Shown here piece after piece: positions 1 through 64,000 of a stretch of DNA of 64,000 nt; positions within the stretch are counted from its first letter, which is position 1, and each line of letters opens with the position of its first letter. Where the stretch lies: positions 38,573 to 102,572 of the forward strand of contig PHEB01000013.1 of the NCBI GenBank assembly GCA_002842735.1, read 5' to 3'. The position numbers and the translations under genes are program-made. The DNA comes from Alphaproteobacteria bacterium HGW-Alphaproteobacteria-7. GTDB lineage: Bacteria; Pseudomonadota; Alphaproteobacteria; Sphingomonadales; Sphingomonadaceae. Under the pieces are notes generated by a model, which was not told the origin of the DNA, did no database searches, and saw only the letters and a program-made list of their open reading frames with translations.

Positions 1-355
1 CGGCGGGGGCGGTATCGGCCATGAAATCCATCTCGAAAATGGTCACGCCCTCCAGCGGTTCGACCGGTAACAGATCGATTCCCACCACCTCGGCACGCGG
101 CGCCTTGGCCCGCACCACCTGGCTCCACCCGCCCGGCGCAATCCCCAGATCGACCACCCGGGCCGCGCCTTTGAGCAGGTTGAAACGCTCGTCCAGCTCG
201 ATCAGCTTATACGCCGCACGGCTGCGATAACCTTCGGCCTTGGCCTGCCGCACGTAAGGATCATTGAGCTGGCGTTCGAGCCAGCGCACCTGCGATGCGG
301 TGCGGCCCTTGGCGGTCTTGACCCGCTTGGACGGGGTCTTGCTGGCGCGGGTCAT
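1..355 (-). CDS. rlmE: 23S rRNA (uridine-2'-O-)methyltransferase RlmE/FtsJ, N-terminal part (truncated by window edge)
   Basis: Reverse-strand reading from 355: MTRASKTPSKRVKTAKGRTASQVRWLERQLNDPYVRQAKAEGYRSRAAYKLIELDERFNLL...VVDLGIAPGGWSQVV, the FtsJ SAM-binding motif. Overlaps the ppx stop codon. Confidence 0.9.
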   Translation of the reverse strand, partial: MTRASKTPSKRVKTAKGRTASQVRWLERQLNDPYVRQAKAEGYRSRAAYKLIELDERFNLLKGAARVVDLGIAPGGWSQVVRAKAPRAEVVGIDLLPVEPLEGVTIFEMDFMADTAPA

Positions 356-1587
356 TGCGCGCTGCGACCAGAGCGTTGCTTGTGCAACTGGCGCAAGGTG
401 CGTTCGGACTGATGCTGCGAGGCCATGATGCTTCTGAGGATTCCTTCGCGGATGCCGCGATCGGCCACGCCCAGCCGCCGCGCGGGCCACAGGTCGAGGA
501 TTGCTTCAAGGATCGCGCAGCCTGCCACCACCAGATCGGCGCGGTCCTGCCCGATGCACGGCAGATTGCTGCGTTCATAAGGTGTCATCGCCGATAGCCG
601 CGCGCTGATATCGCGCATCGCGGGCGCAGGCACGATCAACCCGTCGACCGCCTTGCGATCATAGCTCGGTAGTTCAAGATAGAGGCTGGCGAGCGTCGTC
701 ACCGTGCCGCTGGTGCCCAGCAGGCGGATATCATCATGCCGGGCAGCCTGGGCAACGCGGGCGGCAAACGGCGCGAAGCTATCGGACACCATGCGCCGCA
801 TTGCATTAAAACGGGCAAGGCGAGCCTGCTCGCTGTCCTCACCACGGCCCACGGTGTCGGTCAGCGAAACGACGCCCCACGGCACGCTCTGCCAATCAAG
901 GATGCGCGGCACCCGGCTTGCTTCGGTGCTGCCCGGTTCCACCAGCACCAGTTCGGTCGAACCGCCGCCAATGTCGAAAATCACCGCCGGGCCATCGCCC
1001 GATTCGAGCAGGATGTGGCACCCCAGCACCGCCAGCCGCGCCTCTTCCTCGGCGCTGATGATGTCGAGCGCGATGCCGGTTTCACGCCGGACACGTTCGA
1101 TGAATTCACACCCGTTTTCCGCGCGGCGGCAGGCCTCGGTCGCCACCGACCGCGCGAGGCGGACGTTGCGACGTTGCAGTTTATCCGCGCAGATGCTGAG
1201 GGCCGACAGGGTGCGATCCATCGCCTTGTCCGACAATCGCCCGCTGGCCGCCAACCCTTCGCCCAGCTTTACCACGCGGCTGAAAGCGTCGATCACGGTG
1301 AAATCCCGGCCCGATGGGCGCGCGATCAGCAGGCGGCAATTATTGGTGCCAAGGTCCAGCGCGGCATAGGCTTCGCCGTGGGCGTTACCGCGCGCTGTGC
1401 CGATGGTGGAAAGGTCGGGCGCGGTGCGTGATTGGCGCGCTTCGCCGCTGCCCCGGCCATCACGGCCGGTCTTGCGGCAATCTTGCTGAGGGGGGCGTTT
1501 GTAGCGAAAATCAGCTACTTTCCCGGACTTGCCGCCCCGTTTAGTCCCAGCCTTCGAATTCCTGTCCGGCGGGAGAAATTCCGCCAT
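352..1587 (-). CDS. Ppx/GppA family exopolyphosphatase/guanosine pentaphosphatase
   Basis: AALDLGTNNCRLLIA, VIFDIGGGSTELVLV, LLGTSGTVTTLASL motifs of the Ppx/GppA ASKHA fold. True start may be internal. Confidence 0.9.
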   Translation of the reverse strand: MAEFLPPDRNSKAGTKRGGKSGKVADFRYKRPPQQDCRKTGRDGRGSGEARQSRTAPDLSTIGTARGNAHGEAYAALDLGTNNCRLLIARPSGRDFTVIDAFSRVVKLGEGLAASGRLSDKAMDRTLSALSICADKLQRRNVRLARSVATEACRRAENGCEFIERVRRETGIALDIISAEEEARLAVLGCHILLESGDGPAVIFDIGGGSTELVLVEPGSTEASRVPRILDWQSVPWGVVSLTDTVGRGEDSEQARLARFNAMRRMVSDSFAPFAARVAQAARHDDIRLLGTSGTVTTLASLYLELPSYDRKAVDGLIVPAPAMRDISARLSAMTPYERSNLPCIGQDRADLVVAGCAILEAILDLWPARRLGVADRGIREGILRSIMASQHQSERTLRQLHKQRSGRSAQ

Positions 1588-1759
1588 GATCGTGCAACTT
1601 TCATATCACTGCCCGCACGTTTCGGCGGGCAGCACTTGGGGCCAAGCTAACCCAAGCACTGCGCAAGAGCAAGCAACGCCGCGCTTGACCTTGCCGCCGC
1701 ACAAAACTAGGGAGCGCGCTCGCTGATGCCACCCGCAAGTTTGGGGGGCATGGCCTGTT

Positions 1760-1832
1760 GCCCCGTCGTCTAACGGCAAGACTACGGACTCTGACTCCGT
1801 CAATTGAGGTTCGAATCCTCACGGGGCATCCA
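1760..1832 (+). tRNA. tRNA-Gln (anticodon CTG)
   Basis: TGCCCCG/CGGGGCA acceptor stem, anticodon arm ACGGA-CTCTGAC-TCCGT, T-loop TTCGAAT, encoded CCA. Confidence 0.95.
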
Positions 1833-1870
1833 GCCGCACGGTATTGTGGTGCAGCCGCACCTTGCATCAA

Positions 1871-1886
1871 TGTTTCACGTGAAACA
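1871..1886. promoter_or_regulatory. parS-like ParB binding site
   Basis: Perfect 16-bp palindrome TGTTTCACGTGAAACA, identical to the canonical bacterial parS consensus. Confidence 0.85.
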
Positions 1887-1940
1887 CCCATCCCATCAAT
1901 CTGCTTGCGGGCCTAGGTGGCCCCTATTAGGGGTCTAACC

Positions 1941-2816
1941 ATGACCGACAAAGACCTGACTGACCGTAAATTCTATCGCGCCGGCGAAGAAACCCAATTT
2001 GCTGAAAGCGGCCCCGAACGCACTCCGCAAACCGCGCATCCGGCCTACACGCTGGCGTTTCGCGATACCGATTTCCTGCTGCGCGACGAATTGCGTCCGG
2101 TGCGTTTTCAGCTGGAATTGCTGAAGCCCGAAATGCTGCTCGATGAAGCGCGGGTGGGATCGACGCTGGTGATGTATGGTTCGGCGCGCATTCCCTCGCC
2201 CGCACAGGCCGAAGCCCGACTGGCCGAAGCCGCCGCCAGTGGCAGCGAATATGATCAGAAGGTCGCCGCGCGGCTGGCGGAAAAGGCGAAATATTACGAC
2301 GAAGCCTACAAGCTTGCCCGGCTAGTCAGCGAAAAGTCGATCATCGAGGATGGCAAACGCCAGTTCATCATCACCACCGGCGGCGGGCCTTCGATCATGG
2401 AGGCGGGCAATCGCGGGGCATCGGATGCGGGCAACGAATCGATCGGCCTGAACATCGTGCTGCCCCACGAACAGGCGCCCAATCCTTACGTCACGCCCTA
2501 TCTCAGCTTTCAGTTCCACTACTTCGCGCTGCGCAAAATGCATTTTCTGCTGCGTGCCCGCGCAGTGGCGGTGTTCCCCGGCGGGTTCGGGACGTTTGAT
2601 GAATTCTTCGAACTCGTCACCCTGATCCAGACCGGCAAGATGAAGCCGATCCCGATCATCCTGTTCGGCAAGGATTTCTGGACGCGGGTGATTGATTTCG
2701 AAGCGCTGGCCGAAGAAGGCACGATTTCAAAGAGCGATCTCGACCTGTTCACCTGGTGCGAAACCGCCGAGGAGGCATGGGCCTGCATCTGCGATTTCTA
2801 TGAGATCAAGGAATAG
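1941..2816 (+). CDS. LOG family (TIGR00730-type) Rossmann-fold protein
   Basis: FIITTGGGPSIMEAGNRGA and AVFPGGFGTFDEFFE motifs of the LOG/lysine-decarboxylase-like fold. Confidence 0.85.
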   Translation: MTDKDLTDRKFYRAGEETQFAESGPERTPQTAHPAYTLAFRDTDFLLRDELRPVRFQLELLKPEMLLDEARVGSTLVMYGSARIPSPAQAEARLAEAAASGSEYDQKVAARLAEKAKYYDEAYKLARLVSEKSIIEDGKRQFIITTGGGPSIMEAGNRGASDAGNESIGLNIVLPHEQAPNPYVTPYLSFQFHYFALRKMHFLLRARAVAVFPGGFGTFDEFFELVTLIQTGKMKPIPIILFGKDFWTRVIDFEALAEEGTISKSDLDLFTWCETAEEAWACICDFYEIKE

Positions 2817-2907
2817 GCCGCAGCCTGTGCGTCCTCGCGCAGGCGGGGTTCTCGGAAAGGGAAAGCGCCAAGGTGCCTGAGGCTCCCGCTTTCGCGGGAG
2901 CGCACGC

Positions 2908-3801
2908 TCAGAGACTTCGCACCGCCTGATGCCCCAGCGGGCCGTTGCCCGCGCCAAAGCCGGGGGCAACCTCGATCGCGCGGATCACGAATTGCCGCGC
3001 CAGCCGCACCGCGTGTTCCAATGGCTGACCGTGGCCGATCAGCGTCGCAATGGCGGATGACAGTGTGCAGCCGGTGCCGTGGGTGTGGCGCGTGTCGATC
3101 CGCGCGTGATCGAACTGCACCGCGCGCGCACCGTCCGTATCGGTAGCGGGGATATAGAGCACGTCGATAATCCGCGCGCCATCGCCCTGATCGGGCAGAT
3201 GCCCGCCCTTGGCCAGCACCGCCGCGCCGGTCGCCTCCGCCAGTTCCTCGGCCGCGGCGACCATGTCCGCGCCGGTGGTGATCGTGCGGCCCACCAGCGC
3301 GCTGAGTTCGGGCAGGTTGGGGGTGATCAGCGTTGCCAGCGGGAACAGCCGTTCGCGCATCGCCGCTACCGCATCGGGCGCGATCAACGCCGCGCCGCTG
3401 GTGGCGATCATCACCGGATCGAGAATGATCGGGAAACGCGCTGCCGCAGACCCGCCCGAACGCCGCGCATGGCCAAGCGCCGACCGCGCCTTGATCCCCG
3501 GCGTAGCGACCAGCGCGGCGGCGACCATGCGAATGATCTCGGAATCATGCAGCATCCCGATCTTGATCGCATCGACCCCGATATCCTCGGCGCAGGAGGC
3601 GATCTGTTGGAGCACGATCTCTGGCGAAAGCGGCGCGATGGCCTGCACCCCGACAGAGTTCTGCGCGGTGACTGCGGTGATCGCGGTCATCCCATAACCG
3701 CCAAGCATGGCGATGGTCTTGAGATCAGCCTGAATGCCTGCGCCGCCGGAGCTGTCGGAACCGGCGATGGCAAGGATGCGAGGGGGAGGAGTGGTGGTCA
3801 T
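2908..3801 (-). CDS. thiD: Hydroxymethylpyrimidine/phosphomethylpyrimidine kinase
   Basis: ILAIAGSDSSGGAGIQADLKTIAMLGGYGMTAITAVTAQNS; DPVMIATSG; HGTGCTLSSAIA. Confidence 0.95.
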   Translation of the reverse strand: MTTTPPPRILAIAGSDSSGGAGIQADLKTIAMLGGYGMTAITAVTAQNSVGVQAIAPLSPEIVLQQIASCAEDIGVDAIKIGMLHDSEIIRMVAAALVATPGIKARSALGHARRSGGSAAARFPIILDPVMIATSGAALIAPDAVAAMRERLFPLATLITPNLPELSALVGRTITTGADMVAAAEELAEATGAAVLAKGGHLPDQGDGARIIDVLYIPATDTDGARAVQFDHARIDTRHTHGTGCTLSSAIATLIGHGQPLEHAVRLARQFVIRAIEVAPGFGAGNGPLGHQAVRSL

Positions 3802-3928
3802 ATCGCCGTCATAGCAAGACCGGACGGCACACGGCACCGATTTCACCAGCGGCAAACAAAATGGCAGCTTTCAGGGATGCCGCGCGTTGTTGTGAACGGC
3901 CGGTTGTGGGTGGTTTTCTGCCATCTCT

Positions 3929-4010
3929 CGTCATCCCGGCGAAGGCCGGGACCCAGAGCGGCACGCGCTGCCCGATGAGGCTCTGGGCCCCGGCCTTCGC
4001 CGGGGTGACG
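3929..4010. repeat. Long inverted repeat (REP-like intergenic palindrome)
   Basis: CGTCATCCCGGCGAAGGCCGGGaCCCAGAGC ... GCTCTGGGcCCCGGCCTTCGCCGGGGTGACG arms. Confidence 0.8.
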
Positions 4011-4081
4011 GTGAGGGCGGGTTTCGGGATCATGTATCGCTGCCGCTAATGACCAAAAGTGGGCGGATTCCTGCCGACCGG

Positions 4082-4408
4082 CTATTCCGAGTGAAGTTCT
4101 ATCATCGTCCGGTGTTGCGACTTGAGAACGATCGCGATGCAAAGGCCGACGAAGATGGCACCTGACTCAAGCCAGCTATCGGTCTGTGATTTGGCCACCC
4201 AAAATGTGACAAGGGCCACCATAACAAGAGCGGCTTCCGAAGAAGCTTTCTGAATAATTCTACCACACCCCCGGCATTCAAAGGGTTTTCTTGTGCCAGA
4301 CAGACCCGCTTGCAGTGCGCTGATCTTGGTTCCGCATTGCGGGCATCGTCCCCGCCGTGGCATTCCAATGCGGGATTTATCGAAACTTTCCATGCCTGCT
4401 GATTGCAT
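4082..4408 (-). CDS. Small zinc-ribbon membrane protein, hypothetical
   Basis: CPQCGTKI...FECRGCGRII then two hydrophobic segments; no family recognised. Confidence 0.5.
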   Translation of the reverse strand: MQSAGMESFDKSRIGMPRRGRCPQCGTKISALQAGLSGTRKPFECRGCGRIIQKASSEAALVMVALVTFWVAKSQTDSWLESGAIFVGLCIAIVLKSQHRTMIELHSE

Positions 4409-4507
4409 GAGTTTCGTTTCAAAGCAATGTCCTGTTCGTCCGCTCCGGGGTCGTTTCCCGACCGGCAGCTTTTTTCCAAAGCCCTGCCAAATCGGACCCC
4501 GCTCCGG

Positions 4508-4732
4508 TCACCCCTTGTACTTCCGCTCGTTGCTCGGCGGGAACTTCGCGTGGAGTGCCTTCGCTCTCGTCGGCCTGTCCATCAGCTCGCCGCCGCAATT
4601 GGGGCAGCGGTCATCCAGGCTATCTGCACATTCGGCGCAGAAGGTGCATTCGAAGCTGCAGATGAACGCGCCGGGGGCGTCGGCGGCAAGCCCGGTTCCG
4701 CAGCGTTCGCAATCGGGGCGCATTTCGAGCAT
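4508..4732 (-). CDS. DUF1272-like small Cys-rich protein
   Basis: MLEMRPDCERCGTGLAADAPGAFICSFECTFCAECADSLDDRCPNCGGEL, dense CxxC pattern. Confidence 0.75.
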   Translation of the reverse strand: MLEMRPDCERCGTGLAADAPGAFICSFECTFCAECADSLDDRCPNCGGELMDRPTRAKALHAKFPPSNERKYKG

Positions 4733-4749
4733 TGTCAGTAACTCCCATC

Positions 4750-4841
4750 CCGTTCACCCTGAGCTTGTCGAAGGGCTGTATTTCCTTTTTGAGGTGCGGA
4801 AAGAAGAAAGTGCGATGCTTCGACAAGCTCAGCACGAACGG
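4750..4841. repeat. Dispersed REP-like inverted repeat, copy A
   Basis: CGTTCACCCTGAGCTTGTCGAAGGGC ... GCTTCGACAAGCTCAGCACGAACGG; shared with copies at 26.9 and 50.5 kb. Confidence 0.85.
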
Positions 4842-4850
4842 ATTTTTCTC

Positions 4851-6188
4851 CTAAACCGCCGCGTGCACGGCTTCGCAGATGGCGTCGACCACCTGTTCCA
4901 CCTCGGCGCGGTCATCGCCTTCGGCCATGACGCGGATGACGGGTTCGGTGCCTGAAGGGCGGATCACCAACCGGCCCCGGCCTGCCAGCTGCGCTTCGGC
5001 ATCGGCGATCACCGCCTTGACCCGCGCATCGTCCAGCGGCCTGCCGCCGTCAAAGCGCACGTTCTTGAGCAATTGCGGCACCGGATCGAACACGTGGAGC
5101 AGCTCGCTCGCCGGCCTGCCGGATCGCACCAGGCTCGCCAGCACCCGCAGCGCCGCCACGGTGCCATCGCCGGTGGTGGCGTGATCGAGCAGGATCATGT
5201 GGCCCGATTGTTCCCCGCCAACATTGAACCCGCCCGCCTTCATCGCTTCGAGCACATAGCGATCGCCCACCTTGGTGCGGGCCAGCGTCAACCCGCGCCC
5301 CGCCAGATAGCGTTCGAGGCCGAGGTTGCTCATCACTGTCGCCACAATCCCGCCGCCGGTGAGCGCGCCCTTGTCGTGCATCCGGGTGGCGATCAGCGCC
5401 ATGATCTGATCGCCATCGACCGCGCGGCCCTTTTCATCGACCACGATCAGCCGGTCGGCATCGCCGTCCAGCGCGATCCCGATATCCGCGTGTTCCTCGA
5501 CCACCCTGGCCTGCAATGCAGCAATCGCGGTCGACCCCACACCATCGTTGATGTTGGTGCCATTGGGACTGACCCCCAGCGTCACCACGTCCGCGCCCAG
5601 TTCCCAGATCGCCGACGGGGCGACCTGATAGGCCGCGCCGTGCGCACAATCGACCACCACCTTGAGGCCATCGAAGCGGATTTCTGACGCGACCGATTGC
5701 TTGACCGCGTGGATATAACGCCCGCGTGCATCATCAATCCGCCGCGCGCGGCCAATGCCTTCGGCGGGAGCGAGTTTGACTTCGCCCTGCATCAGCCGCT
5801 CGATCTCGGCCTCGGCCTCGTCGGACAGTTTAAAGCCATCGGGGCCGAACAGCTTGATCCCGTTATCGGCAAACAGGTTGTGGCTGGCAGAGATCATCAC
5901 GCCCAGATCGGCGCGCATTTCGCGGGTGAGCAGCGCAATCGCGGGGGTGGGCAGCGGCCCGGTCATGATCACGTCCATCCCGACACTGGTGAACCCCGCG
6001 ACCAGCGCGCTTTCCATCATGTAGCCCGACAGGCGCGTGTCCTTGCCGATCACCACGCGGTGCCGGTGCCCGCCGCGCACGAAATAGGTGCCCGCCGCCT
6101 GGCCCACCCGCATCGCGGTGGCAGCGGTCATCACGCCGGCATTGGTGCGGCCCCTGATTCCGTCGGTTCCGAACAGTTTGCGTGTCAT
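4851..6188 (-). CDS. glmM: Phosphoglucosamine mutase
   Basis: [35 protein letters not shown]; catalytic-Ser loop; [28 protein letters not shown]. Confidence 0.97.
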
Positions 6189-6214
6189 GAATTTGCCTAC
6201 TCCGCCCCACTGAC

Positions 6215-7600
6215 ATGCCCATTGTCATGATTGTATCGCGCTTCTGGCGCGGTTATCGCCCACGGTCTAGACCCAAGAGCGAAGGGCGAGCCGCCCAGAC
6301 AAAGGATACGAGATTGCTGGAGAGTGAAAACAACGGTTCCGGCGCGGGGGGCAAGTTCGCGCTGGTATCGATCCGTCTGCCGGTGGCGCTGACCTTTGCC
6401 GCGCTGATTGCGGGTCTGGTGGCGGGGATTGCCGGAGCGGCGCTGGATGTGCCGCAGGCGGTGCAGGACTTTGCCGCGCTGGTCGGCGGGCTGTGGCTGC
6501 GCGCGCTTCAGATGACGATCATTCCGCTGGTTGCGGCGCTGCTGGTGCTGGGGCTGGTGCAGATGATCATGGCCGCGCGGGTCGGCACGGCGGCGCGGCG
6601 GATGCTGCTGATCATGATCGGGGTGCAATTGGCGGGCGGCGCGTTCGCGTCGGTTGCGATGCCGGCCCTGCTCAGGGCGTTTCCGGTGCCGCAGGGGGCA
6701 AGCGCGCTTCTGGCGCAGACCCCGGACAATGTCGGCGCGGTGCCGGGCGTGTTCGATTTTGCCGCCTCGCTGGTGTCACCCAACATCATCGCCGCCGCAG
6801 CCGAAACCGCGATGCTGCCGCTGACGCTGTTCTTCGTGATGTTTGCCGTGGCGATCACCCGCCTGCCCGCCGATCAGGGCGACCGGCTGCTGGGGTTCTT
6901 CCACGCGCTCGGCAATGTCATGCTGCTGATTATCGGCTGGGTGCTGGCGATTGCGCCGATCGGGGTGTTCGCGCTGGCGTTCGGGGTGGGCGTGAAGAGC
7001 GGCAGCGGGGCGTTTGCGACGCTGGGGCATTATGTGCTGACGGTGACGTTGATGGGCACCTTCATTCTGGCGCTGGCCTATGCGATTGCGATTGGGCTGG
7101 GGCGGACAGGCGCGCGCTTTGCCAGTGCGGTGCTGCCTGCGCAGGCGGTGGCGCTGTCCACGCAAAGCTCGCTCGCCAGCCTGCCTGCGATGCTGGATAG
7201 CGCCGGGCGGCTGGGGCTGCGGGCTTCCACAGCCGAATTCGTGCTGCCGCTGTCGGTGGTGATATTCCGCGCAACCAGTGCGGCGATGAACCTTGCGGTG
7301 GTCTATTACATCGCCGCGCTTGCGGGGATCGAGGTGCCGTGGGCGATTGCGATTGCCGGGGTGCTGATCGCCAGCGTGATCAGCCTTTCCGCGGTCAGCC
7401 TGCCCGGTTCGATCAGCTTTGTCGTGTCAATCGGGCCGATTGCCCTGGCCATGGGCGTGCCGGTGGAACCGCTGGCATTGCTGGTGGCGGTAGAGATGCT
7501 GCCTGACTTGATGCGCACGCTGGGCAATGTCACCATGAACGTGGCAGTGACCAGCGCGGTTGACCGCAGCGTGCGCACGCCTGAAACGCCTGCGACTTGA
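6215..7600 (+). CDS. Dicarboxylate/amino acid:cation symporter (DAACS family)
   Basis: Multi-[37 protein letters not shown]. Annotated start uncertain; probably starts later. Confidence 0.85.
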
Positions 7601-7672
7601 AGCTGGAACACTTCGACCACATCTGCGTTAATGCAACCATCCGATTCACCCAACCTGCTTCTGGAGGACACC

Positions 7673-8281
7673 ATGGCTTTCGCACTTTCCCCGCTTCCCT
7701 ATCCCGATACCGCGCTGGCACCGGCGATTTCGGCTGAGACGCTGTCGTTTCACCACGGCAAGCATCATCAGGCCTATGTCGACAAGACGAACGCCGCGAT
7801 CGAAGGCACGCCGCACGCCGATGCCTCGCTCGAAGCGATCATCGCGGCTTCGCGCGGCAGCAATCAGGGCCTGTTCAACAATGCAGCGCAGTCATGGAAC
7901 CACGCGTTCTACTGGCATTCGATGGCCCCGGCGACCACCGCACCTTCGGCTGACCTCGCCGCCAAAATCGATGCGGCGTTCGGATCGGTCGATGCGTTGA
8001 AACAGCAATTGAAGGATCGCGGGCTTGGCCACTTTGCCAGCGGCTGGGTGTGGCTGGCGGAAAAGGACGGCAAGCTCAGCATCGAGGAAACCCACGATGC
8101 CGACACGCTGGCCGACAGCGGCTTTAACCCGCTGCTGGTGCTCGACGTGTGGGAACACGCCTATTACCTCGATCACCAGAACAAGCGTCCGGCCTATCTC
8201 GATGCGGTGGTTGAAACCAAGCTCAACTGGGCCTTCGCCAGCGAAAACCTCGCGCGCGGTCAGGTGTGGACTTACGCCTGA
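7673..8281 (+). CDS. sodB: Superoxide dismutase (Fe/Mn)
   Basis: FALSPLPYPDTALAPAISAETLSFHHGKHHQAYVDKTN; AQSWNHAFYW; LLVLDVWEHAYYLDHQNKRPAYL. Confidence 0.96.
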   Translation: MAFALSPLPYPDTALAPAISAETLSFHHGKHHQAYVDKTNAAIEGTPHADASLEAIIAASRGSNQGLFNNAAQSWNHAFYWHSMAPATTAPSADLAAKIDAAFGSVDALKQQLKDRGLGHFASGWVWLAEKDGKLSIEETHDADTLADSGFNPLLVLDVWEHAYYLDHQNKRPAYLDAVVETKLNWAFASENLARGQVWTYA

Positions 8282-8301
8282 TATTGATCGCAAGTCGATT
8301 G

Positions 8302-8338
8302 GAAGGCCCGCCTGCAGCGATGCGGCGGGCCTTTTGTT
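8302..8338 (+). terminator. Rho-independent terminator after sodB
   Basis: AAGGCCCGCctgcagcgatGCGGCGGGCCTTTTGTTT hairpin plus T-tract. Confidence 0.8.
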
Positions 8339-8347
8339 TGGGGCCTG

Positions 8348-9508
8348 TCAGGCAAGCGCGCGCGCATAGACCGCATATTCGCGGTTGATCTTGCTCTGGA
8401 TCGTATCGGCGATGGCGATCATTCCCTGATTGTCGTCAAGGATCCAGCCGATCTCGCCGCGGGTCGATTGAAACGTGGTGTTTGCCTCAGCGCGGATCGC
8501 CTCGATCATCATGAAGGCAAGCTGGCTGGCAAGGCGGCTGTTGTGCAGTTCCTTGAGCACGCCCATCAACGGCACCCGCATACCCGCGCCCTTGGGGTGC
8601 CTCAGCCAGCGCAGCAGATGGATCCAGCCAAACGGGAACAGCTTCCCGCCGATTTTCGTCAGCGCATCATTCACATCGGGGAAGGTCAGCATGAACGCCA
8701 CCGGGCGGCCATCAAGTTCGGCGATCATGTTCAGTTCTTCGTGGATGATCGGGCGTAGCTTTTTACCGGCATAGGCGACTTCTGCCGGGGTGAAGGGGAC
8801 AAACCCCCAATTGTGCGACCACGCATCATTGAGGATCATCAGCACGGTGGCGACTTCCTCGTCCCAGCGGCTTTTGTCGACCCGGCGGACATTGATGCGC
8901 GCGTTCTTGTGCCCCGATTGCACAATCCGCCGGATCAAGGGGGGGGAATCGCGGGTGATATCGAGATCATAGGTATAAAGCGTCTTCTCGCGGGCATAAC
9001 CCGCCGCCTCGATCCAGCCTGCGTAATGCGCCGGGTGGTGCCCCATCATGATCATCGGCGGGTGATCCTGACCACTGATCAACAGGCCCGGTTCTTCCCA
9101 GACCGACAGCGAGATCGGGCCGAGCACGCGGCGCATCCCTTCACCCACCAGCCATGCCTCTGCCGCGGCCAGCAGCGCGCGCGCCGTATCTTCGTCCTCC
9201 GCATCGAAATAGCCGAAAAACCCGGTGCCAGGGCCAAACCCCTGTTCGGCAGGCATGGCGAGCGCGAGTTCATCAATATGTGCCGAAATCCGCCCGACCG
9301 GCTGGCCGCCGCGCCGCGCGATGAACAATTGCACGCGCGCATGGCCGAAAAACGGGTTCTTGTCAGGATCGATCAGTTCAAGCTGTTCAGAACGGATTTG
9401 CGGCACGAAATGTTCCAGCCGCGCGGAAAAGGCCCGGCCCAGATCGACAAAATCGGCGCGCCCGCGCTTGCCGGATACCGGCTCGATGCTTATTTCTTCC
9501 CTGCGCAT
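8348..9508 (-). CDS. GNAT-like N-acetyltransferase family protein, uncharacterised
   Basis: GNAT-like stretches (QLFIARRGGQPVGRISA; NMIAELDGRPVAFMLTFPD); conserved alphaproteobacterial family by recollection. Confidence 0.6.
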   Translation of the reverse strand: MRREEISIEPVSGKRGRADFVDLGRAFSARLEHFVPQIRSEQLELIDPDKNPFFGHARVQLFIARRGGQPVGRISAHIDELALAMPAEQGFGPGTGFFGYFDAEDEDTARALLAAAEAWLVGEGMRRVLGPISLSVWEEPGLLISGQDHPPMIMMGHHPAHYAGWIEAAGYAREKTLYTYDLDITRDSPPLIRRIVQSGHKNARINVRRVDKSRWDEEVATVLMILNDAWSHNWGFVPFTPAEVAYAGKKLRPIIHEELNMIAELDGRPVAFMLTFPDVNDALTKIGGKLFPFGWIHLLRWLRHPKGAGMRVPLMGVLKELHNSRLASQLAFMMIEAIRAEANTTFQSTRGEIGWILDDNQGMIAIADTIQSKINREYAVYARALA

Positions 9509-9680
9509 TGCTGCATCCGTCACACCGCAGTTCCCATGGTTGTTTTTGATCAATGCGTCTGTGTCGCGCCTGCGTGATTGACGCAAGCCTATCGATCACT
9601 CTTACCGATAACCCTCGTTTGGCTTACCCCCGGAATTGGAGTAGGACGAACGTTAGATTTTTGCAGAAAATGGCCCGTAA

Positions 9681-10778
9681 ATGACTGTGCACCAGACGAT
9701 TGATCCTACCCGCCCCGATGCGCTTTCGCACCCGCGTGCGACCCGCAGCCAATTCATGGCTGAGGATGACAAGGCGATGCTGCGCGCCGCGCGCGACCTG
9801 ACCAAGGGGTTGGGGGAGGCAAAACCGGCGATTTATTGGAGCGATATGCTGTTTTTTGCAGGCATTGGTTATGCCGCGGTTGCGGCGGCGATCATCAGTT
9901 CCAGCCTTGGCGTCAAAATTGCGTTGGGGCTGGTGGCGGCGTTGGCGCTCTACCGCGCGCTGCTGTTCATTCACGAACTCACCCATATCCACCGCGATGC
10001 ACTGCCGGGCTTCCGCCTTACGTGGAACCTGCTGGTCGGCATCCCGCTGCTGACGCCAAGCTTCATGTATGAAGGCGTGCACACCATCCACCACAAACGC
10101 ACGCAATATGGCACCATCGAAGACCCCGAATATCTGCCGCTGGCGTTGATGAAACCGTGGAGCCTGCCACTATTTGTGCTGGTGGCGCTGCTTGCGCCGG
10201 TTGCGCTGCTGGTGCGGTTTGCAGTGCTGGTGCCGCTGGGCGCGGTGATCCCGGCAGTGCGGCGCTTTACCTGGCAGCGCTTTTCCTCGCTGTCGATCAA
10301 CCCCGATTTCCGCCGCAGGCCGCCCGAAGGCGATTTTGCCCGGCTTGTGCGCTGGCAGGAATTCGGCGCATTTATCTGGGCCTATGCGCTGATCGCCAGC
10401 GTCTTCGTGGTCGGCTGGCAGCCGCTTGCCATCGCGTTTGCGGTGCTATCGCTGACCGCAGTGCTCAACCAGTTGCGCACGCTGGTCGCGCATCTGTGGG
10501 AGAACGAGGGTGAACCGATGACAGTGACCGCGCAGTTCCTCGATTCGGTCAATGTGCCGCCGCCGGGGATCGCGGCTGAGCTGTGGGCGCCGGTGGGCCT
10601 GCGCTATCACGCGCTGCATCACCTGATGCCGTCGATGCCCTATCATGACCTGCCCGAAGCGCATCGGCGGCTCGCGCGTGAATTGGGCACCGGATCGACT
10701 TATGAAGGCGCAAACCATCCGGGGATGCTGGTGCTGGTGGCGCGGATTGCGCGCAGCACGATGGGGCGGCGGGGCTGA
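9681..10778 (+). CDS. Membrane fatty acid desaturase family protein
   Basis: Histidine boxes HELTHIHRD, HTIHHK, HALHHLMP between TM segments. Confidence 0.85.
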   Translation: MTVHQTIDPTRPDALSHPRATRSQFMAEDDKAMLRAARDLTKGLGEAKPAIYWSDMLFFAGIGYAAVAAAIISSSLGVKIALGLVAALALYRALLFIHELTHIHRDALPGFRLTWNLLVGIPLLTPSFMYEGVHTIHHKRTQYGTIEDPEYLPLALMKPWSLPLFVLVALLAPVALLVRFAVLVPLGAVIPAVRRFTWQRFSSLSINPDFRRRPPEGDFARLVRWQEFGAFIWAYALIASVFVVGWQPLAIAFAVLSLTAVLNQLRTLVAHLWENEGEPMTVTAQFLDSVNVPPPGIAAELWAPVGLRYHALHHLMPSMPYHDLPEAHRRLARELGTGSTYEGANHPGMLVLVARIARSTMGRRG

Positions 10779-10801
10779 GATCGGCTGCGGCTCGCCTGAG
10801 C

Positions 10802-11911
10802 CTATTCCTCAGTCCGGATCAGCACCGTTTCACCCAGCAGCAGGAACAGGAAGAACGGCGCCCATGCGGCCAGCAGCGGCGGATAACCGCCAAAGCTGCC
10901 CATCGCCAGCGCCGCATTATCGACCACGAAATAGGCAAACCCCAAAGCCATCCCGATGATCGCGCGCACGAACAGCTGGCCTGATCGCGCCAGCCCGAAC
11001 GCCGCAATCGAGCCGAGCAGCGGCATCAACAGCGCCGATAGCGGCCCCGACAGGCGGTGCCACCATTTGGCCCGCATTTCATCGGTATTGCGCCCGGCGG
11101 CATCGAACGCATCAATAGTGGCGCCGAGTTCCCAGAAGCTTTGCGCATCGGGATCGACCGATTGCAGCATGATCCGGTCTGGGGTGAGGCCTTCGCCCAC
11201 CACCAGTGGCGGCAGTGTTTCGCTGATCGCGCCGGCGACATCGAACCGTTGGGGCTGTTCCAGCCGCCAGCCGGGCGCGGCATAGGTTGCGCGGGCGCTG
11301 CGCACCTGCTGCCGGATGATCCCGCTCGGTGTGCGTTCGTACCAGGTAACGTTCGACAGCACGATATCATCGCCTGTCCCCATCAGCGTGGCGGCAGACA
11401 GGATGTTGGGGCCATCGGTGAGGTAGACGTTCGATCGCACACTTGTGCCCCCCGCCTCGGTGGCCGGGATCGGGCCATATTGCACCGACTCCCACGCCTT
11501 GAGGCTGGCATTGGCGCGGGTGACGACGCGTTCGTTAAAGGCGAAGCTGAGCAGCGATACCACCGCCGCCGTCAACAGCAGCGGGAACAATACCTGATGC
11601 GCGGAAAGCCCCGCCGCCTTCATCGCCACCACTTCGCTGTTCTGGTTGAGGGTGACAAGCGTGATCAGCGTCGCCAGCAGCACCGAATAGGGCAAAAACC
11701 GCGAAACGAGCTGCGGCAGGCGCAATCCGGCATAGCGCATGATTTCGGCCTGCCCATTGCCCGCAGCTTCAAGGATCTTGCCGGTCGCCGACAGCAGATC
11801 AAGCGCCAGCAGCACCAGCACCAGCATGACCAGCACCGCGACAATGCGCACCACGAACATTTTCGCAAGATACAGCGTCAGCGTGCGCGAAGGGAAGAAA
11901 TCGAGCTGCAT
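10802..11911 (-). CDS. lptG: LPS export permease LptG
   Basis: YjgP/YjgQ architecture; directly follows lptF in the same orientation. Confidence 0.9.
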   Translation of the reverse strand: MQLDFFPSRTLTLYLAKMFVVRIVAVLVMLVLVLLALDLLSATGKILEAAGNGQAEIMRYAGLRLPQLVSRFLPYSVLLATLITLVTLNQNSEVVAMKAAGLSAHQVLFPLLLTAAVVSLLSFAFNERVVTRANASLKAWESVQYGPIPATEAGGTSVRSNVYLTDGPNILSAATLMGTGDDIVLSNVTWYERTPSGIIRQQVRSARATYAAPGWRLEQPQRFDVAGAISETLPPLVVGEGLTPDRIMLQSVDPDAQSFWELGATIDAFDAAGRNTDEMRAKWWHRLSGPLSALLMPLLGSIAAFGLARSGQLFVRAIIGMALGFAYFVVDNAALAMGSFGGYPPLLAAWAPFFLFLLLGETVLIRTEE

Positions 11912-11917
11912 ATGTCC

Positions 11918-13204
11918 CTATTCTGCCGGGGCCGCTGCCGTTCCGGGCACGGGACGATAGGCGCGCTGGGTGCGGCGCCCGAACAGCTTGCCCACCCGCT
12001 TCGACAATTTGGCGAAGACCGTTTCCAGCGCGCCAATCGCCTGACCGCCCGGCACATAGGCAACACGGTAATACATCCAGATGATCAGCGCGGCGAACAG
12101 CGCGAACGGCACCCACAGCGCCAGCACCGGATCCAGCCGGCCCAGCGCGGCGACATCTTCGCCGTATTGATTGATCTTGTGATAGGCGACCACCATCACG
12201 ATCGACACAAACACGCCGAGCGCGCTGGTCGATCGTTTGGGCGGGATCGCCAGCGCCACCGCAAGCAGCGGCATCAGGAACATCATCACGATTTCGACCA
12301 GCCGGAAATTAAAGCTGGCAAGGCTGGCAGCGCGTTCCTGCGTGGGGCTTTTGTCGCTCCAGCCGATGCTCAGCAGTTCGGGCAGGATATATTCGCGGGT
12401 CGCATCGCCGCGATCACGAAATTGCTCGATCGCGGGCAGATCGATCGGCAGATCGTGACGGCTGAACGACAGCACGCGCGGCGTGTTGCCGCCGCCTTTC
12501 TGCATGGTGGTGTCCTGGATGATCGTGCCTTCGCTCAGCCGCAGGATGATCGTATCGGGATTGTCACGCGTGGCAAGGAACGCCCCTTCGCGCGCGCTGA
12601 TCGACAGCACCTGACCTTTGTTGTTGGCGACCCGCGCGAAAATGCCGATCAGCCGCCGCCCATCGTCCTCGCTCGCTTCGATCCGCAAGGCCATACGGTC
12701 AGCAAGGGTGGTGAACTCCCCGACCTTGATCGAGGCACCCAGCGCGCCTGATCGCAGTTCGTAATCCATCTGTTCGTAATAATAGCGGCTGATCGGCTGG
12801 ATGTAGAACACCAGCGCCACATTGATCGCAACCAGCACCAGCGTGATCGCATAGGGCATCCTGAGCAGGCGGTTATACGACAGCCCGACCGCGCGCATCG
12901 TGTCCAGTTCGGATGAGGTGGCGAGTTTGCGGAAGGCAAGCAACACGCCCAGCAGCAGGCCCAGCGGGATGGCGAGGCTGGCATATTCGGGGATCAGCGC
13001 CCCCAGCATCTTGAACACCACCGCCACCGGCCCGCCTTCAACCGCGACGAAATCGAACAGGCTAAGCATTTTGTCGAGCAGCAACAACGAGGCGGCCAGC
13101 GCGAACACGCCCAGCATCGGCATGATGGTAAGCCGCAGGATATACCGGTCAACGCTGGGGATCAGATTGTGCAAGTGCGGTTCCGTCGATTGCGCGAAGG
13201 CCAT
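11918..13204 (-). CDS. lptF: LPS export permease LptF
   Basis: DRYILRLTIMPMLGVFALAASLLLLDKMLSLFDFV; LLGVLLAFRKLATSSELDTMRAVGLSYNRLLR. Confidence 0.9.
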   Translation of the reverse strand: MAFAQSTEPHLHNLIPSVDRYILRLTIMPMLGVFALAASLLLLDKMLSLFDFVAVEGGPVAVVFKMLGALIPEYASLAIPLGLLLGVLLAFRKLATSSELDTMRAVGLSYNRLLRMPYAITLVLVAINVALVFYIQPISRYYYEQMDYELRSGALGASIKVGEFTTLADRMALRIEASEDDGRRLIGIFARVANNKGQVLSISAREGAFLATRDNPDTIILRLSEGTIIQDTTMQKGGGNTPRVLSFSRHDLPIDLPAIEQFRDRGDATREYILPELLSIGWSDKSPTQERAASLASFNFRLVEIVMMFLMPLLAVALAIPPKRSTSALGVFVSIVMVVAYHKINQYGEDVAALGRLDPVLALWVPFALFAALIIWMYYRVAYVPGGQAIGALETVFAKLSKRVGKLFGRRTQRAYRPVPGTAAAPAE

Positions 13205-13327
13205 AACGCCCTAGCGCCTTCGGGCTCGCGCGTCATGCCCCCAATTCCGGTTGCCGTAAAAGCCGCCGAACGGCCCGCAATTGAACAAGATGACCCGGCC
13301 ACCGCAAACCCCGCCCGACCGGCCGCC

Positions 13328-13738
13328 TCACGCTTTCTCAAGCGTGCATTGCAGCGGGTGCTGGTTCTGCTTGGCGAAATCCATCACCTGATTGACCTTG
13401 GTTTCGGCGATTTCATAAGGGAAAATCCCGCACACGCCGACCCCGCGCTGGTGCACGTGGAGCATCACGCGGGTGGCCTGTTCCAGATCCATGCTGAAAA
13501 AGCGTTTGAGCACCAGCACCACGAACTCCATCGGGGTGTAGTCATCATTCAGCATCAGCACTTTGTACTGGTTCGGCTTTTTGGGCTTGGCGCGGGTCTT
13601 GGTGGCGACGCCGATCTGGCTGTCGCCGCTGCCGTCATCATCCTTGCCGCCGTCTTCATCGCCCGCGCACACGCGATCCACGCGCCGCAGGGGCAGCGCG
13701 GCAAGAGCGGGCAGGGCAGGCGGTCGCTGGATCGGCAT
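13328..13738 (-). CDS. clpS: ATP-dependent Clp protease adaptor ClpS
   Basis: [58 protein letters not shown]. Confidence 0.95.
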
Positions 13739-13802
13739 GAGCCCCCATTATGGGATATGCGGCCCCATTCGCAAGCGCTTGCTGCGCGTGTGTAGGCCAG
13801 AG

Positions 13803-13842
13803 ACAAAGAAAAGGCCGGACAAACCCGCAGGTCTGTCCGGCC
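13803..13842 (-). terminator. Rho-independent terminator downstream of phasin gene
   Basis: Minus strand: GGCCGGACAgacctgcgggttTGTCCGGCCTTTTCTTTG. Confidence 0.75.
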
Positions 13843-13916
13843 CGGCGCTTTTCAGCGCGCTTTCGTAAACCGGGATTGGGAGAGAGGAGAGAGGCCCGGT
13901 TCAGAAACTTGTGTGC

Positions 13917-14726
13917 TTATGCAGCCTTCGAGATCTTCTCGGCGGCGACGCTGGCGCGGTTCGAAATCGGAGCGAAAGCATCGTTATAGAGCTTCACCCA
14001 GGCTTCGGTGCGCTTCGAGCCGAACGAGACCAAGGCATCGAAGTTGCGACGGGCGATTTCGCCCTGCAGCTGCATCAGTTCGGTCGGCGACTTGACGGCC
14101 GCAACCTTCTTGACGTCTTCGGTGACTGTTTCGATCACGGTCTTGCCGGTTTCGATGTCGCTGCGGACAATGTCCTGTGCGCCAGCGAAGAAGATCTTGC
14201 CGCTTTCGACGACGGCATCGACGTTCGCCTTGCTGAATTCGCCAGCTTCGGCAGCCAGAACGGTGGTCTTGGCATAGGCAGTCTTTGCACGGGTCTGGAC
14301 GTCAGCGATGACTTCCTTGGCGGTGGCGGCGATGTCGGTGTTCTTGGCAGTGGCCATGATGGTATCCTTTAATTTGATGACAGGGTTGGTCTTGGGCGCG
14401 GCGGCAGGCTTGCCGGCATTGCGGACAGCCTTCTTGGCCAGCACGGGCTTCTTGACCGTGGGCTTGGCAGTTGCCGTCTTCTTGACGGTCTTGGCAGCGG
14501 GTGTCTTGGCCACGGCTGCCTTTTTGGCGAGCGGGGCTTTCTTCTTCGGCGCTGCGGTTTTGGTTGCGGCCGGGGCAGCCTTCGCCACCTTGGCGGCGGG
14601 CGCTGCTACAGCCTTCGGTGCGGCTACAACCTTGGCCGATGCTTCGGCATAGGCTTTTTGCGCGGCGGCATCGATCTTGGCGATCGGGGCGGTGGCTTCA
14701 GCGGCAGTGTTTTTAACTTCGGACAT
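13917..14726 (-). CDS. Phasin family protein with Ala/Lys/Pro-rich N-terminal tail
   Basis: C-terminal phasin_2-like helix (LMQLQGEIARRNFDALVSFGSKRTEAWVKLYNDAFAPI); N-terminal AAPKKKAPLAKKAAVAKTPAAK repeats; adjacent to phaC. Confidence 0.88.
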   Translation of the reverse strand: MSEVKNTAAEATAPIAKIDAAAQKAYAEASAKVVAAPKAVAAPAAKVAKAAPAATKTAAPKKKAPLAKKAAVAKTPAAKTVKKTATAKPTVKKPVLAKKAVRNAGKPAAAPKTNPVIKLKDTIMATAKNTDIAATAKEVIADVQTRAKTAYAKTTVLAAEAGEFSKANVDAVVESGKIFFAGAQDIVRSDIETGKTVIETVTEDVKKVAAVKSPTELMQLQGEIARRNFDALVSFGSKRTEAWVKLYNDAFAPISNRASVAAEKISKAA

Positions 14727-14743
14727 GATGACCTCGCTTCATG

Positions 14744-14802
14744 TTGCACTGCACAAAATAGTGATTGCAACTGCGAAGTCAAGCATTTTTGTGCAGTGCA
14801 CA
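14744..14802. promoter_or_regulatory. Inverted TGCACTGCACAA motifs, candidate PhaR operator
   Basis: TTGCACTGCACAAAAT ... ATTTTTGTGCAGTGCACAA, arms reverse-complementary over 14 nt, in the phasin promoter region. Confidence 0.6.
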
Positions 14803-14851
14803 ATTTTGCTTTATATTATTGAAGTTATGCGATAATTCGAAAATCATCCGC

Positions 14852-16762
14852 TCAACGCGTCTTGACGTAACGTCCCGGCGCATCCTCGATTCCCGCATCG
14901 CCCTTGCCGCCGGGTGCGCGTTTGCCCTTGGCCGGGACGCGCGTGTCGGATTGGCGGTGCAGCCATTCGAGCCAATGCGGCCACCAGCTGCCAGGGTGTT
15001 CGGTGGCGCTTTCGACAAAGGCTTTGAGCGATGGCGCCGCGCTGTCTCCCACCCAATATTGATACTTGCCCGCAGCCGGAGGATTGACCACGCCTGCAAT
15101 GTGGCCTGATCCGGCCAGCAGAAATTCCAGCGGCCCGGTAAAGTGCTGCGTGATCCGCCACACGCTTTCCGCCGGCGCAATGTGATCTTCGCGCCCGGCC
15201 TGCACAAAACTGGGCGTTGCCACCTGTGTCAGATCAATCGGTGTGCCGTCGGCTTGCAACGCATCGGGCACCACCAGCTTGTTGTCGCGGTAGAGGTCTC
15301 GCAGGTAATCATTGTGCCACTTGGCGGGCAGGTTGGTGACGTCGCCGTTCCAGTGCAGCAGGTCGAACGCCGGGTAATCTTCGCCGAGCAGGTAATTGTT
15401 GACCACATAATTCCAGATCAGATCGCGTCCACGCAGCGCGTTGAACGCGGCGGCCAGATAGCGCCCATCGAGATAGCCTTGTTGTGACGACAACTGCCCG
15501 ATCATCTCCAACTGGCCATCATCGATGAAATTTTTCAGGTCGCCGCTCTTTTCGAAATCGACCTGCGCGGTGAAGAAGGTCGCGCTCTTGACCTTATCGG
15601 ACTCACCCCGGCGGGACAGGATCGCCAGCGTCGCCGCCAGCGTGGTGCCCGCGACACAGTAACCGATGGTGTGGACGTGGGGCACGCCCAGCCGCGCGCG
15701 AACATGGTCGATCGCGTCGATCTGGGCGCGGATGTAATCATCCCACACCACATCGGCCATGCTTTCGTCGGCCGATTTCCAGCTGACCACGAACACGCTG
15801 AGCCCCTGATCCACCGCCCATTTGATGAAGCTTTTCTTCGGCGTCAGATCGAGGATATAGAACCGGTTGATCCACGGCGGGAAGATGATCAGCGGCACTT
15901 CGAGCACGGTTTCGGTGGCCGGACTATACTGGATCAGCTGATACAGCGGGGTTTCATGCACCACCTTGCCCGGCGTCGCGGCGAGGTTTTCGCCCAACCG
16001 GAACGCGTCGGGATCAGTGTGAGTCAACTGCCCGCGCTTCATGTCGTTGATCAGGTGCTGCATCCCGCGCACCAGATTTTGCCCGCGGGTTTCGACGGTG
16101 CGCTTCATCACCACCGGGTTCAGCGCCACGAAATTGTCCGGGCTCATCGCTTCGGTCAGCGCGCTGACCGCGAATTCGAGCTGCTGGCGCTTGGCGCGAT
16201 CAAGCCCGTCCATGCCCTTGACCGATTGGCGGAAGTAATCGGCCAGCAGCAGATAGGTCTGGTGCAGCAGCAGGAAGGCCGGGTGTTCGCGCCATGCGGG
16301 ATCGGAAAAGCGCCGGTCGCTTTTGGGCAGCGCGGCAGGATCGGGCGCTTCGGGTGCCGCGCCGCCCCCGGTCACGCCTGCGACAAACCGTTCCATCACG
16401 CCTGACCATAATTTCAGCGAATCCTGCGCCAGCCGGGCCTGGGCATCAAACAGCCCCTTGGGCAGTTGGCCCAGCATGCTTTGCGAAAGCACCAGCCATT
16501 GCGCCGGATCAAGCGTGTTCGCGCCCTTGGCCGCTTTGGTGGCTGCCGCCTGCGCCTGATGCGTCGCGAAATCGAGCCATAGTTGCTGCAATTGCGCGCT
16601 GGCGCTGGCCCATTCGCCCAACTCCCCCGCATCGATCCCCTGCGGCAACAGCGATTCGATCCCCTTGCCCGACATCATTTCACGCATGGCGTTGCCTTGC
16701 ATGTCGAAGAACCCCTTGAGGCTTTCGCCTGCACCAGCCATCGGGTTGTTATCGTCTGCCAT
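14852..16762 (-). CDS. phaC: Class I poly(R)-hydroxyalkanoic acid synthase
   Basis: Lipase-like box GYCVAGT; FIDDGQLEMIGQLSSQQGYLDG; SGHIAGVVNPP. Confidence 0.95.
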   Translation of the reverse strand: MADDNNPMAGAGESLKGFFDMQGNAMREMMSGKGIESLLPQGIDAGELGEWASASAQLQQLWLDFATHQAQAAATKAAKGANTLDPAQWLVLSQSMLGQLPKGLFDAQARLAQDSLKLWSGVMERFVAGVTGGGAAPEAPDPAALPKSDRRFSDPAWREHPAFLLLHQTYLLLADYFRQSVKGMDGLDRAKRQQLEFAVSALTEAMSPDNFVALNPVVMKRTVETRGQNLVRGMQHLINDMKRGQLTHTDPDAFRLGENLAATPGKVVHETPLYQLIQYSPATETVLEVPLIIFPPWINRFYILDLTPKKSFIKWAVDQGLSVFVVSWKSADESMADVVWDDYIRAQIDAIDHVRARLGVPHVHTIGYCVAGTTLAATLAILSRRGESDKVKSATFFTAQVDFEKSGDLKNFIDDGQLEMIGQLSSQQGYLDGRYLAAAFNALRGRDLIWNYVVNNYLLGEDYPAFDLLHWNGDVTNLPAKWHNDYLRDLYRDNKLVVPDALQADGTPIDLTQVATPSFVQAGREDHIAPAESVWRITQHFTGPLEFLLAGSGHIAGVVNPPAAGKYQYWVGDSAAPSLKAFVESATEHPGSWWPHWLEWLHRQSDTRVPAKGKRAPGGKGDAGIEDAPGRYVKTR

Positions 16763-16921
16763 AGCCTGAACTGTCCCTTGTCCGACGCGCGTTATATAGT
16801 GCCGCCAATCCGGGCGCGCGGCAATTGCCGAAAACGCCTTCCCACTGGCCGAGATATTAGCCTAGGAGGAAATCGGCGTGTTGCCCACTCAATCCCGCCC
16901 GAGACAAGGTGATGACAGGCG

Positions 16922-18121
16922 ATGAATGATCAGTTCTATCGGATGAAGCGAATGCCCCCCTATGTAATCGCGGAGGTCAACGCCATGCGTCATGCCGCGC
17001 GGCTGGCCGGGCAGGACATCATCGATCTGGGCATGGGCAACCCTGATCAACCCCCGCCGCAGCACGTCATCGACAAGCTGTGCGAGGTTGCGGCCAAGCC
17101 CAATGCGCATGGCTATTCACAGTCCAAGGGCATTCCCGGTCTGCGCCGCGCGCAGGCGGGATATTATGCCCGGCGGTTCGGGGTCGAACTTGATCCCGAA
17201 AGCGAAGTGGTGGTGACGATGGGATCGAAGGAGGGGCTGTCCAGCCTCGCCACAGCGATCATCGCGCCGGGTGATGTGGTGCTGGCCCCCAACCCGTCCT
17301 ATCCGATCCACACTTTCGGGTTCATCATCGCGGGCGCAACGATCCGGTCGGTGCCGACCACCCCTGACGAGGAATACTGGATCTCGTTAGAACGGGCGAT
17401 GAACTTCACCGTGCCGCGCCCCAGCGTGCTGGTGGTGAGTTACCCGTCGAACCCCACCGCCGAGGTGGTCGATCTGGCGTTTTACGAACGGCTGGTCGCC
17501 TGGGCGAAGGAAAATCAGGTCTGGGTGGTGAGCGACCTTGCCTATTCCGAGCTTTATTACGATGGCAAGCCAACTCCGTCGATCATGCAGGTGCCGGGCG
17601 CGATGGATGTCGCGATTGAGTTTACCAGCATGAGCAAGACCTATTCGATGGCAGGCTGGCGGATGGGCTTTGCGGTCGGCAACAAACAGCTGATCGCGGC
17701 GCTGACACGGGTAAAATCCTATCTCGACTACGGCTCTTTCACCCCGGTTCAGGCGGCGGCTTGCGCGGCGTTGAATGGCCCGCAGGACATTGTTGAAACC
17801 AACCGCGAGCTTTACCGCAAGCGGCGCGACGTGATGGTCGAAGCGTTCGGCCGGGCAGGCTGGGATATTCCTGCGCCACCCGCATCAATGTTCGCCTGGG
17901 CCCCGCTGCCGCCAGCCTTGCGCAGTATGGGCAGCCTTGAATTTTCCAAACAATTGCTCACCCAGGCACAAGTCGCGGTTGCACCCGGCGTGGGTTATGG
18001 TGAAAATGGCGAAGGCTATGTCCGAATCGCGATGGTCGAAAACGAACAGCGGCTCAGGCAGGCAGCGCGCAACGTCAAACGCTATTTGCAGTCAGTCGGG
18101 GTGAACAGTTCGGGGGCCTGA
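16922..18121 (+). CDS. PLP-dependent aminotransferase (AlaC-like)
   Basis: Class I/II aminotransferase; PLP lysine in SMSKTYSMAGWRMGF; SYPSNPTAEV; VVSDLAYSELYYDG. Confidence 0.9.
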   Translation: MNDQFYRMKRMPPYVIAEVNAMRHAARLAGQDIIDLGMGNPDQPPPQHVIDKLCEVAAKPNAHGYSQSKGIPGLRRAQAGYYARRFGVELDPESEVVVTMGSKEGLSSLATAIIAPGDVVLAPNPSYPIHTFGFIIAGATIRSVPTTPDEEYWISLERAMNFTVPRPSVLVVSYPSNPTAEVVDLAFYERLVAWAKENQVWVVSDLAYSELYYDGKPTPSIMQVPGAMDVAIEFTSMSKTYSMAGWRMGFAVGNKQLIAALTRVKSYLDYGSFTPVQAAACAALNGPQDIVETNRELYRKRRDVMVEAFGRAGWDIPAPPASMFAWAPLPPALRSMGSLEFSKQLLTQAQVAVAPGVGYGENGEGYVRIAMVENEQRLRQAARNVKRYLQSVGVNSSGA

Positions 18122-18243
18122 TTTCGCGGCGCAAGGCAGAGGTCTGACGAGGCATTACGTATTCGGATGCGACATAGGAGAATCCCCTACCGATTTGCGT
18201 CGCCCGATGTGTTAAACGGGATTCACTGCTGAAGGAGAGCCCA

Positions 18244-18846
18244 ATGTTGTCCGGAGCCGCACGGCGGCTGACCGACAGGCAGCGCGCAGTGATAGAGCGC
18301 ATTGATCGCCGCGTGCCAATCAAGGTTATCGCGCAGGAGCTTGGCGTATCCGAAACCCGGATAAACCAGCATATCCGCGTGCTTAAAGACGTTTACGAGG
18401 CTGGCAGCCTGGGCGAGTTGGTCGAAAATTATCGCGCCACGCGCGGGCCGGAATTGTCGCCAGAGGATCAGGGAAACGACCTAGGGGGCAGCCCTGATGC
18501 AGTTTTGCGTCCCCCCTTGAGCGAACCTGCATACACAAATAATCAGATTAACGCGGCGACGGATTTTCCTGATTTGGGCGGTCGGGATGACCCGGGCCAA
18601 CTGGTTCTGAGCGACGCGATGCCCCTGATTGATCAGGCGCCGTGGCTCAGACCGGGCGAACCGAGGGTGGTCCCCGGAGTGCTCGACGGTGAGCATGCCG
18701 TTCTGCTTCGCCTGGGAGCCATTGTGGGGATCGCATCAGGGATCCTTGCCGCCGTGGTGCTGACTGTGACCGCAGCCGTGGCCCTGAGCGATGCGATGAA
18801 TGGCAAGGCGGCCGTCTCTGTGGAAAATCCTCAAGTTGCCGGCTGA
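18244..18846 (+). CDS. LuxR-type HTH protein with C-terminal transmembrane segment
   Basis: LTDRQRAVIERIDRRVPIKVIAQELGVSETRINQHIRVLKDVY HTH; TM LGAIVGIASGILAAVVLTVTAAVAL. Confidence 0.75.
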   Translation: MLSGAARRLTDRQRAVIERIDRRVPIKVIAQELGVSETRINQHIRVLKDVYEAGSLGELVENYRATRGPELSPEDQGNDLGGSPDAVLRPPLSEPAYTNNQINAATDFPDLGGRDDPGQLVLSDAMPLIDQAPWLRPGEPRVVPGVLDGEHAVLLRLGAIVGIASGILAAVVLTVTAAVALSDAMNGKAAVSVENPQVAG

Positions 18847-18871
18847 GCACCGGCGGCTGCGGAGTATCACG

Positions 18872-19228
18872 ATGAACGAACGTATCCTGTCCGACGCCCA
18901 TCAATTGAAGAAACTGGTCCGCGAAGCCGAGGCGATTGCCGATGAATCGATCATTGCCATGGCCCGTTTGAAGCAGGCGATGCTGGCCGCGCGCCAGAAC
19001 CCTGAAGTCGAAGTCCACACCGGCCAGCGCGCGCTGATGCGGCTGACCGAGGCTGAAAGTCAGGCCATGGCGATGTCCACCAATCTGCTGCGTGTCCACG
19101 ATGAATTGAGCAAGGTTGCCCGCGTTCACGCTGGCGGGGATGCCGGCCACGAGACGATTATTCCGGCGGAAGCGGTTGCCACTTCGACCGCGACCAATGC
19201 CTTGCGCCCGGAATCGGTCATCGCCTGA
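18872..19228 (+). CDS. Hypothetical helical protein
   Basis: Co-directional small ORF MNERILSDAHQLKKLVREAEAIADESIIAMARLKQAML; no family recognised. Confidence 0.55.
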   Translation: MNERILSDAHQLKKLVREAEAIADESIIAMARLKQAMLAARQNPEVEVHTGQRALMRLTEAESQAMAMSTNLLRVHDELSKVARVHAGGDAGHETIIPAEAVATSTATNALRPESVIA

Positions 19229-19242
19229 TTTGGCACCCCCTG

Positions 19243-19740
19243 ATGCTTGAGCTGTTCAACATCTATCGCGGCGATGCGCAACATATCGCCAGTGTCTTGC
19301 TGGCACTGGCGATATGGCGCTGGGGTGCGGCACCCGAACGCTGGCTGATTGTGATATTCATCGCCGCGATGGTGCTGCCCGTAAGAATTGCGGAATGGGC
19401 TGGAATTGGCGATCTGGTTTTTGGCCCGAACGCTGCACTCTATGTTGGCATCGACCTGCTGGCGGGCATCGGGTTCGTGGCAGTGGCGCTGAAAGCCAAC
19501 CGCAATTACCCATTGTGGATCGCCGGCTTCCAGCTGGTCGCGATCAGCGCACATGCAGTCAAAGGGCTGGTCGATACGGTGTCTCCGATCGCGTATCTGA
19601 TCCTCGCCAGCGGCCCATCCTATTGCCAGCTGGCACTGATATTTGCCGGGTTCGCCCGCCATGTCACCCGAACGCGCCAGTTCGGCCCCTATCGCGATTG
19701 GCGCTCATCGACGCCCGGTGCGCAGTGGCCAAGCCTGTGA
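19243..19740 (+). CDS. Hypothetical membrane protein
   Basis: Multiple hydrophobic helices (IASVLLALAIWRWG, LIVIFIAAMVLPVRIAEW, YVGIDLLAGIGFVAVAL). Confidence 0.55.
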   Translation: MLELFNIYRGDAQHIASVLLALAIWRWGAAPERWLIVIFIAAMVLPVRIAEWAGIGDLVFGPNAALYVGIDLLAGIGFVAVALKANRNYPLWIAGFQLVAISAHAVKGLVDTVSPIAYLILASGPSYCQLALIFAGFARHVTRTRQFGPYRDWRSSTPGAQWPSL

Positions 19741-19798
19741 TTGCGCCAGGGATGTCGATGCCAGATCCTTTCGCCGCGCAGGCGGAACTGCGGGCACC

Positions 19799-20221
19799 AT
19801 GGTGATGCTGGCACCCCCACCCGCGCATGACCATGCATCATCGCACGAGCAGCGCACCTCGGCGATGGTCAACTATTTGCGCAGTGTGGTGTTGACGCCG
19901 CCTGCCCTGCACGAACGCGGCCATGCGATCTTTGTGGATGCGCAGCGCGCCTTTCTGGGCGATGCGGCCTTTGGCATGGGCAGCCTCGGCACATTGCACC
20001 TGCGGATGCGGGCGCTGTTTGGCGAGGCTTTGCGGCTGGGCGCATCGGGCCTCATCCTCGCGCATAATCACCCTTCGGGACAGTGCCAGCCAAGCGGCTC
20101 TGATCTGACCGCCACACGGCAATTGCAGGATGTCGCCCGCGCGCTCGATATCACGCTGATCGATCATCTCATTTTCACCAACAGGGCAGTCTATTCGATG
20201 CGCGCAGGGGGGCTGCTGTGA
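19799..20221 (+). CDS. RadC-like JAB/MPN domain protein lacking the N-terminal HhH region
   Basis: JAMM motif LILAHNHPSGQCQPSGSDLTATRQLQDVARALDITLIDHLIF. Confidence 0.85.
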   Translation: MVMLAPPPAHDHASSHEQRTSAMVNYLRSVVLTPPALHERGHAIFVDAQRAFLGDAAFGMGSLGTLHLRMRALFGEALRLGASGLILAHNHPSGQCQPSGSDLTATRQLQDVARALDITLIDHLIFTNRAVYSMRAGGLL

Positions 20222-20401
20222 ACGCCATCCTGTCTGCAAGCCGGTTTCAACGCAGCGACGAGATGATCCCGCAGTTGCGCGAAGCAGCGGACATGACGCT
20301 TGATCATCACGGATACTCTAAACCGGGGCAAGTCTGGACTTGGGGCAGCGGATCGGTCAATCTGCCGTCCGCAAACCAGTGATTTAAGGAAGCCTGATCC
20401 G

Positions 20402-21220
20402 ATGCCTGCCACCGCCTCCATGACCGCCAACGACAGGGTTTCCATTGCGCTGGGGGAAGACGGCGTCGCGCTGGTGCGCCTCAACCGCCCTGACAAAATG
20501 AACGCGCTTGACCCTGAAATGTTCGCACGCATCATCGAAGCGGGCAGCGCATTGCAGCGCATGAAGGGCCTGCGCGTGGTGGTGCTTTGCGGTGAAGGCC
20601 GGGCGTTCTGCGCCGGGCTTGATCTTGCCAGCTTCACCCGCACGCCAAGCGAGGACGAGCCGTCGCTGACCGAGCGGACATACGGCAATGCCAACAAGTT
20701 CCAGCAGGTGTCGATGCAGTGGCGCAAACTGCCGGTGCCGGTGATCGCGGCGGTGCACGGGGTGTGTTTCGGCGGCGGATTGGCGATCGCCAGCGGCGCG
20801 GACATCCGTATCATCCATCCGGAAACGCGGATGTCGATCATGGAAATGAAGTGGGGGCTGGTGCCCGACATGGGCGGCTATGCGCTCTGGCGCGGGCTGG
20901 TGCGCGATGATGTGCTGCGCGAACTCATCTACACCAACCGCGAATTTTTGGGGGCGGAGGCGCAGGCGCTCGGCCTTGCGACCCATGTCGATGAAAGCCC
21001 ACTCAACCGCGCGCTGGCCATCGCGCGCGAGATTGCCAATCGCAATCCCCACGCAATCCGCGCGGCCAAGCGGCTGCATGCGGGCATGATCGATCGCGAT
21101 ACCAATGCCATTCTGCTTGAAGAAAGCATCGAACAGCACGGCATCATGCGCAGCCGCAACCAGGTCGAAGCGGTGATGGCGGCGATGCAGAAGCGCAAGC
21201 CGGATTTCGAGGATTTGTAA
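20402..21220 (+). CDS. Crotonase/enoyl-CoA hydratase family protein
   Basis: VRLNRPDKMNALDPEMFARI; GRAFCAGLDLASF; AVHGVCFGGGLAIASGADIRI. Confidence 0.93.
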   Translation: MPATASMTANDRVSIALGEDGVALVRLNRPDKMNALDPEMFARIIEAGSALQRMKGLRVVVLCGEGRAFCAGLDLASFTRTPSEDEPSLTERTYGNANKFQQVSMQWRKLPVPVIAAVHGVCFGGGLAIASGADIRIIHPETRMSIMEMKWGLVPDMGGYALWRGLVRDDVLRELIYTNREFLGAEAQALGLATHVDESPLNRALAIAREIANRNPHAIRAAKRLHAGMIDRDTNAILLEESIEQHGIMRSRNQVEAVMAAMQKRKPDFEDL

Positions 21221-21231
21221 GCGGCACGCGC

Positions 21232-22011
21232 TTACCCGAACACCGCCACGCACTGAACCCCGTCGAGCACCTGCCGCCCGTCCGCATCCCACATTCGCAG
21301 CCGTTCGGATGAATAGCCGCTATCGGCGTGTTGGCTGGCGTTTTCGGCCAGATACCACCCGCCGGGGGAGCGGGTTTCGGGGTCGAGCACATTGAACGAC
21401 CAGTTGATCGAACTGATCGGGCCAATCCGACGCATCGCCCGCATCGCGCCCGGCGGCATGACGTCGCCCATCAGCACCAGTTTGGACACCGGATCGAGAT
21501 CGTGCTGTTCGGTCAGCCGCGCCCAGCGGCGCACGGTCGCGCCGTGATCTGCGCCTTTGACCTGACCATAGCGCAGTTCGAAATTGTTCTGGACGAAGCT
21601 TGGCCCCAGCCCGCCCATCGCCACATCGTTGGCGTCCGGTGCGCCAGGCCAGTCTTCGGGCGGATCGGCGGGGCGCAGCGCATTCGCTTCGCGGCCTTCG
21701 CCAAACAGCCAGAAGGCCGAAAGCGCCACCTTGCCATCGTACAGGATCTCGCTGCGCACCTGCGTAACGTTGCGTCCCTGCCGGATAATTTCGGCGGTTA
21801 GGGCAATGTCTTCGCCCACCGGCGCGACAAATGCGACCTGCGCGGCGCGCAGCGGCGGCAAGCCGGTAAAGGCGCGCGCCGCCATCGTATAGGCCACCAG
21901 CGCCGATGCCCCGCCATACAGCGTGCGCCCCTGCATCCAGTCGGCGGCATGGGCAAGGCGGGCCGGGCCGGGCTGGCCGGTGATGGGTTCAAGCAGGCTG
22001 GCAATGGTCAT
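21232..22011 (-). CDS. Acyl-CoA thioesterase family protein (double hotdog)
   Basis: WMQGRTLYGGASALVAYTMAARAF; AAQVAFVAPVGEDIALTAEIIRQGRNVTQVRSEIL. Confidence 0.8.
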   Translation of the reverse strand: MTIASLLEPITGQPGPARLAHAADWMQGRTLYGGASALVAYTMAARAFTGLPPLRAAQVAFVAPVGEDIALTAEIIRQGRNVTQVRSEILYDGKVALSAFWLFGEGREANALRPADPPEDWPGAPDANDVAMGGLGPSFVQNNFELRYGQVKGADHGATVRRWARLTEQHDLDPVSKLVLMGDVMPPGAMRAMRRIGPISSINWSFNVLDPETRSPGGWYLAENASQHADSGYSSERLRMWDADGRQVLDGVQCVAVFG

Positions 22012-22161
22012 GCGCGCTGCTTTGCCGTGCGGTTTGCGTGGCGTCCAGATTGACGTTGCGTCAACCGAACCCCCAAGCCTTGCCACGAAACACAGATTGC
22101 CAAGCCCGCAGCGAATCGCTAGTGCGCGCGCTCTGTTCGGGAAGCATGCCCCGGATGGCTC

Positions 22162-22235
22162 GGCCCGATGGCGGAGTGGTTACGCAGAGGACTGCAAATC
22201 CTTGCACGCCGGTTCGATTCCGGCTCGGGCCTCCA
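22162..22235 (+). tRNA. tRNA-Cys (anticodon GCA)
   Basis: GGCCCGA/TCGGGCC acceptor stem, GAGGACTGCAAATCCTT anticodon arm, GGTTCGATTCC T-arm, CCA. Confidence 0.95.
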
Positions 22236-22285
22236 CCTTTGCATTGCGCGCATTGCCCCCCGGAATTAGGGCGGTGAGCACAAGT

Positions 22286-22361
22286 GCCGCCTTAGCTCAG
22301 TTGGTAGAGCATCGCATTCGTAATGCGGGGGTCACAGGTTCGAGTCCTGTAGGCGGCACCA
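22286..22361 (+). tRNA. tRNA-Thr (anticodon CGT)
   Basis: GCCGCCT/AGGCGGC acceptor, loop TTCGTAA, T-arm CAGGTTCGAGTCCTG, CCA. Confidence 0.95.
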
Positions 22362-22712
22362 TTTCATCAAATAAAAACAACATCTTGTCTTGAACGGGAC
22401 GGTTGCCAAGCCGCCCTGTGGTAACGCATTGATTCCGGACGAAGCCGCGCGGCGCTGCAATTCTCTTCGCAGCAACGGGCGTGCACTTATGGTTTACAGC
22501 CCCCTATAATCGGCGCATTTATTCGCCATGCCTGTCGGCAGTGTGGTTTTCCCGACAGACAAGGGCTGTGATGGGCCGGAACGCGCGTTGCGTCTGGCAA
22601 GATCGACAAGACACCCATCCGGCGATCGGTTCGCAAAAGCAATGCGCGGCTTGCCCGGCAACCCTTGCGGGCTGGCGCGTCGTCGATCGCTCCAAGGGTC
22701 GGGGGAAATCAT

Positions 22713-23354
22713 ATGCCGACAATGACGGAAAAAGACTTGCAGGCGAAGGATTCGCTTAAAGACAGGTCGATCACCATAACGGTCTCACCGGTGCTCAACT
22801 GGATCGACCCCATCAAACCCACGATCGAGACCAGTTCGATCGGGTTTGCAGTAACAGCCAGCGATCCTCCGGGAACGGCGACGGTCGATACTTCGGGATC
22901 GGTCAATATCTCGCAGATGCCCGCCGATCCGGGTTTTGATGAGAACATCGACATCACCTTGCTGCTCGATACCAGCACCATGCGGGATGCGAATGGCAAC
23001 CTGCTGACGGGCAACAACACGCCGCGCTGGGCAAAATCTGATGAAGGCACGACCTACACCGATGGCAAGGGCAAGACGCAGCACTGCGGATATGGCTGGT
23101 TCTGCCAGATCACGGACATGGGCCCTCCGCTTCAGTATCAGGCCCTGCCGCCGATCAGCATCGACAAGATGGCCTTCAAGCGCAAGGATGGCCTCAATCT
23201 GGTCATCGAAGACAAGTCCGATGACGGCAGTCCGCCCTATGCGTTCAAGTTCGGCTTCGTTCTACCTGGTCAATACAACGGCTATTTCATCAGCATCGAC
23301 CCGGTAATCAGCACCAAGTCTACTCGCACCAGCAGCTTCATGCTGAAGGACTAG
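22713..23354 (+). CDS. Hypothetical protein (orphan, convergent with TIR gene)
   Basis: Clean 213-aa ORF with ATG start; polar beta-rich composition; no recognised domain. Confidence 0.55.
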   Translation: MPTMTEKDLQAKDSLKDRSITITVSPVLNWIDPIKPTIETSSIGFAVTASDPPGTATVDTSGSVNISQMPADPGFDENIDITLLLDTSTMRDANGNLLTGNNTPRWAKSDEGTTYTDGKGKTQHCGYGWFCQITDMGPPLQYQALPPISIDKMAFKRKDGLNLVIEDKSDDGSPPYAFKFGFVLPGQYNGYFISIDPVISTKSTRTSSFMLKD

Positions 23355-25396
23355 CGCGATCGTTCGGCAAGATAGGCGGGGTGACGAAAGCCCCGCCTGT
23401 CGAGCCTTTCGCTGATTGCGGCCGCCTGCTCGGCAAGCCCCAGCCGCTTCGACAGCCGGAAACGATCCAGGTCGGTCCCGCCATATTCGGGCAGGAGGTT
23501 CAGCGCGGTGGTCCAATGTGACCGGGCGCTGTCCGTCCGCTTCAGTCTGGCATCGATATCGCCGGCCAGCAGCAACACGGCGATGCGATCCTTGTCTTCC
23601 AGATCGAGCCCCAGCGCCTTGTTTATGAGTGCGGCTGCGCGCGCCGTATCGCCTGCGGCCAGCGCAAAGCGCGAGCGGGTGCTGAGCTCGCGGCTGTGGA
23701 GGTAGCCAGACCAGGCGGAGTTCTTGGGATCTTTGGCGATCATCCGGCCGAGCAACGCGGCCGCAGAATCCAGCATCGCGCGGCTTTCCGCCGTCCGCCC
23801 GGCATAGGCGAGAATCTGCGTTAGATCAAGCCGCCCGCCAACCTCGCTATGCTGCCAATCGGTATTGGCCGGTTCCAGCCGCCGCATCTCCGCATTGAGC
23901 GCGATGGCCCGCTCGTAGGACTGGATCGCCTCGTCAAGCTGACCGAGGTGGAGCTGCTGGTCTCCGGCGAATTGAAGCGCGATTGACAGGCGATTCTTGG
24001 CCATCGCATCGGCCCCATCGCGCCGCAGCACCTCTTCATAGACCGCAATCTCGCGCTGGTGCAGCGTCAGCGCCTGCTGTTCCTTGCCCAGTCCCTTGTT
24101 CGCCATCCCGAGCCAGTTGATATTCGTCCCGATTTCGACCTGCCGCCCGGCATCGTAGGGCTCGGCCCGCGCGACCGTCTCGATCCGCTTCAGCCCACGC
24201 GCAAAGGCCTGTTCGGCCTCGGCATAACGCCCTTGTTCGATGTACATCACGCCAAGATTGGTCTCGGCATAGCTGCCTTCCATCTGCCACTTCGGGTTCT
24301 CTGGATCGAGTGCGATCAGCCGGTCGGCAAGGCGTTTGTATTCGCGATACTGGGCTTCGGCAGCTTTCAACTCACCCCGGTTATAGGCGATGTAACCGAC
24401 CCAGAATACGCTTTGCGCGTGGTCGAAAACGCGCTGTTGGTTGTCGGGATCGCGCGCCAGCTGTTCCTGCGTCGTGGCCGCGGCCTGCCGGAAAGCACGC
24501 AGGGCATCGTCGCTGTCCCCGCGAATATTGCTGATCTCGCCCACCAGCAGCAGCGCTCGTGCGCGGCGGCCGAGCGAATCCTTGTCAAGATCGCCGAGCT
24601 TCTGCTTCGCGTAGTAATCGAGCGCACGCGTGCCGACCACGTCGAGCGCATCAAGCCGTCCGACTGGTTCGAGCCTGTCACGCAGGTCAGTGAGCATGAA
24701 TTCGACCAGCCCATCAGCCTCGTTGCGCTGGAATTCGGCCTCCATGCGCGCCTGCACCGCAACCCACGCCAGCCCGCTCATCACAGTCGCCAGCGCCAGT
24801 GATGCTGATACAACAATGCGGGTGCGGGTGGTGCGACGGCGTTCGTCGCGGTTGACCAGCTCGCCCAGCCCCACGCCCAGCATCGCAGCGGCAAGTTTCA
24901 GGATGGCCCGCCGCTTGCCATCGCCGCTGATCCGCGCATCGGCGGCCAGTGGCGCATCGGCGAGGCTGTCGCCAATCGTAAGGTCGGAATTGACGCCATG
25001 AGTCAGCGCTATTGGGAAGCATTCGGCATCGGCGTTGCCGGGTTCGCCATCGACGATTAGGGCAAGCACTTTGTCCGGATCGCGGTGTGCCTTGAAGAAG
25101 GCAATTTCCCGGTCGACCCAACGCGATTGCGCTGAATTGGACGAACACACGACTATCAGGAATTCCGAAGCGAGCAGCGCCTTTTCCACCGCGTCGCCGA
25201 TGCTTGCCCCTGCGGCTTCTTCCTCGCGGTCCTTGAAAATGGGATTGAGGCGGGCGGGCACCTTGCCAAGTGCACCATTCTTGCCAACCAGTGCGGCTGG
25301 CGTGCGATAAGTTTCCAGCCTGTGATGCAGCCAGTTGCCCCATTTGGCGTCGGACCAACTATAGCTGATAAAGGCGCGGTAACGGTATTCGCTCAC
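23351..25396 (-). CDS. TIR domain - transmembrane - TPR repeat protein
   Basis: EYRYRAFISYSWSDAKWGNWLHHRLETYRTP...PIFKDREEEAAGASIGDAVEKALLASEFLIVVCSSNSAQSRWVDREIAFFK (TIR); TM IVVSASLALATVMSGLAWVAV; multiple TPRs (YAEAEQAFARGLKRIE, LDEAIQSYERAIALNAE). Confidence 0.88.
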   Translation of the reverse strand: MSEYRYRAFISYSWSDAKWGNWLHHRLETYRTPAALVGKNGALGKVPARLNPIFKDREEEAAGASIGDAVEKALLASEFLIVVCSSNSAQSRWVDREIAFFKAHRDPDKVLALIVDGEPGNADAECFPIALTHGVNSDLTIGDSLADAPLAADARISGDGKRRAILKLAAAMLGVGLGELVNRDERRRTTRTRIVVSASLALATVMSGLAWVAVQARMEAEFQRNEADGLVEFMLTDLRDRLEPVGRLDALDVVGTRALDYYAKQKLGDLDKDSLGRRARALLLVGEISNIRGDSDDALRAFRQAAATTQEQLARDPDNQQRVFDHAQSVFWVGYIAYNRGELKAAEAQYREYKRLADRLIALDPENPKWQMEGSYAETNLGVMYIEQGRYAEAEQAFARGLKRIETVARAEPYDAGRQVEIGTNINWLGMANKGLGKEQQALTLHQREIAVYEEVLRRDGADAMAKNRLSIALQFAGDQQLHLGQLDEAIQSYERAIALNAEMRRLEPANTDWQHSEVGGRLDLTQILAYAGRTAESRAMLDSAAALLGRMIAKDPKNSAWSGYLHSRELSTRSRFALAAGDTARAAALINKALGLDLEDKDRIAVLLLAGDIDARLKRTDSARSHWTTALNLLPEYGGTDLDRFRLSKRLGLAEQAAAISERLDRRGFRHPAYLAERSR

Positions 25397-25757
25397 GGCT
25401 CCCCCCACCGTTCGAACAATGTCGTCCTGCTCGCCAGGATAGGGCAAAGTCACCAAATCGCAAAATAGCAATATCGACGAAAAGACTTTCCGCTTTGAAA
25501 AGCGAATAAACTCGTGCTTGCTACCACGCGAAAAAGCACATTGAGCCGAAGATTGGTTATTCGCGTATAGGAGTCTCGAAACCCACGTATACTACTATAA
25601 GGTCTGGCAAGGTTTCCCTTCTCTGCGCGATGATCATGGCTTCACTGGCGGGCTCATGATCGTCGCCGCGTCTGCCCCAAACCTTCCGGCTGTTTGTAAG
25701 CTCAGCCAGCTGGTCTGGGCATTGGGGGTTGCTGTTCCAACAGTGTCCGTGCTGGTG

Positions 25758-25793
25758 CCCCCAAATCCACGCGATCCGGGGGCATTTTTGCGG
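25758..25793. terminator. Strong hairpin with T-tract on + strand; terminator or 3' stabiliser
   Basis: TGCCCCCaaatccacgcgatccGGGGGCATTTTT, 13-45 nt beyond the stop of the minus-strand LLM gene. Confidence 0.5.
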
Positions 25794-25805
25794 CGGCCCG
25801 CTGGA

Positions 25806-26891
25806 TTACAGGTTCAACGGGCCGTGCTGGATATGCGGCAGCACATGGCGGGCGAACATGTCGGCTTCCTGCGCGTGCGGATAGCCTGACAGGATGAACG
25901 CCTCGATCCCCTCGGCCTGATAGGCGCGCAGTTTGGCGAGCACCTGATCGGGCGTGCCGACGATCGCCGCCCCGCAGCCCGATCGCGCGCGGCCGATCCC
26001 GGTCCACAGATTTTCTTCGACGAAGCCATCGCCATCCGCCGCGCTGCGTAATTCCTGCTGGCGCTGGACGCCGTAATTCTTGGCATCGAGCGATTTTTCG
26101 CGGATCGCGCGGCCTGCGTCATCATCCAGTTTCGACAGCAAGCGATCGGCATAGGCGCGCGCTTCATCCTCGGTCTCGCGCACGATCACGTGGGCGCGGT
26201 AACCGAACTTGAGCGTCCGGCCATAGCGCGCCGCTCGTTCGCGCAGGTCGGCGATGTTTTCGCGCACCTTGTCCATCGTGTCGGGCCACATCAGATAGAC
26301 GTCGCACGCCTCGGCGGCGCATTCGCGCGCTTCGTGTGACAACCCGCCGAAATAGAACGGCGGGCACTTGCCCGACAGCGTGGTGATGCGCGCCGGATCG
26401 AGCTTCAGCTGGAAGAACTCGCCCTGAAAATCGAGATGCTCGCCGTTCAGTAGCGTGCGCACGATCTTCATGATTTCGGTGCCGCGACGGTAACGCGGGC
26501 CACTTTCCATCTTTTGGCCCGGCAGATCGGAGGAGATGATGTTGACGTTCAGCCGCCCACCGGTGCCTGCCGCATTGGGGCCAAGGATGCGGTCAAGCGT
26601 CGCAATCCGGCGCGCCAGTTGCGGCGGCCAGTCTTCGCCCATCCGGGTCGCCCACAGTAGCTTGATCCGCTGCACCTGCGTTGCCACAGCGGCGGCGAAG
26701 ATGGTGGTATCTAGGCCCAGCTGATAGCCCGAAGGCAGCAGGATGTTGTCGAACCCGCCTTCTTCGGCGCGCAGCACGATGTTGCGGCAATGCTCCCAGC
26801 TGGATTGCAGATATTTGTCGGGCACGCCGAGAAATTCGTAATCATCATCGCACAGCGCGGAAAACCACGCGATTTCGCATTGTTGGGTCAT
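25806..26891 (-). CDS. LLM-class flavin-dependent monooxygenase (SsuD/SmoC-like); candidate sulfoquinovose monooxygenase
   Basis: SsuD-like luciferase fold (RIKLLWATRMGEDWPPQLARRIATLDRI; GGRLNVNIISSDLPGQKMESGPRYRRGTEIMKI); context with GH31, AKR and FMN reductase. Confidence 0.85.
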   Translation of the reverse strand: MTQQCEIAWFSALCDDDYEFLGVPDKYLQSSWEHCRNIVLRAEEGGFDNILLPSGYQLGLDTTIFAAAVATQVQRIKLLWATRMGEDWPPQLARRIATLDRILGPNAAGTGGRLNVNIISSDLPGQKMESGPRYRRGTEIMKIVRTLLNGEHLDFQGEFFQLKLDPARITTLSGKCPPFYFGGLSHEARECAAEACDVYLMWPDTMDKVRENIADLRERAARYGRTLKFGYRAHVIVRETEDEARAYADRLLSKLDDDAGRAIREKSLDAKNYGVQRQQELRSAADGDGFVEENLWTGIGRARSGCGAAIVGTPDQVLAKLRAYQAEGIEAFILSGYPHAQEADMFARHVLPHIQHGPLNL

Positions 26892-26913
26892 TTCCGGTTC
26901 CTCATCCAACTTC

Positions 26914-27009
26914 CGTTCGCCCTGAGCTTGTCGAAGGGCTGTTCTTCACTTCATGCCTCCCGCGCATCCTCAAGAAGGACGGTGCTTCGACAAGCTCAGC
27001 ACGAACGGG
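26914..27009. repeat. Dispersed REP-like inverted repeat, copy B
   Basis: CCGTTCGCCCTGAGCTTGTCGAAGGGC ... GTGCTTCGACAAGCTCAGCACGAACGG between the LLM and AKR genes. Confidence 0.85.
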
Positions 27010-27022
27010 GTGGGGTTCATGA

Positions 27023-27937
27023 TTAGGGCAGTGGCACCCCCCGCGCGGCTACCAGCACCGCATACCAATCCTGCCGCGTCCAGCGCACGCTCAGCGCCGC
27101 CGCACCCTCTGCAATCCGGCCTGCGTTCTGCGAGCCGATAATCGGGATGATCCCCGCCGGATGCGCCATCAGCCAGCTATAGGCGGCAACCGTGCGCGAC
27201 ACGCCTTGCGCCTGCGCCACGGTATCAAGCGCAGCCGCCACCGCCTTGTCTCGCGCGCTTTCGGGCGCGGTCAGCAACCCGCCACCCAGCGGCGACCACG
27301 CCATCGGGGTGAGGCCAAGCATCATCGCCTGATCCAGCTCGCCATTTTCAAAGCAGGTGATGCGCAGCGGACTGATTTCGGGCTGGGTCGAAACCAGTTT
27401 GCGGTCAAGGAAATGGTTGAGCGCGGCGGTCTGCGCGCCCGTAAAGTTCGACACGCCCAGGCTGCGCACCTTGCCCGATGCCACCGCATCATCGAGCACG
27501 CGGGCGACCTCTTGCGGGTGCGCGAGGATATCGGGGCGGTGGATCTGCCACAGATCAACGTGATCCACCTTCAGCCGGGTGAGCGAATCATTGATTGCCT
27601 TGCGCAGATAATCCGCGCTTTGATCATAGGGCAGCGGGGGCAGGATCCCGCCCTTGGTGGCGAGCACCATTTGCCCGCGCAAGCCGGGTTCTGCCGCCAG
27701 CACTTCACCCAACAACGCCTCGGCATCGCCAAACCCTCCTGCGCCGTCAAAGCCATAAATATCGGCGGTGTCGAGGAACGTGATCCCCGCATCAAGCGCC
27801 GCGTGCACCAGCCGCGCTGCATCACCCGCAGTGCGCCCGTTTTCAGCGAGGCGCCACATGCCCCAGGCAATCGGTGACACCGCAATGCCGCTATGGCCAA
27901 GTGTGCGGGTGGCGGGGGGAAGGGGCAATTCACTCAT
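27023..27937 (-). CDS. Aldo/keto reductase (candidate SmoB-like 6-dehydroglucose reductase)
   Basis: AALDAGITFLDTADIYGF; LVLATKGGI; DHVDLWQIHRPD; VRSLGVSNFT. Confidence 0.9.
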   Translation of the reverse strand: MSELPLPPATRTLGHSGIAVSPIAWGMWRLAENGRTAGDAARLVHAALDAGITFLDTADIYGFDGAGGFGDAEALLGEVLAAEPGLRGQMVLATKGGILPPLPYDQSADYLRKAINDSLTRLKVDHVDLWQIHRPDILAHPQEVARVLDDAVASGKVRSLGVSNFTGAQTAALNHFLDRKLVSTQPEISPLRITCFENGELDQAMMLGLTPMAWSPLGGGLLTAPESARDKAVAAALDTVAQAQGVSRTVAAYSWLMAHPAGIIPIIGSQNAGRIAEGAAALSVRWTRQDWYAVLVAARGVPLP

Positions 27938-28943
27938 GAGATGGTCCTTTGGGCGGAGCGACAGAGGCGCGCTCCACCAGAGTGTGGGGCAGGCGGCGAT
28001 GGTTGATATCCCCGCCCGCAATCAGAATTTCAGTGGCGGTGCGCGCCAGTTCGGCCATCGGTTGGCGGATGGTGGTGAGCGGCGGCCAGACCGTGCGGGC
28101 CAGCGTGGTATCATCGAAACCAGCGACCGAAAGTTCGGCGGGCACGTTGATTCTGCGATCATGCGCCACGGCCAGAACGCCGGCCGCCATATCGTCATTC
28201 GACGCAAAGATCGCGGTGGGGCGATCAGGCAGATCGAGCAAGGCGCGCGCGCTGCGCACACCTGAATCGAAATCAAATTCGCCATCGACAACCAGATGCG
28301 GTTCAAACGGAATGCCCACCCGGTCAAGCGCGCGGCGATAGCCGAACAGGCGATCATCCGATGCCATGTGATTGGTGTGGCCTTTGATAAAGCCGATGCG
28401 GCGGTGGCCAGCGTTGATCAGATGCGTGGTCATGTCGTCGGCGGCCTGCGCATCGTCCATGAACACCGAACTGGTCAGCGCATGGTTGGTGCCGGGCGAT
28501 ATCCGCACAAACGGCACGTCCATCGATTCAAGCGCGCGCAGCACCGGGTCGCAATCGGTCACGGGGGATGACAGGATGATCCCGTCGACGTGCGTTTCGC
28601 TCACCAGCCCGCGCACCTGATCGCCCACGCGCGGATCAGCCACGTCAACCGGCTGCGCCAGCAGGCGGATGCCGTTTTCGTGGCACACATCCCAGCACCC
28701 TTTCTGGATCTGGAACATGTAATAGGGGCTGTGATTGTCGTAGATCAGCGCCACCTGATTGGATTTCGCGCCCGACAGGATGCGCGCGGCCACGCTGGGG
28801 CGAAAGTCCAGATCGGCCATCGCCTGTTCAACCTTGCCGCGCAGGGTATCGCTGACATAGGGGTGGCCATTGAGCACCCGGCTGACGGTTTTGACCGCCA
28901 CCCCGGCGCGCGCGGCAACATCGCGGATATTGGCCCTGCTCAT
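27930..28943 (-). CDS. LacI family transcriptional regulator
   Basis: NIRDVAARAGVAVKTVSRVLNGHPYVSDTLRGKVEQAM; sugar-binding domain with GHRRIGFIKG. Confidence 0.95.
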   Translation of the reverse strand: MSRANIRDVAARAGVAVKTVSRVLNGHPYVSDTLRGKVEQAMADLDFRPSVAARILSGAKSNQVALIYDNHSPYYMFQIQKGCWDVCHENGIRLLAQPVDVADPRVGDQVRGLVSETHVDGIILSSPVTDCDPVLRALESMDVPFVRISPGTNHALTSSVFMDDAQAADDMTTHLINAGHRRIGFIKGHTNHMASDDRLFGYRRALDRVGIPFEPHLVVDGEFDFDSGVRSARALLDLPDRPTAIFASNDDMAAGVLAVAHDRRINVPAELSVAGFDDTTLARTVWPPLTTIRQPMAELARTATEILIAGGDINHRRLPHTLVERASVAPPKGPSHE

Positions 28944-31000
28944 GCCCGATCGCCTCCGATATCGCGCAGCTGCGCAAACAGCCCCGCGAACACGCTGTCC
29001 GGGCGGGTGAACACCGGCGGCTGACCCAGCGGCGCAGACACGTCATGCCAGCCGGGGGCAAAGGCCTCACCCGTCCACAGATGGCTCCACTCCTGTTCGT
29101 TATCACCCGGTAGATAGACCCGCCGCATTGCCGCCCCCTTTTCGATTACTGGTGCCACCATCATGTCGGCCCCATACAGGAATTGATCCTGAATCGTGAA
29201 AGTTTGGCGGTCTTGCGGATAGTGCAGAAACAGCGCGCGCATGGCGGGTAGGCCGCTGGCCTGCGCTTCGGCCACCAGCTGCGCCGCATAGGGAGCGAGC
29301 GCGGCGTGAATGCGGCTCCAGCGGACGAAGCCTGCGATCAGTTCGGGTGTGCTGTCAATTTGCAGATTATCGTCGGGCCGGTTGCCTTCATGCGTGCGCA
29401 TTACGGGGCTGAACGCGCCCAGTTCATACCAGCGTAGCAGCAGTTCAGGCGTGCGCACATTGCCGAACAGGCTAGTATATCCGCCCACGTCCGAATGGCT
29501 GAAGGCATTGCCGACCAACCCGGACGACAGCGCGGCGGTGATCACCGTGCCGATGCCGTCATGGCGGCTGAAATCGACCGATTGATCGCCCGCCCACAAC
29601 AACGGGCAATGCGCCTGCACCCCGGTATGCCCGGCGCGCATGAACCACAACACATCACCGCTGCGCCCGCGCGAGGCGACGGCGCGCGCGTTCACCTCGG
29701 CCCAGCGCACCGGCCAGCGGTTATGTTCCTGCATCGGATCGCCATCGTGGAGCCTGAGATCGACCGGGAGATATTCGCCAAAATCGGCCATCCACCCGTC
29801 CAGCCCGAAATCGAGCATCCGCTTGCCGATCACCTCCTCGGCGAACCAGTCCGCAGCCGCGGGGTTGGTGAAATCGACCACGCCCGCGTCGAACTCGCCG
29901 AAATCGACCAGATAGGGGGCGTCAGAATCCAGCCGGCGCGCGAAAAATCCCATTGCCGCGGCTTCGGCGTAAAGCGGGCCATCAACCGCCAGATAGGGGT
30001 TCACATAGCCCATAAACCGGATGCCGCGCGCTTTCAGCGCGGCGATGCGATCAGGCAGACCGGGATAGCGTGCTGGGTTCCATTGCCAGTCCCAGAACAG
30101 GCGGCGGCCAAAGCTGGTTTCGCGCAAGCCCACCCAGTCTTCGCACCACAGCCCCGATATGGCCGCGCCTGCATCGATCAGGCGTTCGAGCCGGTCAAAG
30201 CTGTTCGCCCCGTCCTTCAGGCCCACCACCGCGCCGCCCAGCGCCCATTCAGGCAGCGACTGATGCGGGCCAAACCGTGCACCCAGTTGGCGCACCAGAT
30301 CAGCCGGCTCGCCCGCAAACAAATCAATCGCCACTTCGCCCGACCAGACATGGATACGCAGTCTTCCGGGCTGGGTCGCGTCCAGCTCGCAATAGTCGGC
30401 ATTGGCGAGGCTCAGCGCCCAGCCCGCCGAACACAGCACCGTCGGTTCGGGGTAATTGGTGGTCCAGTAATCCCCGCCCGCAAACGAGCCATCGGCGCTG
30501 GCCTGATCGGTCAACGCCGTGCCGGGTTCGCGCCCGACGCCCGGCTCACTGGTCCAGATCGGAAAGCGGCGGGTGTTGAGCGCAAGGTAGCTCATCTGCT
30601 CTCCGCCGCCCCACAGCACATCATCCGCGCCGAGGTTGAAATCGATGGTGATGCGATCATGCGGGGTCAGCGCCCTAAGGCTGAGCCGTCCGCCATCTGG
30701 CGCGATTTGTACCGCCATCTGCGCGGTTTCATTGAGGCTGGAGAGCACAAACCCGTCATCAGCGCGGGCGCATTGGGTAAGTTGCGCGGCGGGACGCAGC
30801 CCATCGCTGAGCCGGAAATTGCCGCGCACCATCGCTACCTTTGGGTCGCCTGAACCGATTGCAATGGCAGGTAAATCAGGCCTGTGACTGACAATAGTAT
30901 GCCCGCCCAGCAACAGGGCGAATCCATCCTGAAGTGCAGCCAACTGCGACGCCAACGCCCTTAACTCCCCGTATTGGTGCTTTCTGACACCGCTTGACAT
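28940..31000 (-). CDS. GH31 alpha-glycosidase, probable sulfoquinovosidase (YihQ/SmoI-like)
   Basis: GLWCEDWVGLRETSFGRRLFWDWQWNP; LDGWMADFGEYLPVD nucleophile region; LLWAGDQSVDFS; HSDVGGYTSLFGNVRTPELLLRW; FSPVMRTHEGNRPDDN. Confidence 0.88.
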   Translation of the reverse strand: MSSGVRKHQYGELRALASQLAALQDGFALLLGGHTIVSHRPDLPAIAIGSGDPKVAMVRGNFRLSDGLRPAAQLTQCARADDGFVLSSLNETAQMAVQIAPDGGRLSLRALTPHDRITIDFNLGADDVLWGGGEQMSYLALNTRRFPIWTSEPGVGREPGTALTDQASADGSFAGGDYWTTNYPEPTVLCSAGWALSLANADYCELDATQPGRLRIHVWSGEVAIDLFAGEPADLVRQLGARFGPHQSLPEWALGGAVVGLKDGANSFDRLERLIDAGAAISGLWCEDWVGLRETSFGRRLFWDWQWNPARYPGLPDRIAALKARGIRFMGYVNPYLAVDGPLYAEAAAMGFFARRLDSDAPYLVDFGEFDAGVVDFTNPAAADWFAEEVIGKRMLDFGLDGWMADFGEYLPVDLRLHDGDPMQEHNRWPVRWAEVNARAVASRGRSGDVLWFMRAGHTGVQAHCPLLWAGDQSVDFSRHDGIGTVITAALSSGLVGNAFSHSDVGGYTSLFGNVRTPELLLRWYELGAFSPVMRTHEGNRPDDNLQIDSTPELIAGFVRWSRIHAALAPYAAQLVAEAQASGLPAMRALFLHYPQDRQTFTIQDQFLYGADMMVAPVIEKGAAMRRVYLPGDNEQEWSHLWTGEAFAPGWHDVSAPLGQPPVFTRPDSVFAGLFAQLRDIGGDRA

Positions 31001-31014
31001 ACAGCGACAGAAAG
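30980..31014. promoter_or_regulatory. Inverted repeat around the GH31 start, candidate regulator site
   Basis: CTTTCTGacaccGCTtgacatacAGCgaCAGAAAG in the divergent GH31/TonB receptor region. Confidence 0.4.
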
Positions 31015-31056
31015 CGCAACTCAAGCGTCCAAAGATCGACCGCACGGGCGATGATC

Positions 31057-31068
31057 TGACGATCGTCA
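31057..31068. promoter_or_regulatory. Perfect palindrome, candidate LacI-family operator
   Basis: TGACGATCGTCA between divergent GH31 and TonB receptor genes. Confidence 0.4.
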
Positions 31069-31102
31069 AATGAGTTGATCAGGTTTGAGGGGAGAGTGCA
31101 AT

Positions 31103-33436
31103 ATGTCCGTCACCACCAGAATCGCGCTTAAAGCGCTTGCAGTTTCAGCCAGTTCGCTGGCGCTGATGCACGCCGCTCCGGCGCTCGCGCAGGATGAAGC
31201 AGAGGACACCGGCGGCATTGCCGAAATCCTTGTAACCGCGCAAAAAGTATCTGAAAATGTTCAGGATGTGCCGATTGCGATCACTGCAATCACCGCTGAT
31301 CGACTCGAGCAAACCGGCACCACCAGCCTTGAAGGGCTGACCCGGCTGGTTCCATCAGTAACCTTCCGCAAGGGCACCACCAGCGCCAACAGCGCGATTG
31401 TGATGCGCGGGGTCGGCACGATCACCTTCTCGGTTGCCGCCGAACCCAGTGTGTCCACCGTTGTCGATGGCGTTGTGCTGTCGCGTTCTGGCCAGGCATT
31501 CATGGATCTTGTCGATCTTGAACGGATCGAAGTTCTGCGCGGCCCGCAGGGCACCCTGTTCGGCAAAAACGCTTCGGCGGGCCTCGTCAACATGGTTTCC
31601 AAGGGTGGCACTGACACTCTGGAAGCCGTAGCGCGGGCCGAATGGTTTGAAGGCAATGAATATCGCCTTCGCGCGGCAATTTCCGGCCCGCTGGGCGAAA
31701 ACCTCAGCGGCCGCATCACCGGATTTTACGGCACCTATGATGGCAACATCACCAACGTCTTCGGCGGGCAAGAAGAAGACGTGAACGGGTATGAACATTA
31801 TGGCGCACGCGGGATCGTCGATTACGACAATGGTTCGGCAAAAATCCGCCTGATCGCTGATTACTTCAAGGCGGATGATGATTGCTGCGCCGATATCACC
31901 ACGGTCAGCCGTGGTGCGGTGCTGGATGCCGAACTGGGCCTGCCCGGCGGCGTGGCGCAGGGGCTCGATCAGCGCTACGTCAACCACAATCTCGTCACCC
32001 AGACCCGCGACGAACAGTGGAGCCTGACTGCATCGGGCGACTTTGATGTTTTCAACAGCCACACGCTGAGCTTTGTCGCGGGCTATCGCAACTGGAAAAA
32101 CCGCGAAATTCGTGAAGGTGATTTCCTGCCGCGCGCGCTGGTCGGCACGGCTGAATTGCACGATGACGGCACGGTAAAGACCGAGCAATATTCGCTCGAA
32201 GTGCGGTTGGCATCGGATACAACGGAACCGTTCTTCTATCAGGTCGGTGCCTTCGCCTGGCAATCCGACAACAAGCAGCAGTTCACGCGCGAAGTCATAA
32301 CCTGCGCCAGTTCAACTTTGCCGGTTGATCCGGTTACAGGCGGACAGCCATGCAACCTTGCGGATACAGTCAATACGATTTTCCCCACCGCAACATCCGA
32401 CAGCGATGTCACGTCGAAGAACTTTGCCGTGTTTGGTCAGGCAACCTATCATTTCAGTGACATGATCGCGCTGACCGGGGGGCTGCGTTATACATGGGAT
32501 GATCTGGAGTTCAGCCATTTCCGCGCTCCGGGCGTCAACGCTGCGACCGGCCTGCCTGCAACCGGGCCGGGCGTATCGGGTAACCCGGCAGGCGGCACGA
32601 TCGCCAGCGGCGGCAATGGCACCAACCTGTCGACTGGCTCAAGCACCAACGGCAATCTGTCGGGTAAAGCCGTTTTGCAGGTTTACGCAGCAGACGACGT
32701 CATGCTGTATACCAGCTATACGCGGGGGTATAAAGGCCCGGCCTTCAACGTGTTCTTCAATCACACCGCTCCCAATAATGCGGTGCCGATCGATGCCGAG
32801 ACGTCCGACGCGTTCGAAGCAGGGATCAAATCGCAGTTCCTTGACAATCGCGTGCAGCTCAACCTTGCCGCGTTCACGGTTGAATATGATGGGTTCCAGG
32901 CCAATAACTTCATCAATCTGAACGGCACCATCATCACCAACCTGACCAATGCGGGCACGGTCAAGACCGAAGGCTTTGAAGCCGATCTTGTCGTGGTTCC
33001 AGTCCGCGGGCTGACCCTGCGCGCGAGCGGTGCCTATGCCGATGCCAAGGTGAAGGAATTCAATCCCAATCCGATCACCAACGCGCCCGATGCCCGCAAC
33101 GGCACCAGGCTGCCGCTGGCCCCCAAATTCACCTATACTCTGGGCGCCAATTACGAAGCCGACCTTGGTGGCTTTGGCCTGCATCTTGATACCGACTTCC
33201 GCCACTTGAGCTCGCAATTCTCCGATCTTGGTGAAAGCGGCCCGCTTGATGGCTACGGCATCTGGAACGCGTCAGTCGGGTTTTCGGATCCGGATGACAA
33301 TTATCGTCTGACCTTCCATATCCGCAACATCACCGATGAAAGCTTTGCGCTGCTCAACGTTGGCAATGGCCAGCGGTTGCAAATCCCGCGTGAGGCGGAT
33401 CGTTATGTCGGGGTCAGCCTGCGCGCCCGTATGTGA
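31103..33436 (+). CDS. TonB-dependent receptor
   Basis: Signal peptide; plug EILVTAQKVSENVQDVPIAITAITADRLEQTG; DLERIEVLRGPQGTLFGKNASAGLVNMVSK; C-terminal beta-barrel. Confidence 0.95.
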   Translation: MSVTTRIALKALAVSASSLALMHAAPALAQDEAEDTGGIAEILVTAQKVSENVQDVPIAITAITADRLEQTGTTSLEGLTRLVPSVTFRKGTTSANSAIVMRGVGTITFSVAAEPSVSTVVDGVVLSRSGQAFMDLVDLERIEVLRGPQGTLFGKNASAGLVNMVSKGGTDTLEAVARAEWFEGNEYRLRAAISGPLGENLSGRITGFYGTYDGNITNVFGGQEEDVNGYEHYGARGIVDYDNGSAKIRLIADYFKADDDCCADITTVSRGAVLDAELGLPGGVAQGLDQRYVNHNLVTQTRDEQWSLTASGDFDVFNSHTLSFVAGYRNWKNREIREGDFLPRALVGTAELHDDGTVKTEQYSLEVRLASDTTEPFFYQVGAFAWQSDNKQQFTREVITCASSTLPVDPVTGGQPCNLADTVNTIFPTATSDSDVTSKNFAVFGQATYHFSDMIALTGGLRYTWDDLEFSHFRAPGVNAATGLPATGPGVSGNPAGGTIASGGNGTNLSTGSSTNGNLSGKAVLQVYAADDVMLYTSYTRGYKGPAFNVFFNHTAPNNAVPIDAETSDAFEAGIKSQFLDNRVQLNLAAFTVEYDGFQANNFINLNGTIITNLTNAGTVKTEGFEADLVVVPVRGLTLRASGAYADAKVKEFNPNPITNAPDARNGTRLPLAPKFTYTLGANYEADLGGFGLHLDTDFRHLSSQFSDLGESGPLDGYGIWNASVGFSDPDDNYRLTFHIRNITDESFALLNVGNGQRLQIPREADRYVGVSLRARM

Positions 33437-33466
33437 TGGAGCGCCTTCTGGTCGCATGATAAGAAC

Positions 33467-33500
33467 AGGGCCGCCAGAGCGATCTGGCGGCCCTTGTCTT
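33467..33500 (+). terminator. Rho-independent terminator after TonB receptor
   Basis: AGGGCCGCCAGagcgatCTGGCGGCCCTTGTCTT. Confidence 0.75.
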
Positions 33501-33548
33501 GTCCGGCCACGCTTGTCCCGCCCCTCTTCTCCCAGCTAGGAGCCTGTG

Positions 33549-34814
33549 ATGGCCGCACAATCTTCACCCCTGTCCAGCCGTCTGCGCTGGTCGCTGTTCA
33601 CGGTGTTGTGCATCGCCGGGGTGTTCAACGCGATGGATCGCCCGATCATCGCCATTCTCAAACCCGACATGATGGCGGATTTCGGCTGGAGCGACAGCGA
33701 TTTTGGCGATCTGGCCGCGGTCACGCAATTTTCCGCAGCCTTTGCGTTTCTGTTCACCGGCTGGCTGGTTGATCGGCTGGGCGTGAACCGTTCGATGCAG
33801 GTGGGCGCATCGGCGTGGAGCCTCGCCGCCATCGCTCATGGCTGGGCGATAACCACGTGGCAGGTGGTGGCAGCTCGGGTCGGGCTGGGGCTGACAGAGG
33901 CGGTGCAGACCCCGCTGACCATCAAGACAGTGGCGACGCTGTTTCCGCCGAACCAGCGATCCTTCGCGTTCGGGTTTGCGACGATGCTGGCGGGTGCTGG
34001 CACGATTGCAATGCCGTTCGTGATCCCGGCGCTGGCGCTGACAGTGGGCTGGCGCGGCGCGCTGGTGGCGGGCGGGATTGGCGGATTTATCTCGCTGCTG
34101 GCATGGATATGGCTCGCGCGCGGGCTCAGCCAGCTGCGCGAACGCACCGTTGACGAAGCGCCAGCCGATAGCGGCAGCGACACCGCCGGATACGGCCCGA
34201 TCCTGACCAACCGCAAGACCTGGGCCATCGTCGGGGCAAAGGCGTTATCCGACATGACGTGGTGGTTCATCAACTTCTGGCTGGCGGATTACTACCGCAG
34301 GGAATTCGGCCTTTCGACGATCGAACTGGGCGTGCCGCTGGCGATTGCCTTTGCCGGATCGGGGCTGGGCGCGTTGCTGGCGGGTTGGGGATCAACCCGG
34401 TTGCTTGAACGCGGCTGGGGGGTCAACCGCGTGCGCAAGGGGGTGATGTTGATCTCGGCGCTGATGGTGGCACCGCTGCCATTGGTGCTGGAGCTTAATT
34501 CGTTCTGGCCGGTGGCCTGCATGATCGGCGTGGTGATGGCGGGGCATCAGGGTTTTTCGCTGTCGATCTTTTCGACCATCACCGACGTTGTGCCCAATGC
34601 CAAGGTGGGCCGGGTAACAGCATTTGGCGCGTTCATGGGCAATATGGGCGGGGTGGCGATCAGCCTGATCGCGGGCCGGGTGCTGGATGCCGGGTTCGGG
34701 TTCGTGCCGCTGTTCGTGTTCGCGGCCAGCTCCTATCTGATTGCGTTGGCGTGGTTCCAGTGGCTATTGCCAACCATCCGCCGCGATGAAGGCGCGCTGG
34801 GCGCTGCTGTATGA
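33549..34814 (+). CDS. MFS transporter (ACS-like)
   Basis: 12-TM pattern; FNAMDRPIIAILKPDMMADFGWSDSDFGDLAAVTQFSAAFAFLFTGWLVDRLGVNRSM. Confidence 0.9.
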   Translation: MAAQSSPLSSRLRWSLFTVLCIAGVFNAMDRPIIAILKPDMMADFGWSDSDFGDLAAVTQFSAAFAFLFTGWLVDRLGVNRSMQVGASAWSLAAIAHGWAITTWQVVAARVGLGLTEAVQTPLTIKTVATLFPPNQRSFAFGFATMLAGAGTIAMPFVIPALALTVGWRGALVAGGIGGFISLLAWIWLARGLSQLRERTVDEAPADSGSDTAGYGPILTNRKTWAIVGAKALSDMTWWFINFWLADYYRREFGLSTIELGVPLAIAFAGSGLGALLAGWGSTRLLERGWGVNRVRKGVMLISALMVAPLPLVLELNSFWPVACMIGVVMAGHQGFSLSIFSTITDVVPNAKVGRVTAFGAFMGNMGGVAISLIAGRVLDAGFGFVPLFVFAASSYLIALAWFQWLLPTIRRDEGALGAAV

Positions 34815-34922
34815 GCGGTGCGGTTGCATTCAGATGATGTGCGGCCTAGTAGTGTGACACCGTAGGACAGAAAACATGGGCGAGGCTTTCCGGGACACGA
34901 TGCGCATGGTCAGATCGACATG

Positions 34923-36011
34923 ATGGACAATCGGCGGCCTGACTTTGATGCCTATGCGGGCGATCTGTTCGGGGAAATCATGCTGGCCGATACGGCTGCG
35001 GCGGCCCCGGCGGCGGCGCGCGAGCCGCTTTCCCGGTTCGTGCCCGGTCTGGCAATCTGCATTATCGCCAGCGCCGCTGCCGCGTGGCTCAGCCAGAATT
35101 ATGGTGTCCCGGTCATCCTTGCCGGATTGTTGATCGGGCTTGCGCTCAATTTCGCCGCTGGCGATACGCGCACCCATGCGGGGCTGGACGCCGCATCGCG
35201 CCATGGTCTCAGGGTGGGGATCGTGCTGCTCGGCTTTCAGGTGACGGCGATGCAGGTGGCCGCGATGGGGGCGGTGCCGTTTCTCGGCCTTGCGCTGGTG
35301 ATGTCGGCGGCGGTGATCGCGGCACTGCTGGCGGCACGGGCCACCAGGCAAAGCGCATCGGTCGGGCTGCTGGCGGGCGGCGCGACCGCGATCTGCGGCG
35401 CGTCTGCCGCGCTGGCGCTGTATGGTGTGATCGGGCGCGAACGGATCGATCAGGCGCAATTCACGCTGACGTTGGTGATTCTGGCTGCGGCATCGGCAAT
35501 TGCGCTGACCACCTATCCGGCGCTGACCCAGATGCTGGGTTTCAACGATGCGCAGGCGGGATTTCTGGTCGGCGCGTCGATCCATGATGTCGCGCAGGCG
35601 ATCGGCGCTGGCTTTGCCGTGTCCGATTCCGCCGGGGCGCAGGCGACCGTGGTCAAACTGACCCGGGTGGCATTGCTGGCCCCGCTGGTGACACTGGCGG
35701 CGCTGTGGATTGCGCGCGCGCATCCGGTGGCTGATGCGGGCACGGGTGCGCGGGTGCCGATGCTGCCGGGCTTCATTCTCGCTTTCCTTGCGCTGGTCGG
35801 GGTCAATTCATTGCTCAACTTGCCCGCCGTGGTCGCGGACAATGCGCTGATCGCGTCCAAGACGCTGCTGCTGCTGGCGGTGACTGCAACCGCGATGCGC
35901 ACCCGCACCGATCTGCTGCTGCAACTGGGCTGGCGCTCGGTCATGCCGGTGCTGGCGGCGACCATCGCATCGCTTGGCGTGGCGCTGGCCTTTGCGAAAT
36001 GGGCGGTGTGA
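34923..36011 (+). CDS. YeiH family putative sulfate/sulfite exporter
   Basis: LSQNYGVPVILAGLLIGLALNF; GLRVGIVLLGFQVT; GGATAICGASAALAL; GASIHDVAQAIGAGFAVSDSAGAQATVVKLTR. Confidence 0.88.
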   Translation: MDNRRPDFDAYAGDLFGEIMLADTAAAAPAAAREPLSRFVPGLAICIIASAAAAWLSQNYGVPVILAGLLIGLALNFAAGDTRTHAGLDAASRHGLRVGIVLLGFQVTAMQVAAMGAVPFLGLALVMSAAVIAALLAARATRQSASVGLLAGGATAICGASAALALYGVIGRERIDQAQFTLTLVILAAASAIALTTYPALTQMLGFNDAQAGFLVGASIHDVAQAIGAGFAVSDSAGAQATVVKLTRVALLAPLVTLAALWIARAHPVADAGTGARVPMLPGFILAFLALVGVNSLLNLPAVVADNALIASKTLLLLAVTATAMRTRTDLLLQLGWRSVMPVLAATIASLGVALAFAKWAV

Positions 36012-37498
36012 TGGAACAGACCTATGATCTTGCGGTAATCGGCGGCGGGGTGAACGGTGCAGGGATTGCCCGCGATGCCGCCGGGCGCGGGGCGCGGGTG
36101 CTGCTGCTTGAACGCGGCGATCTGGCGCAAGGCACCTCGTCATCCTCGACCAAGCTGATCCACGGCGGGCTGCGCTATCTTGAGCATTATGAATTTGCGC
36201 TGGTGCGCGAATCCTTGAGCGAGCGCGAAGTGCTGTGGGGGATTGCCCCGCATATCATCTGGCCTTTGCGGTTCATCCTGCCGCACCGCCCCGGCCTGCG
36301 CCCGCGCTGGCTGCTGCGGCTGGGGCTGTTCCTGTATGACCATATCGGCGGGCGCAAACACTTGCCGCCAACGCAGTCGGTGAAGTTGGCCAACCACCCG
36401 GCGGGCGCGCCGCTTAAGCCCGAATATACCCGCGCCTTTGCTTATTCGGATGGCTGGGTTGATGATGCGCGTCTTGTGGTGCTGAACGCACGCGATGCGG
36501 CGGATCGCGGCGCGGATATCCGCACCCGCTGCGAAGTGACGGCGCTGGAACGGCAGGGCGATAGCTGGCTGATCACCGCTGGCGGCGAACAGTTCCGGGC
36601 GCGCTGTGTGGTCAACGCCGCCGGACCGCGCGTGCTGGACGTGCTGGGACAGGCGGGTGAGCCGACCAGCCAGCGGATGCGGTTGGTGCGCGGATCGCAT
36701 ATCGTGGTGCGCAAGATTTTCGACCACGATTTCGCCTATTTCTTCCAGCTGCCCGATGGGCGCATCTTCTTTGCTATCCCCTATGAACAGGATTTCACCC
36801 TGATCGGCACGACCGATGTCGATCACACCGCCGGGCTGGATGAGGTGCGCGCCAGCGCCGATGAAATCGCTTACCTGTGCGCGGGAGCCTCCGAATATTT
36901 CCGCACCCCGATCACGCCCGATGATGTGGTGTGGACCTATTCGGGCGTGCGCCCGCTGGTCGATGATGGTTCGGGCAGGCCCGAGGCGGCGACGCGCGGT
37001 TATCGCTTTGAACTGGATGGCGGCGCGGGTGAGGCACCGCTATTGTCTGTGTTCGGCGGCAAGATCACCACCTACCGCCACCTCGCCGCCGAAGCGATTG
37101 AACGCCTCGCGCCGCTGTGCCCCGCGCTGGGCGGCGCGGAATGGACGCACGGCGCGCCGCTGCCCGGCGGTGATTTCGGGCGTGATGAAGCCCCGGCCAA
37201 AGCGCGCGAACTGGCCGCAGCCTACCCCTTCATCGGCCCGCAACAGGCGGCGCGGCTGATCCGGCTATATGGCACCCGCGCATGGGCAATCCTTGGCGCG
37301 GCCACCAACCCGGCCGATCTGGGTGAGGATTTCGGCCACGGGCTGACCGCTGCTGAAGTCGATTACCTGATCGATACCGAATGGGCGCGCACTGCCGAGG
37401 ATGTGTTGTGGCGGCGCACCAAGCTGGGCCTGCATTTCACGCCGGAACAAACCGCGCGGCTGACCCAATATATCACCGAAAGGACGGCATTATCATGA
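36011..37498 (+). CDS. glpD: Glycerol-3-phosphate dehydrogenase (FAD)
   Basis: YDLAVIGGGVNGAGIARDAAGRGARVLLLERGDLAQGTSSSSTKLIHGGLRYLEHYEFALVRESL. Confidence 0.95.
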   Translation: MEQTYDLAVIGGGVNGAGIARDAAGRGARVLLLERGDLAQGTSSSSTKLIHGGLRYLEHYEFALVRESLSEREVLWGIAPHIIWPLRFILPHRPGLRPRWLLRLGLFLYDHIGGRKHLPPTQSVKLANHPAGAPLKPEYTRAFAYSDGWVDDARLVVLNARDAADRGADIRTRCEVTALERQGDSWLITAGGEQFRARCVVNAAGPRVLDVLGQAGEPTSQRMRLVRGSHIVVRKIFDHDFAYFFQLPDGRIFFAIPYEQDFTLIGTTDVDHTAGLDEVRASADEIAYLCAGASEYFRTPITPDDVVWTYSGVRPLVDDGSGRPEAATRGYRFELDGGAGEAPLLSVFGGKITTYRHLAAEAIERLAPLCPALGGAEWTHGAPLPGGDFGRDEAPAKARELAAAYPFIGPQQAARLIRLYGTRAWAILGAATNPADLGEDFGHGLTAAEVDYLIDTEWARTAEDVLWRRTKLGLHFTPEQTARLTQYITERTALS

Positions 37499-38067
37499 CC
37501 ACCATCGTGGCCCTTGGCGGCACGGTCAATCCCGGCAGCACGACCGAACAGATGCTGCGGCTTGCCGCCAGCATTGCCGCTGGCGAGGGGGCGACGGTGC
37601 AGGTGTTCGGCGGCGAATATCTCACCGCGCTGCCGCACTATCTCGGCCCGACGCATGATCCTTCGTGCGGGGCGGAAATGGTCGCCGCCGTGCGTGAGGC
37701 CGATGGATTGCTGATCGCCGCGCCCGGCTATCACGGCACGATTTCGGGCGTGGTCAAGAACGCGCTCGATTACCTTGAAGATCTCGCCCGCGATGAACGC
37801 CCCTATCTTGATGGGCGCGCGGTCGGGCTGATCGCGACCGCGTTCGGCGATCAGGCATCGATGAGCACGCTGTTGACGATGCGCGCGATCACCCATGCCC
37901 TGCGCGGCTGGCCGACCCCGATGGGTGCCACCATCCGGACCTATCGCGGGCTGTTTTCGCCCGATGGCGAATGCCTGGATGAACGCGCGCGCGGGCAATT
38001 GGAGCTGGTGGGCAAGCAGGTGGTGCTGGGCGCGCGCAGCTTTGCCGCCGGGAGGGAGCTGCGGTGA
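37495..38067 (+). CDS. NAD(P)H-dependent FMN reductase family
   Basis: IVALGGTVNPGSTTEQML; ADGLLIAAPGYHGTISGVVKNALDYLEDL flavodoxin-like fold. Confidence 0.88.
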   Translation: MTTIVALGGTVNPGSTTEQMLRLAASIAAGEGATVQVFGGEYLTALPHYLGPTHDPSCGAEMVAAVREADGLLIAAPGYHGTISGVVKNALDYLEDLARDERPYLDGRAVGLIATAFGDQASMSTLLTMRAITHALRGWPTPMGATIRTYRGLFSPDGECLDERARGQLELVGKQVVLGARSFAAGRELR

Positions 38068-38629
38068 ACGCCGATACTGCTTTCGATCGGGCATTGGCCG
38101 ATATTGCCGCTGGCCGGATCGTTGTGCTGGCGGGAGAATTAACTTCATGGCCACTCACGGGCGCGGGCTGATCTGTCTGGCGATCACGCCAGAGCTGGCC
38201 AAGCGGCTGAGCCTGAGCCTGATCAATCCGGGAACGCATCGCCAGACCGGGCGGCCCTTTGCCCGATCGATCGAGGCGGCGAGCGGGGTTTCCACTGGCA
38301 TTTCCGCCGCTGACCGCGCCCACACGGTCGCAGTCGCGATTGCGCCGGGATCAAGCGCGGCCGATATCCATTCGCCCGGCCATGTCTTCCCGCTGATTGC
38401 GCAGGCAGGCGGGGTGCTGGCGCGGCCTTCGGCGGTTGAGGCGTCGATTGAACTGGCGCGGCTGGCCGACGCCGGCGACGCAGCGGTGATCTGTTCGATC
38501 ATGCGCGATGATGGTGAAATGGCGCGGATCGATGATATTGGCGATCTGCTGCGCGATCACGGGCTGGCGGTGGCCGATATTGGCACCTTGCTTGCCCGGA
38601 TCGAAAGCGCGGACGCAGAAAGGGCGTGA
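38064..38629 (+). pseudogene. RibB-like (3,4-dihydroxy-2-butanone 4-phosphate synthase) gene with internal deletion and frame change
   Basis: GTG frame: VNADTAFDRALADIAAGRIVVLAGELTSWPLTGAG*; other frame resumes INFMATHGRGLICLAITPELAKRL...GVSTGISAADRAHTV...PGHVFPLIAQAGGVLAR...ICSIMRDDGEMAR. The DDEDRENEGD-type region is missing between them. Confidence 0.75.
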
Positions 38630-38631
38630 CG

Positions 38632-39870
38632 ATGGCGGACGGCAATGATGCGAATGGCACGGCGCGATCCCGGTTGACCCGCCGGGCGTTGCTGGCCGGA
38701 GCAGGCGGCGGTGTGCTGGCCGCGCCGGTGCTGGCACAGCGCTTGATCGGTGACGGGATGATCGACCTCGGCCTGCCCGGCGGGCCGAGCGAGCGTCCGC
38801 TTACCCCGCGATTTCCGGGCAAGGGCGAAATGGTCGTCCATCGCGTCCGCCCCCCGGTGCTCGAAACCCCGATGGCGGTGTTCGATCAGGGCACGATCAC
38901 CCCCAATGACCGGTTCTTCGTGCGCTGGAACTGGGACATGCCGACCCAGATCAACGCCGCTGCGCACCGTGTGGCGGTGGGCGGCGCGGTGCGGCAGCCG
39001 GTGTCGCTGACGCTCGATGATATCGCCAATGCGGGCGATCATGTCGATGTGGTCGCGATCAACCAATGCGCGGGCAATGGCCGCGGGTTTTCCCAGCCGC
39101 GCGTTACCGGAGGCCAGTGGGGCAATGGCGCGATGGGCTGCGCGCGCTGGACCGGGGTGCGGTTAAAGGATGTGCTGGCCAAGGCAGGCGTGGCCGATGG
39201 CGCCGCGCGCGTGCGCTTTGCCGGGCTGGATGTGCCGATGGTGGATGGCGCGCCGCAATTCATCAAATCGATCCCGATCGATATCGCCATGCGCGATGAT
39301 GTGCTGGTGGCATGGGGCATGAACGGCGAATCGCTGCCGCTGCTGCACGGATACCCGCTGCGGATCGTGGTGCCGGGGTGGTTTTCGACCTATTGGGTCA
39401 AAATGCTGAGCACTATCGAAGTGCTGACCGGCGATGATGATAGCTACTACGTCGCCAAGACATATCGGGTTCCCACTGCCCCGGTAACGCCGCAGGACAA
39501 GGGGTTCGAAACGGTTCCGATTACCGCGATGCCGCCGCGCTCCTTCATCACCAGCCATGCCGATGGTGCGGTCATCGCGCTGGGTCAGCCGCTGGAACTG
39601 CGCGGGATTGCAATGGGCGGCGACGCGGCGCTCGCCAAAGTCGATCTGGTGGGTGCGGGGCTGGAATTGCCGTGCGAACTTGGCCCGGATGAAGGCACAT
39701 ATGGTTTCCGCCGCTGGTCGCTGCGCATCCCTGAGGTGACGGGCGATCTGGCGCAAATCGGCGCGCGCGCCACCAATGCCAACGGGATCACGCAGCCCGC
39801 CGAACAGGCGTGGAACCCGAGCGGCTATGCCCGCAATGTCATCGAACGTATCAGCTTGAGGGCGCAATGA
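38632..39870 (+). CDS. Molybdopterin-dependent sulfite oxidase/dehydrogenase family protein (SorA-like)
   Basis: Tat-like signal SRLTRRALLAGAGGG; Mo-Cys motif VAINQCAGNGRGFSQP; GYPLRIVVPGWFSTYWVKML; C-terminal dimerisation-like domain. Confidence 0.88.
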   Translation: MADGNDANGTARSRLTRRALLAGAGGGVLAAPVLAQRLIGDGMIDLGLPGGPSERPLTPRFPGKGEMVVHRVRPPVLETPMAVFDQGTITPNDRFFVRWNWDMPTQINAAAHRVAVGGAVRQPVSLTLDDIANAGDHVDVVAINQCAGNGRGFSQPRVTGGQWGNGAMGCARWTGVRLKDVLAKAGVADGAARVRFAGLDVPMVDGAPQFIKSIPIDIAMRDDVLVAWGMNGESLPLLHGYPLRIVVPGWFSTYWVKMLSTIEVLTGDDDSYYVAKTYRVPTAPVTPQDKGFETVPITAMPPRSFITSHADGAVIALGQPLELRGIAMGGDAALAKVDLVGAGLELPCELGPDEGTYGFRRWSLRIPEVTGDLAQIGARATNANGITQPAEQAWNPSGYARNVIERISLRAQ

Positions 39871-40214
39871 AACATTGGGCGATCATCCTTGTAGGCCTGT
39901 TGGCAGGCTGTGACAGCAGGCCGGACGTGGTGTTTGCCGATGCGGCGATTACCTTGCCCGATGATCTCACCGAACTGCCACCCGGCCCCGGCCGGCAGGC
40001 GGTGGTGGAAAATTGCACAGCCTGCCATTCGCCGTCGACAATGCTGCAACAACCGCAGGTTCCGCGCGCGAAGTGGGAATCGATCGTCGGCAAGATGATC
40101 GAGACCTACAAGGCTCCGGTGGATGAAAAGGCGATCCCCGACATCGTCGACTATTTCGTCGCGGTGCAGGCGGCGCAGGCGACCAACCCCGGCGGGTCGG
40201 CGGCGGGGCAGTGA
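39867..40214 (+). CDS. Small c-type cytochrome (SorB-like), probable lipoprotein
   Basis: Lipobox-like LVGLLAGC; heme motif ENCTACHS; overlaps SorA-like stop. Confidence 0.8.
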   Translation: MKHWAIILVGLLAGCDSRPDVVFADAAITLPDDLTELPPGPGRQAVVENCTACHSPSTMLQQPQVPRAKWESIVGKMIETYKAPVDEKAIPDIVDYFVAVQAAQATNPGGSAAGQ

Positions 40215-40268
40215 TTTAGCGGCGCTAGCCGCGCATTTGGCGCGAATCCCTGCAGGGACGATTTACAC

Positions 40269-40288
40269 ATATAAAAATATCTTTATAT
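40269..40288. promoter_or_regulatory. Palindromic operator overlapping the ArsR-MTase start
   Basis: ATATAAAaATATcTTTATAT, near-perfect palindrome. Confidence 0.6.
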
Positions 40289-41288
40289 GATATCCGCGAT
40301 GGTGATCGAGGATATCTTCAAGGCGCTGGGCGATCCGACCAGGCTGCGCATTGCGCGGTTGCTGGGTACGATGGAGCTGGCGGTTGGCGAATTGGCGCAG
40401 GTGCTGGGGCAAAGCCAGCCGCGCGTATCGCGCCACGTCGGCATTCTGTGCGATGCGGGACTGGCTGAACGCCGCCGCGAAGGAAGCTGGGTGTTTCTGC
40501 GGCAAGCCGATGCCGAAGGCGCCGCCGCGCCAATCATCGAAGCCGCGCAGGCGCTATTAGCGATTGCCGAATCTGCAGAGCCTGCCTTTGCCGAATTGTG
40601 CGAGGCCGACCGGCGCAAGCTCGCCGCGATCCGCGCCGCGCGTGAGACAGCAGCGGAAGTCTATTTCGCGCGTCACGCCAGCGAGTGGGATGATCTGCGC
40701 GCGCTCCATAGTCCCGATGCCGAGGTTGAGCAGGCGCTTGCCGCTGCGCTGGCCGATGCGCCGCTGGGCGCGGTGCTCGACATCGGCACCGGCACCGGGC
40801 GCATGGCGGAACTGTTCGCCGGACAGGCCGAACGCATCGTCGCGCTCGACAAGAACCTCGAAATGCTACGGGTCGCGCGGGCGAAACTGCAACACCTGCC
40901 GACCGCGCAAATCGAATTGGTGCAGGGTGATTTTTCCGACTTGCCGCACAGCGATGCCAGTTTTGACACCGTGTTGCTGCATCAGGTGCTGCATTTCGCC
41001 ACCGATCCCGCCCCGGCGCTGGCTGAGGCGGCGCGGGTGCTGCGCAGCGGCGGGCGCATTGCAATCGTCGATTTCGCCAGCCACGACCATGAAGAACTAC
41101 GCACCCGCCATCAGCACGCACGGCTGGGCTTCGGGAATCGCCAGATGGCCGATCTGTTGCGCGCCGCCGGGTTTACCGCGGCCGCGCCAATCGCGCTCGA
41201 AGGGGGCGAGTTGATCGTCAAGATCTGGATCGCCAAGCGCCGCGCAGATGCCGCTTCCAGAACCGCCGCCACGGAAACCGCCCGATGA
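40287..41288 (+). CDS. ArsR-HTH + SAM-dependent methyltransferase fusion regulator (SahR-like)
   Basis: ArsR HTH (EDIFKALGDPTRLRIARLLGTMELAVGELAQVLGQSQPRVSRHVGILCDAGL) fused to a class I MTase (VLDIGTGTGRMAELFAGQAERIVALDKN); overlaps metF. Confidence 0.88.
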   Translation: MISAMVIEDIFKALGDPTRLRIARLLGTMELAVGELAQVLGQSQPRVSRHVGILCDAGLAERRREGSWVFLRQADAEGAAAPIIEAAQALLAIAESAEPAFAELCEADRRKLAAIRAARETAAEVYFARHASEWDDLRALHSPDAEVEQALAAALADAPLGAVLDIGTGTGRMAELFAGQAERIVALDKNLEMLRVARAKLQHLPTAQIELVQGDFSDLPHSDASFDTVLLHQVLHFATDPAPALAEAARVLRSGGRIAIVDFASHDHEELRTRHQHARLGFGNRQMADLLRAAGFTAAAPIALEGGELIVKIWIAKRRADAASRTAATETAR

Positions 41289-42214
41289 CCCCGACCCTCG
41301 ACCAGCTTCACGAATATCGCACCGCCACCGACGCGCCGCTGTTTTCCGGCCTGCCCGGCGACGTGGCAGTGAGCTTTGAATTCTTCCCGCCCAAAAGCGA
41401 AAAGATGGAAGCGCAATTGTGGGACGCGGTGACGCAGTTGAAACCGCTTGCCCCCAGCTTTGTCTCGGTCACTTACGGCGCGGGCGGATCGACCCGTGAA
41501 CGCACCCACGCCACGGTCGCGCGGATCATCGCCGAAGCCGGATTGCCCGCCGCCGCGCACCTCACCTGCGTGGCTGCGTCAAAGGCGGACATCCGCGAGG
41601 TGGCGGAGCAATATTGGGACGCGGGCGTGCGCCATATCGTCGCGCTGCGCGGCGATGCGGGCGAGCCGGGCGCGCCCTTCACCCCGCACCCCGAAGGCTA
41701 TGCCAGCGCGGCGGAACTGGTCGCCGGGCTGAAGGACATCGCCGATTTCGAGATTTCGGTCGCCGCTTACCCCGAAACCCACCCCGATGCCGTCTCGTCC
41801 GCGGCAGACATCGACAATCTCAAGCGCAAACTGGACGCAGGGGCATCCCGCGCGATCAGCCAGTTCTTCTTCTCCGCCGAAACTTTCTTCCGGTTTCGCG
41901 ATCAATGCGCAGCGGCGGGGATCGCTGCGCCGATCCTGCCGGGCATTCTGCCGGTCACCAATGTCGCGCAGGCGCGCAAGTTTGCGGGTGCCTGCGGTGC
42001 GGCGATCCCGGCGTGGATGGACGGATTGTTCGAAGGGCTGGATGTAAAGCCCGCTGCGCGCCAACTGGTTGCAGCCACCGTCGCCGCAGAACTGTGCCGC
42101 CGCCTTTATGCAGGGGGCGTGCGCGATTTCCACTTCTACACCCTCAACCGGCCCGAACTGGCCTATGCGATTTGCCACCTGCTCGGCAAACGTCCTGTTG
42201 GAGAAGCCGCATGA
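41285..42214 (+). CDS. metF: 5,10-methylenetetrahydrofolate reductase
   Basis: VSFEFFPPKSEKMEAQLWDAV; FVSVTYGAGGSTRERT; HIVALRGDAGEPG. Confidence 0.95.
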   Translation: MTPTLDQLHEYRTATDAPLFSGLPGDVAVSFEFFPPKSEKMEAQLWDAVTQLKPLAPSFVSVTYGAGGSTRERTHATVARIIAEAGLPAAAHLTCVAASKADIREVAEQYWDAGVRHIVALRGDAGEPGAPFTPHPEGYASAAELVAGLKDIADFEISVAAYPETHPDAVSSAADIDNLKRKLDAGASRAISQFFFSAETFFRFRDQCAAAGIAAPILPGILPVTNVAQARKFAGACGAAIPAWMDGLFEGLDVKPAARQLVAATVAAELCRRLYAGGVRDFHFYTLNRPELAYAICHLLGKRPVGEAA

Positions 42215-43257
42215 GCGCGCGTGAACGTCTGCTCGCCGCCACCAAAAACCGTGTGCTGATCTTTGACGGCGCATTCGGCACCCAGATACAGAACCGCAAG
42301 TTGAGCGAGGCGGATTACGCGGGCACCCTTGGCCTGCCCGCCGATCAGAAGGGCAATAATGATATCCTCGCGCTGACCCGCCCGGATGTGATTGCGGATA
42401 TCACGCGGGCCTATCTGGATGCGGGGTCGGACATTGTCTCGACCAACACCTTTTCGGCCAACGCGATCAGCCAGGCCGATTACAAGGCGGAAGCACTGGT
42501 TGCGGAGATCAACATCGCGAGCGGCAGAATCGCGCGAACGCTGGCGGATGAATATGCGGCGAAGGACGGCAAGCCCCGGTTCGTTGCAGGCGCGATCGGG
42601 CCGACCAACAAGACGCTGTCGTTAAGCCCCGATGTCGAAGACCCCGGTTTCCGCGAAATCACCTTCGATGAACTGGTCGCGGTTTATAAGCAGCAGGCCG
42701 CCGCGCTGATCGAGGGCGGGGTGGACTTTATCCTGATCGAAACGGTGTTCGATACCTTGAACGCCAAGGCCGGGATCATGGCGGTCAAGCAGTTGGAGCG
42801 CGACACCGGGCGCGACATTCCGCTGATGATTTCGATGACGCTGACCGATCTTTCGGGCCGCAACCTTTCGGGCCACACCGTTGAGGCGTTCTGGTATGCA
42901 GTGCGCCATGCGAGGCCGCTGACCATCGGCCTCAATTGCAGCTTCGGCGCGGAGCAGTTGCGCCCGCACGTCAAGGTGCTCTCGCAGATCGCCGATACGC
43001 TGTTGATGATCTATCCCAACGCGGGGCTTCCCAACGAGCTGGGCGAATATGACGAAGCGCCGGAGACGACCGCCGGGCTGGTGGCGGATTGGGCGGCGCA
43101 CGGACAGGTCAACATCCTTGGCGGGTGCTGCGGATCGACGCCTGACCATATCGCTGCGATTGCCAAGGCGGTGGCAGCATCGAAACCCCGCGAAGTGCCG
43201 CATCCAGCGCCTGCCATGCGGCTGGCGGGCTTGGAACCCTTCACCGTGGCGGCTTGA
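42211..43257 (+). CDS. metH: Methionine synthase, homocysteine-binding domain (split MetH, part 1)
   Basis: VLIFDGAFGTQIQNRKLSEADY; DIVSTNTFSANAISQADY; LGGCCGSTPDHIAAIA. Confidence 0.93.
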   Translation: MSARERLLAATKNRVLIFDGAFGTQIQNRKLSEADYAGTLGLPADQKGNNDILALTRPDVIADITRAYLDAGSDIVSTNTFSANAISQADYKAEALVAEINIASGRIARTLADEYAAKDGKPRFVAGAIGPTNKTLSLSPDVEDPGFREITFDELVAVYKQQAAALIEGGVDFILIETVFDTLNAKAGIMAVKQLERDTGRDIPLMISMTLTDLSGRNLSGHTVEAFWYAVRHARPLTIGLNCSFGAEQLRPHVKVLSQIADTLLMIYPNAGLPNELGEYDEAPETTAGLVADWAAHGQVNILGGCCGSTPDHIAAIAKAVAASKPREVPHPAPAMRLAGLEPFTVAA

Positions 43258-43285
43258 GCACGAACGGAATTGAAAAGTTGAACCA

Positions 43286-45913
43286 ATGACCCAGCCATCC
43301 TCCGCGCGCTTCATCAATATTGGTGAACGCACCAACGTCACCGGCTCTGCCGCGTTCAAGAAGCTGATCATGGCGGGCGATTACGCCGCTGCGGTCGAAG
43401 TCGCGCGCCAGCAAGTCGAAAACGGCGCGCAGGTGATCGATGTCAACATGGACGAAGGGCTGCTTGATGCGGTCCACGCGATGACCACCTTCCTCAAACT
43501 GATCGCCGCTGAACCCGATATCGCGCGCGTGCCGGTGATGATTGATTCGTCTAAGTTCCATGTGATCGAGGCGGGGCTGAAATGCGTTTCGGGCAAGCCG
43601 ATCGTCAATTCGATCAGCATGAAAGAAGGCGAGGCGCAGTTCCTTGAACAGGCGCGCATCTGCATGGATTACGGCGCGGCGGCGGTGGTGATGGCGTTTG
43701 ACGAGGTCGGGCAGGCCGACACCCGGCAGCGCAAAATCGACATCTGCAAGCGCGCCTATGATCTGCTGGTGGGCGAGGGATTCCCGCCTGAAGACATTAT
43801 CTTCGACCCCAATATCTTCGCGGTGGCGACGGGGATCGAGGAGCATGACCGCTACGGCCTCGATTTCCTTGAAGCGGTGAAGGAAATCAAGGCGCAGTGC
43901 CCCCACGCCAAGACGTCCGGCGGGCTATCGAACCTGTCGTTCAGCTTTCGCGGCAATGAAACCGTGCGCCGCGCGATGCATTCGGTGTTTCTCTATCACG
44001 CGATCCCTGCGGGCCTCGACATGGCGATCGTCAATGCGGGCCAGCTTGACGTTTACGACCAGATCGACCCGACCCTGCGCGATGCCTGCGAGGACGTGAT
44101 CCTCGCCCGCCGTTCGGATGCGACCGAGCGCCTGATCGACCTTGCTGAAAGCTACAAGGGCAAATCGGTCGCTGACGAAAAGGCCGCCGAGGAATGGCGC
44201 GGCTGGCCGGTTGAACGCAGGCTCGAACACGCGCTGGTCAAGGGGATCGACGCCTATGTGGTCGAAGACACCGAAGAAGCCCGCGCCGCGCGTGCAGCCA
44301 ATGGCGACCGCCCGATCGAAGTGATCGAAGGCCCGTTGATGGACGGGATGAACGTGGTCGGCGACCTGTTCGGTTCCGGCAAGATGTTCCTGCCCCAAGT
44401 CGTCAAATCCGCGCGTGTGATGAAGAAGGCGGTCGCGCACCTGATCCCCTTTATCGAGGCCGAGAAAGACCTGCTGCCCGAGGAAGAACGCAAGGCCAAG
44501 GGCAAGATCATCATGGCCACGGTGAAGGGTGACGTGCACGACATCGGCAAGAACATCGTCGGCGTTGTGCTCCAGTGCAATGGCTATGACGTGATCGATC
44601 TTGGCGTGATGGTGCCGTGGCCGACGATCCTCGCCTCCGCGAACGACAACAAGGCCGACATGATCGGTCTGTCGGGCCTGATCACGCCTTCGCTCGACGA
44701 GATGGTGACGGTGGCCGAGGAAATGCAGCGCGCAGGGTTCACCATGCCGCTACTGATCGGCGGGGCGACCACCAGCAAGGTGCACACCGCATTGCGGATC
44801 GACCCGGCTTACGAAGGCCCGGTGATCCATGTGCTCGATGCGAGTCGCGCGGTGGGGGTGGCGTCCAAGCTATTGTCCGATACCCAGCGCGATGATTACG
44901 TCGCCGAGGTCGCGGATGAATACATCCACGTGCGCGATGCCCGCGCGGGCAGGTCGCAAAGCGTGCTGCTGAGCATTGATGAGGCACGCGCCAATTTTTA
45001 CGATGCGTTCCTGTCAGATAAACCCGCCCCGCCGCAGCAGCCGGGGGTGCACGTGTTCAATGACTGGTCGCTGGAGCACTTGCGCACCTTCATCGACTGG
45101 ACGCCGTTTTTCCGCGCGTGGGAATTGCACGGCAATTATCCCGGCATCCTGACCGATGACGTGGTGGGCGAAACCGCGACGCAATTATTCGCCGATGCCA
45201 ATGCGATGCTCGACCAGATCATAGCGGAAAAATGGCTGACCGCGCGCGGCGTTGCGGGGTTGTGGCCCTGCGCGCGCGACGGGGATGATGTGACGATCCA
45301 CCTCGCCGAACAGGAACAGCACGTGCGCCTGCCGTTCCTGCGGCAACAGGTGAAGAAAAGCCGTGACCGGGCGAATATGTGCCTTGCCGATTTCATCGAC
45401 CCCAACGGCGACTGGATCGGCGGCTTTGCGGTCGGAATCCATGGGATCGAGCCGCACAGCGCGCGGTTTCAGGCCGACAAGGATGATTATTCCGACATCC
45501 TGCTGAAAGCGCTGGCGGACCGGTTCGCTGAGGCGTTTGCCGAGGCGCTGCACCAGCACGTGCGGACAACGCTGTGGGGCTACGCGCCGGGTGAACAGCT
45601 GACCTGCGAGGCATTGATCAAGGAGCAATATCGCGGCATCCGCCCCGCGCCGGGCTATCCTGCGTGCCCCGATCACTCGTTGAAGCCGATCCTGTTCGAT
45701 CTGCTCGATGCGCCGAAGAATACCGGCCTGACCCTGACCGAAAGCTTTGCCATGTGGCCGACAGCGGCGGTCAGCGGCTTCTATTTCGGCCACCCGGAAT
45801 CGCAGTATTTCGGCGTTGCCCGCGTGGGCCGCGATCAGGTGGAGGATTACGCCGCGCGGCGCGGGGTTGATCTGGCGACGGTGGAGCGCTGGCTGCGGCC
45901 TAACCTCGATTGA
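43286..45913 (+). CDS. metH: Methionine synthase, pterin/B12/activation domains (split MetH, part 2)
   Basis: [21 protein letters not shown]12 motif [30 protein letters not shown]; activation domain [18 protein letters not shown]. Confidence 0.96.
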
Positions 45914-45919
45914 TCGGGC

Positions 45920-47119
45920 TTACGCCGCCGCGCGCACCCGTTCTCCCAGCCGCTTCAGCATCGGCGTCGCCAGCGGAATGCTCAGCATCGTGCTCGCCAC
46001 CGCCATCAGCAGCAGCGCGGTGAAGGTGGTGGGGGTGATGATCGCCTTGTCCAGCAGGATGTTGGCGAAGATGATCATGATCAGTGCCTTGGTCTGCAAT
46101 AGCCAGCCGATCAGGCTCGCCTCGGCGCGGCTCCAGCCCAGCAGCCGTCCGGCGATGTGCACGCCCGCCAATTTGCCCCCTACCGCCGCCGCCAGCAACA
46201 GCGCCGCCGCACCGAACACCGCCAGCCCGCCGCCCTGCCATTCGGTGCGCAAGCCTGTGGACAGGAAGAACACCGGCATCACCGTCAACAGCACCACGTT
46301 GCGGAACCTGTCCATCGCCTCATGCCCGAACCATTTCGCGTCGAGCACCACCCCCGCCAGAAACGCGCCGACCATGAAGTGCAGCCCCGACCAGTCGCCT
46401 GCCAACCCGCATAGCGCCAGCCAGATCAGCCCTACCGGCCAGCGGTCGCCTTCCGACAGCCGCTTCATCAACCACCGCACCGCCAGCGCCGCGGCCGCAA
46501 AGCCGGCGAGGAACAGCGCCTGCCGCCCGATCCGTTCCCAATCGAGCAGGATGATCGCCAGCACCCCCCAGATCGCGATATCATCCAGGCTGGCATAGCG
46601 CAGGATGCGCTGTCCGATCGGCTGGCGCAGAATTGCCAGCTTTTCCATGAACAGCACCAGAATCGGCAGCGCGGTGACGGCGCAGGCCATGCCCACCCCC
46701 AGCAGCACTTGCCAATCGTGCCCATTCGCCCCGCGCCAGCCGGGAAATTGCAGGATGATGGCAGCGGCGATGGTGCCTGCGACCAACGGCACCCCCAGCG
46801 CCAGCCCGGCGGTCAGCCCGGTTTCGCGCCGATGTTTCCACGCCTGCGACAGATCGAGTTCGATCCCCGCGATCCACACGAACAGCATCACCGCCCACCA
46901 CGCGACGCCATTGAGCGCGGTGATCACATCGGGCCGGAACACGAAGGCATAATAATCGGGGAACGCCGCGCCCAGCACGCCGGGGCCGAGCAGGATGCCG
47001 CCGACAATCTGCACCACCACCAGCGGTGCCCAGTAATCAATGCGCAATATCCGCCACACCAGCCACGGCACGGCGAAAATGATGGCAAGCGCGATCAGAT
47101 AGATTTCGGTGAGGTTCAT
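45920..47119 (-). CDS. Cation:proton antiporter (CPA2-type)
   Basis: VVQIVGGILLGPGVLGAAFP; WWAVMLFVWIAGIELDLSQAWKHRRETGLTAGLALGVPLV; multi-TM. Confidence 0.88.
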   Translation of the reverse strand: MNLTEIYLIALAIIFAVPWLVWRILRIDYWAPLVVVQIVGGILLGPGVLGAAFPDYYAFVFRPDVITALNGVAWWAVMLFVWIAGIELDLSQAWKHRRETGLTAGLALGVPLVAGTIAAAIILQFPGWRGANGHDWQVLLGVGMACAVTALPILVLFMEKLAILRQPIGQRILRYASLDDIAIWGVLAIILLDWERIGRQALFLAGFAAAALAVRWLMKRLSEGDRWPVGLIWLALCGLAGDWSGLHFMVGAFLAGVVLDAKWFGHEAMDRFRNVVLLTVMPVFFLSTGLRTEWQGGGLAVFGAAALLLAAAVGGKLAGVHIAGRLLGWSRAEASLIGWLLQTKALIMIIFANILLDKAIITPTTFTALLLMAVASTMLSIPLATPMLKRLGERVRAAA

Positions 47120-47257
47120 GGGCTTGCGTCTTTAGTCGGCGGCTTACCCGCAGGCAAATGCGATTGTCGCGGGGCAAACTGCGCCGTCCCCGATTGACGC
47201 AATGCAGCAAATCGCGCAAGCGCAAGGGGTCATCCGCATGGGAAGCGATTCTTGTGC

Positions 47258-47468
47258 GGGCGGACGAGCGGGAGAGCCCGTTGCCCCGGTCAAACGGGGC
47301 GCGGCGCCGAAGGAGCAACCGCCCCGGAAACTCTCAGGCCAATGGACCGCTCGGCTGCGTGACACTCTGGAAAGCGCCCCGGATGAATATCCGTGGCCAC
47401 CGAAGGGGTAAGCCTTGCGCGAGTTTGCGCAGGGTCAGTCTCTCAGGTCACCCGACAGAGGGGGCAGG
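47258..47468 (+). ncRNA. Tandem glycine riboswitch upstream of gcvT
   Basis: Two aptamer-like units: GCGGGAGAGCCCG...GCGCCGAAGGAGCAACCGCCCCGGAAACTCTCAGGC and ACTCTGGAAAGC...CACCGAAGGGGTAAGCC...CAGTCTCTCAGGTCACCCGACAGAGGGGG. Confidence 0.9.
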
Positions 47469-47525
47469 ATCGTGGCGGTGCCGACAGGCCCGTCGGACTG
47501 CCGTATTCTGCCGGGAAGACCTCAA

Positions 47526-48689
47526 GTGACCGACCACGATATCCCAGATGATTTTGACGAACATCTCGAAGACCTGCCGCTTGATCCGCTGCCGCTGGAT
47601 GCGTGGCACCGGGCGCGGGGTGCGCGGATGGTGCCGTTTGCGGGCTATGACATGCCGATCCACTATGCCGGGCCGTCCGGAGGTATCGTCGCCGAACATA
47701 ACTGGACGCGCGAGAATGCGGGCCTGTTCGATGTAAGCCACATGGGCCAACTGCTGCTCTCCGGCCCCGGTCTGGATGCAGCGGTTGAGGCGGTGCTGCC
47801 GATTGATCTCTCCACGCTCAAACTCGGTCAGCAACGCTATTCGCTGCTGCTTGATGAGGATGGCGGCGTGCTCGATGATCTGATGGTTTCGCGCTGGCCC
47901 GATGCGCTTTATCTGGTGGTCAACGGCGCGACCAAGTGGGACGATATCGGCACCCTGCGCGAAGCGCTGCCCGATGACATCACCTTGAACCATCTCGATG
48001 AACACGCGCTGTTGGCGCTGCAGGGGCCCAAGGCGGCGGACGCGCTGGCGCGCCATGCGCAGGGCGAATATCCGCTGTCGGCGCTCACCTTCATGCGGTT
48101 TAGGCGGTTCACCATCGCGGGCCACGATGTCACCATCGCACGGGCGGGTTACACGGGGGAGGACGGGTTCGAAATCTCGCTCCCCGCTGCCGCTGCCGAG
48201 GATATCGCAACGCTGCTCTGCGCCGAGCCCGAAGTGCAACCGATCGGCCTTGGCGCGCGCGATTCGCTGCGGTTGGAGGCGGGCTTACCGCTTTACGGCC
48301 ATGATATGTCGCCCGAAACCTCGCCCATCGAAGCGGGCCTGATCTTCGGCATCAACAAGCGCCGCCGCAGTGAAGGCGGATTCCCCGGTGCTGACCGGAT
48401 CATCCGTGAAATTGCCGAAGGCACTGCGCGGCGCTGGGTCGGCCTCAGGATTGATGGCCGCCTGCCCGCCCGCGAAGGGGCCGAGGTGTTTGCAGGAAGC
48501 GACCATATCGGAACCGTCACCAGCGGCGGATTTTCGCCCACATTGGGCGCGCCCATCGCGATGGCCTATGTCGCGAGCGAACATGCCGCCATCGGCACCG
48601 CGCTTGAAGTCGAAGTGCGGGGCAAACGCCTCGCCGCCACAGTTTCACCGACACCTTTTGTCCCCCACCGCTATTTCAGAGGGAGCTGA
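47526..48689 (+). CDS. gcvT: Aminomethyltransferase (glycine cleavage T protein)
   Basis: MVPFAGYDMPIHYAGPSGGIVAEHNWTRENAGLFDVSHMGQ; GYTGEDGFEISL; GTG start inferred. Confidence 0.93.
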   Translation: MTDHDIPDDFDEHLEDLPLDPLPLDAWHRARGARMVPFAGYDMPIHYAGPSGGIVAEHNWTRENAGLFDVSHMGQLLLSGPGLDAAVEAVLPIDLSTLKLGQQRYSLLLDEDGGVLDDLMVSRWPDALYLVVNGATKWDDIGTLREALPDDITLNHLDEHALLALQGPKAADALARHAQGEYPLSALTFMRFRRFTIAGHDVTIARAGYTGEDGFEISLPAAAAEDIATLLCAEPEVQPIGLGARDSLRLEAGLPLYGHDMSPETSPIEAGLIFGINKRRRSEGGFPGADRIIREIAEGTARRWVGLRIDGRLPAREGAEVFAGSDHIGTVTSGGFSPTLGAPIAMAYVASEHAAIGTALEVEVRGKRLAATVSPTPFVPHRYFRGS

Positions 48690-48692
48690 ACA

Positions 48693-49064
48693 ATGACCCG
48701 TTATTTCACCGATGAACACGAATGGATCGACGTTGAGGACGGGATCGCCACCGTCGGCATTACCGAATATGCGCAGGGCCAATTGGGCGACATCGTGTTT
48801 GTCGAACTGCCCGAAACAGGCGCGCTGATCGAACAGGGCAAAGATGCCGCCGTGGTCGAAAGCGTCAAGGCGGCTTCCGATGTCTATGCGCCGATCACCG
48901 GCGAGATCACCGAAGTGAACCCCGCGCTGGAAGATGATCCCGCGCTGGTCAATTCCGCGCCCGAAGATGACGGATGGTTCTTCAAGATGACCATCGCTGA
49001 CGAAGGCGAGCTCGACGGGTTGATGGACGAAGACGGTTACAAGGCCTTCGTCGAAGCGCTGTGA
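48693..49064 (+). CDS. gcvH: Glycine cleavage system H protein
   Basis: [40 protein letters not shown]; lipoyl-Lys [14 protein letters not shown]. Confidence 0.97.
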
Positions 49065-49121
49065 CCGGCACGCCGCCCGCCGCCTGACATCACCCCCCCC
49101 CCTCAGCCACGGAACCACCCC

Positions 49122-50486
49122 ATGCGCTATCTTCCTCTCACCGATACTGACCGCAGCGCGATGCTCGAAAAAATCGGCGCGGCCAGCGTTGATGATCTGT
49201 TCGTCGACGTGCCTGCGATCGCGCGGCTGGACGGCCCGATCCACGACCTGCCCATGCACGCCAGCGAGATGGCGGTGGAACGCCACATGAAGGCGCTGGC
49301 GGCGAAGAATCTGGTGGCGGGCGAGGTGCCGTTCTTCCTCGGGGCAGGAGCCTATCGCCACCACGTCCCCGCCAGCGTCGATGCGATCATCCAGCGCGGC
49401 GAGTTTCTGACCGCCTATACCCCGTATCAGCCCGAAATCGCGCAGGGCACCTTGCAGATGTTGTTTGAATTCCAGACGCAGGTCGCGCGATTGTATGGCT
49501 GCGCGGTGGCGAATGCCTCGATGTATGATGGCTCGACCGCGTGCTGGGAAGCGGTGGCGATGGCGACCCGCGTCACCCGCCGCAGCCGCGCGGTGCTGTC
49601 GGGCGCGCTGCATCCGCATTATGCGCAGGTGGTGAAGACGATGGCGCAGTTCACTGGGGACACCATCGCCGATGCCATGCCCGCGATTCAACCCGAATCC
49701 GATCTGGCCGGCCTGATCGCGCGGATCGACGACGATACCGCCTGCGTGGTGGTGCAATATCCCGATATCCTTGGCCGGATCAGCGATCTTGCCCCGGTGG
49801 CCGAGGCCGCCCACGCCAAGGGCGCGCTGCTGGTGGTGGTGAATACTGAACCCGTGGCGCTCGGCGCGTGCAAATCGCCCGGCGAAATGGGCGCGGATAT
49901 CGTGGTGGGTGAGGGGCAATCGCTGGGCGTCGGGTTGCAATTCGGCGGGCCATACCTTGGCCTGTTCGCGGTGCGCGATCCCAAGCACGTGCGCCAGATG
50001 CCGGGGCGGCTGTGCGGAGAAACTGAGGATGCGGAAGGGAAACGCGGCTTCGTGCTGACGCTCTCGACCCGCGAACAACACATCCGCCGCGAAAAGGCGA
50101 CGAGCAACATCTGCACCAATTCCGGCCTGTGCGCGCTGGCCTTCTCTGTCCACCTGACGCTGCTGGGGGAGGCGGGGCTGCGGCAACTGGCGGCAGAAAA
50201 CCACCGTCTCGCCTGCCTTGCCGCTGATTGGTTGGCACGGGTGCCGGGGGTGCGCGTGCTCAACACGGCGTTTTTCAACGAATTCACTCTGATTTTGGAT
50301 GGCAAGCCCGCGCGCGAAATCATCCGCGATCTGGCGGATCGCGGTGTGCTCGGCGGGGTGTCATTGGGGCGGCTGTATGGCGGGGTCACGGCGCTCGACC
50401 ACGCGTTGCTGGTGGCGGTGACCGAAACCACCACGCAAGAGGATATCGAGCGGCTGGCCCGCGAACTTGAGGAGGCCGTCAAGTGA
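49122..50486 (+). CDS. gcvPA: Glycine dehydrogenase (decarboxylating) subunit 1
   Basis: [49 protein letters not shown]. Confidence 0.95.
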
Positions 50487-50499
50487 GCGATTTTTCTCC

Positions 50500-50590
50500 C
50501 GCTCGCCCTGAGCTTGTCGACGGGCCGTCCTTGTTTTCCAGCGCCGTTCTCGAAGAAAAAGCAGTGCTTCGACAGGCTCAGCACGAACGG
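50500..50590. repeat. Dispersed REP-like inverted repeat, copy C
   Basis: CGCTCGCCCTGAGCTTGTCGACGGGC ... GTGCTTCGACAGGCTCAGCACGAACGG between gcvPA and gcvPB. Confidence 0.85.
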
Positions 50591-50598
50591 AGTTTTGC

Positions 50599-52167
50599 AT
50601 GACCGCCCCCAACCAATCTGGCTGGAAGCCCGCCATGATCGCCTCCAAAGACGGGATGCACGCCCATAGTTCCGGGGCCCCCGTCACCACCACCGGCAAT
50701 CGCGCGCTGATGCTCGAAGAACCGCTGCTGTTCGAAATCGGGCGCGGCGATGTGACCGGGGTTGATTTGCCCGCGGTTGATGCCGCCGCTCCCACCCGCC
50801 TCGCTGGTCTGGCGCGGTCTGAACCCATCGGCCTTGTCGGACTGACCGAGCCGGAGGCGGTGCGCCACTACACCCGCCTTAGCCGTCAGAATTACGGGAT
50901 CGACCTCGGGTTCTTCCCGCTCGGTTCGTGCACCATGAAACACAACCCGCGCCTTAACGAGAAAGTCGCACGGCTGCCCGGCTTTGCCGATGTTCACCCG
51001 CTCGCCCCGCAATCGACGGTGCAGGGCGCGCTGGAAGTCATCAGCCAGCTGGGCGAATGGCTGTGCAAGCTGACCGGGATGCCCGCCGTCGCGATGAGCC
51101 CCAAGGCCGGCGCGCATGGCGAGCTGTGCGGGATCCTCGCCATCCGCGCCGCGCATGAGGCACGCGGTGATGCGCGTGAAGTGGTGCTGGTGCCCGAAAG
51201 CGCCCACGGCACCAACCCCGCCACCGCCGCCTTCGCCAATTACCGGGTGGAGGATATCCCCGCGACGCCCGAAGGCCGGGTTGATGTCGCGGCGTTGAAG
51301 GCGCGGCTCGGGCCGGATGTTGCGGCGGTGATGATCACCAATCCCAACACCTGCGGATTGTTCGAGAAAGACTTCCGCGAAATCGCCGATGCCGTCCACG
51401 CGGCAGGGGGCTATGTCTATTGCGACGGCGCCAATTTCAACGCCATCGTCGGCAAGGTGCGCCCCGGCGACCTTGGCGTCGATGCGATGCATATCAACCT
51501 GCACAAGACCTTTTCCACCCCGCATGGCGGCGGCGGGCCGGGGTCAGGGCCGGTGGTCTTGTCCGAAGCGCTCGCGCCCTTCGCGCCCTTGCCATTCGTG
51601 CGCAAGCAGGCCGATGGCGCGTTCTACCTCGTCGAGGAAGAACACCGCGAAGAACGCGGGCCGAGCTTTGGCCGGATGACCGCGTTTCACGGGCAGATGG
51701 GGATGTTCACCCGCGCGCTCACATATATGCTCAGTCACGGCGCGGACGGGATGAAACAGGTGGCCGAAGATGCGGTGCTCAACGCCAATTACATCCTGCG
51801 GTCGATGGAAGACATCCTCCACGCGCCCTTCGCCGCCAGCGGCCCGTGCATGCATGAGGCGCTGTTTGGCGACAAGGATTTCACCGGCGGGCTTTCCACG
51901 CTGGACGTGGCGAAGGGGCTGATCGACGAAGGCTATCACCCGATGACGGTGTATTTCCCGCTGGTGGTGCACGGCGCAATGCTGGTCGAACCGACCGAGA
52001 CCGAAAGCAAGGCGGCGATCGATCAATTCATCACCGCCTTCCGCGCCGTGGTGGAACGCGCGTTGGCAGGCGATGAGGCGCTGAAACAAGCGCCTTATTA
52101 CGCGCCCCGGCGGCGGCTGGATGAAACGGCAGCGGCAAGGAAGCCGAAGCTGGTGTTTGAAGGGTAG
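50599..52167 (+). CDS. gcvPB: Glycine dehydrogenase (decarboxylating) subunit 2
   Basis: DLGFFPLGSCTMKHNPRLNEKVA; PLP lysine INLHKTFSTPHGGGGPGSGPV. Confidence 0.96.
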   Translation: MTAPNQSGWKPAMIASKDGMHAHSSGAPVTTTGNRALMLEEPLLFEIGRGDVTGVDLPAVDAAAPTRLAGLARSEPIGLVGLTEPEAVRHYTRLSRQNYGIDLGFFPLGSCTMKHNPRLNEKVARLPGFADVHPLAPQSTVQGALEVISQLGEWLCKLTGMPAVAMSPKAGAHGELCGILAIRAAHEARGDAREVVLVPESAHGTNPATAAFANYRVEDIPATPEGRVDVAALKARLGPDVAAVMITNPNTCGLFEKDFREIADAVHAAGGYVYCDGANFNAIVGKVRPGDLGVDAMHINLHKTFSTPHGGGGPGSGPVVLSEALAPFAPLPFVRKQADGAFYLVEEEHREERGPSFGRMTAFHGQMGMFTRALTYMLSHGADGMKQVAEDAVLNANYILRSMEDILHAPFAASGPCMHEALFGDKDFTGGLSTLDVAKGLIDEGYHPMTVYFPLVVHGAMLVEPTETESKAAIDQFITAFRAVVERALAGDEALKQAPYYAPRRRLDETAAARKPKLVFEG

Positions 52168-52170
52168 CTA

Positions 52171-53481
52171 TTACCGTTCTGGAGGAAGAGGCGGCGGCGC
52201 TGCCGCTTGCTCCTCCGGCGTAACCACCAGCCGGAACTGCCTGAGGTTCATGATCGCGACGAAGAACCCGACCACCGCCAGCGCGCTCGACCCCAGGATC
52301 GCAAAGGCTGCGCCCTTCGCGCCGTTCCAGTCGATGGCGGTTTCCAGCAACACCAGCGCCAGCACGGTCGGCACGGCTCGCACGATGAAGGCGACGTGCG
52401 CCTTGCCTGCCGATACCAGCAGCGATTCAAGGCTCGCGCCGACCAGTTCGACCGCACCGGCGATCGAAAGAATGATCATAACCCAGTAAAATCTGCGGAA
52501 GTCGTCGCCCGCGATCAGATCCAGCCCTTCGCGCCCGAACAGGATCGCAGTGACCACCGCCGCTACCCCGGCAATCGCCGCGATATTGGCCATGCGCCGG
52601 GCGATGTCGAGCGCATCATCGCGCGCGTGCACCAGTTCGGGCAGGATCGCCTTGGAGATCGTCTGCGCCAGCGCGATCAAGGCTTGCCCCAACTGGCTGG
52701 CGATGCGGAACCCGCCCGCCAACTGCGCCCCGCCAAATGTCCCGACCAGCAGGATCATCACCTGCTTGCCCGCCACCGTCAGGCTGCCCGACATATTGGT
52801 TGACCACACAAACCGCCACGCATCCTTGTGCTGCGCGGGGATGGTGCGCAGGTTGACCGATGCCAAGCTGACCGGTTGCACCCGCGCCGCTGCCACCCAC
52901 AGCGCCAGCGCGGTCGCCACTTCGGACGCCGCATAGGCGAGGATGAACCCGGTCACATTGGGCATCAGAAACAGCGCCAGCACCGCGCCGGCCGTGCGGA
53001 TCATTGGCTGCACCGCTTCGGCGGCGGTTGCCTTGGCATACTGGAAATGCAGCCGCAGTATTCCGGTTGGCGTGGCGCGGATCGAGATTAGCGAAATTAC
53101 GCAGTAGAAAAACGTGAGCCACAACAGGTCAGGTGGCACATCGAGCCACAAGGGCGCGGTCAGCACGACGATGATCGAAGCCAGCGTGCCGCCCATGACC
53201 GACATCAGGTCAAGCGCGACCGCAAACCCGGTCGCCTCCCGCGCGCGCGCAATATCCACGCCGGGTGCGGTATCATTGACCCCCCAACGGACGATGAACT
53301 GCCAGGTCTGGAAACTGGCAAATCCCATGATCGCCTGCCCCAGCGCGATGATCAGCGCGAAATGGCCGAAACCTTCGGTGCCTAAAGTGCGCGCGGCAAT
53401 GGCGAGATAGACAAGGCTGAGCACCGCGTTGAACCCGCGTCCGCCCAGCAGCCAGCCCATATTGGCGAATACCCGCTTCAT
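52171..53481 (-). CDS. Oligosaccharide flippase family protein (Wzx/MATE-like)
   Basis: GWLLGGRGFNAVLSLVYLAIAARTLGTEGFGHFALIIALGQAIMGF; about 12-14 TM. Confidence 0.85.
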   Translation of the reverse strand: MKRVFANMGWLLGGRGFNAVLSLVYLAIAARTLGTEGFGHFALIIALGQAIMGFASFQTWQFIVRWGVNDTAPGVDIARAREATGFAVALDLMSVMGGTLASIIVVLTAPLWLDVPPDLLWLTFFYCVISLISIRATPTGILRLHFQYAKATAAEAVQPMIRTAGAVLALFLMPNVTGFILAYAASEVATALALWVAAARVQPVSLASVNLRTIPAQHKDAWRFVWSTNMSGSLTVAGKQVMILLVGTFGGAQLAGGFRIASQLGQALIALAQTISKAILPELVHARDDALDIARRMANIAAIAGVAAVVTAILFGREGLDLIAGDDFRRFYWVMIILSIAGAVELVGASLESLLVSAGKAHVAFIVRAVPTVLALVLLETAIDWNGAKGAAFAILGSSALAVVGFFVAIMNLRQFRLVVTPEEQAAAPPPLPPER

Positions 53482-53637
53482 TGTATGTCCAGCGCGGCTT
53501 AGCCTGCGGCCTTGGCGCAAGGTGTGAAGGGATACGTATTTGTCATGGCGCGCGGGCCTTAGACGCAAAACGCGCAGCAAGCCAAGCGTGAAAGCGCGCG
53601 CGATTGCACCAGTGCCGCCGCGCGTGCGCCCGTCAGT

Positions 53638-55131
53638 TCACCCCATCGTTGGGATAACAAAGGCATTGCTGCCATCTCCACCGCCATCGGGCCAGCGCTG
53701 GGTGATCTTCTTGCCTTTGGTCCAGAACCGCAGCCCTTCGGTGCCATATTGGTCGATATCGCCAAAGCCAGACCGCTTCCACCCGCCGAAGCTGTGGTAG
53801 GCGACTGGCACCGGGATCGGCACGTTGATCCCGACCATGCCGACATTGACCCGCGCCGCAAATTCGCGTGCGGCGTGGCCGTTGCGGGTGAAGATCGCGA
53901 CGCCGTTGCCATATTGATGTTCCGACGGCAGGCGCAGCGCGTGTTCAAAATCATCGGCGCGCACGATTTGCAAAACGGGGCCAAAGATTTCTTCCTGATA
54001 GCTTTTCATCTGCGGCGTCACGCGGTCGATCAGCGTCGGGCCGACGAAGAAGCCTTTCTCGTGCCCCTGCAACGTGAACCCGCGCCCGTCGATGACGATT
54101 TCCGCGCCTTCATCCTCTGCGGTGGTGATCCACTGTTCGACCCGTGCCTTGTGTTCGGGCGTGACCACCGGGCCGTAATGCGCATCGGGATCGTTGGAGA
54201 CGCCGATGCGCAGCGCGTGGATCGCGGGGATCAGTTTTTCGCGCAAGGCATTGGCGGTGTCCTCTCCCACCGGCACTACTACCGGCAACGCCATGCAGCG
54301 TTCGCCCGCCGAACCAAATGCCGCGCCCGCAAGGTCGTTGACCACCTGATCCAGATCGGCATCGGGCATCACGATCCCGTGGTTCTTCGCCCCGCCAAAC
54401 GCCTGCACCCGCTTGCCCAAGGCGGTGCCGCGGCCATAGATATATTGCGCAATGTCAGAGCTTCCGACGAAGCTGATCGCGGCGATATCAGGGTGATCGA
54501 TAATTGCGTCGACCATTTCCTTGTCGCCGTGGACGACCTGCAACAGGCCTTCAGGCGCGCCCGCCTCCACGAACAATTCGGCGAGGCGCACCGGCACCGA
54601 AGGATCGCGTTCCGAGGGCTTGAGGATAAACGCATTGCCTGCCGCACACGCCATCCCGAACATCCACATCGGGATCATCGCGGGGAAATTGAACGGGGTG
54701 ATCCCGGCGCCGATGCCGAGCGGCTGGCGGATCGAATAGACATCGATCCCCGGCCCGGCGCCGTGGGTATATTCGCCCTTGAGCACTTGCGGGATTCCGC
54801 AGGCATATTCGATCACTTCCAGCCCGCGCTGAACATCGCCCTTGGCATCGTCGATCACCTTGCCGTGCTCTGATGAAAGCAGTTCGGCAAGGCTCTGCAT
54901 ATTGCCTTCGATCAACTGCTTGAAGGCAAACATTACCCGCGCGCGGCGCTGCGGGTTGGTGGCGGCCCAACCGGGCTGCACCCGCTTGGCGGTCTCCACC
55001 GCGCGGGCAAGCAGGGCCGCATCGCCGAGCGCAACTTCGGCCTGAACCTCGCCGATCGACGGGTTCCAGATTTGGTGTTTACGGGTAACAGCGGGGCTGG
55101 TGCCGACAATGAAATGATCGATCTGGCGCAT
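53638..55131 (-). CDS. mmsA: CoA-acylating methylmalonate-semialdehyde dehydrogenase
   Basis: ITPFNFPAMIPMWMFGMACAAGNAFILKPSERDPSVPVRLAELFVEAGAPEGLLQVVHGD; AFGSAGERCMALPVVV. Confidence 0.93.
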   Translation of the reverse strand: MRQIDHFIVGTSPAVTRKHQIWNPSIGEVQAEVALGDAALLARAVETAKRVQPGWAATNPQRRARVMFAFKQLIEGNMQSLAELLSSEHGKVIDDAKGDVQRGLEVIEYACGIPQVLKGEYTHGAGPGIDVYSIRQPLGIGAGITPFNFPAMIPMWMFGMACAAGNAFILKPSERDPSVPVRLAELFVEAGAPEGLLQVVHGDKEMVDAIIDHPDIAAISFVGSSDIAQYIYGRGTALGKRVQAFGGAKNHGIVMPDADLDQVVNDLAGAAFGSAGERCMALPVVVPVGEDTANALREKLIPAIHALRIGVSNDPDAHYGPVVTPEHKARVEQWITTAEDEGAEIVIDGRGFTLQGHEKGFFVGPTLIDRVTPQMKSYQEEIFGPVLQIVRADDFEHALRLPSEHQYGNGVAIFTRNGHAAREFAARVNVGMVGINVPIPVPVAYHSFGGWKRSGFGDIDQYGTEGLRFWTKGKKITQRWPDGGGDGSNAFVIPTMG

Positions 55132-55207
55132 GGATTGGGGTCTCCTGTCTCTCCCCCCTCAATGGCGCTACAGGCCGATGCTGGCAAGGGTGCGGGCGGG
55201 GGGCCTG

Positions 55208-55996
55208 TCAATCGGTGCCGTCGTCAAACCCGATACGCTGCGCTGCTGCGCCGCTCATGATGAAGCCGATGGGGCGTTCTGTTTCTTCCTGCAGATGCGC
55301 GATCAGGCTGGCGGTGCGGGCAAGCAGCGAAATGCCCTTGAGCGCCGCGAGCGGGAACCCGGCATCGAGCATCACGGCAGGAATCGCGCCGTTGACGTTG
55401 ATCGGTAACCGGCGGCCAATCGTCGTCGGCAGCACGGTCTGGATGGTGTGCAGCATCGCAATATGCGCGCCGTTGACGCCAAGTTCCCCGGCAAGCGCCA
55501 ACAGCCGATGCGCGCGCGGATCGCCGCCGGAATGCTGCGGGTGACCAAAGCCGGGTATCGCCTTCTTTTCAGCGCGAAGCTCCTTGATCGCTGCCGCGGC
55601 TGCTTCTGCTGGTTCGATCCCTTCCGCCTCTGCGCGGGCGACGCAGGCGGCGTAGAACTTGCCTGCCACCTCGGCGCTGCCCAGCACCACCGATCCGCAG
55701 CCGAGCAACCCGGCGGCCACCGCGCCGTGGAACGCCTCAGGCGCGGCGGCATAGGTCATGCGGGTGGCGACCACGCTTGGCACCAATCCATGTTCGGCAA
55801 TCGCGCACAACACCGCATCGGCCAGCGCCTTCTGCCGGGGATCTGGCATGGTGCCGGTTACGAGCAGCCAGAAATAGCTGGTGAAATCGACCTTGCCGAT
55901 GACGTCGTTGCACAGATCCAGTCCGCGAACGGTGATACTGGTCGCGTCCGATGTGCAGATCGAAGTGACGGCGTTATCCTGCTTGCCGATGCGCAT
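55208..55996 (-). CDS. Citrate synthase-family citryl-CoA lyase-like protein
   Basis: TSITVRGLDLCNDVIGKVDFTSYFWLLVTG; KAIPGFGHPQHSGGDPRAHRLLALA. Confidence 0.8.
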   Translation of the reverse strand: MRIGKQDNAVTSICTSDATSITVRGLDLCNDVIGKVDFTSYFWLLVTGTMPDPRQKALADAVLCAIAEHGLVPSVVATRMTYAAAPEAFHGAVAAGLLGCGSVVLGSAEVAGKFYAACVARAEAEGIEPAEAAAAAIKELRAEKKAIPGFGHPQHSGGDPRAHRLLALAGELGVNGAHIAMLHTIQTVLPTTIGRRLPINVNGAIPAVMLDAGFPLAALKGISLLARTASLIAHLQEETERPIGFIMSGAAAQRIGFDDGTD

Positions 55997-56008
55997 GGGG
56001 CGTTCCTT

Positions 56009-56040
56009 TTCGATATTCGAAGTTGATTTCGTTATGCGAA
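56009..56040. promoter_or_regulatory. Double 13-bp palindromic operator (IclR-type), copy 1
   Basis: TTCGATATTCGAAgttgatTTCGTTATGCGAA in the divergent citryl-CoA lyase/CaiB region; matches copy 2 with identical 19-bp spacing. Confidence 0.7.
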
Positions 56041-56087
56041 GAATATACTAACGCTCTATTGTCAAGACACAAGGTGGGATCAGGCGG

Positions 56088-57272
56088 ATGACAGCCCGGG
56101 AAAAACTTCGCAAGAAAGGGGGGCCGTTAGCCGGCGTCACCGTGCTCGAAATGGGCACCTTCATCACTGGCCCAGCCGCCGGGATGCTGTTGGCTGACAT
56201 GGGCGCGGATGTCATCAAGGTCGAACAGCCGGGCACCGGCGATCCGTTCCGCTCGTTCAAAGGCGGGCTTTATTCGCCGCATTTCCAGACCTATAATCGC
56301 AACAAGCGGTCAATCACGATTGATCCCAAACAGCCCGATGATCTCGCCGTGCTCGATCAGCTGGTCGCCACTGCCGATGTGTTCATCCAGAACTTCCGCC
56401 CCGGCGTGGCGGATCGCCTGAATGTTGATGCGGCGCGGCTGCAAGCGATCAATCCCGCGCTGGTCTATGCCTCGATCTCGGGCTTTGGCAGCGAAGGGCC
56501 GGATCGCGATCGCCCTGCTTTCGATACGGTTGCCCAGGCGGCGAGCGGGTTTCTGCGCCTGCTGGTCAACCCGCAGCACCCGCGCGTGGTCGGCCCCGCG
56601 ATCGCTGACGCCATGACCGGGTTCTACACCGCCTTGGGCATCCTCGCCGCGCTGAATGAACGCCATATCACGGGCAAGGGCCGGGTGGTCGAAACCTCGA
56701 TGTTCGAGGCCATGTGCCACTTCAACCTTGACGATTTCACCCACCTCTTATCCGCCGATCAGGTGATGGGGCCGTATAGCCGCCCGCATGTCAGCCAAAG
56801 CTATGTGTTCCAATGCGCCGACGGTAAATGGATCGCGCTGCATATGTCATCGCCGCCCAAGTTCTGGGAGAATCTGGCAATCGCTGTGGGTCAGCCCGAT
56901 ATGCTGTCGCGCCCCGCCTTTGCCAGTCGTGAGGCGCGGATTGCGCATTATGACGATGTCGTCGCCTTCCTCGCGCCGATCTTTGCCAGCCGTCCGCGCG
57001 ATGCATGGACCGCGGATCTTACCCGGCTGGAAGTGCCCAATTCCGCCGTGCTCGACAGCGCCGAAGTTCTCGCGAGCGAGCAGGCCAAGGCGCTCGGCAT
57101 CGAGGTCAGCGATCCCGATGGCCCCCACGGCACCTTCCGCACAATCCGTTTTCCGCTAACCTTTGATGGTGAACGGATGGACAGCGTCACCGCCCCCCCG
57201 GTATTGGGCGCAGATGATGCGGATGTCCGCCGCAGCATCGAAAGGCCAGAACATGGGATCCGCAGAGGCTGA
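56088..57272 (+). CDS. CaiB/BaiF family (class III) CoA transferase
   Basis: PLAGVTVLEMGTFITGPAAGMLLADMGADVIKVEQPGTGDPFRSF; GRVVETSMFEAM. Confidence 0.93.
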   Translation: MTAREKLRKKGGPLAGVTVLEMGTFITGPAAGMLLADMGADVIKVEQPGTGDPFRSFKGGLYSPHFQTYNRNKRSITIDPKQPDDLAVLDQLVATADVFIQNFRPGVADRLNVDAARLQAINPALVYASISGFGSEGPDRDRPAFDTVAQAASGFLRLLVNPQHPRVVGPAIADAMTGFYTALGILAALNERHITGKGRVVETSMFEAMCHFNLDDFTHLLSADQVMGPYSRPHVSQSYVFQCADGKWIALHMSSPPKFWENLAIAVGQPDMLSRPAFASREARIAHYDDVVAFLAPIFASRPRDAWTADLTRLEVPNSAVLDSAEVLASEQAKALGIEVSDPDGPHGTFRTIRFPLTFDGERMDSVTAPPVLGADDADVRRSIERPEHGIRRG

Positions 57273-58083
57273 CCTGACAGCCAAAAACCCCGAATACCTT
57301 TCCACGCTGGAACGCGGCCTGCGCGTATTGAAGGCGTTTGACGAAGATCACCCGGAAATGACCCTGAGCGAGGTGGCGGCCAAGACCGCGCTGCCCCCGG
57401 CAGTGGCGCGCCGGTGCCTGATCACGCTGGTGGAATTGGGCTATGTGGGGCAACACGAACGCAAGTTCCTGCTGCGCCCGGCGGTGCTGACGATTGGCTC
57501 GGCGTTCCTAGCGTCGATGCAGATCGAACACGTGGTCGCAGCCCCGCTGCAATCCTTGCGCGATTCGACCGGCGACAGTGCCAGCCTTGCGGTGCTGTCA
57601 GGGCCAGAGATCCTGTATGTTGCCCATGTTTCTACCGACCGGCGGTTTCGGGTGGCGGCCAATGTCGGCACGCGGTTTCCGTTCCACGCAACCTCGCTGG
57701 GCAAGGCATTGGCGGCGCATCTGCCGGATCGCGAACGCGCCGAACTGTTGGCGCGCGCCCCGTTCCAACGCTTTACCGAACGCACGGTGACTGATGGCGC
57801 GGCAATGGCTGCGCGGTTGGCGCTGGTGGCGGAGCGTGGTTACGATTCGGCGCTGGATGAACTCGATTACGGCATCGTGTCGGTCGCGGTGCCGCTGTTC
57901 GGGCGGGATCGGCGGGTCATTGCCGCGATCAATTGTTCCACCTCCACCACCCGCATTTCGCAAGATGAACTGGTTCGCACCCGGCTGCCCTTGCTGCGCA
58001 CTGCGGCGGGCGAGATCGAGGCATCGCTGAAACGCTGGCCAACGCTGGAGGCAGCGCTGAAGCCGCAAGGGCAGGGCAGATAA
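57253..58083 (+). CDS. IclR family transcriptional regulator
   Basis: YLSTLERGLRVLKAFDEDHPEMTLSEVAAKTALPPAVARRCLITLVELGYV; FPFHATSLGKALAAHLPDRERAELL; GIVSVAVPLFGRDRRVIAAINCS. Confidence 0.95.
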   Translation: MGSAEADLTAKNPEYLSTLERGLRVLKAFDEDHPEMTLSEVAAKTALPPAVARRCLITLVELGYVGQHERKFLLRPAVLTIGSAFLASMQIEHVVAAPLQSLRDSTGDSASLAVLSGPEILYVAHVSTDRRFRVAANVGTRFPFHATSLGKALAAHLPDRERAELLARAPFQRFTERTVTDGAAMAARLALVAERGYDSALDELDYGIVSVAVPLFGRDRRVIAAINCSTSTTRISQDELVRTRLPLLRTAAGEIEASLKRWPTLEAALKPQGQGR

Positions 58084-58086
58084 ACG

Positions 58087-58152
58087 GGGGTCTAGGCGGG
58101 GTCTAGATGGGGTCAAGGTGGGGTCAAGGAGGGGTCTAGCAAGGGTCAATTA
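58087..58152. repeat. Six-unit 11-bp tandem repeat (GGGGTCTAGNN/GGGGTCAAGNN)
   Basis: ggggtctaggc|ggggtctagat|ggggtcaaggt|ggggtcaagga|ggggtctagca|agggtcaatta. Confidence 0.9.
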
Positions 58153-58155
58153 TTT

Positions 58156-58187
58156 TTCGCATATCGAAGTTGACTTCGCATTGCGAA
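58156..58187. promoter_or_regulatory. Double 13-bp palindromic operator (IclR-type), copy 2
   Basis: TTCGCATATCGAAgttgacTTCGCATTGCGAA upstream of the TonB receptor. Confidence 0.75.
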
Positions 58188-58257
58188 GTTTGTAACTCCT
58201 CTGGCACAATGGGGTCGCCATAAGAGCGTCGCGCTGTGCGCGCACAGGGGAGAGAGA

Positions 58258-60480
58258 ATGATGAAATCGCTTAGAACGCCAATGGTCAGCCTTGTGGCAA
58301 TCGCGGCTGCCAGCGCTGTTCCGCTTCAGGCTCAGGATCTTGCTGATCAGCAGGATGTCGCAATCGACCGCGCGCCTGCAGGTTCGAGCGAAATCATCGT
58401 CACCTCGACCCGGCGTTCGGAATCGCTTCAGAACGTGCCGGCTTCGATCACCGCCTTCACCTCCGATGCGATCGAAGCCAAGGGGATCGAACGGCCATCA
58501 GATTTCATCGCGCTGACGCCGAACGTCAGCCTGGTCGAAGTGCAGAATGCGGGTTTTTCCTTCGTCATCATTCGCGGCATTTCGCAGAACCGCAACAGCG
58601 AACCATCGGTCGCGGTGGTGGTTGATGGCGTGCAGCAGATCAATCCGGCGCAGTTCAATCAGGAACTGGTCGATATCGAGCAGATCGAAGTGCTCAAAGG
58701 CCCGCAGGGCGGCCTCTATGGTCGCAATGCGATCGGCGGCGCGATCATCATCACGTCAAAGCAACCGACCGACGAACTCAGCGGCAAGCTGACCGCCGGG
58801 ATCGACAACGGCATTGGTTATTACCTGCGTGGCAATATGTCAGGCCCGCTGGCCGAGAACCTGAAGTTCCGTGTGGCGGGCAGCTGGTATGATACCAAAG
58901 GCCTGATCCGCAACGAATTTCTGGGAGAAGATGCTGATCCGGTTGAAGATTTCAACCTGCGCGGGAATCTGCTCTGGACACCCACGCCTGAATTGACGCT
59001 CGACCTGCGCGGTAGTGTCGGCCAGTTGCGTACGCAGGGGCTGTATTACAACATCGTCAATGACGTGAACGACACATCGGTGCCGGTGCAGGTGAACAAT
59101 GCCGGCATCAATAATCGCGATCTCTACAATGTTGCGCTGCGCGTCAGCCACGAAAGCGATTTCGGCACCTTCGCATCGGTCACGTCATACGACACGGTCA
59201 CGGAAATTCTGACCGGCGATGCCTTCGACTTTCTGCCGATTCCCGATTCCTTCTTCTTCAACCTGTTCGAAGCGATCCTGGGTCAGGGCAACGGCTTTGA
59301 CCTTAACCAGAGCCAGTATCTCAACGTGAAGGCGTTCAGCCAGGAACTGCGTTACGAATCCCCGGTGGACAAGCCGGTGCAATTTATCGCTGGTGGCTAT
59401 CTGGTCGATACCGAGCGGTTCATCTCGGTCGGCAATATGATTGATACCGACAATGGCGTGTTCCCGGTGTTCCGCGAACCGACCACCAATCCGCTCAACC
59501 CGCAGTTCAGCTTCCTTGCCGATGGGCAGAACAATTTCGCCTGGGCGTTGTTTGGCAACACGGTGTGGAAGATCAACGACCAACTGCGGTTTGACGCATC
59601 CTTGCGCTATGATCGCGACCGGCGCAGCAACACCACACTGACGCCGACCGCGTTCCTGCCCAATATTCCGGGATTCCCCGAAGGGCAGGCGGGCGAAGTG
59701 CGCCGCCGCACCTTCGATGCATGGCAGCCCAAGGCCACGCTGACTTACAAGCCGGTTGAAGACGTCACGCTGTTCGGCGGGTGGAGCCGTGGTTTCCGTT
59801 CGGGCGGGTTCAACCAGACCGGCGTGGGCGCGGTCGCGGCGGCCAATGGCATTGTCGGCGTCAATGACATTTTCGAGGCTGAAATTGCCGAAACCATCGA
59901 AATTGGTGCCAAGACCCGCACGGCGGACCGCGCGCTGACGTTCAATGTCAGCGGGTTCACCACCAAATCGGAAAACAGCTACTTCTTCGTGTTTCTGGCG
60001 GAGAATTCGACCCAGAACCTTGGCAATGTCCCGCGTTCGCGGCTCAAGGGTTTTGAGGTCGATGCCACCTTGCGCGCGACCAATTCGCTCGATCTCAGCG
60101 TGGGCTATGGCTACACTGACAGCGCAATCCGCAGCTTTGCCGATCCATCGGTGCTGGGCAACAAATTGCCCGGTGTCAGCCGTTCGACCTTCAACTTTGC
60201 CGCGCAGCACCGGTCAGAGATTGCCCGGGGCATGGATCTGGTGGCCCGCGCCGATTACCGCCGCACCGGGCGGACGTGGTGGGATCTGGTCAATTCGACG
60301 TCGCGCAATCCGGTCGATATTATCGACACGCGGGTTAGCCTTGAAAAGGACGGCTGGAAACTTTCCGCCTTTGCGCAGAACCTGTTTGACGAGGATTACA
60401 ACACCGAATTTTCGCCCGGTGGGTTCGTGTGGAAAGGCCGTCCGCGGCGATTTGGTGCCGAAATCAGCTTGTCATTCTGA
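58258..60480 (+). CDS. TonB-dependent receptor
   Basis: [74 protein letters not shown]-terminal ...FGAEISLSF. Confidence 0.95.
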
Positions 60481-60491
60481 AGGAACGATCC

Positions 60492-61094
60492 ATGACCAAG
60501 GTGCTGGTGCTATACTATTCGAGCTATGGCCATATCGAGGCGATGGCCGCCGCGGTGGCTGATGGCGCAGCGAGTGTCCCCGGCACCGAAGTCGTGGTGA
60601 AGCGCGTGCCCGAACTGGTGCCCGATGATGTGGCAACCGCTTCGGGTATCAAGCTTGATCAGGCCGCCCCCATTGCCACCCCGGATGAACTGGCGGATTA
60701 TGACGCAATCATCTTCGGCACGCCCACCCGGTTTGGCAATATGGCGGCGCAGATGCGCAACTTCCTCGATCAGACCGGCGGGTTGTGGTTCACCAAGGCG
60801 CTGGTCGGCAAGGTTGGTTCCGTGTTCGTTTCCACCGCCAGCCAGCACGGCGGGCAGGAAACCACCATCACCTCGTTCCACACCACGCTGCTGCATCACG
60901 GTATGGTGATTGTCGGCCTGCCCTATTCCTTTGCGGGCAACGCCGAGATGGGCGAAATCAGCGGCGGCACGCCTTATGGTGCATCGACGTTGGCGGGGAA
61001 CGACGGCAGCCGTATGCCGAGCGAAAATGAACTGGCCGGCGCGCGTTTCCAAGGGGCGCACGTTGCCCAGATCGCGGGTAAACTGGCTGCCTGA
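60492..61094 (+). CDS. wrbA: NAD(P)H:quinone oxidoreductase, WrbA family
   Basis: [61 protein letters not shown]. Confidence 0.93.
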
Positions 61095-61125
61095 ACAGTT
61101 TTGGGACTGATGGAGAGAGATGACC

Positions 61126-61686
61126 ATGACGCAAAAAATGCCCGCAAGGATTTTGGCTAACCGGCTGCACCACACCGCCTATGTGACCAAGGATCTGGAG
61201 GCCACCCGCGCGTTTTACGAAGACATGCTCGGTTTCCCGTTGATGGCGACCTATTGCGAAAAGGACGAATTGTTCGGCAAGGAACGCATCTATTGCCACG
61301 TGTTCTTCGAACTGGCCGATGGCAGCGCGCTGGCGTTTTTCCAGTTTGCCGATCCGGACGATCAGGCTGAATTCGGCCCCGAAATGCCCGAAAGCCCGTT
61401 CACGCACGTCGCGCTGGATGTGGACGCTGATGCCCAGGCCGAAATCGAACGCCGCATCGCCGCCGCCGGATTTGCCGAGCCTGACACCTATGTGCTCGAA
61501 CATGGCTATTGCCGCTCGGTCTATATCAAAGACCCCAATGGCATGTTGCTCGAATTCACCCATGATGATCCGCGCGCGGCCCCGCTGGATGCGGAACGCC
61601 GCGCATCGGCGCATGGTGAGTTGAAGCGTTGGCTGGCGGGGCAATACCATAACAACAACCCGTTCCGCGCCGAACACGCTGCCTGA
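61126..61686 (+). CDS. VOC/glyoxalase superfamily protein (possible extradiol-type dioxygenase)
   Basis: RLHHTAYVTKDLEATRAFYEDMLGFPLMATY; FTHVALDVD; YCRSVYIKDPNGMLLEFTHDDP with VOC metal-ligand positions. Confidence 0.88.
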   Translation: MTQKMPARILANRLHHTAYVTKDLEATRAFYEDMLGFPLMATYCEKDELFGKERIYCHVFFELADGSALAFFQFADPDDQAEFGPEMPESPFTHVALDVDADAQAEIERRIAAAGFAEPDTYVLEHGYCRSVYIKDPNGMLLEFTHDDPRAAPLDAERRASAHGELKRWLAGQYHNNNPFRAEHAA

Positions 61687-61717
61687 CAGGACACGCAAGG
61701 GTCGGAAAGTGCTCTAG

Positions 61718-62530
61718 ATGGAGTATCGCGACGTCGCCGTTCACGGCGGCACGATCCCGATCTGGATGGCGGGAGCGGGTGTTCCGGTCATCCTGCTGCA
61801 CGGCTGGACGCTCGATCACCGGATGTGGCAGCCGCAAATCGAGGGGCTGGCACCGGATTTCCTGCTGGTGATGCCCGATCGGCGCGGCTGCGGGCATGCC
61901 ACCGCACCGCCCGATCTGGCGCGTGAGGCGCAGGATGTGATCGCGATTGCCGATGCGCTTGGTTTTGACCGGTTCGCGCTTATCGGCCTGTCGCAGGGCG
62001 CGGTGGTGGCGCTGGATGTAGCACAGCAATATGCGGCACGGCCGGTGGGCGTGGTGGTATCAGGTGCGCCGCTGCCCACGCTGGTCGATCGCGAGGAGGT
62101 GATCGCGCTGGATCGCTACCGGCAATGGGCGGCCGCAGGCAACATGGCGGCGCTGCGGGCGGATTGGGCCGCGCATCCGTTGATGCAAGCCCATTCCGAC
62201 GCGGCGCGCACGCTGATCGCTGCGATGCTGGCCGATTATGACGGACGCGATCTTGCCGCCGTTGGCGACCCTCCGAACCTTTCGCAAGCGGCCCTGCACG
62301 CGCTGGCCGTGCCGGTGCTGGCGATGACCGGCGCGCATGATACGCAGTGGCGGCGCGCCTGTGCCATGGCGCTCGCCAATGCGGCCCCGTGCGCACGCCA
62401 TGCGCTGATCGACGGCGCGGGCCACCTTGCCAATGCCGACAATCCGGGTGATTTCAACACGACGGTGGGTGACTTCCTGCGCGCCTGCACTACCCTCGAC
62501 GCTCTTAACACAACAAGGCCCGCATCATGA
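61718..62530 (+). CDS. Alpha/beta hydrolase
   Basis: VILLHGWTLDHRMWQPQIEGLAPDFLLVMPDRRGCG; nucleophile elbow GLSQGA; IDGAGHLAN. Confidence 0.92.
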   Translation: MEYRDVAVHGGTIPIWMAGAGVPVILLHGWTLDHRMWQPQIEGLAPDFLLVMPDRRGCGHATAPPDLAREAQDVIAIADALGFDRFALIGLSQGAVVALDVAQQYAARPVGVVVSGAPLPTLVDREEVIALDRYRQWAAAGNMAALRADWAAHPLMQAHSDAARTLIAAMLADYDGRDLAAVGDPPNLSQAALHALAVPVLAMTGAHDTQWRRACAMALANAAPCARHALIDGAGHLANADNPGDFNTTVGDFLRACTTLDALNTTRPAS

Positions 62531-63663
62531 CTACCCGCTTTGCCACCACCCATGTCGGCAGCCTGCCGCGCCCCGAAGCCCTGCTCGAACTGGTGTTTGC
62601 TCGCGAAGGCGGGCAGGCGGTGTCCGAAACCGATTTTGACGCCGCGGTGGAAGAAGCGACCGCCTATGTCATCGCGCGGCAGAAACAGGCAGGCATTGCC
62701 ATCGTCAACGATGGCGAAATGTCCAAGCCCAGCTACGCCACCTATATCAAGCACCGCCTGTCGGGTTTTGGCGGCAAGGCCGGCCAGTATGAATTCGCTG
62801 ACCTAGAGGCCTTCCCCGGTGCCAAGGCACAGGTGTTCGGCAACAAGGGCCGGGCCAAACGTTCTGCGCCAGCCTGCACCGCGCCGATTGAAGTAATCGA
62901 CATGGAAGCCCCGCGCATCGATGCCGAGCGGCTGGTGCGGCTGGCTGCCAATAAAGACGGGGGTGGCCACGCCACCTTCATGTCTGCCGCATCGCCGGGC
63001 GTGACCGCGCTGTTCTTCCCCAACCAGTTTTACGCCAGCGATGAAGAATATGTCTTCGCGCTGGCCGAAGGGCTGCGCCACGAATACGAAACCATCGCGG
63101 CCGCCGGGATCACCTTGCAAGTCGATTGCCCTGATCTCGCCATGGGCCGCCATGTGCAGTTCACCCACCTGTCGCTTGAGGAGTTTCGCAAGCGTATCGG
63201 CATGAACATCGCCGCGCTCAACCACGCGGTGCAGAACATTCCGGCGGAGCAATTGCGGATGCACCTGTGCTGGGGCAACTACCCCGGCCCGCACCACTGC
63301 GATGTGGCGCTGGGCGAGATTGCCGATATCGTGTGGCAGGCCAAACCGCAGACCGTGCTGATCGAAGGTGCCAACCCGCGCCACGCGCATGAATTCGCGT
63401 TCTTTGCCGATCACTCGATGCCTGACGACAAGATCCTGTGCCCCGGCATGGTCGAACCGCAAAGCCCCTATATCGAACACCCCGAACTGATCGCGCAGCG
63501 GATTGGCCGTTATGCGGATCTGTTGGGGACGCAGCGGGTGATGGCGGGGGTCGATTGCGGGTTTTCGGTGCACGCGGGCAGCAATGCGCTCGACCCCGAA
63601 ATCGTCTGGGCCAAACTGGCTGCGCTGGCCGAAGGAGCCGAAATCGCTAGCGCGCGTTATTGA
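62527..63663 (+). CDS. MetE-like (cobalamin-independent methionine synthase C-terminal family) protein
   Basis: TTHVGSLPRPEALLE; IVNDGEMSKPSYATYIKHRLSGF; MHLCWGNYPGPHHCD; VMAGVDCGFSVHAG. Confidence 0.85.
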   Translation: MTTRFATTHVGSLPRPEALLELVFAREGGQAVSETDFDAAVEEATAYVIARQKQAGIAIVNDGEMSKPSYATYIKHRLSGFGGKAGQYEFADLEAFPGAKAQVFGNKGRAKRSAPACTAPIEVIDMEAPRIDAERLVRLAANKDGGGHATFMSAASPGVTALFFPNQFYASDEEYVFALAEGLRHEYETIAAAGITLQVDCPDLAMGRHVQFTHLSLEEFRKRIGMNIAALNHAVQNIPAEQLRMHLCWGNYPGPHHCDVALGEIADIVWQAKPQTVLIEGANPRHAHEFAFFADHSMPDDKILCPGMVEPQSPYIEHPELIAQRIGRYADLLGTQRVMAGVDCGFSVHAGSNALDPEIVWAKLAALAEGAEIASARY

Positions 63664-63774
63664 TCGCAGGCTCGAACAACTATTGACCAGTCGCCCGGAT
63701 TCGTGGCAGTGGCTCGCCCCGCCCAAGGGGGGTCTTGACCCCCGCTAGCGGTGCGTTGACCCCGGCTTGATCGA

Positions 63775-63790
63775 TGTTTCACATGAAACA
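63775..63790. promoter_or_regulatory. Near-parS palindrome
   Basis: TGTTTCACATGAAACA, one mismatch to the site at 1871. Confidence 0.6.
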
Positions 63791-63813
63791 ATCGCCCCGC
63801 GCCGCCGGTAAAT

Positions 63814-63887
63814 GCGGGTGTAGCTCAATGGTAGAGCAGCAGCTTCCCAAGCTGACGACGAGGGTTCGATTCCCTTCACCCGCTCCA
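63814..63887 (+). tRNA. tRNA-Gly (anticodon CCC)
   Basis: GCGGGTG/CACCCGC acceptor, CAGCTTCCCAAGCTG anticodon arm, GGGTTCGATTCCC T-arm, CCA. Confidence 0.95.
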
Positions 63888-64000
63888 TCACCCCCTTCCC
63901 CAAACGTCCAAATTTGTCTATAAAGCCCTTGGATTTCAGAGGGTTTTTTGCTCATCGCCGTCCACCCAAATCTTCACATTTCCAACCGCGTCCAATGTCT

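Follow-up and report, generated by a model that had tools for sequence, protein, structure and literature searches.

Does the GH31 gene on the minus strand of this sphingomonad DNA encode an alpha-sulfoquinovosidase (SQase), and which pathway would such an enzyme serve? About ten billion tons of sulfoquinovose (SQ) are formed each year, and only for a small number of lineages is it established how the carbon is fully used and the sulfur released. In this study, we analysed a stretch of 64,000 nucleotides (the window). An earlier sequence-only reading of this DNA had dealt with the one gene and had proposed an SQase; we found that a whole sulfo-SMO cluster surrounds it. The following features were assigned:

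25806-26891, minus strand: SmoC/SquD-type flavin-dependent SQ monooxygenase (predicted to convert SQ to 6-dehydroglucose and sulfite)
27023-27937, minus strand: SmoB/SquF-type aldo-keto reductase (predicted to convert 6-dehydroglucose to glucose; PF00248; best PDB matches 7bbz/7bby)
27930-28943, minus strand: LacI-family regulator (PF00356 and PF13377; 4-bp overlap with the SQase stop)
28940-30955, minus strand: predicted GH31 alpha-sulfoquinovosidase (SmoI/YihQ type), 671 aa from the inferred TTG start
30985-30999, no strand assigned: 15-bp operator-like element TGACACCGCTTGACA in the intergenic region shared by the SQase gene and the divergent TonB-receptor gene
31103-33436, plus strand: TonB-dependent outer-membrane receptor with signal peptide (PF07715, PF00593)
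33546-34814, plus strand: MFS transporter (PF07690)
34920-36011, plus strand: YeiH-family membrane protein, candidate sulfite/sulfate exporter (PF03601; below the TIGR00698 cut-off)
35999-37498, plus strand: GlpD, aerobic glycerol-3-phosphate dehydrogenase (NF009906, 748 bits against a cut-off of 352)
37495-38067, plus strand: NADPH-dependent FMN reductase, candidate flavin reductase of SmoC (PF03358)
38064-38629, plus strand: RibB-like paralogue, frame disrupted at 38137 by the loss of 61 bp compared with relatives
38626-39870, plus strand: SorA-type molybdenum sulfite dehydrogenase with twin-arginine-like leader
39867-40214, plus strand: small cytochrome c with CTACH motif, candidate electron acceptor of SorA

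The minus-strand open reading frame of the GH31 gene spans 28940-31069 (709-aa frame), and all peptides quoted in the sequence-only reading are present in it. The gene end at 31000 given there did not hold, since the in-frame ATG at this position directly abuts the conserved 15-bp element and lacks conservation among relatives. Both 31069 and 31000 were rejected as starts because the stretch is a conserved promoter/operator region and because several relatives have no ATG at 31000. A TTG at 30955 is the likely start, as judged from the upstream conservation among relatives; a purine-rich stretch followed by this TTG matches the start position of the homologues. With the start moved to 30955, the intergenic region with the TonB receptor gene becomes 30956-31102. 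The gene is the single GH31 gene in the whole genome, and the SQase is presumably cytoplasmic because no signal peptide was seen on it.

The residues R301, W304 and Y508 of E. coli YihQ (K-12 record NC_000913 b3878) had been said to be preserved, and an alignment to YihQ and the Agrobacterium SQase had been proposed as a check. In this alignment, the pocket residues coincide position by position, the three residues aligning unambiguously to R285, W288 and Y493 in the 671-aa numbering (R323, W326 and Y531 in the 709-aa frame). The nucleophile D405 of YihQ corresponds to D391 (D429 in the longer frame) and the acid/base D472 to D457 (D495). In addition, K247 and E272 correspond to K245 and E270 of the Agrobacterium SQase, whereas YihQ has Q262 and Q288 at these positions. 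The expectation that ordinary GH31 enzymes lack the set was borne out by the E. coli alpha-xylosidase YicI, in which the R301 position is occupied by D and Tyr is missing at 508; the W column of YicI does match, within a part of the alignment that contains gaps. The K/E/R/W/Y set and both catalytic Asp residues are kept in 77 of 77 aligned relatives.

Overall, the SQase is 56% identical to the crystallised Agrobacterium SQase and 42% to YihQ, and this resemblance is far beyond chance. In a phmmer search against the PDB (top match E = 2e-237), the Agrobacterium SQase came first (5ohy/5ohs, 793 and 791 bits), followed by 8r56, 6pnr and YihQ (581-624 bits) and then, much lower, by YicI (141 bits). 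The YihQ equivalog model NF007746 (PRK10426; NCBIfam) was passed with 807.8 bits at a cut-off of 553, while the protein scored far below the cut-offs of both the YicI and the MalA models; Pfam detected the GH31 barrel and C-terminal domains. For the predicted fold, the alignment used contained no YihQ row, and the first 23 PDB matches were SQase or YihQ entries only (TM about 0.82-0.86), followed by YicI-like enzymes at a distinctly lower score of about 0.65. Residues 482-498 around the pocket have a pLDDT below 50, and this low local confidence makes the AlphaFold model unusable for pocket geometry. The placement of the pocket residues therefore rests on the sequence alignment.

Downstream on the same strand, the SmoC-type protein has its best PDB matches in 7olf and 7oh2 (371 and 362 bits), which we take to be SmoC structures under generic PDB labels, compared with 188 bits for E. 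coli SsuD. An assignment as plain SsuD was rejected, as the scores of SmoC-type structures are roughly double and only 249 bits were reached at an SsuD equivalog cut-off of 518. The gene encodes the only luciferase-like monooxygenase (PF00296) in the genome. The entries 7bbz and 7bby matched by the aldo-keto reductase are presumably Agrobacterium SmoB structures, deposited as 'aryl-alcohol dehydrogenase'. The genes for SmoC and SmoB are co-localised in the window. Such co-localisation is used as the criterion for sulfo-SMO in PMC13372026. Taken together, the pocket alignment, NF007746, the fold and the SmoC/SmoB-type neighbours support the assignment of the GH31 gene as encoding an alpha-sulfoquinovosidase, in agreement with the original proposal.

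A LacI homologue with 47-93% identity is found in most sphingomonad loci, mostly adjoining the SQase gene, and the LacI protein would bind the 15-bp element. The exact sequence of this element is unique in the window and in its own genome, the chance expectation in the window at up to 2 mismatches being 0.41 matches. It contains a -35-like TTGACA facing the receptor gene. Of 80 related loci, 61 contain the 15-mer with up to 2 mismatches, almost invariably in the gap that separates the GH31 and receptor genes, and the block is kept in relatives of which several have no ATG corresponding to that at 31000. The 15-mer was absent at this threshold in 6 of 67 sphingomonad-type loci, one of which ends at a contig end, and in the 13 loci (rhizobial and others) that are not of the sphingomonad type. 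In several relatives, a second, weaker 15-bp copy lies near the start of the MFS gene (e.g. L041:4697 and L051:3631).

On the opposite strand, the TonB receptor gene, which is divergent from the SQase gene in nearly all sphingomonad loci, probably encodes an uptake system for SQ-glyceride, and the MFS transporter is the probable inner-membrane importer of the SQ glycoside or SQ. In the literature collection searched, no relevant title on TonB receptors in SQ uptake turned up. GlpD is the only protein of its type in the genome (single DAO_C), and its presence in the cluster would fit the use of glycerol released from SQ-glycerol; GlpK is encoded outside the cluster (G000:C11), and a glycerol-kinase-like open reading frame occurs in the related locus L086. 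No flavin reductase of the Agrobacterium type (PF01613) was found in the genome. Three further PF03358 proteins are encoded in it, and the pairing of the cluster FMN reductase with SmoC is therefore probable rather than certain. A second PF03358 FMN reductase gene lies at 60429-61094 (plus strand), next to another TonB receptor gene (58258-60480). SorA is the only PF00174 protein in the genome, with the SorA structure 2blf as best PDB match (322 bits, E = 5e-95), and in several close relatives the cytochrome c gene adjoins that of SorA.

In relatives, the gene that immediately follows the FMN reductase gene encodes a RibB paralogue of about 200 aa (intact e.g. in L003, L013 and L097). The protein matches PF00926 with 205 bits, which is below the ribB equivalog cut-off, and a canonical RibBA is encoded elsewhere in the genome. 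Compared with E. coli RibB, D33 is replaced by G, E38 by G/R/H, H153 by A/T and E174 by S/A in 22 of 22 copies; R37, D42 and H136 are kept in the copies compared (n = 22). E38 and H153 are, as we assume, the metal ligands of RibB; the paralogue group has lost these as well as residues of the acidic loop. Paralogues were called at E values of at most 1e-57, canonical RibBA proteins lying near 1e-51. By this threshold, 13 of 151 genomes of the family carry the paralogue, 12 of them SQase-positive and with a distance of about 3-8 kb from the SQase gene. This amounts to 12 of 23 SQase-positive genomes versus 1 of 128 others (Fisher p = 9e-11, uncorrected for shared ancestry). In the thirteenth genome (G118), the contig with the paralogue also holds receptor, MFS, YeiH, GlpD and FMN reductase genes and breaks off within the TonB receptor gene. 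Literature matches for sulfoquinovose together with RibB appear to stem from the word 'ribbon'. We tentatively consider, at slightly less than an even chance, that a RibB paralogue without metal ligands is dedicated to the sulfo-SMO clusters of sphingomonads. It would not be a DHBP synthase but would assist the flavin-dependent SQ monooxygenase system in a non-classical role, either in the handling of flavin or by acting on an SQ-derived sugar.

For conservation, 80 genome loci with SQase were retrieved, and genes cut off by contig ends were counted as absent. Homologues of SmoC were present in 67, of SmoB in 69, of LacI and the TonB receptor in 65 each, of MFS in 49, of YeiH in 39, of GlpD in 33, of the FMN reductase in 25 and of SorA in 17 loci. 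The gene order of the window is kept in most Erythrobacter and Porphyrobacter loci; among cultured close relatives, the loci of Erythrobacter tepidarius (L007) and E. ramosus (L077) are syntenic. SQase occurs in 23 of the 151 sampled genomes of the family; two species sampled from the same genus are without it. Next to the SQ cluster lies a gene (23351-25471, minus strand) whose product joins a TIR domain to TPR repeats and has a transmembrane-like stretch, possibly for defence or signalling; no homologue of it was detected in the 80 related loci. Between this gene and two tRNA genes, a 229-aa open reading frame (22665-23354, plus strand) has coding-like composition and no Pfam match.

In the pathway we propose, SQ-glycerol from plant, algal or cyanobacterial sulfolipid would cross the outer membrane via the TonB receptor and the inner membrane via the MFS carrier. 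R285, W288 and Y493 of the SQase would recognise the sulfonate, D391 would attack C1 with D457 as acid/base, and SQ and glycerol would be the products. SmoC, with FMNH2 from the cluster FMN reductase, would cleave the C-S bond to give sulfite and 6-dehydroglucose, which SmoB would reduce to glucose, while glycerol would be routed through GlpK and then the cluster GlpD. Sulfite would exit by the YeiH-type exporter and be oxidised to sulfate by periplasmic SorA and cytochrome c. Expression of both divergent operons would be released through a LacI repressor at the conserved 15-bp element. The analysis establishes the sequence identity, the pocket and catalytic residues, the gene content and synteny, the conserved element and the single copies in the genome, while it is the transporter substrates, the operator binding, the flavin-reductase pairing and the direction of sulfite flow that we infer. 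We are nearly certain that the gene encodes a retaining GH31 alpha-sulfoquinovosidase which heads a sulfo-SMO cluster in a sphingomonad of the Erythrobacter/Porphyrobacter group.

That the GH31 protein is an ordinary alpha-glucosidase or alpha-xylosidase with a coincidental resemblance to the YihQ pocket is scarcely conceivable: fold and catalytic residues are indeed common to YicI (141 bits), but R and Y are absent there, the YihQ model is passed and those of YicI and MalA are far from reached, the fall from SQases to other GH31 enzymes is sharp in fold and sequence, and SmoC and SmoB are neighbours. We reject this assignment on the basis of residues, models and fold. We also hold it to be very improbable that the SQase works on SQ glycosides in a cluster which, like ssu under sulfate limitation, only scavenges sulfur and supplies no carbon. 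The monooxygenase does fall within the SsuD superfamily; however, enzymes of the SmoC and SmoB type give back glucose, and the cluster holds GlpD, a sugar-type LacI regulator and SorA, which discards the sulfur as sulfate. The frameshifting deletion in the RibB-like gene, together with the patchy distribution and the two species of the same genus lacking SQase, might indicate a cluster that is decaying in this genome and a pathway that may be inactive. This is rather unlikely given that the remaining genes all have open frames, mostly with 70-93% identity to their nearest relatives (cytochrome c 61-68%), and that a RibB-like gene is missing altogether from about half of the genomes with SQase.

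As a sulfo-SMO cluster headed by an SQase, the locus would show this pathway to occur in the Erythrobacter/Porphyrobacter group, as a self-contained route from the outer membrane to sulfate. It also offers testable parts that are absent from the Agrobacterium model, namely the TonB receptor, the LacI operator, the built-in sulfite dehydrogenase and the RibB-like protein. Active Novosphingobium SQ users have been found, and Erythrobacter and Porphyrobacter are unmentioned in the main text of that study (PMC13372026).

The pathway itself is already known: sulfo-SMO (sulfo-ASMO) has been described in Agrobacterium tumefaciens and Novosphingobium aromaticivorans (PMC9594981, PMC12890257), and these systems have SQase, SQ monooxygenase, 6-dehydroglucose reductase and a candidate flavin reductase in common with the window. 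An SsuE homologue is present in many sulfo-SMO clusters, N. aromaticivorans being without one (PMC9594981). The Agrobacterium SQase SmoI (PDB 5ohs, 5ohy, 7ofx) has the same K/E/R/W/Y pocket, catalytic pair and pathway type, but the transporters and the regulator encoded in its cluster are different ones. E. coli YihQ (PDB 5aed, 5oht) shares R301/W304/Y508 with the SQase of the window, but feeds sulfoglycolysis (sulfo-EMP) and not desulfonation. The order of SorA followed by a small cytochrome c is that of the SorAB sulfite dehydrogenase (PDB 2blf), although in the window SorA is encoded inside the SQ cluster. The ABC importer with solute-binding protein that marks the Agrobacterium sub-type was not found, TonB receptor and MFS transporter being in its place; its absence is common to the sphingomonad relatives and therefore separates the sub-type, not the pathway. 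The genes of the rhizobial Agrobacterium locus (L065) include those of an ABC importer, a GntR regulator and a PF01613 flavin reductase; in the window, TonB receptor and MFS, LacI, a PF03358 reductase, SorA, GlpD and YeiH are found instead. The sphingomonad arrangement thus differs from that of Agrobacterium in how transport, regulation and flavin reduction are provided for and in the disposal of sulfite on site.
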